64,000 bases of DNA, taken from assembly GCA_936450465.1 (NCBI GenBank), contig OW388289.1, positions 76,186,593 through 76,250,592 of the forward strand, in the 5' to 3' direction. The DNA is from Gibbula magus (lineage: Eukaryota; Mollusca; Gastropoda; Trochida; Trochidae). The position numbers and the translations under genes are program-made. Below are positions 1 through 64,000 of the stretch, piece after piece (position 1 is the stretch's first letter; every line of letters begins with the position of its first letter). The notes below the pieces were generated by a model that saw only the letters and a list, made by a program, of their open reading frames with translations, made no database searches and had not been told where the DNA came from.

Positions 1-660
1 TTTACTTTCCGTTCTACTTCCATTGTTGCAACCATAAGAATTCTAGAATGATGAATGGGCGACTAATTATTGATATGTGATCAACTCCCCATTCCACTTA
101 AATATTCTATTTATAAAGAGAATTCCAAGATATTGCAATTGTCCTTAGTGTATTTGTCTCAAGTTTGCTTCATCCTTCGCGGTAGATAAGTTACGTAATC
201 GTAGTGGCACATTTGTATTGACGGCACCAATGTCTCATTATTGAATGTCATGCATTATGACGAAATTAAGTTGCTATCTTGTTCTGCCATGTGTTTAATG
301 CATGTACTGTGTCCTCAACTCGCCAACTGTTATATGATGATATATATTTCGTTTCTAGAGACAAATTGGATACTTCACAATACATTAAACTCTTGTGTTT
401 CAACACTTGTTGAGATTTTTACATACGTATCAACATTAAGACAGTGTGATCAAGTATTTAGTTATGTTACTGTTAAGGGAGGTGATATGAACAAAATACA
501 ACTGAATAATAGTCAATAAATAACAAATCTTAAATGTAAGTATATATGTTTTCCCAATAAAACCTTTCAATTGTTTGTTGAATATTGGCGACCATGGCAG
601 TGAAGTACAATTTGCTAGCAAAAAGTTAATGACCGTTGTTTTCTTCTGTAAGATAATTAA
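1..660. other. AT-rich non-coding stretch, no feature recognised
   Basis: No recognisable gene, RNA or repeat is visible. The short open frames (92 and 89 codons on opposite strands) overlap each other, show no known motif and have no conserved counterpart in the later duplicated copies. The homologous block of copy 0 becomes recognisable from about position 660 and may begin further left, where I could not align it by eye. Confidence 0.5.
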
Positions 661-944
661 GACGTATACAGAATTCAATTTCAATAATGTAATCAATATT
701 AACACACGTGAGTTATTCTATCCACAAGTCGTTCTAACAAAAGAAGCTCTGTTTGTTTCTGAGTACAAGTTGGTTTTATTCAGGAACAAATAATTCTTTT
801 GCATTAAGTTTCACCAAGAATTTCAGTGCCATAAATTGGAGATAATCTTTGGAGTTGAACATTTCATTTTCTGCAGTTACATTCATGTACCTCCAGATGA
901 TTGGAAAGGCAAACGGTTATTTCTAACTTTTTCTAAGTAATACC

Positions 945-1060
945 GTGGGATATAGTCGTCGCCCTGCCCGTCTGTCTGTCTGTCCGTACGTCCGTAATCA
1001 TTTCATTTCCGGAGCAGAACTCGAAAACCCCTCACTCATCTTCCTGAAACTTTGCATGTG
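945..1060. repeat. Degenerate CCGTCTGTC-rich interspersed repeat
   Basis: The segment has a run of CCGTCTGTCTGTC/CCGTACGTCCGTA motifs followed by a CTCGAAAACCCCTCAC and GAAACTTTGCATG context. This resembles a very common dispersed repeat in mollusc genomes. It lies where copy 0 departs from the other copies (about 935-1225). Family assignment rests on resemblance only, and the boundaries are not defined. Confidence 0.45.
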
Positions 1061-1753
1061 TATTACCCACTTACTGAAGTGGTACTTTAAAAATATTCTA
1101 TTATCTTTCAAAGATGTGTTTTACAAATTTACAAATTATGTGGGTTATGTACGTTTTTGTACTGTAGGCCTGTGGCCTCTAAGTATTAGAAATAAAGAAT
1201 TTACAATTATTTTACATTATGCACTAGGTTTGTTACGAACATTATCAAGTCATTGTTATTGAAACCGAAACATGCGAGAGACAAGCTTGATTTGGGACAG
1301 AATAGATGTAACCGGAGCAGGAGACTGTTATTACTTCAAACCTTCACTGTTTGGCTTGGACGAAAAACCTTTCAGTGAAGTATTCAAGTCACGAACAGCA
1401 TAAAAACTGTAATTGTCTTTCTTTCTTTCTAAGTTCTACATCATTAGTTATATTTAACTACATCTCTGGCTCCTCAGAGCTCACTGTGGTGATGGTTTTG
1501 CTAATTCCGAGGAGGGTTCAGTATTTAGACGTCACAACTAACAAATGAGAGAACTAACATTTCGTAACATTGTCGTAATGAATACAATGTTATATTCTCT
1601 TTCAGAAATCCTTCTTGTAGCTGTGTTCCTAACACAGGACTGGCAGGACTGACATGATAACGAGCCCAACTGGAGTCAATATACTTTTCTGTCGACGGTC
1701 ACGTGATCACATCTCGACCAATCCGATAGCTGGAAATATATGCTTATATATGC

Positions 1754-1784
1754 TAAAGACCGAAACAGCTGGCTGTCCATGGTT
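1754..1784 (+). ncRNA. Partial (3'-half) hammerhead ribozyme
   Basis: This stretch repeats the stem II loop, the GACC strand, GAA, stem III and the CATGG strand of the complete motif. The upstream sequence (TATATGCTTATATATG) has no CTGATGA core and no stem I partner, so it cannot self-cleave alone. It marks the 5' border of the tandem unit. Confidence 0.75.
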
Positions 1785-1978
1785 ATGTGTAAGCTCTCAA
1801 ACCATTAATTTGGCCTGATTGAGCACTCTAACATGGTCAACGCATTTGCTACGGCATTGAGCTAGCCCACTGTAGAAATACGGTTTGAGCACTTTATGCA
1901 AAAGAGTGGGACTTTCTTAAGCTGCTTTGTTGCGTTGATAACGTTTCATAGCTGAAAGCCCAACCATGTTCCACACAC

Positions 1979-2026
1979 ACCATGCTGATGAGGTCCTAAA
2001 GACCGAAACAGCTGGCTGTCCATGGT
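1979..2026 (+). ncRNA. Type I hammerhead self-cleaving ribozyme, complete motif
   Basis: All the invariant core is present in order. Stem I is ACCATG (1979-1984) paired with CATGGT (2021-2026), 6 bp. The core CTGATGA is at 1985-1991. Stem II is GGTC (1992-1995) paired with GACC (2001-2004) and closed by the 5-nt loop CTAAA. GAA follows at 2005-2007. Stem III is ACAGC (2008-2012) paired with GCTGT (2015-2019) with a 2-nt loop, and the cleavage-site C is at 2020. The very short stem III is typical of the minimal type I hammerheads of animal repeats and retroelements, which often work as dimers. Predicted cleavage falls between 2020 and 2021. Activity is not shown by sequence alone. Confidence 0.85.
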
Positions 2027-5000
2027 TATGTATAAATATATATATTCCATCACACAGTATTAATTGAAACTGTTTAACTGATCAATATCACATGCTAACA
2101 TTGCGGAGCACTGCACCAGAAATGTATAGTTGGCTTCGACTCTTGAATACAAAAGAAAAGAAGATAGAGAAGAGCATATTTAGTTATTCAATATTTATAG
2201 TTTAGGTACAGATCTATGTACCTAACGCATGTATGCTTTACAATTAAGGATCGTCTCCGATCTCATGTTTAAACAGATACAAAGACCTGTAATCGTCCCC
2301 CAATCATGCTTGGCACCGGTAAATATAACATCATTCTAGAATCGACAGTAAAAGTTTAAAAAGCATAATCAAACATTGGCCAAACAGGATCAGTGAATGA
2401 CCTGTGATACAATCAGTGACTCTAATGGATTAAAATTTGATATACATTTAAATTAAATTGGCCTTCGTTACTCGTTTTCGTCTAAAATCATTTACCAACG
2501 AAACAGCTTTGACACAGCATATTGCATATTACATTAATTTACAATACTTATTTAAAGATTTGAAGTCTGTTATCGTGTATTTGTATTTGTACGCGAATGT
2601 TTCGATTGAGGTAATGTCACTTACTGTAATAATTCTGATAAATAAATAAAGTAACCACCTGACCTGTATTCAAAAGTTCAGATCCCATATATATTTACAC
2701 TCAGATGGTGTTAGACACGCCAAGACACTCAATGAATATCATCCTCTCCAGATATGACTGTCTGTCCCTTTCAAGTGTCCTTCGTTGAGGTCTGTATGGA
2801 CATGGATCCCAGGCCTAAATGAAGACTGCTTTTCCTCACAGGCCATGGACATCTTTTGGTGACCAGTTAGTGTTTCCCTAATACAAAGAGGAACCTCCTT
2901 TGGGCAATTATTCCTAGAACAAAAACACGTTTGTTAAGGTCAAATATAGATTGTTGTATTTTCGTATTGCGTATGTCATTATGATTATAAAAGTGACTTT
3001 TTAAAGATAAGTTTCAAATGTATATCCATAGTTTTTTCATGTTTTGGTTAGTTGAATTCTCACTCTTTACAAATTTTGTTAAGAAATATATATGTTTACA
3101 TCTATGTTTTTTTCTGTAAAACAAATATTTATTTTTAGAATTGTGAGCAATGATAATTTCTTGTTATGTTTAAAATAGTATATACTCAGAGAGAATCCAG
3201 AAAGAATTGAAATAAAACCAATAACTTGTCCATGAAGATGCAAAATAAAATAGCTAGGTTTATATGGAAGTCTTGAACACTGATACAGTGAAAATGAAAC
3301 GATTTCATGAGATTGTTCTTTTATCAATTTTATTTTGATTTTGTAATATTTAAAACAATTCTGAAAACAATTTATCATTTAGTTTCTTTGTAATGAAACC
3401 GTCCAAGTCATGAATATCTTCCGGTGATAGTACATATTTCATTCACAAAGTTGTGCAAGAGTATGGGACGATTTGAAATTCCATAGCACCAACCACTAAT
3501 ATAACCCATCATAACAGTGAGTGAATTGACGGTTTTAAATGATGGTAAGTGCCTTTCGTTGTTTTTTTTCAATTTCAAGTGTTTCTATAGTGCAACGACT
3601 TTGAAAATAAAATAGAAAATATTTTGTATGGTTGATACCGAGAATATACTACATTTTTAAGGTTTGCAAGCGGGGTTAACCTTTGAAACAGCATCATATG
3701 CTTAATTGATAAAAGATGTGTCAGTCTCCAAGTGATCTCGGTAGTTGAAGGAGAAATAACTACATTAAATATGGATGATTTAAAAGAATCTGGCTTGGGA
3801 ACTTTAATCTCCGTTGTGAATATTTGTTGCACTACAAACTGAACAATACTGAGATGATATGCCATAAAATAATCCGCCTCTCCCGACCATTTGTTTTTAA
3901 AATAACAGTAGGTGACATTCAGTGAAATATTTTAGAAAATATTGTGTTGTTGTATAATAAGTGGCATCTAAGTATATGTTTAATGACAACATTTATTATT
4001 CTGATATCAAAGGTACAACAGTTTTGAATATATCCGTTTGCATATTGAGTACAAAAATCAAAATACTAGATAGATGCATTTGTTTAAATGTGGGTGTCAT
4101 TTAGAATTCCATATATTAAAAAATTCAAATGCTAAAGAGTCAGTTTTTTAAGAAAATCCGTATCGTGCTTAAAATGTTTTGAAGCCAGATGTTGAATGAC
4201 AGAACATAATTAAATTGGAGCTCTTTTTACATATTGCAAGTCAGATCTTCAATAGCTGTTTGACCTTTTCATCCCAGTGAGCTTTGATCCGCATGTTGCC
4301 AACAAAAAAATAGTTCATTATAGGTTCGAGGAGGTTAGGCTGTTCAGGATAATTATTTAAATGTACTGCTTTCGGCAGTTTTTTCGACAATAAGAAATTC
4401 TAATGTCTGAAAAAAATATTTTGTAAACATAACTTTATGAATATCTTTCAACCATTTCAGGGATGATAAGTCTACCATGTATACAATAACATGTTTTGTG
4501 AACCTGTCCATAATTATGTATAATATGCTATAAGTATGATAATATGAATAATGAGGCTCCAATAATTATGAAGATCCACAAAGATACTCATCTCCACTCG
4601 ATCTGGTGTACCTTCGTGGGGAAATAGATTACATTTGGAGTCATTTAAAGGGGTTGTAGCACGTTTTCTAATGGAAATAAAGTGAAATCACAGAATGGAA
4701 ATAAATGTTCCCGTTGCAAAAAGTCCTCCTCAATCAATAAATAGAGTTCTAAAATTAATGGTTATGGTTCGGTTAAGCATCGCGGATACATTTCCAATCA
4801 TCGAATTATTATTAGGTGTTCGCACAATAAAAGGCTCAATCTAATCCTCTGGGTAACTTCACAATCTTCCAATGATTTATGACTATCCAAAACGTGGATG
4901 CAAAAGAAAAGAAATCTAATCAAATTGCATTTAAACGAATATGTGCGGTTCATTGTTTTTAACAAGGATGGTTTCATATAGGTTAGGTGACATACAATGT

Positions 5001-5269
5001 ATGTGTGCCTGTCAAATTTAAGGGTCCCATTATTGTCAAAAATATATAAACTATTAAAACATTTCCGAAAATAAAACGAGGTTAGCCGATAAAGTGAGTT
5101 ATTTTTTAAATTACTCTACCATCTTACAGTAAATTACTTACGGGTATCTTGCTCTGTTATTGTTTTGATAATGCAGATTAATCCAAAGTTTAACTTCTAA
5201 TTTAATGAGATACCAATTCAAATCCTGATCACATTAACAAGGATCATGCTTTGCCTCCCTAAATTCAGT

Positions 5270-5868
5270 AATAAATAACAGCGCCTGAGGGTTTCCAAGT
5301 AGGCAAAGGCCTCTCTTTGCTAGAACGCCTGAGGATGAGAATGTTTTCTATTTTATATACCGACACAAACAAACAAACTAACGCATTTGTCAAGTAAATT
5401 AAAGCGTTCATAAAATATCACGGAATTTCTCTGACAGCAGAATACTGACCAACAATCAACCCTTCTCAGTCACCAATCCTTCGTAATTTAGTGGTAAAGG
5501 CTTGGGCTACAAAGTGAAGGGTTGCGGGTTTGAATCCCGCATTGTCTGCAATGAAAATTTAAACTTGCCCATTTTGTGGATTGATTATCTTACTAAATGG
5601 CACTTAGACCTTCTTGGGAGAAAAGAATTGGAATTGGAAAGCCTGGGTACTGGATAATAACCTCGTGGAAGATTATTATCCTGTTCAAGGCCCTCCAAGC
5701 GTGGTATTATCAAGTATAAGGCCTTCTCAATAGGAATTCTAAGGCCCTATAGGTCCTTTCGTAGGGAAGTTCTCCCGGAAAAACAACTGAATTCAAAGAG
5801 TGTTAAATGGGCCTTGAGGTAATAACAAATAATGCCTTTAATCTCGGGGTCGTATTGAAACCTTGTTT
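5270..5868 (+). mobile_element. SINE-like insertion with tRNA-derived head
   Basis: Copies 1 and 2 (36440-36490 and 51680-51760) lack this roughly 0.6-kb segment, which interrupts homology between GCCTCCCTAAATTCA and TTGTGGACAATGTTATGAGACG. It contains a tRNA-like region: an A-box-like TAATTTAGTGGTAAAGG (5484-5500), then a perfect T-arm with stem GCGGG/CCCGC (5524-5528, 5536-5540) and loop TTTGAAT. The would-be acceptor ends do not pair, so it is not a working tRNA. Downstream (5560-5860) are unrecognised body sequences with repeated AAGGCC(C/T)T motifs. A short CGCCTGAGG direct repeat lies at the left (near 5282 and 5325). Confidence 0.55.
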
Positions 5869-6754
5869 TTCTTAAAGTTGTGGACAATGTTATGAGACGT
5901 TTGAACACGTTCATTAAATGATTACAGCTTAGTGTGTTGTATGACACCAAGATATCCAAATTGTGATTCCCACAACAAATCTATCAACTTATGACTGTTC
6001 GTGCTTTTTTAATGAATGGATGATTTAGCAATTCACTCCTTTAATAGATTAATACAAGCTATATTTCTGAGTCACTTCCAATTAATTATGTAATGATACA
6101 TATGAATCATTAATAGTTCAATAATAAATCCGCTAAGATATTATTTTAAGAAAAGTTAGTAAAATATTACAAGAAAAATGAGTGATATTCTTTTCCTAAA
6201 CCAAATCACAGTATTTATCTTGCTTTACTCACAATTTTATTCCTGTAAATGTCATTTAACATTTCTATAATACAATCCATAGACGCAAATGTTCATACTT
6301 AAATTTACGTCAAATTTACGTCGTTCATATGAACGTACATGGGCTATTACTGAAATTATTTTTGTGTGGACATCAATCAGTACCCGCTACAAATGACTTC
6401 TCATTCAAATTGGAATATTATTCAATGGCCATGAATCGGTTCAGGAATGACTGATGAACCTATGGGAATACGTGGAGCTTTAAATGTCGTCAGAAGAAGA
6501 GATCAATAGATCTTCCTTTGAAGAATTCAGTACTCAGAAATGCCAATATTGTCCAGTAATGGATGCTTTTTGGGTACAGTGCACGGAGTGCTCTAGTAGA
6601 GTAAAACCTTTGTTAACTATCCATTCTAATATATGTGAAATACTTTGACATAAACAAACTCATACTTCACAATGACAAACACAACCGTGTTGTTTACTGA
6701 ACAATTTAGGCATAAGGTACCTTTATCAAACAAATGACGCTATGGTCTGACTAG

Positions 6755-6762
6755 ATATATGT
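6755..6762. other. Empty target site for the TA-flanked MITE
   Basis: Copy 0 reads GACTAGATATATGTTCACTC here, and the other copies carry a 480-560 bp inverted-repeat element at the same place (37267-37825, 52670-53149). The single TATA in copy 0 fits an unoccupied TA target. Confidence 0.7.
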
Positions 6763-8626
6763 TCACTCTAACAACTTTTGATCTTCTCAAATTCAAATGA
6801 TAATATTATGTTATTTTGACATGATCAAAACTGACAATTGTACACTAGGGCCAACAAATGGAAAAAAATGTTTCTGGTCTTGATGCGATGACGCAATTTT
6901 GTTTTACAACGTTTTTGTTTTCGAATGAAGAGATAAATTCCGGGGTTTTGTTTGCCTTATATGTTAAATAGGCGATAACTAGGATAAGGACAAACGCCAC
7001 AAATTGATGAAAACACGTTGGCAAAGCCCTCTGGTTGTAACTTCTAACCGTGATGCTCTATCCAAACAAAGGAGAGAACATTAATCATATGGTTCAGGAA
7101 ACTTGGATTATATTCAATAAGATATGGATTATAAAGCTGACAAGCTTGAAACTAGGTTAAATGTAATCATGTTAGAGCAAATCGATTGTTACTTAAATGA
7201 TTAGTTGAGTCAAAACAATGCGATCACAATTACTGGATGAGGTGAAAAATGAGGAAATCAGCATTTTATTGGGTGCTCTGTGGCTTGTGGCGATAAATAT
7301 TCAATCAGATTTTAACAAAATGAAGCCTAAAGAAACAGTCATTTGACAATGGCAACAATCATATTAAACACATACCTTGAGTTATTTTCAAAATGTTAAT
7401 GGGTTGACAGTTTCAGGATGTAGATATTAAACATATTGCAGAATGTGTGCAACTGTAACATATCATTGTAAATTAGCGTTTATCAGTAAGGTATCATGCA
7501 TATGAAATTACTAATCAAACTTGTCAAACGGATGTAAATGTCTATGTAATCGATCAATATAACTTTGATTATACCTATTAAAAAAACGTGTGCTATCGAA
7601 TTTAAGTTTAGTACCCTGGAAAAATCTTAAATGCTAAGAATAATTAATAATTGATAATAAATAAAAAGTTTTATTTTGCAACTATTCCATTCAAGTATTA
7701 AATTAAAACCTACATGTTTAATCATGGAGGACACGTTTTAAGTCATGATAATTGTTCTAAAACCATGAGGCACTGCTCCCCTCACCCCATACACATGATA
7801 GGCTTTTGTTAACTTAATTCAATCAATATTGCTTTTCATTATTGCTTTCTATCTTACTCGCAACAAGTTTCCATGACAACCCTCATGTAGACCATATTGA
7901 ATTGTAGCAGCTTTTACTCAGAAATGTGATATCGTCTGATAGTTTCGATGTTTCACGTCATAATATACTAGTGAAAGTCATTCTTGATAAACTGAATTCC
8001 AAAACCTCTGTAGGTAATGTTTAAAAAATCTGATGTTGTCAATGTGCACCACCGACTTGAGCAGAAACAAAGGTAAAACATTTTTGTGAACACACATCGT
8101 CATCGTGGTCCGCCATCGCCAGTTGTACAACTATAGTTTTGTTCTCATCGCAGTCCCTGTTTGCTTGTTTATGTTAGTGCAATTCGTATTCAATGTTGTT
8201 CTTAAAATCAGTGTTAAGGGTTTTGGCATTATACAACAAACTATGTGTGTATAAGATTAAATTAACATTGTTATATTTGGGATCAGACAATCTACAAAAA
8301 ATTTGAGTGGGGTACCAATCTCAAAAGCTTAACCAAAAGTCCGTTTTGAAAAGGCCATGGTGGCTAAAAGGTGTTATTGTTGCTGTTCAGTGCTGGTTAT
8401 TTAACACTTCAAGTATGAAAGATCTTGGAATCAATCATTCCAGGTAGCAGGATCAGCTCTCATGAATCAAGCTCATCAAATTTTAACTGAAGTAAAACTT
8501 TTTTTCAAAAAAGCTTACGCAGTGTGTTACTTGTCATTCATCAGGTTTATATAGCGCTATTGATCATTTCCCTTGGACTTGACCTGACGCTAGATCAGTA
8601 AATATTTTATCATTGTGTGGATTATG

Positions 8627-8693
8627 GTGGCAGTAGCAACAGCAGTTGTAAACGTAGTAGCAGCAGCAACAGTAGCAGTATTAGTAGTACTAA

Positions 8694-8731
<38 letters not shown>

Positions 8732-8797
8732 AAAACAAAGCAGCAGTGGAAGTAGTTCTAGAATAAGTAGTAGTAGTAGTAGTATTAGTAGTAGTAT

Positions 8798-8865
<68 letters not shown>

Positions 8866-8866
8866 A
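8627..8866. repeat. AGT-type trinucleotide microsatellite (first array)
   Basis: About 240 bp of AGT/TAG/AGC triplets with few interruptions. It yields long spurious open frames (poly-Thr, poly-Leu). Copies 1 and 2 have no such array at the corresponding place (after about 40260 and 54510), so it is specific to copy 0 here. Confidence 0.95.
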
Positions 8867-9784
8867 GAGCTTTCAGATTTACCATTAATTTTATATTTTT
8901 TATATTTCTAAAAAAGAAGATTGATTGTGACTGTTGTTGATTAAAATAGGAAGTTTAATCATGACGTTATATGCATGTGCAAATTTTACAAGCTCCTATA
9001 TTATCTGCAGGGACTAAATATTCGTTATAAGACTTGATTTTGTTCAGGTTATCCAGATAATCAATACAATGTCCCCTTTGGCATTTTTGTTACTTGAAAA
9101 ACATGTTCTGTATTCAACAAAGTATCCACATGTCTGAGCGTGGGGCTTGTGGCTGGTCACATCTCATTCGGAATGGTAATACTAATTAAGTAATCCTATC
9201 AACGTCATTAAATATTTCAAATTATAATTTCTAACAAAACATAAATACTGTGTGGGATGGAGTGTAGTAAGATCGAGTGGCATATTCTGGTGAGGTGTTG
9301 AGAAGTGGAATTTAACGCAGCGTTGGAAATATTTCAATTATATTAGGGTGCCCTGCTTCGATGGAATACCTCAACATTCATACTAAGTATGTTTATCATA
9401 TATTGGGATCCAGGGTACAGGCTTTTTGCCCAGACAATGGACAGATACAGGTTAGATGTTTTGTTGAAGGAATTTGAAATGATTTACATAAAGTCATCAT
9501 CATTATCTTCATATTCCCTTAGTGGTCAGTAAATTGACTGCCGCCACAAGAAGGATATTCAATTTGATTATATTGGATTATGTTATATATATTAACAAAA
9601 TGAAAAATGCAGTATTTCATCTCTTTTAAACACCCATGTATCATTGATATGATGTTATGGCTTTTCGATATCTACCGTTCCATTGTTTTTGTAGTGTTTT
9701 CACAAGTTGACCACATCCCTCCTGTGTTACCGTAATTTCACAAAGGCTAAATAACAACATGAGCATTAAAAGTGCATGAAGCAA
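8867..9784. other. Unassigned non-coding stretch
   Basis: I see no gene, RNA or repeat family here. It lies between the first AGT microsatellite and the inverted block and has no obvious match in the other duplicated copies. Confidence 0.4.
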
Positions 9785-10445
9785 ATGTAGTTAGGAGATG
9801 GGGGGAAGATTTGTCAGAGGCCCTAATGAAAAATCAATGGCACCCTGGAAAAATCCTTTATTTGAAAACTTCTTCTGAAAGGCAAGATGGTAGCAAGTTT
9901 AAAAAGTTGTAATGATATGACCTCGATAATGCACTCGTTGTTAATTAAGTAGCTGTTTTTAGAAATGTTGCTGCAGTTGTAACACACTATCATCAATTTT
10001 TACTACAGATCATATTAAATTAAAGTTTAAAAGGATAATTTAAAGGCGAATTCTAAATCAGTGTTAACTTAAATAATTGAATGGTGCTTTAAAACCCTCT
10101 CAAAATCACAATGTTTTCAGCAATATGCAAGCAAAATTTCAAACACTATCTCTCCTAATGCGATTTTCCAGATGCCTGTAAACATATTTATTGAATAATC
10201 AATTTACCACAAGAGGAAGTGTCTGAAATTAATTTGAATTTCATAATAGTTTGTTTAATATTCCTTTCATCTGACAAGAGATTTAATTTCATTCTTGATC
10301 ACGTCTGTCAAGCCAAACGTCACTCATCAAAGGGACATTAAGTTAATGTAGTTTGTGTTTTATCATAAAAGAGTAGCAACAAGTAACATTTTCTGGAAAT
10401 GCTCCAATAAAATTGTATGTTTCATAAACAGTGGAATTGAATACA
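9785..10445 (-). repeat. Inverted block of the duplicated unit
   Basis: This segment reads as the reverse complement of 40878-41592 in copy 1 and of the matching part of copy 2 (about 55130-55740). For example, its GTTAGGAGATG...CCCTAATGAAAAATCAATGG matches the complement of 41530-41585, and CCACAAGAGGAAGTGTCTG (10206-10224) is the complement of a stretch near 41155-41175. Both flanks resume the direct orientation (10790 onward matches 41600 onward). It is a local inversion in copy 0, or an opposite-orientation insertion of the same module. Confidence 0.8.
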
Positions 10446-12535
10446 CTATCTATCAGGATTTTTAAACGTGTTATTAGCATAAAGCTACGTTATTCGGCTT
10501 TCTTTTGAACCATTCATTTCTAAAATATTTTTGATACTTAAAAAGTTATTAACAAAGGAAGTGGGGTAACGTTTCTTTTGGGCTTTTAGTGTACAATAAC
10601 CAAAAAAGTTAAAACGAAAAGACAGCTATGCCAAAAGTGCCAGTGATATTTGTAACCATTTTAAACGAACAACTTCATTATGCATTGTTTGCTTTGAATT
10701 TACTGCTAACAGTGGTTTAAATCGCAAAGGAAATATTATAAATCTAATATATCACTGAATAATAAATTGAAATTCTGTAATTTTAGTTTTGCTCTAATAA
10801 TAATAATCGGATTTAAATTCACGTTACACATTAAGTTTCATCTGGGGAATATTCCGCTGTTGAACTTACTTACAGCGATATTCAATTAGACATTTCTTAG
10901 CAATATACACAAGGGTGCACCTTGCAAGATTTTATGTCAAAACATCAAATTAGGAATATTAATATTTGAATAAAAAATAATGCCTTTAATCTCTATTATA
11001 ATTAAATCAAATTAGTTTTCATCAAAGGTTATGAACATAACATTTGAACCATTGAAGGTAGTGGTATCCCAAAAGTTACCGTGTTATATTTGTTCACTAT
11101 CTAAATGGCATGTATTTCTTAAAGTTACGAACGTTTGAGAAGTTGACATACAGTAATGATTTGAATGAAGTTAATGTTCACACGTTCAGCCTCCTCATAT
11201 CCAGATCGTGATTAACAGTACAAATCTGTTATTAAATGCAATATGTTCGTGCTATTTCTTAAAATCCATAAGTTTTCAGTTGTTGTCTTCTATAAACTAA
11301 TTTCATAATACGTCGGACTCATTTCACTAAAACCATAACTAATTGAGCATCCATGTTGCAAGGACAATATTCATATGATTCACAGTGATGACATTTCAAA
11401 AAGGGTAAAACATTTAATCACCAAATAGCTTTTGGTGCCACATGGTTTTTCTGCCTAGCACAAGTTTTGCAACAATATCGGCATTGTGGATCACATTCAC
11501 CATGCCAGCTAAGTTATCTCAGAATCTACATTGATCTGATTTCATTTACAACATTTTGGTTTAGAATTAAATTTACATATTTTCAGATTTCCGATTTCTG
11601 AGTAAAGATGAACATTTACTCTTGAGTGTATGTTTATACAGAAACCTGGAACATAAGGTACTTGACTTATATTAAATATTTACCGGGTTCAAAGATTTAA
11701 TTTTCATGTTACATCCCTTTTGAGTTTTCATTGTTACAGTTAGCGAAACTCACTTGTGTACGTGTGTTCGCATCAGGATGAAATATCAATGTGGTCTTAA
11801 TGAATATTTTAGTTGACTATCTAAATATGTCTAATGTTATTTAAGGCTTGTATAAGAAAATATTGATTTTTGGAGTAAAAATGTTCACCAAATATTATCC
11901 AGAAGATTACTTTATGTTGATGATGGGCTCATTCATGGCATTACTGATGGAATCAATGAATATCAATGGACTCCTATCCTAAGTTCTACAAAGAAGCATA
12001 CCATCAGCTGTTCCCATATGTCGAGATTTCATAACATCGGCATCCTCAATCATGGAGATTTAAACTGGAATATTATTCAATAAAGGATCAATCTCTGATG
12101 GATTAAACCTATAAGTTTTTGAATATGAGATCAGATTTAATGTATGTCACCAATCCATTCAAATGTTATCAACAATGTTAAATGATATACTATATGTTAA
12201 GTGTTAAGACCTTTTTAACACCATGAACTAATTGCCTTTACAACCAGTGTGGCCAATATGGTCTCCTTCCTGCCAGTATCGTGTAATGGTTCCTTTTACC
12301 TTTTACCAAGTTTTTGAGGAACCCCCGGAGCTAGTAATATCGATGTATTACAGAAGTTAATTCAATCAGTATGAAACGGGCATTAGTAAAGTAAAGTGAG
12401 GACAGGAGAAAAGGTAGAGTGAGTATTTGATTAAGTTAAAATCGGTGCAATACGAAACATTTTACTTTGAAATATTTCTTGTTCTCTGATAACTTTAAAA
12501 AATTAACTGTTAAAAGGGGTTAATGAAATTTCACG

Positions 12536-12833
12536 AGCATCAACAGGGCATGAGTCAAATGGATCTAGGAAATCAGCATAAATAGTGCATGAATCAAATG
12601 GAGCTATGAAATGAGCATTGATAGTGCATGATTCAAATGGAGCTATGAAATGAGCATCGATAGTGCATGAATCAAATGGAGCTATGAAATGAGCATCGAT
12701 AGTGCATGAATCAAATGGAGCTAGGAAATGAGCATTAATAGTGCATGAGTCAAATGGAGCTGGGAAATCAGCATGAATAGTGGATGAGTCAAATGGAGCT
12801 CGGAAATCAGCATTAATAGTGCATGAGGCAAAG
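12536..12833 (+). repeat. 39-bp minisatellite, copy 0 array (about 7-8 units)
   Basis: The 39-bp unit reads approximately AGCATCAATAGTGCATGAGTC, then AAATGGAGCTAGGAAATC. In this copy many units carry TGAATCA or TGATTCA in place of the TGAGTCA that dominates the later arrays. The array lies just upstream of the AAAGAC site used by the giant insertion. Confidence 0.9.
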
Positions 12834-12910
12834 GGTTTCAGGAGATTCCTAAAAACAATGACATCTGAAAGAGACTTCTTGTGAACGTTGAAGGAAAATC
12901 AATTGACAGT

Positions 12911-12916
12911 AAAGAC
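12911..12916. repeat. Left 6-bp target-site duplication (AAAGAC)
   Basis: AAAGAC immediately precedes the left tip TATGATGG and is repeated after the right tip at 23497-23502. Unoccupied copies of the same site read GTAAAGACAGTG (43814-43825 and 58157-58168) and GTAAAGACATTG (35033-35044) with a single AAAGAC. Confidence 0.9.
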
Positions 12917-12957
12917 TATGATGGCCGAGAGGGGACATCGCTCTTTCGCCCTCTGGT

Positions 12958-13175
12958 ATCAACACGACAAAGCGATAAAGCGATATAGTCACACGACAAA
13001 GCGATAAGGCTGCACGACAAGGCGATAGAGCAACACGACAAAGCGATAACGTCGCACGACAAAGCGATAACGCCGCACGACAAAGCGATAACGCCGCACG
13101 ACAAAGCGATAGTGTCGCACGACAAAGCGATAGTGTCGCACGACAAAGCGATAACGCCGCACGACAAAGCGATAT
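12958..13175 (+). repeat. 21-bp terminal array (CACGACAAAGCGATAACGCCG type)
   Basis: About ten units of roughly 20-21 bp, core CACGACAAAGCGATA followed by a variable 5-6 bp (ACGTC, ACGCCG, GTGTCG and so on). The mirrored array is at about 23246-23440. It is far richer in GC and CpG than the surrounding DNA. Confidence 0.9.
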
Positions 13176-13465
13176 AACAACGCGCTAAAGCGATAATAAC
13201 AGCACGATAAAGCGAAAGAGCGATAAAGCGAAAGAGCGATAAAGCGAAAGAGCGATAAAGCGAAAGAGCGATAAAGCGAAAGAGCGATAAAGCGATAATA
13301 ACAGCGCGATAAAGCGAAAGAGCGATAAAGCGAAAGAGCGATAAAGCGATAAAGCGAAAGAGCGATAAAGCGAAAGAGCGATAAAGCGATAGAGCGAAAG
13401 AGCGATAAAGCGAAAGAGCGATAAAGCGAAAGAGCGATAAAGCGAAAGAGTGATAAAGCGATATT
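13176..13465 (+). repeat. 8/16-bp terminal array (GCGATAAA GCGAAAGA)
   Basis: Alternating octamers GCGATAAA and GCGAAAGA, with a few interruptions of the type ATAATAACAGCGC. Because the period is 8, all reading frames stay open for long stretches. The apparent 184-codon and 110-codon frames here are by-products of the repeat. Confidence 0.95.
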
Positions 13466-14929
13466 GACATGTCGACCTTAATCTTTTACATAACAATAGA
13501 ATACTGGTTTCATTCAATTTCTTTTCATTTCACTTGATATTTGATTCACTAACATAAGAATGATTTTGATAAATGATTCCACTTTAAATCCCCAAAGGTC
13601 GCTATTATATAAATATAATTAATACAAGTTTATTTTTTTATTAAGAATTTGAATAAACATATAATGAGATTTCTCTATAAAACAACTAACGGTGAATAAT
13701 TGAGAAATCCATGACAATTAAAACTATAATAGATTAATTCAAAAAGTTGACATCGTGTGTGTAAACCTGTACATAGATACTTCCTTAGACATACTTATGT
13801 GACTGAATATGATAGATTTAATCGAGCAAAGTAAAGTTTATATAAATCGGCGCACTTTGATTACTTTTGATATATATTCATCAAAATAATAAGGATGCAG
13901 GTTAGTAGGAAGTCTATGGTATCAACACTTGTATATTATTTAGCCATTCAATAAAAAATTAAAGGAAAGAATAAAATCATAATAAAAAAAACTTGTTTTA
14001 CTTGGTTTTAATGTACACATCAAATTGAAGCAGTGTGCGAAGAGTATACTATATAAAAATATATATATATATGTAGAATATTTGTATGACACGGAAATAG
14101 TTCTAAAGGGAGATAAGACGTTTTGGGAAAATTTACTAATAGTGAACTCAGCGCAATGTCATGAATCATTAGTATGACTATAATAGGATTAACGCCTTCA
14201 GTGTATGGAGCTTAGCTTACATTCGGATAAGTTAATGGGACTTACACAATCTTCCCTTTAAGACTTGAATGGTTTTGCTCATATTTATTAAATTTGAAAA
14301 GTAATTATTGTAGATTATTATAGATATGTACATCTTATTAGTTTATTAATAATATCACTGTGTAAACGTAGTTTAGCAACAATTTACCACTGATGAAATT
14401 AATAATCATATTTTAGCTCTTCAAGCCTAAAGGTTTGGGTGTGAGGGCGAAAGAGGAAGGGAGCTTTACTTGGTTTAGTTTAGGAGTAAATGTCTTTTTT
14501 CACTGTTTGTCTCATGATTTGAGAATATGCCTTCCCCATTTGCATTCGATAGGATTCACTAACTGTGAGAATGTGTTCAATCATCATTATATGTGTTCCA
14601 TCTATTGAGTCTGGGAAATTAGTTAGTTTCCATTTGCCGTCATAGCCTATTATATATTTCGATATCATATTGTTTTAATTTTTGAAACCGCAAACCATTA
14701 TGCATGGCATGGTATGATTTGGTATAATTGTACCCTTCTCAGCACACGGATAGCCAACAGACTTCCAATGGTGAATAATAGGATCTGATTGAGGGAATAA
14801 TACAAAAGGGGAATAACTAAAAGAATTAACATTAACCTTTCTGCATTTGAGTTTTTACACACTCTGCTAATCACTCACTCGCAAATTTGCTAAAACATAC
14901 ATGTTAAGATATGAGAGCAGCATGAGTAG

Positions 14930-15365
14930 ACCCAGATTGTTAAAATGTGAACATTTTAATTCTCTGTATCAAATCGTTTTGAAGAAGAAGTCTTTTAAAG
15001 ATTTTAGGTTGGACCCCCTGTCACATCCATATTTGGTGAGGGGTCAGGACCAAATGAACAAATAAAATTTTATATGTAAAATCTGAAAATGTCATCTTCC
15101 TATGTCAACTGGTTCCGGAGAAAAAGTCGTTTAAAGGTTCTGTTAATAATGCCTGCCACGCCAATATTTGATGGGTGGCGAAGTTCAAATGAACACACTT
15201 TGATCCCTTGTGTGCAAGGTACCTCTCCGCAAAATTTCAGCTTTGGGTGTGCTGCGGTTCATGAGGAGGAGTCGAAAATGTGAAAAGTTTATGGTTTGAC
15301 GACGGATGACGGACGGACGCCGCACAACGGGCCATGTCACTTACAAGAGAGATCTGCAAATAGTA
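14930..15365 (+). repeat. Mollusc-type interspersed repeat with GACGGATGACGGACGGACG tail
   Basis: Two tandem degenerate copies of a GAAGAAGTCTTTTAAAG / GAGAAAAAGTCGTTTAAAGG motif (14980 and 15118) are followed by AAAATTTCAGCTTTGG (15230-15245), a purine-rich GAGGAGGAGTCGAAAATG and the GACGACGGATGACGGACGGA tail (15299 on). This order is familiar from a very abundant interspersed repeat in bivalve and gastropod genomes. The 64-codon open frame across it is not considered a gene. Confidence 0.6.
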
Positions 15366-16400
15366 TCGATAATTGACAACGTTGACCCGGTGTGTTTATA
15401 CCCGTACACGTAGATCCTCCCATAGACATACTTGTGTCAGCTCTCTTTTACCATTGCTTCATTGAAAGCATATTAATTTTTGATTTCCAATGGCGGCATG
15501 GTTCTTTGTCTCTAGTAAATAATTATTTCGCTTAGAAGAAGTTCTTCTAACGCCAGTAAAATAGCAGTTTCGTTTACGACAAAATAGTTTTAAAATTATC
15601 CCTGAAGATTTCTGTTGATCCAGATGAATACGTCAAACTTTCTTCTTACTACAGCGTTTAAAAACCAATAAATTCAAAATACACCTATTCCTCCAGTATT
15701 CGTCCTTTAAATGATGTTGAAGTTGATCAAGTGTGATTGTTCTCTGTATACAATGTATGCTTGTGACTTCTATTTTCTTTATTGTAAACGAGGTTGTCGT
15801 GAAATGAATTCATTCGAGGTAAACACTTATTATAATTATTATTAAATGAGTTATAAGTTTTATTGCGCAAAGTTCAATGCAGTTTAACTAAAATAACGGT
15901 CTATGCAAAAATCAGAATATCTGACTACTCTTAATCAATATATGTTAATCAGAATAAGCAATGTGAAAGTGCAAGTGCGGACACTATTGTATCAACATTG
16001 GTGTAAAATATTTACCCATTCACTATTTTAACAATGTATTATCATCAATATAATATATATTTGTCTTACATGTTTAACTTATGTGAATGAAATTGATTCA
16101 GTTTTTGGAGTATATAAAAAAGTATATCATAGTGGCATATTTGTGTGACATTGTTTATCGAAATATGCCTTGAAAATGGTTCTGAATGCCATGCTTAATG
16201 AAAATAAACATGTATTTGCATATGTACTAATAGAGTGTGAGTCACCATAAATTATTAGTGTCATGATAATTATATGTTCGCCTTCAGTTTACGTAGTTTA
16301 CAATAGGATAAGTAATTGGAGGTTAAGAAATCTTTTCTTAAGCACTTAAATGACTCCATTCTGCTTACATTTATGAAACTGTAAGATTACTTGTTCAAAT
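15365..16400 (+). repeat. Degenerate second copy of the subterminal module
   Basis: Positions 15370-15440 (GTTGACCCGGTGTGTTTATA ... ATAGACATACTTGTGTC) resemble 13745-13815. Positions 15985-16390 (TATCAACATTGGTG ... AAATGACTCCATTCTGC) resemble 13918-14280 in the same orientation. The element therefore contains a nested, diverged copy of its own subterminal sequence. Confidence 0.55.
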
Positions 16401-16489
16401 AATATGTCACTACATGTATGTCGAGACACCCATTTTGTTTCAAGATACTTTATTTGGCTTAAATACGTGCACGTGCTGAATACGATATA

Positions 16490-16890
16490 TGCTGATTTCA
16501 GTTCAATTAATTTCACTTAACTTGCAAATCAACCCATATCGCCCAATATATATGATTACTAGTTTCAAATGAAAGTCGAGCAACATCTGAAACCGAAATT
16601 TCACGTCGCATTTACATCCACAGATGACCCAGTAAACATTCTCAACCAAACTTTGTCCTATTGTCTGTTGTAAATAAGTTTCCAAAATGACATTTGACTG
16701 AATGACGGGCGTCAATCGCGGTGCATTGTCACGTCTTTTAACTTTACATAATTACATTGTTACGTTAATGAACCGATAAGCATTAACATTGTAATTTTCA
16801 ACAACAGTACATGTACTTCAGGATTCAAATTGCTCGACATGTATTACAGTTTTCTGATAAATTTCCGCATAAATAAAACAGCCATTTCTT
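16490..16890 (+). repeat. Internal direct-repeat module, first copy
   Basis: The stretch AATTTCACTTAACTTGCAAAT ... AAAGTCGAGCAACA ... GACTGAATGACGGGCGTC aligns with 19600-19970 in direct orientation (AATTTCACTTGACTTGCATAT, AAAGTCGAGCAACAGC, AACCAATTAACCCGC). Homology is clear for about 250 bp and weaker beyond. The 70-codon minus-strand frame here is not conserved in the second copy. Confidence 0.65.
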
Positions 16891-17738
16891 TAAACTGTTT
16901 TACATATCAAGTAGCATCATTTGCTTCATATATATGTAGACCATTATCGTTCTAACACTCATTATATATACCATAGAAGGAAGTATTATCTATGCAGTTA
17001 ATAAATAATGGTAACGAGGAATTTTGTAAAACAGAGAAGGAAAATGTGATTCATAACTGTTATCAACTGGTGGTGTGTAAAACTATTTTGCAATAAACAT
17101 ACGAATCTTAGTATAACTTTGGATAACGGCCGTCTTCTCTTTTGGTTTTCTCTGGTCAAGATGTTAAACCACTCAATCGTACTGCGCACAATGCACATCT
17201 TTATAAGGGTTGCAATCCGGCAGAGCCACATGTAAGAAAATAAGGTTACATACAACTTGGCGCTCCCGGTTTTTGTGATCGTATGAATGTGGCTCTCCCG
17301 GCAATGGTCGGGAGTGCTGGTCCATGTTACGGTTTATAATAAACTATGATGTGTCTTGCAGTCTTTTTACTTTGTATTATCATATTGTAGGAAGGCACAG
17401 GACAGGGGAGTTTCATATTTCATTGATGTTTTCACCCCATAGCAACATATTTTATTTTATGTAATGTACACGTATGTGTGTCATGTTTTATATGTTATTT
17501 GGTCAGATGTAATTTTATCGAATACTGAACGTTGCTGAAAATCATCATTTTAATGCTAACCACTTCAGAATAGTGACAGATATACAGTTGAAAAGTCGTG
17601 ACCTAAAGAAAAACTACTACAACACTTTATTTAAAACTAAACAAACAAGATTAACTCCATATTCACTTTATAATAAGCTCATTATCTATCAATGGGTGGC
17701 GCTAATTTGATAAACGGTATCATCCCGAAATCAATCGT

Positions 17739-18130
17739 GGGCTTCGCGGCAACGAAGAGTTTACACGACGTGTGGCCCTCGCGACATTTTGTAGTTTTCT
17801 AGTGTGGCTTTCGCGGCAACGAGGAGTGTACATGTCGTGTGGCCCTCGCGACATTCTGTAGTTGGCTTTCGCGGCAACGAGGAGTTTACATGTCGTGTTG
17901 CCCTCGCGACATTCTGTAGTTTTCTAGTGTGGCTTTCGCGGCAACGAGGCGAGTTCATGTCGTGTGGCCCTCGCGCCATTCTGTAGTTTATTAGTGTGGC
18001 TTTCGCGGCAACGAGGAGTGTACATGTCGTGTGGCCCTCGCGACATTTGTAGTTTTCTAGTGTGGCTTTCTCGGCAACGAGGAGTTTACATGTCGTGTGG
18101 TCCTCGCGACATTTGTAGTTTTCTAGTGTG
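17739..18130 (+). repeat. 67-bp GC-rich tandem satellite, six units
   Basis: Six units start at about 17739, 17807, 17865, 17932, 17999 and 18065. The consensus begins GGCTTTCGCGGCAACGAGGA and continues GTTTACATGTCGTGTGGCCC, TCGCGACATTCTGTAGTTTT, CTAGTGT. The second unit is 9 bp short. The array is rich in GC and CpG within AT-rich DNA and sits near the centre of the giant element. The open frames on both strands (60-95 codons) are repeat by-products. Confidence 0.9.
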
Positions 18131-19599
18131 GTTTTCCCGAGCAGACAACCTTTCGAATAGCCAAACTCAATTCATTAACTTTATATTAATAATCATAGAA
18201 ACCATGTCAAGAATGAAAACCAAGATTACACGTACAATGCTAAAATATTGACACTATATTCCGAGATTATATAGACGGTTGAAGTACACTCAACATTTGC
18301 ATTATTATAAGCATTTATGTAGAGTTTACACCTTGAAAGTCAATGTGTAAGTTTCTTGTGCAAGCTTTACTATGTAGATGAATAGTAATCTCAACAAGGT
18401 GACGTGCAAACTTGGATATCTACTGAACAGCAAAATAACGCCAGTCCACTAAACAATTTCGTAATTACTGATAACGCTGTAATGAGAAAATTTATAACAT
18501 CACAGCATTCCAATTTTGATGACATCATAATAATAACGTGTTGAACACATGCAGACGTAACGATAAGTCAATACTTGTATAGAACTTCTGGATAACATTA
18601 TATTGTGCCATAATCATTCTCTGGGAAAATAGCCACATTTCTGTTCAGATGATGAAGGGCAAAATGTGCTTTTAAATGCAATTAGAACATGTGCAAACAC
18701 TCCCGTGAAGTTGTTTGATGCAAAACCCCTGTCTTTGCTGATGTTGATTTGACGTTATGGCGTCATTCATGAATTTCATTCAGAATGGTTCTATTGGTCT
18801 CATTTTGGTAAAACTTCAAGGTATTGTATTCCTTGTCGGTACCAAGGTGTTCCACGAGCACATTTATAGTAATTTCAAACTGTACAGCATGCAGTTAGCC
18901 AATATCCCAGTTTCCGAAAAAAATTCACTTTTATTTTGCAAAGCATTTACTTCTTAAACATTGAGGCAAGAGTCACAATTTTGAGTCTTTTCAAAGAGCA
19001 AATCTCGGATTACAGCACGAATAATTGATTTTTTACCAGGCTCATGCAGATCATGTTACTATGACAACATGTGACGTGCAATTTCGCGAACTGATACCAT
19101 TTGACTTTGCAATGGTAACCAACTATACTCTACAGTATCAATAGCTCCACATGTTCTCTGACATTTACTAATGATATGAAAAACCATAGGTTTATATGCA
19201 AACAGAAACTATAATCAATATATTAAAGATACGTAGTATAAAATTTGAATATTTATTTCACATACTTAATTACTTTATAGTGTGTCATGTTCTTAATACA
19301 GGTCAATACTGGTATTTTTGGTGATATGGTGATTTAACCATCAAAACTAAGTTACTCACACGAATTAAAATAAAATGGTTTCCGGTATTTAGTTATTCAT
19401 TACTTGATAACGATATGTGAATCCACTAAATGCTGAAATATATACGCTTTTGGTTGAATAATCTTATATCCAAAAAACTTATTTACAGATAAAATGTAAA
19501 AATAATGCATATGGATAAAACATTTACAAATATGTTTTAAAGAGCCATTAAACATTTATAGGAATATTTACTTTGCCTTCATGCATGCCGACAGACCAG
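18131..19599. other. Giant-element interior, no gene recognised
   Basis: AT-rich sequence with only short unrelated open frames (the longest about 66 codons at 18757). I see no transposase, integrase, recombinase or polymerase motif in either strand. Confidence 0.5.
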
Positions 19600-19970
19600 A
19601 TATTCTGATTTATTCTGAAGTACAAATAATTTCACTTGACTTGCATATTCAGTCCCTAACGCCAAATGTATGCTAATCAAATAAAGTCGAGCAACAGCAT
19701 TTTGTACGTGAAGAAGCCGAATTTATACGTTTCCTATATGTGCACAGTAGTTATATGACCAATTACATAATACCAACCCACATCTGACTGTCTATTAAAG
19801 GTAAGTTTCCAAACTTACATTTAACCAATTAACCCGCATCTTTGTCAAGTTTTCAATAATAAATCGTGACTTTCACCTTTATAATATCACTACTAAATGA
19901 ACTAGCCTTAAATTGATAATGTTCATCAGCAATCAGTACTTTTCGATAAAATAACTTCATTTATTACGTT
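19600..19970 (+). repeat. Internal direct-repeat module, second copy
   Basis: Direct counterpart of 16490-16890. It shares TTTCACTTGACTTGCATAT-, AAGTCGAGCAACA- and GTAAGTTTCCAAACTTACATT-type segments in the same order. The two copies bracket the 67-bp satellite. Confidence 0.65.
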
Positions 19971-21114
19971 TGACATAATGTGACCCCAACAACATACTCA
20001 ATGGGTTTTAAAAGGAACACTCAGTGTTGCATTGTAGTATTTTATCAAGAAGTATTGACTGTTATTGAAAATTAACTCTTAAGCGCCAATCACTAAATGA
20101 TATTAATAAAGAGAATTATTTTGTTATAATGATTGACGTTCAATGTCCGCAATTATCATTGTGATGAACGTCACACCAAAAATATAATAAAATCCCTTTT
20201 CACGACAAGAATAATTGTTGAATTATGATGAAACGGGAAAATTACCCACGCTCGGATAAAACCCAAAGTACATGGGAATTGAAACACGTTTGACAGAAAA
20301 GTTAACCAAAAATAGAAGCTGACTCTTTGGTTGTTCCGTATTAATCAGTTTGCAAATTTATGTGTTTACAAGCACTACCGACAGGGTCAAAACGTCTCAT
20401 TTTTATCAAGAACATATACTTTTCACTGAGTCAGAATACCCTTTTGTATTATTTATCCATTTCTCAATGTTTTAAGAAAGACTTTACCCATATATTACAT
20501 TGAATTCCTGGTTATGAAAAATATATTCAATTGTTTAACTCTTTAGCGAAATAGATGTAAACAACTAGGATGTCCTCAACAGTCAGGAAAATGTATTTTA
20601 CTACTATGCACTGTATAATGCCATGGGCCTCCTTTCTGATTAAAACTATCTCTTTATGTGAGCAGAATGAAGCCATTCAAGTGTAAAAGAGACGATTTTG
20701 TAACCTCAAATACGCATTCGAATGTCGCTGAGCTCCATGCACTGAAGGCGTACAACCTATTACCATCATACTAATGATTCATGGCGATGCGCGGAGTTCG
20801 CATTTTCAATAAATTTACCCAAAACGTGCTTTTTCATGAATCAGACCCTTTAGAATTATTCCTGTCGCACATATTAAAACACAATGTCACACAAATATTC
20901 TACTGTGATATAGCCTAATAGTGTCTTATACGTTATGATGTGCACAATGTAACCCAGTAAACAAATTTATATATTTTATTTTGATAATGATAGATTATTT
21001 TATTCTTTCCTTTGATTTGTTAGTGAATGTCTAAATAATATACCAGTGTTGTTACAATATATTTCCAAACTTGTTTCTTACATTATGTTGATGAATATAT
21101 ATCAGAAGTTATCA

Positions 21115-21937
21115 ATTTCAATTCTTTATTTCTGAAGTGTAGGCCATCGGCCCGTAACTACATATCGTATATATGACAAGACATGATGTGTACAGCAACA
21201 GTCATTCAATTAACATTTTTGGTACATGGCATGAAAAATAAAGCTTGCTAAATTACAAGTTTACAATTCGATATTGACATGAGGATTTTAAATTTAGTTT
21301 TATTTGGATTTGTACAAACAGTTTCCGGCAAATGATTCAGGCGGAGCTCTTTAAATTTGGAACACACAAGAAGGAAATGGTTTTCATCCTCAATTATAGC
21401 CGTCGTCGCATTGTAAACATAATCTATCATTTCTATCTATATTATAAAACCGACCCGTTTCAATTCTTAAATGAAAAACACGTAAATTGCCCGAATACTC
21501 TAAACATTTTAACAACAACCGCATTCAAATATAATTTTTTAGACAGTGAAGCTTTAAAATAAGAGTAAGATATGGAGTTGGTGCTGTTTTGAAGTGAACT
21601 ATACCAATTCAGTTCATGAATACATTTTAGTCGACACAGAAATTTTGAGAAACACGAAGTAGGAAGATAAACAAATTGTTGGTCCCAAACACAACCAAAG
21701 CCCAATTAGCCAATTAGCTAATTAGCCAGTTTGGAGACTGGCGCTAGTTAGGCCTTGCGTGGGTAGATGAAGCCCAAACTGTACAATAAATCTGGAAACT
21801 TCGAAGCCCAATTAACTTTATTATTTTCTATACCTTTTAACATCATATATAACATTTTTTGGGATGCCGAGTGTCAGACATATTTAATGATTTTAAGCTA
21901 TATTTGACAGCTTTTTCAGTAAAAATATAGAGTAAGT
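21115..21937 (-). mobile_element. LINE 3' fragment inserted in the right inverted repeat
   Basis: The left inverted repeat lacks this segment. It is flanked by an imperfect 11-bp duplication, AGAAGTTATCA (21104-21114) and AGAAGAAATCA (21938-21948). Read on the minus strand it carries the end of a non-LTR retrotransposon protein: GRFYNIDRNDRLCLQCD with a CxxC pair, then, after a frameshift, IEDENHFLLVCSKFKELR with the HxxxxC half of the usual C-terminal zinc knuckle. A stop follows near 21250. The 3' tail GGGCCGATGGCCTACACTTC then AGAAATAAAGAATTGAAAT is the kind seen at bivalve LINE ends. The copy is 5'-truncated and dead. It postdates the giant element. Confidence 0.8.
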
Positions 21938-22349
21938 AGAAGAAATCAGAGTGCGCCGATTTAAATTTATATAAACTTTGTTTTGCTCAATTAAATCAAT
22001 AATAACCAGTCACATAAAGTATGTCTAAGAAAGTATTTATGTACAGGTTTACACACACCATGTCAGCGTTTTGAATTAATCTATTAGAGTTGCAGATGTC
22101 TGTTTTAATTAGCATGGATTTCTCAATTATTCACCGTAAGTTGTTTTATAGATGTTTATTCAAATTCTTAATACAAAATAAACTTGTATTAATTATATTT
22201 ATATAATAGCGACCTTTGGGGATTTAAAGTGGAATCATTTATCAAAATCATTCTTATGTTATGTGAATCAAATATCAAGTGAAATGAAAAGAAATTGAAT
22301 GAAACCAGTATTCTATTGTTATGTAAAAGATTAAGGTCGACATGTCAAT

Positions 22350-23245
22350 ATCGCTCTTTCGCTCTTTCGCTCTTTCGCTCTATCGCTCTTTCGCACTATC
22401 GCTCTTTCGCTCTATCGCTCTTTCGCTCTATCGCTCTTTCGCTCTATCGCTCTTTCGCTCTATCGTTCTTTCGCTTTATCGTTCTTTCGCTTTATCGCTC
22501 TTTCGCTTTATCGCTTTATCGCTCTTTCGCTTTATCGCTCTTTCGCTTTATCGCTCTTTCGCTCTATCGTTTTATCGCTCTTTCGCTTTATCGCTCTTTC
22601 GCTTTATCGCTTTATCGCTCTTTCGCTTTATCGCTCTTTCGCTTTATCGCTCTTTCGCTTTATCGCTTTATCGCTCTATCGCTCTTTCGCTTTATCGCGC
22701 TGTTATTATTGCTTTATCGCTTTATCGCTCTTTCGCTTTATCGCTTTATCGCTCTTTCGCTTTATCGCTCTTTCGCTTTATCGCTCTTTCGCTTTATCGC
22801 TTTATCGCTCTTTCGCTTTATCGCTCTTTCGCTTTATCGCTTTATCGCTCTTTCGCTTTATCGCTTTATCGCTCTTTCGCTCTTTCGCTTTATCGCGCTG
22901 TTATTATCGCTTTATCGCTCTTTCGCTTTATCGCGCTGTTATTATCGCTTTATCGCTCTTTCGCTTTATCGCGCTGTTATTATCGCTTTATCGCTCTTTC
23001 GCTTTATCGCTCTTTCGCTTCATCGCTCTTTCGCTTTATCGCGCTGTTATTATCGCTTTATCGCTCTTTCGCTTTATCGCTCTTTCGCTTTATCGCGCTG
23101 TTATTATCGCTTTATCGCTCTTTCGCTTTATCGCTCTTTCGCTTTATCGCTCTTTCGCTTTATCGCTCTTTCGCTTTATCGCTCTTTCGCTTTATCGCTC
23201 TTTCGCTTTATCGCTCTTTCGCTTTATCGTGCTGTTATTATCGCT
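22350..23245 (-). repeat. Expanded 8/16-bp terminal array (right side)
   Basis: About 895 bp of alternating TCGCTTTA and TCGCTCTT octamers, with several TCGCGCTGTTATTA interruptions. The left partner has about 290 bp. The 400- and 360-codon open frames (SLYRSFALS-type repeats) that cross this array are artefacts of an 8-bp period free of stop codons in these frames. Confidence 0.95.
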
Positions 23246-23440
23246 TTAGCGCGTTGTTATATCGCTTTGTCGTGCGGCGTTATCGCTTTGTCGTGCGACA
23301 CTATCGCTTTGTCGTGCGACACTATCGCTTTGTCGTGCGGCATTATCGCTTTGTCGTGCGGCGTTATCGCTTTGTCGTGTTGCTCTATCGCTTTGTCGTG
23401 CAGCCTTATCGCTTTGTCGTGTGACTATATCGCTTTATCG
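23246..23440 (-). repeat. 21-bp terminal array (right side)
   Basis: Mirror of 12958-13175, about nine units of CTTTGTCGTGCGGCGTTATCG type. The order of variant units (TAGTCA, GGCTG, GAGCAA and so on, from the tip inward) matches the left array, so the tips share a recent common origin or are kept alike. Confidence 0.9.
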
Positions 23441-23496
23441 CTTTGTCGTGTTGATACCAGAGGGCGAAAGAGCGATGTCCCCTCTCGGCCATCATA

Positions 23497-23502
23497 AAAG
23501 AC
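23497..23502. repeat. Right 6-bp target-site duplication (AAAGAC)
   Basis: Directly follows the right tip CCATCATA. Sequence beyond it (AATGTTATTTTATTATCTAC) is the continuation of the copy 0 unit, as in copies 1 and 2. Confidence 0.9.
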
Positions 23503-24020
23503 AATGTTATTTTATTATCTACAGTGCTGTTTGTAAAGACCACTGACGTTTTGTAACAGCATGAACAAATTAATTGTACGTTGGTTTAATTTAAGTAATT
23601 AACAACAACGGAATTACATTAATATATGTTTCTCTTGATAATGATTATTACACACAGGTCAACGATCAACGCAATTATTCCTTTATATCTATTTAATACA
23701 TATGTAAACCGTTGTGATTTAAATGGAAAAACATTTAAAAAATTGTTTGTTTCAAAGCGTCATCGTAATATTCTAATGGCATCAGTTTTTAGCTTAATGT
23801 TGTGACAAAGGTTTTTAATTTCGTTATAGCCATTAATGTAATTTTCAAAGAAGCAAGTGAAGAATATCTTAAGGTTGATCAATATGGCCATTAGGGGAAG
23901 TGTTTAAACCAGATTGGCTGAATATGTTCCGGTTGGTGGAAAGCTTTCTCCTATCTCGTTTACATCAAACATTAACCTCAGCTTCCTGATAAACTATTTC
24001 CATTCATTCGCGTCAGTAAG

Positions 24021-24143
24021 ATTAGTAGTAGTAGTAGTAGTAGTAATAGAAGTAGTAGCAGTCGTTGTAGTAGTAGGAGCAGTAGCAGCAGCAGCAGTAG
24101 TAGTAGCAGCAGCAGCAGTGTCAGTGTCAGTAGTAGTAGTAGT

Positions 24144-24175
<32 letters not shown>

Positions 24176-24215
24176 TAGTAGTAGCAGCAGCAGCAGTATC
24201 AGTAGTAGTAGCAGT

Positions 24216-24247
<32 letters not shown>

Positions 24248-24550
24248 CAGTAGCAGCAGCAGTACTAGTAGTAGTAGCAGTAGCAGCAGTACTAGTAGTA
24301 GTAGCAGCAGCAGCAGTAGTAGTAGTAGTAGCAGCAGCAGTAGTAGTAGCAGCAGCAGCAGTGTCAGTATCAGTAGTAGTAGTAGTAGCAGCAGCAGCAG
24401 TAGTAGTAGTAGTAGTAGTAGTAGTAGCAGTCGTTGTAGTAGTAGGAGCAGTAGCAGCAGTAGTAGTAGTAGCAGCAGCAGTGCCAGTGTCAGTATCAGT
24501 AGTAGTAGTAGTAGTAGCAGCAGCAGCAGAAGCAGTAGTAGTAGTAGTAC

Positions 24551-24585
<35 letters not shown>

Positions 24586-24586
24586 A
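24021..24586. repeat. AGT/AGC trinucleotide microsatellite (second array, longest)
   Basis: About 565 bp of AGT and AGC triplets with interspersed GTGTCAGTATCAGT blocks. Its homologues at 44371-44620 and 58731-58811 are shorter. Poly-Ala/Val and poly-Leu open frames here are not genes. Confidence 0.95.
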
Positions 24587-25317
24587 TGTGTTGATCAAAC
24601 GTTTTTCAAATAACCTTGTTGTTTATGTTGCAAGAACTACATCTGATCCTAACTGCATAGTTACTAGTATATCTCAGTCAAAAAGAATTGACTTTTAAAG
24701 CCAATATCATGTGTTTGACAGCTGGAATGTTGCCCCTGTTCTCCAGAAACATAAAGACAGACTGGTCAGCCTCAAAGGACCACATGTATTGCAGATGTCA
24801 GTGATAGTCGAGTCTGGTGCCTCGGGAGTCAATGCTGCAGTGGCAATATTCATCTTTGTTATCGTGTAGGGTAACAGAGTCCTTCTTGATCTAGTTCACA
24901 GTCAGACCACATTTGTTAATTGTATGTGCACTATGTCTGTGAAATATCGATTATGGTATAATTCTACTATTAGTTGTGATAGACACCAAAGATGTAAACC
25001 ATGAAGAGACAGCACAACACTTCACACACAATCATTTCTAAAATCGTATTTATTTAGCAGCATGATACGGTATTAATTATTTGAAACAACACACAAATGG
25101 AAACAGACAATGTGAGAAATGAACGAGGCTATTTGTTCAGGAATAGTGTGTCAGTAAAATGACTACATAACGTTAACTTCAACTGAAAATAGTGGCGGGT
25201 TCTTTGTTATTTGTCACTTCCTTGACATGACCGTTAGTTTTAATCTCAAAGTGGGTTATATAAACAGTAAACCAAGTACAAAAAGAATTAGAGCTTATTA
25301 TTGACAATATTGATTGT

Positions 25318-25640
25318 TATACCCCCGCTACGACTTAGAAGGGGATATTTACTGCTTGGCGTGTCCATGCATGTGTGCACGTGCATGCGTGTCTCAGAAA
25401 TAGTGGTATATGACTTAGAATCTTTAACTTTGGTATAGAAGTAACCTTAGACACTGACATTTTGACTTTTATTGGTTTCAACTTCAAGGTTTTAACTTGA
25501 CCTAAACCGGTCCAATTTCGGGGGTGAGAAAATAGAACCATAGAAAGTGCTAGAAATGAAGACAAAGAAGGGATGAGAGATGGATAAAGTGATAATGCAA
25601 TGAAGACGTTATAATATACTAATTTAAGTGGACGTATTCT
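25318..25640. repeat. ATACCCCCGCTACGACTTAG-type dispersed repeat in copy 0 tail
   Basis: The segment begins TTATACCCCCGCTACGACTT and continues through a GTCCATGCATGTGTGCACGTGC palindromic-looking patch. A near-identical block is at 45350-45690. The 110-codon minus-strand frame across it is interrupted in the other copy (65 and 66 codons in two pieces), so it is not under coding constraint. Repeat-family identity is not established. Confidence 0.4.
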
Positions 25641-27561
25641 CGAACAAATGGTCTTAGATTCAAACAATATGCTTTATTTTGTTTCATATGGATGAATTTC
25701 TTCAGCTGCATGCCATATCCAATCTTGATTTAGATCAAAATGTGCAGGACTACAATAACCCCATATATACAAAGGTTATTTTCATTATAGCCAAACACAA
25801 GTTCTTGTTTTAAAATACAACTACTCAAAGGCGTCCCCAAGCCAACTGTATTGATTAAAGCAAAAAAACATCCAGTGAAGAATATTTGGAGAATGCCTTT
25901 TCATGAATGTCAGTAAATCCATGTCGATTGCCTCTTGAGATATTTCTGTCTCTTGGTTTCACAACTTTTGACATAAAATACATTTGCAAGAAAAGTTATT
26001 ACCTCAGGAGGGCATTTTATGCAATGTTTGCCTTTGAAGTGTCTACTAAGATTACGTCATAGAATGTTCTTTAGGTCATGGAGAGTAATCCAGCAATAGT
26101 CTTCTTGGGGAGTTTTGAGAAAAACATAAACATTACTAATATGATGTATTGACATACTTGTGGTCATTTTGTCATGTGAAAGTATTTCAAATTAAGAAAA
26201 ACTGAGAAGTATGAGAATGAAAGTTTTACTTGAAAGACTATTATTGAAGTCTAAACGAAATTCAAATTATATGTGGCTGCACTTGAACACACAAAAACGT
26301 GAACCAATGATTTTTTTAAAAACTAGTGTTTTTTTAGACCCATATGATCTATCATTGGTTGGATGAGGAAAGGCTTTTTTTACATGAAACTATGTGATTT
26401 AAGCGATGACAAATGGGTGATGTGACGTAAGGAGAACTCGCACTGGCCTGTGATAAAATTGCCTGCTTAATTGGACAATACATCATTTAAAAAAACGTCA
26501 AGATCCTGGAAGGGTATGGGAACCTCTCCTTCTTGACCTGTGTGAAACTTACCATTTTAGGCGGTTAAAGAAACCATTAAATCTTTTTCATGATGGTTAT
26601 GTATTCTATTTCGATTGCATTACACATGCATTTGCTTTCAGTTTTTATTTATAGTTGCAGTTATAACATAATTCTTTAGGCTGACTAAATATGGACCTGT
26701 AGTAAACTCATCATTTTGTTCAAATTGATCTTCTATGAGTGATCAAACATATAATTCATCAACGACGCCTCAGTTGTGCATGTCGTGTCTAGATCACGTA
26801 CATACTTACAGACTCAATAAATTGCATCATCATGCTGTGGCGTGTCATGCATCAAGTCAACCATATGACTTATCATTGTAAGGATTATCCGCCAAGAAGA
26901 ATAATAGGTAATATTTAATTCAGTAAACTGAATTTTATCTTAAATGTTTATTATATTATTTTAAACTTCTGAACATAAATTACATATTTCACACTTTCTA
27001 ATGAAGTGTTAGTTTGATTAATTGTTCTCTTATGATTGTCATCTGTACAACAAACTCTGGTGTTAAACCAAGTCCAAAATAATACTTATATAATACCTTT
27101 TGGGAAATATACAATTCATGTGTATACAATTGGAAGCAAAGCTAGTATTAAACATTTGTTTTATGGTTGATTCATTCAAAGTAAACATGTGCGTTCAATT
27201 AAATGACAACAAAATGCTCAAACCTTTTTTGCTGACAAAAAGTGGAATAGACGTTTTTTGTCTGAAATAAGATTAAGATGCAGAAACCAATTTCAATACA
27301 AACAAAGGTGTGTCCTATCTTCGAATCGTGCTTACAAAAGGAACTATTTCTGAGTGAAACTTCAGAATGAAATAATTCCAATCATTTTTTTGCAGTTAAT
27401 TTCACCTATAATTTCAATGCCATAAATTTTAGATAAACTTTGAAGAGAACAATACACCCTCAATTACATTAATGCGCTTCCAGATGATAAGAAAACGCCA
27501 ACGGCTGCGACTTACGTTTTGAGTTGCTATAGTCTTTCAGACGGTAAAAGGCAACAACGCA

Positions 27562-28035
27562 TAGTAATAAATGTGTACGTTCAGGTACCATAATCCAGTT
27601 GCTTTACAATAACGCCCTTGTATTATATGACGAGCAGTGAAATACTGGGATTTATCAGTGAAATAAACTGTCTATCAAGCTACAGTGAAAATAACTTATA
27701 TTTTCACTGCGAACGTTGACTGATATGATTTGACAGCATAAAACAATGGTCTCACGCGGCGAATTGGCTTATGACGTCACAGTGTTGCTGTGGTGACGGG
27801 CTGTTCCGTTCGGCGCGAAAACTACCCTTTTCGGACGTAATTAGAAGGATAACATCATATAATAAATAGAATATCCGTCAATTCTTGACAAATACCATGT
27901 TTGTCTCATCTCGTGAGTATATATCAAGAAAAGACAGATATCCTCTATGTATTTGGTGGGAGCAAGTACGTTATATTTTTCGTTAGAGGTACAAAGGTTT
28001 GAGATGCCCAGTTCAAGCAACATCTAATCAGTATT
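27562..28035. mobile_element. About 470-bp indel with stem-loop and TGACGTCA site
   Basis: Copy 1 joins GGCAACAACGC directly to AACAACATATATAAATATTG (about 47590-47600), while this copy has about 474 extra bp. Inside are an 11-bp perfect stem CAGTGAAAATA/TATTTTCACTG (27683-27693, 27699-27709) with a 5-nt loop, and the palindrome TGACGTCA at about 27772. The segment is richer in CpG than its surroundings. Similar CAGTGAAAATA stem-loops are frequent in bivalve repeats, which is recollection and not tested. No target duplication is evident. Confidence 0.5.
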
Positions 28036-29194
28036 CACACAACATATATTAATATTGATTATAATATGTCATTAATGTCACAATACAATTAAAGTATATT
28101 AATTACAATGACTTTTTCATAATAACATCTACTGCCTGCAACACCAAGGAACCACTCCAGTAATCGATCTTAACATGCACTTAGAAAGATACTGGAACGG
28201 TACCTTTAGGTCGATCAATCTAAAAAGAATGTTGACTTAATTTTTGTGTAAATCTGTTGTACGTAAAGTATGTGATACTAATGCCATTGGGGACGATTAT
28301 CATTAACTGTTCATTTCTATTTGTTATTCAAATTACTATAGAAGATGTACATCTTACCACGATGTTATTCAGCTGCCATAAACTTATTATTGTGCAAGTT
28401 GGCTAACTTATGAAATTTTATCATTCATCGGTTAAAATGTAATACCAATTAATTTGTCATGTAATACAAATGTTTTGTCATCCAATAGGTCTATTTTCAT
28501 TTCAATTCGTGGCACATAAAGAGTCACTACTAAAATGATATATGTCACCATGTCTAACTGAAAAGCATTTTAACATTCACAAGTTGTAATATAATTGTTA
28601 CGAACATTAGGGTCATTTTGTTAAAACCAACACAAACGAGAGACAAGCTTGATTTTGGACAGAATAGATATAATCATACTAGAGTTATGTTATTCCTTCA
28701 ATGTGCACGTTTTGGCCTGGACCAAAACGTTTTAGTGCAGTATTCAAGTCACGAAAAGGACAAAAACCTTATCTTCCTCTTTGCTAGTTCTGTTTGTCAT
28801 CAATTAATTTTAACTAAAATTCTGACTCCTCAAAACACACTGTGGTTTTGGTTTTCCTTATTCCGAAAAGGGTTCGGTATTTGGATGTCCCAACTAACAA
28901 ATGACAGAACGTAGCATATCACAACATTGGTGGAAGTCAGTTAGTGTTTCCCTAATTCTACAAGGAACGTAGCGTCCTCCTTTGAGCAATTATTTCTGGA
29001 ACAGAAAACACATGTGTTAAGGTCAAATATCGTTTGTTGTAGTTGTGTTTTGACTATGTCGTTATGTTATATCAACACTCTTGATATATGAAATTTTGTT
29101 CATTTAAATTTAACCATGAAATTGATATGTGAACATGGTTTTTGTTTATGTCATACAAATACTTATTTTAACAATGTTGAATTGTAAGCAATAT

Positions 29195-29600
29195 TAATTT
29201 TATAGAAAAGCGAGTAAATATTTAAGGGAATCTCATATAAGAGATGTTTTCGTGTTTTATGCTCCCTGCTATGTTTTATTCAACGATAACGCACGCCAAC
29301 TCTCCGTCTATTTTTTATATGAGATGCCCTTAAAAAGTTACTCTCGTTTCTATAAAAACCGCGGAGATATAATGTTGTTTGCATAAACTATATTTTGAAA
29401 ATATTAATGCCTCCCGTCGTAGAACACATTCTCTAGCATTGGAGAATCAAAGTGACGTAAAATATAACGTCCTTTGCTAAGCGACGCTCTAACTGTCCTC
29501 TAAAATCACGAGCATGTTTTATTGTCTCATAAAGCACGCTGTCGGTCCCATTGACCGCTTGTGTTTTATTGCCGTAGGTATCTTATATATGAAAATATTA
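29195..29600. mobile_element. MITE-like insert in copy 1
   Basis: Copy 0 (about 3150-3180) lacks this roughly 370-400 bp. Near its left end, TTAAGGGAATCTCATATAAG (29222-29241) is an inverted match (18 of 20) to TTTATATGAGATGCCCTTAA (29314-29333). GTGTTTTAT and AAAGCACGC motifs recur inside. The right end (TATCTTATATATGAAAATAT) is only weakly complementary to the left. No open frame of note. Confidence 0.5.
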
Positions 29601-31766
29601 CATACTCAGACAGAGTACAGAATTATTAATGGGTCGAAATAAAATCAACTGTTTGTCAATGAGAATGTCTTACTTAATATCTAGGTTCATATGGAAGCCT
29701 TGAATATTCATACATTGTACGAATGTACATTGCATGAATGTATTCCGGTGATGGTACATCTGTAATTCACAAAAGTTGTACAAGTGTATGAGAATATATA
29801 AATTCCGCATGGTTCCATATACATGTATAACATAGTGAACGACTTCAATTGTTTGTCATAAACAAACTTTTAAGTATTCAATATTCGCTGTATAGTGCAA
29901 CGAGTTTGAAAATAAATTTTAACTACTTCTTGTCTTTGACCTTACTGGTAAGTGAGTCCGTGAGCATATGTGAGAGTGCAATGAATAAACATTATCTTGA
30001 TATCATAACCAAAAGTGTTGTTAATATTTTATCCATATTTCTAACAAACTAACCTGACCTACTCAAATACAGAATCATGAGCTAACTGTAAGGAAATGTA
30101 ATTCTCCTCCTGAGACACAACATTGTGGCTTGTAGGTTGATTCTTCGTCATTAACTTTTGTGTAGAATCAAGTTGTTGTTGTGTGTATCGCAGTGTATTC
30201 AAAACGGTGTTGTGTTAAATAGCCTACGTGTTCTGACTTAGTAGAACCATAAACTACTGAAACTCTAGTACAAGGAAAAGGCTACCTAATTCTCAAGGGT
30301 GTACAAAGTACCATTGCCACTTCTAAGATTCAGATCAACCTTGTTTGTCTCTCTGACAGAGTTGTTTTCTGATTCCATGAAGAATTGTTAGATCTTTTGC
30401 AAATACTTTCAATGAGAAACATAACTTCTATGAAAACACAGCATGTCTAGAACTTATGGAACCGAGACGACGAGCTGGGTGGAAACTATGGCCAATTGCT
30501 GTATTCGTATGCAGATCTCACTAGAGAAAAACGTAAAGGCTTCTCATCTCAATACACAGACATAGGGTTTTCTCTGGAATGGACGCATTTGTATCAATGT
30601 CAGTTGTTTTATGTGTGTGGGTTGTTCTCATGCAATGCCTCAAGCTATGTTTTATTGATCTACTGCTACACTACAACCACTGCTCTTGTTATATCATAGT
30701 TGGTTCAAAAGGGCATAATATCTTTCATAGCTATAGTATCTCACGCTTGCGTTGTTCTCATGCAAGGCCTCAAGCAATTTATGAACACATGCAATGTTTT
30801 GTTGATCTACTGTTTAATTCTTGTTTATAAGAAATATAGTTATGAAACTGCTATTAATGTATTATAAAGAGGTTATTGTATGATGATGCAGATATTGTGA
30901 AAGGTTGTTACCGATAATATGCTTCATCTTGTTAGGTTTCCGTGAGGGGTTGACCTTTCCAACCGCATCACATGCTTAATTAACAAAATATGTGTCAGTC
31001 TCTAAGTGGTCTCAGTAACTCTGACGCAAATGAATACATTTAAATATGGATGATTTAAAAGAATCCTGCTTAGGGACATTAATCTCAATTTTCAAAATAA
31101 CGCTAGGTGACATTTAGTGACGACAACGACAATCTTTTTATCCTGATATGAAAGGTACAACAGTTTTGACTTAAAAAGAAAATACTAGATGCATTTTGTA
31201 ACATGTGGGTGTCATGTAGAATTCCATATTTAAAACAATTCAAATGATAAAGAGGTCAAATTTCAAAGACGAGCCAAAATGTTCCCGAAGCCAGATGCTT
31301 AATGACAGAGGAGAATTAAATTGTTTTTCAAGTCAAACCTTCCACTGTTTGACCTTCAGTTTCACTGAGCTTTGATCATTGTGTTGTCAACAGAAAGCAG
31401 TCTGTAGTAAAGGTTGAATATATTGTGTTACAGCAATTCATTACACCTTTTTCTTTCTATAAAACAGCTACTCATTTAACAACGAGTGCATTATTGTATG
31501 TCATGACATTACAACTTTTTAAGCTTGCTACCATCTTGCCTTTCAAAAGAGGTTTCCAAACAAAGGTTTTTTCCAAGATGCCATTGATTTTGTCATTAGG
31601 GGATCTTAAAGGACCTTCCCTCATCTCCTAACTCAATTGATACTCAAGCAATAATATAACATTTTAATTCAGGTTACACATTAAGTTTCATCTGGGGAAT
31701 AGTCCGCTTGCACTGATATTCAATTGGAATTTCATAGCAATATACACAGGTATACGTATGCTTGAG

Positions 31767-33048
31767 TTACACCAAGGTTGTTTGCACTACGTTCTTAAAA
31801 ACTTATTGTAACGGGGCAGAAACGGGTAACTTTTGTATATCTACTACTTTCCATACTACGATCCAAGTACGTTTACAGACAGTTCTTAGAAAGTCCATCT
31901 AGTGTTTATCCCGTCCTCTGACAGTTGGTACCACGTTTAAATGGGATAATATTGCCCGTTAATAACGTTTTCAATCAGTTCAATCCCGTTATCAGTCAGA
32001 TTATGTCAGTTCTCAACTAGACCTACATGTATATCGATCTAAATACGCACAATACCGTTTGTCTCCCGATCAACTCGTTTTCAAACAGTTCTTCTCGTTT
32101 ACACTACGTTCTAATTTCGTTCTAAGGACGTTGTTCTTGTAAAACAATCACGTCCTGGCCCGATTTCTGCAAAAATCCAGCACGTTCTTGCACGTTCTTA
32201 TTCCCGTTCTCAGTTTCAATGTTAAAAAGTTTAAATCTCCAATGGAATATTGTGTACAAAAAGGTTGGCCATAGGAAATTCATTTCTTTTCCCAAAAAGT
32301 TCCCTTAGGAGAGAAAATATATATAAGGTGGATAACATGTTCCCAAACCGTTTCCCAATGAATGAAATGTGTTTAAACCAAACAACCTTTTTTCTTGTTG
32401 CTCGGCTACCATCCACACGTGATGAAAACCAACATTCAACATGTTTACAGGTGCAAGTTGTTAATGTTTGACTTGTTAAACTATGTATCCGAAATGATGT
32501 ACGTATCAAACGCATTTATTCATACCCGTCCCTTCATATCGTAGCCAAAGGAGTATAAACTGCGTGTGAATTTCTCAAACGTACTAAAAACCAATAGAAC
32601 GTAACATTTTTTTAATTTTTAGAACAGTGTAGGAACGTATTAGCAACTTCTTAAGAACAATCAATTTTATTTCGAACACATGTACGTGAAATAGCAACTG
32701 AAAGGGGCGTATTGTTGTCGAGTTACATCTGTGTGTGGACGGGATGTACGGGCTGGAAACTGATTTTCTGACTGCACAACGTCCTCACTCGTCTTCAGTG
32801 AGATCGAAGTATGGTAATTCCGTTCGAAGTATGACAATTCTGATTTTAGTACGTTTGTACTCCGTCCACTTTCAGAAAGGGGAGAACGTTGGACATGTCC
32901 AACGTTCTGGAGCACCCTTCCGTTTTTAGTATGTCCGAGCCAGTTTATAAAGTTCACAAACAGTTGCCACTACGTGCATTCCATTCTCGGACAGTTTGAG
33001 CCCCTTCTAAAATAATTCAAGATCGTAGTAAGAACGGGTTTGGTGTAA
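31767..33048. mobile_element. 1.28-kb element with imperfect terminal inverted repeats
   Basis: The left end TTACACCAAGGTTGTTTGCA, then CTACGTTCTT, mirrors the right end, whose complement reads TTACACCAAACCCGTTCTTA, then CTACGATCTT. Weaker complementarity extends to about 60 bp. The related sequence at 41700-41760 is uninterrupted. Flanks GTATACGTATGCTT (31750-31763) and GTATAACGTCTGCTT (33053-33068) may be a degenerate target duplication. The interior repeats CGTTCT/AGAACG motifs many times and includes a 26-bp perfect palindrome. No transposase frame, so it is non-autonomous, class unknown. Confidence 0.65.
32883..32908. repeat. 26-bp perfect palindrome
   Basis: AGAACGTTGGACA followed by its exact complement TGTCCAACGTTCT, with no spacer. 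It lies off-centre within the 1.28-kb inverted-repeat element and shares the AGAACG motif with the element's ends. Confidence 0.9.
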
Positions 33049-36000
33049 AGAGGGTATAACGTCTGCTTAGCTTGCAATATTTTATTTTATGAACGATAAG
33101 ATGCCTGAATATGCAATATTTTATGTCAAAGCATTGAAACAAACTCGGAATATTAATATTTGAATTGTGATCATGCCTGGAAGTTGACATACTGTAATTA
33201 TTTGAATGCAGCTCAAGTTCAACCTCCACATATCCAGATCGTGATTCCTTGAACAAATGTCTTATCAAATGCAATATGCTCATGCTGTTTGCTAAAATCA
33301 AAAATTAACATTTCACGTCTTCTATAAACTAATTTCATAATATGTCGGACTCATTTCATTTTAAATTCAAGCAGTTAATAATTATTCACTTGTGGTTAGC
33401 AATGTTTAGAAATAAAATTATAACGGGTCAATTGAGCATCCACGTTGCAAATATCGTATTCATATGATTGCCAGTGATGACAGTGAAAAGGTAATACATC
33501 TAATCACCAAATAGTATTTGGTGCCACATGGTCTTCTGCCAAGTACAGGTTCAGCAACAATGGGCGTGGTGTTTAACACTTACAAGGCCAGCTGCATTAT
33601 CTCAGAATCTACAATGATCTGAATTCATTTGCAACATTTTAGTATAGAATTAAATTTACATATTTACATATTCACAGATATCAGATTTCAGAGTTGAGAT
33701 GAACATTTACATTTATTTGAACGATAAGATGCCTGACTTGTATTTGCTATTTATCGAGTTAAAAGATTTAATTTTCAAGTTACATCCCTTTTGAGTTACA
33801 GTTAGCAAAATTCACTTGCATATGTGTGTTCGCATCTGGATGAAATATCAATGTGGTCATAATGAATAATCTAGTTGACTATCTAAATATGGCTAATGTT
33901 ATTTTAGGCTTTTAATATTTGGAGTTAAAATGTTCACCAAATATTATCCAGAAGATTACTTTATGTTGATGATGGGCTCATTCATGGCATTACTGATGGA
34001 ATCAATGTATATCCTAAGTTCTACTAAGAAGCATACCATAACCTGTTCCCATATTCCTTGATTTCATAAGATCGGCCATAGTCGTGTAGATTTTAAAAAG
34101 AATATTATTAAATAAAGGATGAATCTCTGATGGGTTAAAACAATAAAATCAAAAAGGGTAAAACATTTTATCACCAAATAGCTTTTTATGCCACATAGAG
34201 TTAGTAAGTTCACCAAAATTAATCCAGAAAATTACTGTATGTGTTTGATTGTCATATTTATTGCAGTACTGATTGAATTCAATGTATATCATTGGAAATC
34301 CTATCCTAAGGTCTACATCAACCGTCCCATATACCACGAATTCATAACATCAATCATCGTTCATGGTCAGTCGAACAGGAATTGTATTCAATAAAAATTC
34401 AAACTTTGACGTGTTACACCAATAAATCACTTGATGTGAGGTCAGATTTAATCCTGTTAGAGCACATGACTTGTCATAAATCGATCCATTCATTTCATGT
34501 TATAAACAAAAGTATACTATCAAATAAGTAAAATACTATTTGGTAAGTTTTAAGACATTTAGCACCACCATCTAATTGCCTTTACAAGCAGTTTTGCCAA
34601 GGTGACCTCCAATTGGCAGCATCGTGTGGTTTATTTTACCAATTACCAAGTTTGTGAGAAAACCCCAGAGCTAGTATTATCGATGTTTTACAGATATTAA
34701 TGCAATCACCATGAAAAGGGCACGAATAAAGTGAAGTAAGGACAAAAGAAAAGGGAGAGTATCTGATTAAGTTAAAAACAAAGTCATGCGAAGAAGTTTA
34801 CTTGTTTACTCTACAATGAAATCTTTCTTGTTCTCTGATAAACGCGCCAACTCAATGACGTTATATCAGTGTTGTCGGTGTTAAAAGGGCTAATGAAACT
34901 TCACGAGCATTAATAGTGCATAAGTCAAATGGAGCAGGGTAATTAGCGAGAAAGGCTTTAGGAGTGCCTAAATAAAAACCAATGAAATCGGAAAGAAACT
35001 CCTTTTGAACGTTGAAAGAAAATAAATTGACAGTAAAGACATTGTTGTTTTATTGCCTTTAGCACTGATTGTAAAGAGCACTTGTAACAGCGTGAAATAA
35101 TCATTGTATGTTGTTTAAAAAGTTTTTTTTCATATTGGGAATCAATGTTTATAGGTTGCAATTGTTTGTAATATTGCAAGATCGTTGTTAACAAGCACTG
35201 GATTACATGAATATACTTTTCTCTTGATAATGATAATAACACACTGTTCAACGATCAACACATCTATCAGTTTATAACTATGAAATACAAATTACACTGA
35301 TGTAATTTAAATGGGAAAACATTTACATTTTTACTTTGCTTATCTGGCTTAGGAACATTAATCTCAATTTTCAAAATAACGCTAGTTGACGTAAATTGAC
35401 GACAACTTGTTTATCCTGATATGAAAGGTACAATATTTTTTACTATATATGTTTGCATATTGAAAAAGTAAATACCTGATGCATTTTTTAAACATGTGGG
35501 TGTCATTTAGAATTAATATATAAAAGAATTCAAATGATAAAGAGGTCAAATTTCAACCTTGACCTTTGACCTTTCGGTTTCAGTGAGCTTTGATCATTGT
35601 GTTGCCAAAATAAAAGTTCATTATAGGTTCCAAACACATACCTATTCTGTAGTTTTTCGACATAAGAAATTTTAATTTTAAAGAGGCTGCAGCACGTTTT
35701 CTAATGGAAATAAAGATAAATAACAAAATGGAAAGAATTCTACCAATTGCAAAACAATCTCAATCAATAAATAGAGTTCTAAAGCGAATGGTTATGGTTC
35801 GGTTGATCCATTTCCCATCCTCGAATTATTAAAAGGTATTCACACTAAAATGGCTGCTAGCAGTTAACTTTCATACGTGACACCTTTTCCATGACTACGC
35901 GGATAATCGGTTTGTGTATTGGGCTGCCTAGTAAAGTAAAGATATACTGCAAACAATTTTATTATCAATAGAAAATGTCTATATACGAAAAATTAAATTT

Positions 36001-37266
36001 AAAGTGATCAGTTTTTATTTTGTAAGGTACAAAATAATTACATTAATATTTTATTAATAACTAGAGCATTTGTTTTTTTTCTCCAAAATATAAATAAACC
36101 ATGATAGCGATGAATTAGTTCAGAATATTCCCATTGTTCATGACTCTTTTCAAACTGTTGATGAAAAAGAATAGAAATCTATTCAAATTGCATTTAAACT
36201 AATTTGAATGTATGCATGTCTGTAAACTTCAAGGGTCAAATAATTTTGTAACTATTCAAAAATGTATATGATATAAAAACAGTACCGAAATAAAACGAGT
36301 TCAGCAATGAAGTGATCTTCTTTATTATTCTAGCATCCTACCATGAATATTCTAGGGGGCACTTGCTCCGTTATTGTTTTGAAAATGAAGATTAATACAA
36401 AGTTTAACTTCTAATTTATGAGATACTATTTCAAATGAAAGTTAAAATGATGTCTTGCATCTGCGAATTGCATTTATGGAACAGAAATGGATGATTTAGT
36501 AACTGACTTCTTCAATAAATTAATACAAGCAATATTTCTGAGTAACTTACCAACACTAATATGACTATGTAATTGGATACATGTGGATCATTAATGTTTG
36601 AAATAATAAATAATAAATAAAAATTAGTGATATCGTTTTCCTTAACCAAATCATAGTATTTATCTGGCCTCACACACAAACTATTACTTGGAAATGAACT
36701 ATACGATCCATAGATATTTCCCTGTAAATGTTCATACTTAAAAATACTAAAAAAAAATTATATTTTGCCTATTCGTGCGTAGGAAATCTGGGTCATTACT
36801 GAAATGATTTTTTGTGGACATGTATCAATATCTGTAGGTTATATTCCCGAAACAATGGACGTTAGAATTTGATGTTACCGAGTCTATCAGCAATAAATGA
36901 CTTCTCATTCGATCTGGAATATTAGTCAACGGCCATGAATCGATTCAGGAATGACTGATGAACCTATGGGAATACGTGGAGCTCTATATGTCGTCAGAAT
37001 AAGTGATCAATAAATTTTCCTTTTCAGACGTCAGTACTCAGATATTCCCATTTGGTCCAGTAATGGATGGTTCGTGGGTACAATGAAGCGGGTGCTTTAG
37101 TTGGGTAAACGTTTTAAAAGTTTGATAACTTGTATCTAATACATGTGCAATCCTTTGACATTGACACAATCACACTTTACTATGACAAACAGTCTTGTCT
37201 TGACTGGACTGTTTTTACATGAGGTTACTTTACCAAACCAAATGACATATGGTCTGACTGGATATA

Positions 37267-37825
37267 CACTCAACCGCAAAAGAAACGTCACCTCATTTTC
37301 AACAGTGTAAAAACAAAATACTGCTCCCTGAGAAAATAGATTTTGAATGTATTCGATAGACATATGTTTCATAAATGAGTGATCACAAGTTCATGCATCA
37401 GAGTATGATATTTTTATTTTTGATGTCAGTTCAAATACGCTTTGGGTGCTGAAATCGCTTTTTCAAATGTTTTTTTAGCCAGAGTGTATGGCATTTAAGT
37501 AAAATACGTGTAAAATGTACAAATGTAATTGTATTATTAATTAAGCATGTTGTCAACATAAATGACTTTCTTGAACTTAATTTTATTGACGCGTCTGTAG
37601 GACGACATAAAACAAGCCAAAAAAGCTCTTTTGACTCTCCAATCTTGTTTAGTTAAGGAGATTCGAAAAAGACAATTCTTAAAAGGCGTGTTAATGTTTT
37701 GAAAATTCAAGATTAGTTTAGTTGGCTTCTGCAGACATTACGTATCTCTGTTTCAGTTGTGTTCATCCCTCATGGATTGAATTATCTTGCATTTGGTATG
37801 GTGACGTTTCTTTTCGGGTTGAGTG
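37267..37825. mobile_element. TA-target MITE (copy 1), 26-bp terminal inverted repeats
   Basis: The left end CACTCAACCGCAAAAGAAAC, then GTCACC, mirrors the right end at 37800-37825 (complement CACTCAACCCGAAAAGAAAC, then GTCACC). A TA precedes it at 37265-37266. The right TA is mutated to TT here but intact in copy 2. The size (559 bp), TA target and lack of coding capacity suit a Tc1/mariner-type non-autonomous element. It was present before copies 1 and 2 split. Confidence 0.8.
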
Positions 37826-39025
37826 TTTGGTCTTCTCAAATTCACAATGATAATATTATATTAATTTGAAATGATCAAAACTGACAATTGTACAGTAAAT
37901 CTAAAATGGGTGATTATTTGGATAACAAAAATGTCACGAACAGATGAGAACCGTTGACAAAATCAGCTTGTTGTAAAATCTAACCATTTAACAGCCGTTA
38001 TGCTCTATCCTAACATAGGCGATAACATTAATCATTTCATATGGTTCAGTGGACTTGATTTATATTCAATAAAATATGGATTATAAAACTGACAAGCTTG
38101 ATAGAAGGGTTAAGGTTAGATGTAATGTAGAGCAAATCGATTGTAACATAAAGAATTAGTTGATCAAAACAATGCCATCACAATTTCCGGGTGAGGTGAT
38201 ATATGTGGAAATAAGCATTTTATGGGATGCTCTGTGGCTTTTGGCGATATTCATTTAATCATGTTTAAATGACATGTAGTATAAAGAAACAGTCTGTTGA
38301 CAATGGAAACAATCATATTAAAAACATACATTGAGTTATTTTTAAAATGTTAACGCATTTTAGTTTTGGAATGTTGATATTAAACGTCTGAATTTGAGCA
38401 ATTGTAACATATTAATATAAGTTGATATGTATCATAAGAATGTAAATGTCTATGCAATGGATCAAAATAGCATTGATTATATAAAAAACCTGTGTTATTT
38501 TAGTTTAATACCCTGGAACAATCCTAAATGCTAAGAATAATTAAAGTTGTATCTTGAAACTATTTAATTCAAGTATTAAATTGACCTATATGTATAATTA
38601 TGGACGACACGTTTTAAAGTAGTATTGTTCCAAAACCATGAGGCACTGCTCCCCTCACCCCATACATATGATAGGCTTTTGTTAACTTAATTCACTCAAT
38701 ATTGCTTTTCATTATTGCTTTCCATCTTACTCGCAACAAGTTCCATGACAACTCTCATGTAGACCACAATGAATTGTAGCAGCTTTAATTCTGACAATTT
38801 CAACGTTTCACGTTTCAATTGTCCATACCTCCATACTAGTGAAAGCAATTCTTGACAAATTGAATTCCCAAAAGTCTGTGGGTTAGGTTTCACATATCTC
38901 ATATTGTTAATGTGCCTCACCGTCCTAACCAGAAGAAAAGGTACTAATTTGTTGTGAACAGACATTATCGCCGTAGTTTGCCACCGCCAGTTGAACAACA
39001 AGAATTGTGTCCCATGGCAGGTGAG

Positions 39026-39170
39026 AGATATACCCATACTTTTCCGAGTGTATCGAATGATACCCTACACTTTTCCCCGTGGGGCCCATACGAGGCGGAG
39101 CCGAGTAAGGCTCCAGCGGGGAAAAGTGTAGGGTATCATTTGATACACGAGGAAAAGTATGGGTATATCT
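39026..39170. repeat. Large hairpin, 54-bp arms
   Basis: Arms 39026-39079 and 39117-39170 are complementary at 51 of 54 positions. The 37-nt spacer contains a second stem, GGAGCC/GGCTCC, around GAGTAA. The left arm starts AGATATACCCATACTTTTCC. Expected to form a strong hairpin or cruciform. Confidence 0.95.
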
Positions 39171-39544
39171 GTCTTATACCCCACTTACGGTCGAGTGTAA
39201 GCGGATACTATTTCTAAACATATACAGCTGTAAACAAGCTTGTGCATGAAACGCACAACCCAAATACGGCCTCGTCTGTGACAACGCAGCCCGTGCTGCG
39301 TTGTATGGTTACCCATGTTTGGGGCTCGAAATCTAATTGATATGGCCCAATGACGGCATTGTCAACGCAGATGCACGTGCATCTTGCTGAAATGTACAGC
39401 TAACGCTATAAACACCATGGCTAATGTCAACGTGGCCAAAGTGTAGAGAAACCGAAACAACTTTCAGTATGTTAAGACATTTTGCACCCAAAATTAAATT
39501 ACATTCTTATATAAAAAGAAAAACATAAATTTGTGATATTATTC

Positions 39545-39620
39545 AACGGACTTCATGGTGTAATGGATAGGTCGTTCGGCCAGAAAGCAACAGGACACGG
39601 GTTCGATCCCAGGTTCCTTA
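39545..39620 (+). other. tRNA-like sequence (probable SINE head)
   Basis: TGGTGTAATGGATAGG resembles a pol III A box and GGGTTCGATCCC a B box, about 45 bp apart. The T stem has mismatches and the acceptor ends (GACTTCA against TTCCTTA) do not pair, so this is not a functional tRNA. It sits inside the hairpin-rich insert. Confidence 0.6.
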
Positions 39621-39704
39621 TATGTTCATTTATAATCTGACATTTTATAAAGTATCATCACTTAGAATTTGGAAATTGACTACATTGTTTCTCAGTTGTT
39701 AAAA

Positions 39705-39815
39705 AGTGTAGGTATATTAGAAAAGTGTAGGTATATCAGAAAAAGTGTAGGTATATCAGAAAAGTATAGGTATATCAGAAAAAGTGTAGGTGTATCGGCT
39801 AATACACCTACACTT
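39705..39815 (+). repeat. 20-bp tandem array ending in a 14-bp hairpin
   Basis: Five units of about 19-21 bp, AAAAGTGTAGGTATATCAG. The last runs into a perfect stem AAGTGTAGGTGTAT/ATACACCTACACTT (39782-39795, 39802-39815) with the loop CGGCTA. The unit shares AAAAGTGTAGG with the arm of the large hairpin at 39026-39170, so the two features have a common origin. Confidence 0.9.
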
Positions 39816-40767
39816 GTAACAAAAGAAACCATAGCAACGAGACTGGAAGTGGGGTATAATCATAGTTTGCTTGTTTATGTTAGTACAATTCGTATTCAGT
39901 GTTTCGTGAAATCCATTCAGTGTTTAACAGTTTTGTCATTAAACAACAAACTATGTGTGTATTACTTTGGGTAGTTGTTATGTGAAGGTGACTCTAGCTA
40001 ACATTAATATTGTTTTATTTTGGATCACACAATCTACAATAGAATGTTGTTTTGTTTACCATACTGTCAGAGCTGAACCAAAAGTCTGTTTTGACAAGGC
40101 CTCGGTGGCTTAAAGGTTATTATTGTTGCTGTTCAGTGCTGGTTGATTAACACTTCAAGTCTGAAAGATCTTGGAATCAATCATTCCAGACAGCAGGATC
40201 CACTCTCTTGAATCAAATTTAAACTGTAATCAAACTTGGAAACATACACAGTGTATTACTTCTCAAGTTTTAAATAGTTAATATTATAACAAATTTTTCA
40301 TCACAAGCTCTTAACTATTGAATTCAAATTCTTTGTTTATGTAGCAAAACATTGAATTGGAGCCGTCCGTTACTTACCACTAATCTTTAATGATGAACAA
40401 CAAATCGTGTGTAACATTTGTTTAATGTCTCTTTAATGGGTGATGTTAGGCTTCTCAAACGTGGTCAGGAATGAAATTAAATCTTTAAATCTTAGTTTAA
40501 TAAACGCTTTGACATAAAATCTTGCAAGTTGAACAGACGTTACATACACCTGTGTATATTGCTATGAATATAGCTGTAAGTGAGTTTAACAACATAATAT
40601 TTCCCAGATAAAAACTAATGTGTATCGTGAATTTAAATGTGCTTATCACTATTAGCTCAAAACTAAAATTGCAGTATTTTGAATTATTATTTAGTGATAA
40701 ATTTGATGAATAATATCTCTTTGTGATTGATACCACTTTAAGCAGTAAACTGCAAACAACAATTGAT

Positions 40768-40818
40768 ATCGTTATCGTTATCGTTATCGTTATCGTTATC
40801 GTTATATCGTTATCGTTT
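40768..40818 (+). repeat. (ATCGTT)n hexanucleotide array, copy 1
   Basis: About eight hexamers with one ATATCG break. The matching array in copy 2 is at 55018-55067. Confidence 0.95.
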
Positions 40819-43206
40819 TATTACAAATTTTTCATCACTGTTTGCTGTTTTATGAGTTTTTTACTTTTCATTTTAACCTTTTTATTATTGAATTGAGATC
40901 GTTGTTTCTGAAGCAAATCATTTCATTGGAGCCTTTCGTTAACATATTACTTGCCAGTACTCTTAAATGATGAAGCATCAAATCTTGTGTAACATTAGTT
41001 TAAAGTCTCTTTAATGGGCGATGTTAGGCTTGACAAACGCGATCAGGAATTAAATTAAATCTTTTGTCAGAAACTATCAGTTGAATTCAATGTAACAAGA
41101 TAAAAGGAATATTTAACAAATTTAAAATAAATTCAGCAAATTAATTTTAGACACTTCCTCTTGTGGTAAATTGATTATTCAATAAATATTTTCACAGAAA
41201 ATTGCATCAAGAGAAATCCTTTTTGCTTGAATACTGCTGAATACATTGTGACATTGAGCAGATACATGTATGTTTTTTAGCACCATTATTTCATTTAACA
41301 CTGATTTAGCATTGGACTTTAAATTATCATCTAAAGCTTTAGTTTTATGTGATCTGTAGTAAAGGTATATGATATTGTGTTACAATTACAGCAATTCATT
41401 TAAACCTTTTTCTTTCTATAAAACAGCTACTCATTTAACAACGAGTGCATTATTGTATGTCATAACATTACAACTTTTTAAGCTTGCTACCATCTTGCCT
41501 TTCAGAAGAGGTTTCCAAACAAAGGATTTTTCCAAAATGCCATTGATTTTACATTAGGGCATCTGACAGGACCTTCCCTCATCTCCTAACTGCATTAATA
41601 CTCCAGTAATAATCACATTTAAATTCACGTTACACATTAAGTTTTATCTGGGGAATATTCCGCTGTTAAACTCACTTACATCTATTTTCAATTAGAATTT
41701 CATAGAAATATACACGTAACGTGTACGTAACGTATATTTAGCTTGCAAGATTTTATGTTGATATTTGTATTATGATCATGCCTTTAATGTCTGAAATATA
41801 AGTTTATACAAATTAGTTTTTATCAATGGACGCATGAAAAGTTGACATACTGTAATTATCAGAATGCATCTCAAATTCTACCTCCACATATCCAGATGGC
41901 GATTCCTTGTAAAAATGTCTTATTAAATGTAACATGTCCGTGCTATTTGCAAAAATCAATAATTAACATTTGACGTCTTCTATAAACTAATGGCATAGTA
42001 GGTCGGACTCATTTCATTTAAAATTAAAGCAATTAAGCTTCAAGGAAAAAATATTATAACAGATAAATTGAGCATCCACGTTGCAAGGAAAGTATTCATA
42101 TGATTGTCAGTGATGACAGGGAAAAGGTAATACATCTAATCACCAAATAGCATTTGGTGCCACATGGTCTTCTGCCAAGTACAGGTTCTGCAACAATGGG
42201 CGTGGTGTATCACACTCACAATGCCAGTTGCGCATGCGTTATCACAGAATCTACATTGATCTGAATTTATTTGCAATATTTTGGTATAGAGTTAAAATAT
42301 AAATTTACATATTTACATATTCAGATATCAGATTTCTGAGTTGAGATGAACATTTACATTTACATTTACTTGAACGATAAGATGACTGACTTGTATTACC
42401 GAGTTGAGATATTTAATTTTCAAGTTACATCCATTTTTAGTTTTAATGCAAAACTCACTTGTGTACGTGTGTTCGCATCAGGATTAAATATCAATGTGGT
42501 CTTAATGAATATTCTAGTTGACTATCTAAATATGTCTAATGTTATTTTAGGCTTGTATAAGAAAATATGTTCACCAAATATTATCCAGATGATTACTTTA
42601 TGTTGATGATGGGCTCATTCATGGCATTACTGATGGAATCAATGAATATCAATGGACTCCTATCCTAAGTTCTACTAAGAAGCATACCATCAGCTGTTCC
42701 CATATGTCGAGATTTCATAACATCGGCCATCCTCAATCATGGAGATTTAAACTGGAATATTATTCAATAAAGGATGAATCTCTGATGGATTAAACCAATA
42801 AGTTTGTGAATATGAGGTCGGATTTAATATATCACACCAATCCATTCAAATGTTATCAACAATGTTAAATTATATACTATCTGTTAAGTGTTAAGACCTT
42901 TTTAACACCATGAACTAATTGCCTTTACAACCAGTGTGGCCAAGATGGTCTCCTTCCTGCCAGCATCGTGTAATTGTTCCTTTTACCTTTTACCAAGTTT
43001 TTGAGGAACCCCCGGAGCTAGTAATATCGATGTTTTACATAAGTTAATTCAATCAGTATGAAAAGGGCATAAGTAAAGTAAAGTGAGGACAGGAGAAAAG
43101 GTAGAGTATTTGATTAAGTTAAAATCGATGATATATATGTATAATATTTCTTGTTCTCTTGTTCCCTTAAAAAATTAACTGTTAAAAGGGGCTAATGAAA
43201 CTTCAC

Positions 43207-43740
43207 GACCATTAATAGTGCACGAGTCAAATGGAGCTATAAAATGAGCATCGATAGTGCATGAGTCAAATGGAGCTATGAAATGAGCATAAATAGTGCA
43301 TGAGTCAAATGGAGCTATGAAATAAGCATCGATAGTGCATGAGTCAAATGGAGCTAGGAATTCAGCATCAATAGTGCATGAGTCAAATGGATCTAGGAAA
43401 TCAGCATCAATAGTGCATGAGTCTAATGGAGCTATGAAATGAGCATCAATAGTGCAGGAGTCAAATGGAGCTAGGAAATGAGCATATATAGTGCAGGAGT
43501 CAAATGGAGCTATGAAATCAGCATCAATAGTGCATGAGTCAAATGGAGCTAGGAAATGAGCATCAATAGTACATGAGTCAAATGGAGCTAGGAAATCAGC
43601 ATCAATAGTGCATGAGTCAATGGAGCTAGGAAATCAGCATCAATAGTGCATGAATCAAATGGAGCTGGGAAATCAGCATCAATAGTGTATGAGTCAAATG
43701 GAGCTAGGAAATGAACATTAATTGTGTATGAGGCAAAGGG
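43207..43740 (+). repeat. 39-bp minisatellite, copy 1 array (about 13-14 units)
   Basis: Same unit as 12536-12833 but nearly twice as long. Most units contain TGAGTCA, a perfect AP-1/bZIP consensus heptamer. The ends degenerate into TGTATGAGGCAAAGGG. It lies about 80 bp upstream of the AAAGAC site that is occupied in copy 0. Confidence 0.95.
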
Positions 43741-43815
43741 TTTCAGGAGATGCCTAAAAACAATGACATCTGAAAGAGACTTCTTTTGAACGTTGAAAGA
43801 AAATCTATTGACAGT

Positions 43816-43821
43816 AAAGAC
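43816..43821. other. Empty insertion site of the giant element (copy 1)
   Basis: ACAGTAAAGACAGTGTTATT is continuous here, with one AAAGAC and no insertion. Confidence 0.85.
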
Positions 43822-44370
43822 AGTGTTATTTTATTATCTACAGTGATGTTTGTAAAGATCACTGACTGACAGCATTAAAAAATAATTTTACGTTGGTTTA
43901 ATTTAAGTAATTAACAACAACTGAATTACATTAATATATTTTTCTCTTAATAATAACACACAGGTCAACGATCAACGCAACTATCCCTTTATATCTATTA
44001 AATACAGATGTTCACCGTTGTAATTTAAATGGGATAACATTTAAATTTTTACTTGTTTCAAAGCGTCATCTAAGTTTCTAGCTAAATGTTGTGTCAAAGG
44101 CTTTTAATTTCATAATAGCCATTGATTTAATTTTCAAAGAAGCAAGTGAAGAATATCTAAAGGTTGATCAATATGGCCATTAGGGGAAGTGTTAAAACCA
44201 GATTGGCTGAATATGTTCCGGTTGGTGGAAAGCTTTCTCCTATCTCGTTTACATAAAACATTAACCTCAGCTTCCTGATAAACTATTTCCATTCATTCGC
44301 GTCAGGCCACCTTCCAATGAATTACTAAAGTAATTTAATGCTATTGGGGATGTTCTTTCATAACAGTAAG

Positions 44371-44372
44371 AT

Positions 44373-44405
<33 letters not shown>

Positions 44406-44564
44406 CAGTAGTAGTAGCAGTCGTTGTAGTAGTAGGAGCAGTAGCAGTAGCAGCAGTAGTAGTAGTAGTAGTAGCAGCAGCAGTGTCAGTGTCAGTATCA
44501 GTAGTAGTAGTAGCAGCAGCATCAGTAGCAGTAGTAGCAGCAGCAGCAGTAGCAGTAGTAGTGA

Positions 44565-44620
<56 letters not shown>
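44371..44620. repeat. AGT/AGC microsatellite (third array)
   Basis: About 250 bp, homologous to 24021-24586. The poly-Ser frame that runs out of it (44338-44901) continues into sequence shared with copy 0, where the frame is broken, so it is not a gene. Confidence 0.95.
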
Positions 44621-47600
44621 TGGTGATCAAACGTTTTTCAAATAACCTTGTTGTTTATGTTGCAAGAACTACATCTGATCCTAACTGCATAGTTACTACT
44701 AAATCTCAGTCAAAAAGAATTAACTTTAAAAGTCAATATCATGTGTTTGATAGCTGGAATGTTTCCCCTGTTCTCCAGAAACATAAAGACAGACTGGTCA
44801 GCCTCAAAGGGTCACATTTATTGCAGATGTCAGTGATAGTCGAGTCTGGTGCCTCGGAAGTCAATGCTGCAGTGGCAATATTCATCTTTGTTATCTTGTA
44901 GGGTAACAGAGTCCTTCTTGATCTAGTTCACAGTCAGACCACATTTGTTAATTGTATGTGCACTATGTCTGTGAAATATCGATTATGGTATAATTCTACT
45001 ATTAGTTGTGATAGACACCAAAGATGTAAACCTTGAAGAGACAGCACAACACTTCACACACAATCATTTCTAAAATCGTATTTGTTAAGCAGCATGATAC
45101 GGTATTAATTATTTGAAACAAAACAAAAATGGAAACAGACAACGTGAGATTTGAACGAGGCTATTTGTTCAGGAATAGCGTGTCAGTAAAATGACTAGAT
45201 AATGTTAACTTCAACTGAAAATAGTGGCGGGTTCTTTGTTATTTGTCACTTCCTTGACATGACCGTTAGTTTTAATCTCAAAGTCGGTAATATAAACAGT
45301 AAACCAAGTACAAAAAAGAATTAGAGCTTATTATTGACAATATTGATTGTTATACCCCCGCTACGACTTAGAAGGGGATATTTACTGCTTGGCGTGTCCA
45401 TGCATGTGTACATGCATGCGTGTCTCAGAAATAGTGGTATACGACTTAGAATCTTTAAATTAGGTATAGAAGTGACCGTGGACGCTGACATTTTGACTTT
45501 TTTTGGTTTCAACTCCAAGGTTCAATTTTCTTTCTAACTTGACCTAAAACGGTCCAATTTCGGGGGTGAGAAAATAGAACCATAGAAAGTGCTAGAAATG
45601 GAGACAAAGAAGGGATGAGAAATGGATAAAGTGATAATGCAGTGAAGACGTTATAATATACTAATTTAAGTGGACGTATTCTCGAACAAATGGTCTTAGA
45701 TTCAAACAATATGCTTTATTTTGTTTCATGTGGATGAATTTCTTCAGCTGCATGCCAAATCCAATCTTGATTTAGATCCAACTGTGCAGGACTACAATAA
45801 CCCCATATATTCAAAGGTTATTTTCATTATAGCCAAACACAAGTTCTTGTTTTAAAATATAACTACTCAGAGGCGTCCCCAAGCCAACTGTATTGATTAA
45901 AGCCAAAAACACTCCAGTGAAGAATATTTGGAGAATGCCTTTTCATGAATGTCAGTTGATCCATGTCGATTGCCTCTTGAGATATTTCTGTCTCTTGGTT
46001 TCACAACTTTTTACATAGAATACATTTGCAAGAAATGGTATTACCTCAGGAGGGCATTTTATGCAATGTTTGCCTTTGAAGTGTTTACTAAGATTACGCC
46101 ATAGAATGTTCTTGAAGTCATGGATACTGTTTTAATGCAAAGGTTTTAATCCAGAGTAATCTCAGCAATGCTCTTCTTGGGGAGTTTTGAAAAAAACCAT
46201 AAACATTATGATGTATTGACATACTTGTGGTGATTTTGTCATATGAATCTATTTCAAATTAAGAAAAACTGAGAAATATGAGAATGAAATTTTTGCTTGA
46301 AAGACTGTTATTGAAGTCTAATCGAAATCAAAATTATATGGGGCTGCACCTGAACACACAAGTAGGTGAACCAATTTTTTGGGCAAACTAGTGTGTGTGG
46401 TTCACTAAGACCCATGTGATTTATCATTGTTTTTTTCCCCCATATCATCTATCATTGCTGGTATGGGGAAAACCTTTTTTACATGAAACTGTGTGATTTA
46501 AGCGATGACAAATGGGTGATGTGACGTAAGGAGAACTCGTACTGACCTGTGATAAATTGCCTGCTTAATTGGACAATAAATCACAAAAACGTCAAGGTCC
46601 TGGAAAGGTTTTGGAAGCGCTCTTTATTGACCTGTGTGAAACTAACCATTTTAAGGAGGATAAAGAAACTATTAAATCTTGTTCATGATGGTTATGTATT
46701 CTATTTCGATTGCATCACACATGCAATTGATTTCAGTTTTTATTTATAGTTGGAGTCATAACAACATTATTTAGTGTGAGTAACTATTGATCTGTATTAA
46801 AAATTATCATTTTGCTTAAATTGATCTGCTATAAATGATCAAATATATAATTTATCAATGACACCTTTGTTGTGCATGACGTGTCAATATCACGTACATA
46901 CTTACATACTCAATAAGCTGCATCATCATAGTGTGACATGTCAGGCCATATGACTTATCATTGTAAGGATTATCCGCCAATATATACATGGATAACATGT
47001 AATATTTCATTCTCTAACTTAACTTTATCTTAAATGTTTACTTATTATGTTAAACTTCTGAACATAAATTACATATTTTACACTTTTTGATGATTATTTG
47101 TTCTCTCATGATTGTCACCTGTACAACAAACTCATTTGTTTAACCACGTCCATAATACTACTTATATAATACCTTTTGGAAAATATACAATTCATTTATA
47201 TACTATACAAAGCTAGTATTAAACATTTGTTTCATGATTGATTAATTCAAAGTAAACATGTGTGTTCAATTATATGACAACACAATGCTTAAATATAGAA
47301 GCAGAAAACAATTTCAATACTCAATAATCAATATTAACAAACAAAGGTTCATCCTATCTGCGAGTCGTGCTAACAAAAGAAACTATTTCTGAGTGACAGT
47401 TTGTTGTATTCAGAATGAAATAATTCCAATATTTTTTTTGCAGTTAATTTCACCTAGAATTTCAATTTGTGATAAACCTTTGAAGAGAACAATACACCCT
47501 CAATAATATTAATTCCAGATGATTAGAAAACGCAAACGATTGCTTCTAACGTTTTGAGTTGCTATAGTCTTTCAGACGGTAAAAGGCAACAACGCAACAA

Positions 47601-48754
47601 CATATATAAATATTGATTATAATATGTCATTAATGTCACAATACAATTAAAGTATATTAATTACAATGACTCTTTAATAATAACATCTACTGCCTGCAAC
47701 ACCAAGGAACCACTCCAGTAATCGATCTTAACATACACTTAGAAAATTACTTGAACGGTACCTTTAGGTCCATCAATCTATAAAGAATTTTGATTTAATT
47801 TTTCTGTAAATCTTATGTAAAGTATGTGATACTAATGCCATTTGGGACGATTATCATTAACTATTCATTCCTATTTGTTATTCAAATTACTATAGAAGAT
47901 GTACATCTTACCACGATGTTATTCAGCTGCCATAAACTTATTATTGTGCAAGTTGGCTAACTTTTGTAATTTTATCATTCATCTGTTAAAATGTAATACC
48001 AATTAATTTGTCATATAATTAACTTTTTTGGTCATCCAATAGGTCTATTTTCATTTCAATTCGTGGCACATTAAAGAGTCACTACTAAAATTACTGCATG
48101 CCTAATGATATATGCTACCATGCCTAACTGAAAAGCATTTTAACATTCACAAGTTGTAATAAAATTGTTACGAACATTAGGGTCATTTTGTTAAAACCAA
48201 CACAAACGAGGGACAAGCTTGATTTGGGATAGAATAGATATAATCATACTAGAGTTCTGTTATTCCTTCAATGTGCACGTTTTGGCCTGGACCAAAAAGT
48301 TTTAGTGAAGTATTCAAGTCACGAAAAGAACAAAAACCTTATCTTCCTTCTTGCTAGTTCTTTTTGTCATCAATTAAGTTTAACTAAAACTCTGACTCCT
48401 CAAAACACACTGTGGTTTTGGTTTTCTAATTCCGAAAAGGGTTCAGTACTTGGATGTCCCAACTAACAAATGACAGAACGTAGCATATCACAACATTGGT
48501 TGAAGTCTGTTAGTGTTTCCCTAATTCTACAAGGAACATAGCGTCCTCCTTTGAGCAATTATTTCTTGAACAGAAAACACATTTGTTAAGGTCACATATC
48601 GTTTGTTGTAGTTGTGTTTTGACTATGTCGTTACTCTTGATATATGAAATTTTGTTCATTTAAATTTAACCACGAAATAGATATGTGAACATGGTTTTTG
48701 TTTATATGTCATACAAATATTTATTTTAACAATGTTGAATTGTAAGCAATATTA

Positions 48755-49130
48755 ATTTTATAGAAAAGCGAGTAAATATTTAAGGGAATCTCATATAAGA
48801 GATGTTTTCGTGTTTTATGCTCCCTGCTTTGTTTTATATTCAACGATAAAGCACGCCAACTCTTCTTCTATTTTTTATATGAGATGCTTTTCTTTAAAAA
48901 CCGCGGAGATATAATGTTGTTTGCATAAACTATATTTTGAAAATATTAATGCCTCCCGTCATGGACCACATTCTCTAGCATTGCACAATCAAAGTGACGT
49001 AAAATATAACGTCTTTGCTAAGCGACGCTCTAACTGTCCTCTAAAATCACGACCATGTTTTATTGTCTCATAAAGCACGCTGTCGGTCCCATTGACCGGT
49101 TGTGTTTTATTGCCGTAGGTATCTTATATA
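48755..49130. mobile_element. MITE-like insert, copy 2 version
   Basis: Counterpart of 29195-29600 with small deletions around the ATGAGATGC end. Being in both copies, it was in the unit before they separated. Confidence 0.45.
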
Positions 49131-52100
49131 TGAAAATATTACATACTCAGACAGAGTACAGAATTATTAATGGGTCGAAATAAAATCAACTGTTTGTCCA
49201 TGAGAATGTCTTACTTAATATCTAGGTTCATACGGAAGCCTTGAATATTCATACATTGTACGAATGTACATTGCATGAATGTATTCCGGTGATGGTACAT
49301 CTGTAATTCACAAAAGTTGTACAAGTGTATGAGAATATATAAATTCCGCATGGTTCCATATACATGTATAACACAGTGAACGACTTCAATTGTTTGTCAT
49401 AAACAAACTTTTAAGTATTCAATATTCGTTGTATAGTGCAACGAGTTTGAAAATAAATTCTAACTACATCTTGTCTTTGACCTTACTGGTAAGTGAGTCC
49501 GTGAGCATATGTGAGAGTGCAATGAATAAACATTATCTTGATATCATAACCAAAAGTGTTGTTAATATTTTATCCATATTTCTAACAAACTAACCTGACC
49601 TACTCAAATACAGAATCATGAGCTAACTGTAAGGAAATGTAATTCTCCTCCTGAGACACAACATTGTGGCTTGTATGTTGATTCTTCGTTATTAACTTTT
49701 GTGTAGAATCAAGTTGTTGTTGTGTGTAACGCAGTGTGTTCAAAACGGTGTTATGTTAAATAGCCTACGTGTTCTTACTTAGTACAACCATAAACTACTG
49801 AAACTCTAGTACAAGGAAAGACTACCTAATTCTCAAACAGTTAGGGTGTACACAGTACCATTGCCACTTCTAAGATTCAGATCAACTTTGTTTGTCTCTC
49901 TGACAGAGTTGTTTTCTGATTCCATGAAGACTCGGTAGACCTTTTGCAAATACTTTCAATGAGAAACATAAATTCTATGAAAACACGGCATGTCAAGAAA
50001 TAATACAAGGAACTAATGGTCTTTTTCAGAAAACTCCTGATGGAACCGAGACGACGAGTGGAAACTTTGGCTAATGTTTGTATTAGTATGCAGATCACAC
50101 AAGAGAAAAACTTCAAGGCTTCTCGTCTCAATATACAGACGTAGGGTTCTCTCTGGAATGGACCTCGACGCATTTGTATCAATGTCAGTTTGTGTACGTG
50201 TGTGGGTTGTTCTCGTGCAATGCCTCAAGCTATGTTTTATTGATCTACTGCTACACTACTACCACTACTCTTGTTATATAATAGTTGGTTCAAATGGGCA
50301 TACTATCTTCAAAGGACATACTATCTTCAAAGTACCTCACGTTTGCGTTGTTCTCATGCAAGGCCTCAAGCAATTTATGAACACATGCAATGTTTTGTTG
50401 ATCTACTGTTTAATTCTTGTTTTAAGAAGTACATTTATGAGACTGCTATTAATGTATTATAAAGAGGTTATTGTATGATGATGCAGATATTGTGAAAGGT
50501 TGTTACCGATGATATGCTTCATCTTTTTAGGTTTCCGTGGGGGGTTGACCTTTCCAACCGCATCACATGCTTAATTAACAAAATATGTGTCAGTCGCTAA
50601 GTGGTCTCAGTAACTCTTGGGGAATGAATACATTTAAATATGTATGATTTAAAAGAATCCTGCTAAGGAACATTCATCTCAATTTTCAAAATAACGCTAG
50701 GTGGCATTTAGTGACGACAACGACAATCTTTTTATTCTGATATGAAAGGTACAACACGTTTGACTATATCTGTTAGCTTTGATCATTGTGTTGCCAACAG
50801 AAAAGAGTTCATTATAGGTTCCAAACAGTTTTTCGACAATAAGAAAGGGGCTGCAGCACGTTTTCTAATGGAAATAAAGATAAATCATAAAATGGAAAAG
50901 ATGGTACCAATTACAAAAGCGAATGGTTATATAGTTCGGTTAAACAGCGTGGATCTATTTCCCATCCTCGAATTATCAAAAGGTGTTCAAACTAAAATGG
51001 CTGCCAGCAATTAACTTTCATACGTGACATCTTTTCCATGACTACAGATAATCGGTTCGTGTAATGGACTGAGAAGTAAAGATATACTGCAAAAACTTTG
51101 AGTATCAAAGGGAAATTTCAGCATATGAAAAATTAAAATGAATGAGCCCCGTGTCTTTAAATTTTTATTTTGTCAAGTGCAAAATAATTACATTAATATA
51201 ACAACTAGAGCATTTGGGTTTTTCCCCAAAATATACATAAACCATAATATCGATGGATTAGTTTACAATCTTCCCACAGTTCATGACTCTATCCGAACTG
51301 TTGATGAAAAAGAATAGAAATCTATTCAAATTGCATTTAAACGAATTTGTGTAGCTACTTTTTTTTTTAACAAAGACGGTTTCATATAGGTTTAATGACA
51401 TTCAATGTAGGCATATCAGTAAACTTCAACGGTCAAATAATTTTGGAACTATTCAAAAATATATAAAATATAAAAACATTACCGAAAATAAAACGAGTTC
51501 AGCAATGAAGTGAGCTTATTTTATTATTCTAGCACCCTACCACAATACTTCAGGAGGCACTTGCTCCGTTATTGTACATGTTTTGAAAATGAAGATTAAT
51601 CCAAAGATTAACTTCTAATATAAGAGATACTATTTAAAATCTAAGTTCAGGGTTTTTTTTAAAAAAAAACATTCTCAGCCTCCCTATATTCACAAGAAAT
51701 GATGTCTTGCATCTGGGAATTGTATTTATGAAACAATAACATTTCTTACAATTGTGGACATTGTTATAAGACGTTTGAACACGATAGTTAAGTGATTGCA
51801 GCTCAGTTTCTGAATGTAAGACACCAAGTTATCCAGATCATGATTCTCACAACAAACCTCCAATTAACTTATGACTGTTCATGTTGCTTGAATGATTGAA
51901 TGAATGGATGATTTAGAACTAAATTAATAAAAGCAATATTTCTGAGTAACTTTATGATTATGTAAATTGGAAACATGTGGATCATTAATGTTTGAAATAA
52001 TAAATCAATAACATTTTTACAAGAAAAATTAGTGATATCCTGTTCCTAAACCAAATCATAGTATTTATCTGGTTTCACTCACAAACGGTTTCTTTGAAAT

Positions 52101-52669
52101 GAACTATACGATACTTATACGTTTCCCCGTAAATGTTCATACTTAAATTAACATCAAAATTTGATATTTTGCCTATTCGTGCGTAGGAACTCTGGGCCAT
52201 TACTGAAATGTTTTTTTGTGGACATGAATCAATATCTGTAGGTTATATTCCCGAAAGAGTGGACGTTAGAATTTGATGTTACCGAGTCTATCCACAATAA
52301 ATGACTTCTCATTCGATCTGGAATATTAGTCAATGGCCATGAATCGGTTCAGGAATGACAAATGAACCTATGGGAATACGTGGAGCTCTATATGTCATCA
52401 GAAGAAGTGATCAATAAATTTCCTTTGCAGAATTCAATACTGAGAGATTCTCATTTGGTCCAGTAATGGATGGTTCTTGGGTACAATGAACCGGGTGCTT
52501 TAGTTGGGTAAAAGTTTGATAACTTGTAAACTCACAATCTAATACATGTGCAATACTTTGACATAGACACAATATCACTTTACAATGACAAACAGTCTTG
52601 TCTTGACTGGACAGTTTATACATGAGGTTACTTTACCAAAACAAATGACATATGGTCTGACTGGATATA

Positions 52670-53149
52670 CACTCAACCGCTAAAGAAACGTCACCACATT
52701 TTCAACAGTGTGAAAACAAAATACTGCTCCCTGAGAAAATAGATTTTGAATGTATTCGATAGACATATGTTTCATAAATGAGTGATCACAATTTGATGCA
52801 TCAGAGTATGATATATTTGTATTTTTTATGTCAGTTCAAATACACTTGGAGTGCTGAAATCGCTATTTCAAAATGGGTTTTTTGGGCCAGAGTGTATGGC
52901 ATTTAAGTCACAAATGTAAAATGTACATAAGTAATTAATAAAGTATGTTGTCGACATTAATAACTTTCTTGAAATAAATTTTATTGATGCGTCTTAACTG
53001 TAGGACGACATAAAACAAGCCAAAAAAGCCCTTTTTGACTCTCCAATCTCGTTTAGTTAAGGTGATTCGAAAAAGTTGTGTTCAGTTGTGTTCATCACTC
53101 GTGGATTGAATTATCTTGCATTTTGTATGGTTTCTTTTGCGGTTGAGTG
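52670..53149. mobile_element. TA-target MITE (copy 2)
   Basis: Termini CACTCAACCGCTAAAGAAAC at the left and GTTTCTTTTGCGGTTGAGTG at the right, with TA on both sides (52668-52669, 53150-53151). It is 480 bp, shorter than the copy 1 version through internal deletions. Copy 0 has the empty site near 6757. Confidence 0.85.
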
Positions 53150-55017
53150 TATGTACACACAGACAACTTTTGGTCTTCTCAAATTCACAATAATAATACT
53201 ATCTTTTTCTAATTATTTGAAATGATTAAAACTGACAATTGGACAGTAAATGGGATAACAAAAATGTCACGAATAGATGAGAAACGTTGACAAAACCAGC
53301 TTGTTGTTAAATCTAACCATTTAACAGCCGTCATGCTCTATCCTAACATAGGCGATAACATTAATCATATGGTTCAGTAGACTTGATTTATATTCAATAA
53401 AATATGGATTATAAAACTGACAAGCTTGATAGAAGGTTAGATGTAATCATGTTAGAGCAAATCGATTGTAACATAAAGGATTAGTTGATCAAAACAATGC
53501 CATCACAATATCCGGGTGAGGTAAAATATGAGGAAATAAGCATTTTATGGGATGCTCTGTGGCTTGTGGCGATATTCATTTAATCATATTTAAATGAAAT
53601 GTAGCTTAAAGAAACAGTCTGTTGACACTGGCAACAATCATATTAAAAATATACATTGAGTTATTCTTAAAATGTTAACGTATTTTAGTTTTGGAATGTT
53701 GATATTAAACGTCTGAATTTGAGCAATTGTAACATATTAATCTAAGTTGATATGTATCATATGAATTCACTTAATTAACTCAATATTGCTTTACATTATT
53801 GCTTTCATTCTCACTCGCAACAAGTTCCATGACAACCCTCATGTAGACCATATTGAGTTGAAGCAGCTTTTACTCTGACAATTTCAACGTTTCACGTTTC
53901 AATTGTCCATACCTTCTTACTAGTGAAAGTCATTCTTGACAAATTGAATTCCCGAAACTCTGTGGGTTAGGTTTCACATATCTCATTTTGTTAATGTGCC
54001 TCACCGTCTTAACCAGAAGCAAATTGGTTGTGAACAGACATCATCACCGTGGTTTGCCATCGCCAGTTGAACAACAACAATTGTGTTCTCATTGCAGTCA
54101 TAGTTTGCTTGTTTTTGTTAGTACAATTCGTATTCAGTGTTTCGTGAAATCCATTCAGTGTTAACAGTTTTGGCATTAAACAACAAACTATGTGTGCATT
54201 ATGTTTGGTAGTTGTTATTTGAAGGTAACTATAGCTAACATTAACATTGTTTTATTTTGGATCACACAATCTACAATAGAATGTTGTTTTGTTTAACATA
54301 CTCTCAGAGCTTAACCAAAATTCCGTTTTGACAAGGCCTCGGTGGCTTAAAGGTTATATTGTTGAGCTGTTCAGTGCTGGTTGTTTAACACTTCAAGTCT
54401 GAAAGATCTTGGAATCAATCATTCCAGACAGCAGGATCTACTCTATTGAATCAAGCTGTTCAAATTTAAACTGAAATCAAACTTGGAAACATACAAAGTG
54501 TATTACTTCTCAGTTTTAAATAGTTTATATTATTACAAATGTTTCATCACAAGCTCTTCATTATTGAATTCAATTTCATTGTTTATGAAGCAAAACATTG
54601 AATTTGAGCCGTCCGTTACTTGCCACTACTCTATAATGATGAAACATCAAATCTTGTGTAACATTAGTTAATTGTCTCTTTAATGGGTGTTGTTAGACTT
54701 CTCAAACGTGGTCAGGAATGAAATTAAATCTGTAAATCTTAGTTTGTATAAACGCTTTGACATAAAATCTTGCAAGTTAAACAGACGTTACATACACCTG
54801 TGTATATTGCTATGAACAGTCTAATTGAACATCGCTGTAAGTGAGTTTAACAACAGTATATTTCCCAGATAAAAACTAATGTGTATCGTGAATTATCACT
54901 ATTAGCTCAAAACTAAAATTGCAGTATTTTGATTTATTATTTAGTGATAAATTTGATGAATAATATCTCTTTGTGATTGATACCACTTTTAGCAGTAAAC
55001 TGCAAACAACAATTGAT

Positions 55018-55067
55018 ATCATTATCGTTATCGTTATCGTTATCGTTATCGTTATCGTTATCGTTTT
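55018..55067 (+). repeat. (ATCGTT)n hexanucleotide array, copy 2
   Basis: About eight hexamers, slightly different in phase from 40768-40818. Confidence 0.95.
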
Positions 55068-57354
55068 ATTACAAATTTTTCATCACTGTTTGCTGTTTTA
55101 TGAGTTTTTTACTTTTCATTTTAACCTTTTTATTATTGAATCTTGTGTAACATTAGTTTAAAGTCTCTTTAATGGGCGATGTAAGGCTTGACAAACGTGA
55201 TCAGGAAATAAATTAAATCTTTTGTCAGAAAGTTTCAGTTGAATTCAATGTAACAAGATAAAAGGAATATTTAACAAACTTAAAATAAATTCAGCAAATT
55301 AATTTTAGACACTTCCTCTTGTGGTAAATTGATTATTCAATAAATATTTTTACCGAAAATTGCATCAAGAGAAATCATTTTTGCTTGAATACTGCTGAAT
55401 ACATTGTGACTTTGAGCGGATACATGTATGCTTTTTAGCACCATTATTTCATTTAACACTGATTTAGCATTGGACTTTAAATAATCCTCTAAAGCTTTAG
55501 TTTTATGTGATTTGTAGTAAAGGTAGAGGATATTGTGTTACAATTACAGCAATTCATTAAACCTTTTTCTTTCTATAAAACAGCTACTCATTCAACAACG
55601 AGTGTATTATTGTATGTCATAACATTACAACTTTTTAAGCTTTCTACCGTCTTGCCTTTCAGAAGAGGTTTCCAAACAAAGGATTTTTCCAAAATGCCAT
55701 TGATTTTACATTAGGGCATATGACAGGTCCTTCCCTCATCTCCTAACTGCATTAATACTCCAGTAATAATCACATTTAAATTCACGTTACACATTAAGTT
55801 TTATCTGGGGAATGTTTCGCTGTTAAACTCACTTACATCCATATTCAATTAGAATTCAATAGAAATATACACAGGTGTATGTAACGTATGTTTAGCTTGC
55901 AAGATTGTATGTTGATATTTGTATTATGATCATGCCTTTAATGTCTGAAAAATAAGTTTATACAAAATATTTTTTATCAATGGACGCATGAAGAGTTGAC
56001 ATACTGTAATTATCAGAATGCATCTCAAATTCTACCTCCACATATCCAGATGGCGATTCCTTGTAAAAATGTCTTATTAAATGTAACATGTCCGTGCTAT
56101 TTGCAAAAATCAATAATTAACATTTGACGTCTTCTATAAACTAATGGCATAGTAGGTCGGACTCATTTCATTTAAAATTAAAGCAATTAAGCTTCAAGCA
56201 AAAAATATTATAACAGATAAATTGAGCATCCACGTTGCAAGGAAAGTATTCATATGATTGTCAGTGATGACAGGGAAAAGGTAATACATCTAATCACCAA
56301 ATAGCATTTGGTGCCACATGGTCTTCTGCCAAGTACAGGTTCTGTAACAATGGGCGTGGTGTATCACAGTCACAATGCCAGTTGCGTTATCTCAGAATCT
56401 ACATTGATCAGAATTCATTTGCAACATTTTGGTATAGAGTTAGAAGATAAATTTACATATTTACATATTCAGATATCAGATTTCTGAGTTGAGATGAACA
56501 TTTACATTTACATTTACTTGAACGATAAGATGGCTGACTTGTATTACCGAGTTGAGATATTTAATTTTCAAGTTACATCCATTTTTAGTTTTAATGCAAA
56601 ACTCACTTGTGTACGTGTGTTCGCATCAGGATTAGATATCAATGTGGTCTTAATGAATATTCTAGTTGACTATCTAAATATGTCTAATGTTATTTTAGGC
56701 TTGTATAAGAAAATATGTTCACCAAATATTATCCAGAAGATTGCTTTATGTTGATGATTGGCTCATTCATGCAATTACTGATGGAATCAATGAATATCAA
56801 TGGACTCCTATCCTAAGTTCTACTAAGAAGCATACCATCAGCTGTTCCCATATGTCGAGATTTCATAACATCGGCCATTCTCAATCATGGAGATTTAAAC
56901 TGGAATATTATTCAATAAAGGATGAATCTCTGATGGATTAAACCAATAAGTTTGTGAATATGCGGTCAGATTTAATATATCACACCAATCCATTCAAATG
57001 TTATCAACAATGTTAAATTATATACTATCTGTTAAGTGTTAAGACCTTTTTAACACCATCAACTAATTGCCTTTACAACCAGTGTGGCCAAGATGGTCTC
57101 CTTCCTGCCAGCATCGTGTAATGGTTCCTTTTACCTTTTACCAAGTTTTTGAGGAACCCCCGGAGCTAGTAATATCGATGTTTTACATAAGTTAATTCAA
57201 TCAGTATGAAAAGGGCATTAGTAAAGTAAAGTGAGGACAGGAGAAAAGGTAGAGTATTTGATTAAGTTAAAATCGATGATATATATGTATAATATTTCTT
57301 GTTCTCTGATAACCTTAAAAAATTAACTGTTAAAAGGGGCTAATGAAACTTCAC

Positions 57355-58076
57355 GAGCATCAATAGTGCACGAGTCAAATGGAGCTATGAAATGAGCATC
57401 GATAGTGCATGAGTCAAATGGAGCTAGGAAATCAGCATAAATAGTGCATGAGTCAAATGGAGCTATGAAATGAGCATAAATAGTGCATGAGTCAAATGGA
57501 GCTATGAAATGAGCATCGATAGTGCATGAGTCAAATGGAGCTATGAAATGAGCATAAATAGTGCATGAGTCAAATGGAGCTATGAAATAAGCATCAATAG
57601 TGCATGAGTCAAATGGATCTAGGAAATCAGCATCAATAGTGCATGAGTCAAATGGAGCTATGAAATGAGCATCAATAGTGCAGGAGTCAAATGGAGCTAG
57701 GAAATGAGCATATATAGTGCAGGAGTCAAATGGAGCTATGAAATGAGCATCAATAGTGCATGAGTCAAATGGAGCTATGAAATGAGCATCAATAGTGCAT
57801 GAGTCAAATGGAGCTAGGAAATCAGCATCAATAGTGCATGAGTCAAATGGAGCTAGGAAATCAGCATTAAAAGTGGATCAGACAAATGGAGCTAGAAAAT
57901 TAGCATAAATAGTGCATGAGTCAAATGGAGCAATGAAATGAGCATAAATAGTGCATGAGTCAAATGGAGCTGGGAAATCAGCATCAATAGTGCATGAGTC
58001 AAATGGAGCTGGGAAATCAGCATTAATAGTGGATGAGTCAAATGGAGCTAGAAAATGAACATTAACTGTGTAAGGG
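57355..58076 (+). repeat. 39-bp minisatellite, copy 2 array (about 18 units)
   Basis: Longest of the arrays. Nearly all units contain CATGAGTCAAATGG. Unit variants (TATGAAATGAGCATAAATAG and AGGAAATCAGCATCAATAG) alternate in blocks, suggesting multi-unit duplication. Confidence 0.95.
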
Positions 58077-58158
58077 CAAAGGGTTTCAGGAGATGCCTAA
58101 AAACAATGACATCTGAAAGAGACTTCTTTTGAACGTTGAAAGAAAATCTATTGACAGT

Positions 58159-58164
58159 AAAGAC
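58159..58164. other. Empty insertion site of the giant element (copy 2)
   Basis: GACAGTAAAGACAGTATTAT is continuous, with one AAAGAC. Confidence 0.85.
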
Positions 58165-58730
58165 AGTATTATTTTATTATCTACAGTGCTGTTTGTAAAG
58201 ATCACCGACTAACAGCATTAAAATAATAATTTTACGTTGGTTTAATTTAAGTAATTAACAACAACTGAATTACATTAATATATTTTTCTCTTAATAATAA
58301 CACACAGGTCAACGATCAACGCAACTATCCCTTTATATCTATTAAATACAGATGTACACCGTTGTAATTTAAATGGGATAACATTTAAATTTTTACTTGT
58401 TTCAAAGCGTCATCGTAATATTCTAATGGCTTAAGTTTCTAGCTAAATGTTGTGTCAAAGGCTTTTAATTTCATAATAGCCATTGATTTAATTTTCAAAG
58501 AAGCAAGTGAAGAATATCTAAAGGTTGATCAATATGGCACAAGGGGAAGTGTTTAAACCAGATTGGCTGAATATGTTCCGGTTGGTGGAAAGCTTTCTCC
58601 TATCTCGTTTACATCAAACATTAATCTCAGCTTCCTGATAAACTATTTCCATTCATTCGCGTCAGGCCACCTTCCAATGAATTACTAAAGTAATTAAATG
58701 CTATTGGGGGTGTTCTTTCATAACAGTAAG

Positions 58731-58732
58731 AT

Positions 58733-58768
<36 letters not shown>

Positions 58769-58811
58769 CAGTAGTAGTAGCAGTCGTTGTAGTAGTAGGA
58801 GCAGTAGCAGT
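58731..58811. repeat. AGT microsatellite remnant at the duplication end
   Basis: About 80 bp that begins like 44371 and stops at the junction with unrelated sequence. Confidence 0.95.
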
Positions 58812-58844
58812 CACATGAGAAACAGAAGTGATTTCATGAAGTTT

Positions 58845-58980
58845 CCTGACCAGGATACTCCGAATTTCAGTATCAGTATACCATAGGATACTCGGGGTAT
58901 CCAAAAATATCCTGTTCTGGATACTCCGGGTTTCATGATTCAGGATACGTCAGAATACTTCAGGATACTTCAGGAAACTA
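58845..58980. repeat. GGATACT-rich patch beside the duplication border
   Basis: GGATAC(T/G) occurs five times, at about 58852, 58887, 58920, 58943 and 58963, and in complement twice (GGTATCC, ATATCC) within 130 bp. It reads as a decayed short repeat. Origin unknown. Confidence 0.7.
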
Positions 58981-58985
58981 TATTA

Positions 58986-59434
58986 AACTATCGGAATTTG
59001 TTAGAAATTTTAAAATATTACACATAATACTGCAAATTATACCACAGACGAACGAGGTTTAACCCTGTCATACAGTTTTGGCATTAGTTGTTTCTGTCAG
59101 ACGACATTAGATTCATGTAGACGCTTTTTATTGAGAAAATTATACATTGAAGCATGTGTAAAATCACGTTTGATATGTGTGGCTCTTTGTCATTGTTGCT
59201 TCCCTATCATATGTATCAGTATCAAATGCATAAGTTTAAGTTACCTGCATTAAAGTTCTTTATACAAGTTCTTTTATAATTGTTGTCTGGATCGTGATAG
59301 ATTTATGAAAAACCTAAAACTCACCTTTTAAAAAAGCGCATCCGAAAGAACACTATGAATATCCAAATCAAATACAGGTATTAACACTACACAACATGTG
59401 TATCCACCATTGATGAAACTCTTAGGTGTTTACA
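58986..59434. other. Non-coding stretch, nothing recognised
   Basis: I see no gene or repeat between the GGATACT patch and the LINE target site. Confidence 0.5.
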
Positions 59435-59443
59435 CGTGTAGTA

Positions 59444-60432
59444 TGATGATGATGATTACGGGGATTTAACGAGCGGTTTTCAGCGGAGCTGTTCTCCCAC
59501 TCGGGTCACAAGGACCTTTAATAAAGTTCCGAAAGTTCGAGAAAATGGATAATTTTGAAGCCAAGGCCGAAAGGTGGAGGCAATTTTGAAATTTTGAAAT
59601 TTGGAATATGAAAATTACCTAGGTTAGGTTAAGCCGGGGGGGGGGGGGGGGAAGAGAGGAGGAAGGTTAAAATTGTTATTTTTTGATGAAATATAATTTT
59701 AGTGTGTTTTTTTAGATTCGGTCCAAAAGGCCCGAATCCTTTAAGTAAGTGCCGACCGCTTGGAAGGTACTGTAGTTATTTTGTGGATTTAGAATTTGGT
59801 ATATGTTATTTGTTTGGATATTGTTTGCCCTTAATTTAAGGTTTAGTATTTGGCGGAAGGCCGCATACTGTGGGCATTCAGTAAGAATGTGGTGAATTGT
59901 TTCTGCCTGTGGGCAGTGTGGGCATGTTGCGGGGGTGTTTGTAATTTTAATTTTATTGGTATGATAGTTTAATTTAGTATGCCCCGTTTGGAGCTTAATT
60001 ATTGCCCTATCAATATTTTTGTTTTTGGAATATATTTTTTGTTTAGTTAGGGGTTTAGAGATAATTTGTTTGGTGTGATGAGCCTGTTTAGAATTTGCAT
60101 ATTGCATATGCCATACTCGCTTTGCGTGTGATTTTGAAAGGCTTTTTGCCTCTTGTTTAGAATGAAAAAGGGGTAGAATTTTTGGTAATTTAAGGCCCTC
60201 CTTGGCAGCTTTGTCGGCTTTTTCGTTGCCAAATATGCCGACGTGTGCTGGTACCCATAGGAGTTTTACTGCCTTGCCTTGGAAATTTAAGTTATGGATG
60301 GAATTTAGAATTTTGGAAATTAGATCAGGGCGGTTTTTTGTTGATTTGTTTTGAAGTGCCTGAAGGGCACTGAGAGAATCCGAAAGGATGAGAATTTTGC
60401 CCTGATCTTTAATATTAGGGTGGGATAAAGCT
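59444..60432 (-). mobile_element. 5'-truncated LINE 3' end with RNase H domain
   Basis: A non-LTR retrotransposon remnant on the minus strand, bounded by a 9-bp duplication CGTGTAGTA (59435-59443 and 60433-60441). It starts inside the coding region, runs through the stop near 59712, a 3' untranslated part with a 16-base C run (59636-59651, G on the plus strand), and ends in a short (ATC)n tail (59444-59456). The tail type and RNase H domain fit I-like LINE clades, but the clade cannot be fixed without the reverse transcriptase. Confidence 0.85.
59712..60432 (-). pseudogene. LINE ORF2 C-terminus: RNase H plus zinc-knuckle region (truncated)
   Basis: The minus strand has an open frame of about 240 codons, from the truncation point near 60432 to the stop at 59712, with no frameshift. 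It begins ALSHPNIKDQGKILILSDS, where the SDS aspartate is a catalytic residue of RNase H. Further on, WVPAHVGIFGNEKADKAAK carries the conserved His and the last Asp. After about 100 residues follow CPHCPQAETIHHILTECP, the C-terminal CxxC...HxxxxC knuckle of LINE proteins, and a final FQAVGTYLKDSGLLDRI. The protein would have digested the RNA strand during target-primed reverse transcription. No start codon, endonuclease or reverse transcriptase remains, so it is non-functional, though the uninterrupted frame implies a recent insertion. A 131-codon sub-frame from Met at 60107 is only part of it. Confidence 0.85.
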
Positions 60433-60441
60433 CGTGTAGTA

Positions 60442-61270
60442 ACTCGAGATAAATGGTTAACATCTTGCCCAATTGATTATCCCGGATTTCAGCTCAAATC
60501 TCATTGGTGTTTCACTTAACAGTTACTGATTTCATTGGATAACTCAAAACAGTATATCATCCATTGGCTGTGACGTGATTCTATTGACAGGCAACATAAG
60601 GCCCATAAGCCACCCGTGTGTGTTTTTACAGGTGACTAGTTCACACCTGCTTAGCTGGTCACAAGTGAATTACTAGTATTGTCTGAGTATCTTAATTGAC
60701 ACTTAACAAAGACGTCTGCATTTCACGGATGGTATTCACAAGAGATGAACACAATGTTAAATAACAAACAAAGAGCCCGTTTAGTTTGTACACCTCAGAG
60801 TGTCAACAAGATTCACCCAGACGAGGGATTAACGATGGATTAATTAGTGTGGTCAATATGGGTACCAACTTGAGGCAAAGCTCATGTCTCTTGATAGATG
60901 ACTACAGCTCTCCTGTAAATGTTGAAATAAACTTATTCAGATTTTATATGGTTTTAACAATATTTATTCATGTACTCAGGGGAATCAACAAACAGGTTTT
61001 CCCTATATAACTGTTTCTCCCGAAAAGAACATAAAACAGGATAATTACATCATAAATATAATCATACATACATGAATGTAGAAAAACACAACATCATTTT
61101 AATAGATATTTCATAAGAAGCGTTTGCTATGAGAAATGAAGAGCCTGGATTATGGATTACCCACCGTTATAATAGACATATATCATAAATTGGTGTATTA
61201 TTCTTTTCAGACATGTAATACAATTTATTGTACATTCATCATGACATTTATTTTATGTATTTTGTATCCC
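60442..61270. other. Non-coding stretch, no gene recognised
   Basis: The one 74-codon frame (60786-61010) shows no known motif. A short inverted motif AGGTGACTAGTTCACACCT lies near 60640. Confidence 0.45.
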
Positions 61271-63997
61271 AGAGCGGCATTGACATAAGCGTCAACTTGT
61301 TTGCCAATCCGGATCCATTTATGGAATAAATATGTTTAAATCACATATCTCGGAAACGTCCAGATTTTCATGTGGTCACAATAACGAAAACTTACATGTA
61401 CTTCGCTATCTGTTTACTTGCTGAAGCTACTACCATTTAAGATCAAATATGTATTTTTACAATCAAGGCTAGGACATAACAACAGTATAATATGATCACG
61501 GGGAGAGATATTTATATAGGGGTAACCCTGTTTATCGATCCCCCTTTCCATGTACCATCTGGAAAATAAATACTGTTTAAATCATATGATAACAGCTCCT
61601 TGAAGGACACCACTTACAATAATATTTTGAACTCATTACATCAGTTTATCAGTAAAAGCAACCGGTTTCTTTGAAAGTTATTGTAGTTAATGATTAAATT
61701 CTGAGCTGCAGCCCACTTCATTATTAGTCACACCTAACAACATAACAATATTCATGTCTGATGTTATACAAATGTTAATTTTCATTTTTCTGTCTCATTT
61801 ATCTTGTAACCAGCTTTTTAAAAATATATGGTTTAAACATATGTTTATTCAATAAGAATGTGGTTTGGCAAACAAGCAAAACTCTGCTTATGTGAATGCC
61901 TCACCACTACATAAAACATAAACAAATTCACAAGAGCTGGTAACATGTTAACAACAAATGAAAAATCAAGACAATCAAACTATAGATATACGTACATAAG
62001 TGTTAATTGATAATTTGTTGCAGTTTCGTTCCATTATATTTATTTAGATAATTTAGAATGATTTTCAAAATATGATTTTTAAAAATATATATGTGCCGGA
62101 GCGGATTGTGCCTTGTTCGCCAATAATTTGTTCATGTTTATGAAATAAAATACGTTTAAATATGGTTTAAACTTATTTATTTCATACATGAAATGGATTG
62201 GTAAACGAACTTTAAAAGTTAAAGTGAATACAGCTCCAGACTACAGGACATTATGCGTCATGGTGAATTTACAAAATATCATAAATTTACAAATTCAACA
62301 ACAAAACAAAACAAGACAAGTAATATTATAAGAAACAAAAACACCAAACAAAACTAGGTGTTATGATGTCAGCAGAATAGATATCTGGATATAGGTAACG
62401 CCAACAAGGCACGGCACGGCTCAAACATACATAACATTGTGGCTTTTTGTTTTAGTTTATTGTTAAATTCTCCTAGTCTGCTATATGTTTAAACCAAAGT
62501 GATCATAAACAGATAGGTTGAGGACAATGCAGAGAATATAATTTTATTTCACTTCTTAAACAACTAGCTTTATTCAAATATCAAGGTTGAATATAAGCTT
62601 TCCTGAAATCATTATAACAAGGACCTGATAATATGAAAAGAAATTAAATTATCGGTTTCAAAGTTTGCTAACTACTTTCTGTCTGAATAAGGAACTAATT
62701 TACAATTATAATATTGCCGTGTAGAGTTGAATGTAGGGACACATGTTACAAGAAAAAAGTCACAAATTATATAATATATTAGTATATATTATGTTGATAT
62801 ATGATATATATTTTTGTTAGTTGTTTTTGTAATGTATTCTTAAATATTTGGTTCTTTTTAATCTTTAAACACAAACAGATTAACTTTGATCTTGTGTCAT
62901 GGTGACACCTCACCCTGTCACACATCTGTATGTTTTGACAGGGATTAAGAGGGGATTAGATGGTTACTTGACTGTGGGGCTGTAACCTGTTTTAGAGCAG
63001 ATAGACAGTTCACTCATCGCAGTGGATACACACTGTGACACTAATTAGCCCTCCTGCTGTGATCCCCTTTGATCAAAAGGTTCTTAGCCGGGAATGCTAA
63101 ATGCGTGACCAGTAGCCTTGTTATGGATGAATGAACCCTGAGCGTCTCACTCAAAATGAGGAAAGATATATTGTTTATTAATGTGTCATACAGAGTAATT
63201 TATACATGTTGATGCAATAAAATGTATGAGCGGGTAGTGATTCGAAGCAGAATGAATGTATACATTACACATGTAGAGAATGTTCATAAACAACAATCAT
63301 GTGCACAGATTCTTTATTGAATAATAATGAGTTTAAACCATATGATTATGTTATAGCTGGTTGTTTTTATGTCCAGTTCTCGTGCGTAATATAAGCAACA
63401 GTTTGCTTTTTACCAAACCACATTCTTCATGAATAAATATGTTTAAACCACATACATTACACCTTTATAAATACCTCTCCAGTACATAATACATATTCAT
63501 TCATCAAAACTGAGAAAGCACAACATTAAATAAAGGTGAATACATGTAATAGAATAACATTAATTTTCAACTTTTAATTTTCACAAGGAAATTAGTAAAA
63601 TAACCATTTAGGTAAAACAGTAATGCACTGAAAGGATGATACTTCGACTTATTGGCTTATGTAGTGCCGCTCTACTAAATATATCAAAGTACAATTTATA
63701 ATTCAAGATCAATGTACAAATTCAGTGATCAAATGATTACACAAAGGCAAAAAGCAAAACACTAATTCGGAAATATCTAAAAGGACACATGCTGAATAGG
63801 ATGATTTAAATGTTAGTGACTCTTGAATAAAATTATAGACAGATTCGAGGATTAACTGATTTGTCTTTTGCTTAAAAATTATTCCATATATATTGTTTCT
63901 GCGTCCAGCTTTTGCTTTCATTGTACTGGAGCGGCGTTGAAATAAGCCAACGGCTTGTTCGCCAATCCAGATTTCTTTTTGGAAATAAATAATAATA
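61271..63997. repeat. Cluster of about 75-bp dispersed repeats with GTTTAAAC core
   Basis: Consensus, in pieces: GAGCGGCATTGACATAAGC, then TTGTTTGCCAATCC, then TTTATGGAATAAATATG, then TTTAAACCACATA. Clear members: 61271-61350, 62098-62165, 63375-63450 and 63925-63997 on the plus strand, and 61815-61880 and 62168-62205 inverted. Partial members are at about 61555-61590, 62480-62500 and 63320-63345. The sequence between members is unrelated by eye. The last member runs off the window into AATAATAATA. The family is not recognised. Confidence 0.65.
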
Positions 63998-64000
63998 ATA

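Follow-up and report, generated by a model that had tools for sequence, protein, structure and literature searches.

What kind of element occupies a 10,580-bp segment of the Gibbula magus genome whose inverted ends are built of satellite arrays, and what machinery could have moved so long a body of non-coding DNA? The segment lies at 12917-23496 of the window, that is, of the whole stretch of 64,000 nucleotides analysed here, and its tips, arrays, target-site duplication and empty sites identify it as a mobile element. It has paired inverted tips and a 6-bp duplication made by insertion, and it belongs to a set of many near-identical copies with no recognised coding capacity. The account we consider probable is a large, recently amplified, non-autonomous family of cut-and-paste DNA transposons with Foldback-type arms, mobilised in trans, with an enzyme of the IS3EU/GingerRoot type as the probable agent.

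Tips, target site and layered arms

As the initial annotation had proposed, AAAGAC stands on both sides of the element and the tips match: 12917-12964 and the reverse complement of 23449-23496 are identical at 48/48 positions. The ends, arms and empty sites are laid out as follows.

12911..12916, unstranded: left duplication copy, AAAGAC (direct reading and flank alignment)
12917..12964, plus strand: left tip, starting TATGATGGCC
12973..13215, plus strand: left 21-bp array, about 11 units of 8+8+5 (repeat detection, unit reading)
13205..13463, plus strand: left 8/16-bp array, CGATAAAG/CGAAAGAG (repeat detection, unit reading)
13464..13866, plus strand: outer unique left arm, 99.5% identical to the right arm over 13464-13663 and 91% over the next 200 bp
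13857..14292, plus strand: inner unique left arm, about 73% identical to the right arm
20656..21115, minus strand: inner unique right arm (arm alignment, nhmmer)
21940..22348, minus strand: outer unique right arm (arm alignment)
22349..23229, minus strand: right 8/16-bp array, exceeding the left array in length (repeat and arm comparison)
23260..23440, minus strand: right 21-bp array (repeat detection, unit reading)
23449..23496, minus strand: right tip, terminating in GGCCATCATA
23497..23502, unstranded: right duplication copy, AAAGAC (direct reading and flank alignment)
35035..35040, unstranded: empty site in a paralogous segment that is less closely related, flanks 365/567 (64.4%) identical
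43816..43821, unstranded: empty site in a paralogous segment, flanks 526/568 (92.6%) identical
58159..58164, unstranded: empty site in a paralogous segment, flanks 541/585 (92.5%) identical

AAAGAC is single in each of the three empty sites. Given their flank identities, two of the three sites originally claimed are strong and the third, at 35035, is weak, though it keeps the motif.

The arms are layered. The 21-bp unit is an 8+8+5 arrangement of the 8-bp word that also makes up the 8/16-bp array, the order of its variants is nearly equal at both ends, and across the outer 347 bp of the two ends 324/326 aligned positions are identical. Tip and array share sequence as well: ATCGCTCTTTCGC inside the left tip repeats part of the array in inverted orientation, a match of 13 bases that was reached by 0/2000 shuffled tips. 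A DNA hairpin of the tip is not notable (z -0.86).

Identity between the arms declines inward, from 87% overall in the outer unique arms (13464-13866/22348-21940) to 70% in the inner ones (13857-14275/21115-20670). When the arms of the window copy were compared with the opposite arms of ten fetched giant copies, the values were again 86-87% and 68-70% (with the inner arm of L018 compared in fragments only). These equal values led us to reject gene conversion in the window copy as the source of the gradient and indicate that it was inherited; as judged from the alignments, the inward decay is older than the present copies. The ordered series ascribed to the inverted repeats was borne out for the arrays. 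To call these inverted repeats kilobase-long is correct only with the broken inner layer included.

Copies and coding content across the genome

The whole-assembly search of the tip that the initial annotation had suggested returned many places with the tip, most of the pairs read having 6-bp duplications, and the claim of a transposon family is well founded. With at most one mismatch, the 18-base tip occurs at 729 + 710 places in the 1.47-Gb genome (reversed control, 0 + 3), and 36 bases that mark the giant form are present as exact matches at 131 + 124 places (control, 0 + 0). Among 99 of 100 marker places listed, 39 adjacent +/- pairs and 21 unpaired places were counted, and the median spacing of the pairs among the matches listed is 12.9 kb, with 30/39 below 14.5 kb. 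Of the 27 tip pairs for which both ends were read, 19 are flanked by perfect 6-bp duplications, no two of them alike; five further pairs lack a duplication (one explained by nesting) and three show one or two mismatches. The duplications are G/C-rich at positions 1 and 6 (25/38), with G/C rare inside (16/76; Fisher p 8e-6), a post hoc pattern from n=19 duplications. Divergence between giant copies is 0.2-1.8%, which points to recent spread.

Copy size ranges from about 0.2 to more than 12 kb. The shortest copies, 231 bp to 1 kb, extend scarcely beyond two satellite arms, and the longer copies read owe their extra length to nested elements or to duplication of an end. The same arm layout recurs in 16 left and 13 right arms, in which tip and arrays together span 547-785 bp and 853-1725 bp, respectively; a value of 5756 bp that came from a duplicated end was left aside.

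Between its arm layers the window copy contains the following parts.

15332..16370, plus strand: older, incomplete copy of the subterminal module in direct orientation, split into 15332-15437 and 15922-16370 (nhmmer 7e-13, 4e-32)
16112, unstranded: empty site of a TA-flanked MITE of about 0.53-0.57 kb, present in 8/10 fetched giant copies
16450..16823, plus strand: interior segment, direct repeat of 19568-19932 (E 1e-14 and 5e-16)
16564, unstranded: empty site of an insert of about 1.3-1.7 kb, with both ends in 9/10 fetched giant copies and one end in the tenth (L028)
17743..18136, unstranded: central 67-bp tandem array, six copies (repeat detection)
19568..19932, plus strand: second copy of segment 16450-16823 (E 1e-14 and 5e-16)
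21116..21939, minus strand: decayed 5'-truncated insert interrupting the right arm, which we take to be a LINE from its translation and a familiar motif; flanks TGATTTCTT/TGATAACTT, left-arm counterpart TGATTACTT

Nested partial copies of the subterminal module, as first described, are thus present, and the direct pair gave 0 matches in five reversed-sequence controls. Both junctions of the 21116-21939 insert recur in 10/10 fetched giant copies; three frames within it have no Pfam match. At 16112, the remaining 2/10 giant copies read TA-CATG-TA, which we interpret as a footprint. Owing to the clean empty sites at 16112 and 16564 for two insertions of other copies, the window copy is not taken as a deletion derivative, a reading that was replaced, though precise loss may have occurred. 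L053/L054 (10.7 kb), near the window copy in size, represents a deletion form that starts at 16559.

The absence of a recognisable transposition gene and the non-autonomous status proposed for the element both agree with its frames, none of which exceeds chance: the longest, 111 aa, was equalled in length by 51/200 shuffles, and none of 19 short frames reached the curated Pfam cut-off. In ten giant copies read piecewise, non-array frames of at least 150 aa were absent from seven and confined to nested inserts in three. The copies read, a minority of the family, yielded no recognisable transposase, and the frame scan left out L002-L009, L030-L036, L053 and L054. The larger, enzyme-coding copy that the initial annotation had envisaged materialised only in size: copies of 17-21 kb exist, and autonomy finds no support among those read, the extra DNA being nested inserts, some with unassigned frames, or a duplicated end. 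Neither the class of 5-6 kb nor the copy of 2.95 kb gives support for autonomy; the frames of L048 and L039 are LINE reverse transcriptases, the 131-aa frame of L038 has no match, and the other non-array frames of the 5-6-kb class are short and were scanned in part. The long frames of L018 and L052 are unrelated to each other.

Searches further afield were likewise negative. The tip, array and arm patterns had 0 matches in viral contigs and, in prokaryote genome contigs, one 21-base match (L001), rejected as chance; it sits in a bacterial coding sequence that presumably is mutY-like. Of 6,527 candidates that a protein database offered for the final 85 residues encoded by the right array and tip, none was at E 0.001, and megablast of 13464-21940 against phages found no match.

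Kinship and rival explanations

In architecture the element is, by its sequence layout, Foldback-type, and the initial view that Foldback does not fit is not supported. The accessible account of Tetris, a foldback element of Drosophila virilis, describes arms with a terminal domain, a tandem-repeat domain of variable length that shares sequence with the terminal domain, and a unique inner domain, and complete copies without conserved frames. Our element resembles Tetris and, in the portions of the literature available, Galileo in its long inverted three-part arms with a variable tandem-repeat domain, its non-coding middle and its array-tip sequence sharing. It differs in its 6-bp duplications (8-9 bp are given for Tetris, 9-10 in rearranged copies), in two layers of units on one 8-bp word, and in a marker at over a hundred places per strand. 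Sea urchin TU elements are foldback elements too. Non-coding, high-copy MITEs offer another likeness, which the 231-bp to 1-kb forms fit, whereas the giant form is more than tenfold larger.

As to superfamily, the initial annotation overlooked IS3EU/GingerRoot, whose two hallmarks the element carries. IS3EU has TA..TA ends and usually 6-bp duplications, and GingerRoot 6-bp duplications and mostly TA..TA ends, in the source text available for each. Here the ends are TATGATGG...CCATCATA, hence TA..TA, and the duplication is 6 bp (perfect in the 19/27 pairs). TA at an end has a chance of about one in nine at the given base composition, and its presence in other copies, selected by tip, is no independent test. 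The tip TATGA matches 4/5 positions of TAYGG in the fungal ends TAYGG..CCRTA, as excerpted (PMC12730594). Satellite-built arms and 12-kb non-coding bodies go unmentioned for IS3EU/GingerRoot in the passages available, that paper containing no mention of tandem repeats or satellites, and the copies read differ also in lacking a recognised transposase, so that two short hallmarks carry the superfamily assignment. With the enzyme not found, we hold the placement with moderate confidence. Dada, in the partial description at hand, lacks terminal inverted repeats and inserts in small RNA genes, unlike this element, which has long inverted repeats in a window without Rfam (gathering) or tRNA hits.

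The same family might instead be driven by another foldback-linked transposase of the MULE, P/Galileo-like or hAT6 type. Foldback architecture is known from Tetris and Galileo, the title of one paper calls Tm1 a Mutator/Foldback family, and another title names a hAT6 group whose duplications are 6 bp; the 6-bp duplications nevertheless depart from those of Tetris, and we think this unlikely, if a serious contender. Duplications are 8-10 bp in MULEs and 7-8 bp in P elements. hAT ends are usually CA..TG, unlike the TA..TA found here. Less likely still is a transposase superfamily not known before: no transposase was recognised and nothing similar turned up in the collections and literature searched, but the tip and the length of the duplication both agree with a known superfamily, and the absence is bounded by search scope. 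The same bound applies to the claim of an undescribed family, which stands for what was searched, a scope without Repbase and other animal genomes.

A Polinton/Maverick stripped of all genes would account for the 6-bp duplication (as reported for Polintons), the long inverted repeats and the size range. Polinton ends, however, are AG..TC rather than TA..TA, and no Polinton gene (polymerase, integrase, ATPase, capsid) was recognised as the element's own among 19 frames of the window copy and a further 16, whole or in pieces, taken from other copies; a weak Pox_A32-like match in two copies is confined to separate nested inserts, that of L015 having its own 1.35-kb inverted repeats. We regard such an origin as very improbable. 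The idea that no transposon is involved, only an amplified inverted duplication or assembly artefact, draws on arrays that are hard to assemble and on the rearranged L018, L010/L036 and L046, and is already contradicted by 19 different duplications at dispersed sites, by the empty sites and by the equal layout of the 16 left and 13 right arms, which also appears to answer the assembly worry raised at the outset; its probability is close to negligible.

Probable mobilisation in trans and satellite arms

Under the favoured account of a trans-mobilised Foldback-type family, a DDE/integrase-like transposase encoded elsewhere in the genome, most likely IS3EU/GingerRoot, would recognise the TATGATGG tip. 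The tandem arrays may represent a multiplied recognition word, also inverted in the tip, and such putative binding-site arrays could raise the affinity of each end. Slippage or unequal exchange would let the arrays grow and shrink, and internal loss and recombination would yield the size series, from 231-bp arm-only copies to 12-13-kb forms with passenger DNA.

A bolder extension is offered tentatively, as a possibility we would not yet bet on: that satellite arrays of the transposase's own putative recognition word have become the arms and let the element efficiently carry foreign passenger DNA in any amount from none (231 bp) to about 12 kb. It would then be a natural giant MITE system tolerant of cargo and a source of new satellite DNA, driven possibly by a transposase that escaped recognition. 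Larger size is generally assumed to reduce transposition, and it is unusual for non-coding DNA of more than 10 kb to jump still in large numbers. Should the arrays prove to be multiplied binding sites, the family would allow a direct test of the idea that satellite arms enable a transposase to move long cargo. Its natural long-cargo ends may serve gene transfer work in laboratory cells. For the genome itself, it displays a young route from transposon ends to dispersed satellite arrays.

Boundaries and layered arms of the element

The element occupies 12917-23496 of an AT-rich window (33-34% G+C; C1:76186593-76250592 in an assembly of 1.47 Gb and 140 contigs), measures 10,580 bp, and is bordered on each side by AAAGAC, which is present once in the paralogous segments. 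Its left and right tips are identical over 48/48 bases, and the outer 347 bp of either end agree at 324 of 326 aligned positions with one 21-bp unit set aside. Both arms run from outside to inside through tip, 21-bp array, 8/16-bp array, and unique sequence. Split into words, all arrays resolve into a single 8-bp word family (CGATAAAG, CGAAAGAG, and CGACAAAG), with the 21-bp unit consisting of two such words plus five bases. Within the tip, ATCGCTCTTTCGC repeats part of the array in reverse complement, a match equalled by 0 of 2000 shuffled tips. CpG reaches 2.5-2.8 times expectation in the arrays and 0.65-0.66 in the flanks.

Identity between the unique arms drops inward by blocks of ~200 bp (194/195, 173/190, 145/197, and 165/227), with a steepness matched in none of 5000 block permutations. 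Compared with the opposite arms of ten giant copies fetched from the same assembly, the window arms are 85.9-87.1% identical in their outer and 67.8-70.2% in their inner parts, the inner arm of copy L018 entering in fragments only. Because the ten copies yield the same figures, this gradient is older than the present burst; it may stem from ancient conversion of one arm by the other. Tip plus array length is far more variable among copies than the unique DNA, ranging from 547 to 785 bp in 16 left arms and from 853 to 1725 bp in 13 right arms. All three forward frames of the right array (22283-23497, plus strand) are open, at 404, 365, and 304 aa, and could lead to its mis-annotation as protein.

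The interior of the window copy holds no frame beyond chance, the longest (111 aa) being equalled in 51 of 200 shuffles, and none of 19 element frames reached the Pfam cut-off. Features of the interior and its surroundings are as follows.

15332-15437 and 15922-16370: older copies of the subterminal module, in direct orientation
16450-16823, again at 19568-19932: repeated interior segment
21116-21939: decayed LINE in the right arm, recognised by eye only
12535-12832, 43210-43737, and 57355-58062: minisatellite with a 39-bp unit, GAGCATCAATAGTGCATGAGTCAAATGGAGCTAGGAAAT, adjoining three paralogous segments
24326-31171 versus 44373-50765: segmental duplication pair
36516-39020 versus 51920-54097: segmental duplication pair
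39860-43737 versus 54098-57886: segmental duplication pair
59712-60476, minus strand: 254-aa frame with a retrotransposon RNase H domain

A layout of arm, gap, partial arm, segment, middle, segment, and arm would be compatible with two copies of a shorter ancestral element having fused. Near-matching 9-base words border the decayed LINE, a counterpart word lies in the left arm, and both LINE junctions recur in 10/10 fetched giant copies. In the surroundings, several tandem segmental duplications have diverged to about 79-96% identity, and the minisatellites carry long minus-strand open frames of 131-184 aa.

A large family with 6-bp target duplications

The initial annotation had taken the element for one member of a transposon family, and a whole-assembly search bears this out with many further copies bearing the same tips: an 18-base part of the tip occurs, with at most one mismatch, at 729 + 710 places (control 0 + 3). 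An earlier search with the tip scored 40 places among 1,019 candidates, all at 100%. A 36-base marker typical of the giant form is matched exactly at 131 + 124 places (control 0 + 0). Among 99 of the 100 marker places listed, 39 adjacent +/- marker pairs span 10.6-39 kb (median 12.9 kb), the largest of which may join ends of different copies, and 21 of the listed places are unpaired. Shorter tip pairs among the places listed measure about 5-6 kb, 0.6-1 kb, and 231 bp. The 5-6-kb class has its right arm in common with the giant form at about 90-95% (86% in one 100-bp piece), part of that arm being absent from its member L039; right-arm identity is 93-94% in copy L049 and 97% in L050. In seven pairs of 0.2-1 kb, matches are confined to the tips once the arrays are masked.

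The proposed 6-bp target duplication likewise recurs, in perfect form and every time different, at 19 of the 27 tip pairs for which both ends were read: the window copy (1 of 1), the ten giant copies (9), C3:58747478-58761666 (1), twelve shorter pairs (7), the 7.5- and 9.3-kb pairs (0), and a 10.7-kb pair (1). Imperfect duplications show one mismatch (L039) or two (L038 and L041), and five pairs have none. Among the latter, giant copy L010/L011 has element sequence as its left flank, and its right flank, GATACA, matches the left flank of the outer copy L036; it is therefore nested copy-in-copy, with one end lost and the duplication absent. Element-like DNA (91.6% to 13506-13611) adjoins the right tip of L044, and a second tip lies near L046, L049, and L050; such neighbours are a likely though unproved cause of the missing duplications in these four. 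G/C is favoured at both duplication ends and A/T inside, across 19 duplications, namely GATACA and the 18 perfect ones other than that of L053.

Divergence between different copies amounts to 0.2-1.7% for the left arm, 0.4-1.8% for the middle, and 0.5-1.4% for the right arm, and the inner branches of their trees are mostly near zero. At window position 16112, a MITE of ~0.53-0.57 kb is present in 8/10 fetched giant copies; the other two read TA-CATG-TA, as if the MITE had been excised, and the window copy has a plain TA. An insert of ~1.3-1.7 kb at 16564 is recognised by its two ends in nine of these ten copies and by a single end in the remaining one, and is lacking from the window copy, which on the simplest reading represents a form older than both insertions. 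Within copy L016/L017, two duplicated stretches are 0.1-0.3% apart. A rearranged copy (L018 101-1231 and L019 9380) comprises a solo arm, an inverted copy of the right flank (16 bases seen), and a full element, with GTATAC at all three borders, which suggests aberrant, hairpin-like transposition or repair.

Nested inserts and the search for a transposase

No partner enzyme was found in the copies read, a minority of the family. Non-array frames above 150 aa occur in three giant copies, all of which carry nested inserts. Two share a ~6-kb insert (L015, about 2568-8977; L012 7206 to L013 3198), placed beside the terminal array in L015 and in the central 67-bp array in L012/L013, and with 1.35-kb inverted repeats of 99.6% identity as measured in L015. 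The L015 insert encodes a 577-aa zinc-finger (C2H2)/P-loop frame with weak Pox_A32 similarity, its L012/L013 counterpart being cut by the piece border. The third copy holds a ~5.9-kb insert (L018 5409 to L019 1335) with AGTCCAGTCAATTTAA-like ends and a frame of about 1,469 aa (1,202 + 267 over the piece border), which matched nothing in Pfam, NCBIfam, or, for its first 1,201 aa, PDB. A 21-kb copy, read inside only, contains a ~9.4-kb insert (L051 6554 to L052 6995) with GTATT on both sides, whose frames of at least 1,139 aa and 460 aa had no Pfam match. LINE reverse transcriptases lie inside L048 and L039.

Placement among known systems

Among the superfamilies that make 6-bp duplications, Polintons and hAT6 elements have ends that differ from those of the element. 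Dada elements, likewise of this set, have no terminal inverted repeats and are located in small RNA genes (PMC3706591). Passages of two other accounts describe IS3EU as always ending in TA..TA, with usually 6-bp duplications, and GingerRoot as having 6 bp duplications and mostly TA..TA ends (PMC10045372), with TAYGG..CCRTA ends in fungal IS3EU (PMC12730594). The likeness to Tetris and Galileo lies in the architecture of arms and arrays: according to an excerpt of PMC4079207, the Tetris array has sequence in common with its own terminal domain, and Galileo carries extra transposase sites in its arm repeats. The element works like a Foldback element in the style of Tetris and Galileo, and it is probably, though not certainly, a derivative of IS3EU/GingerRoot.
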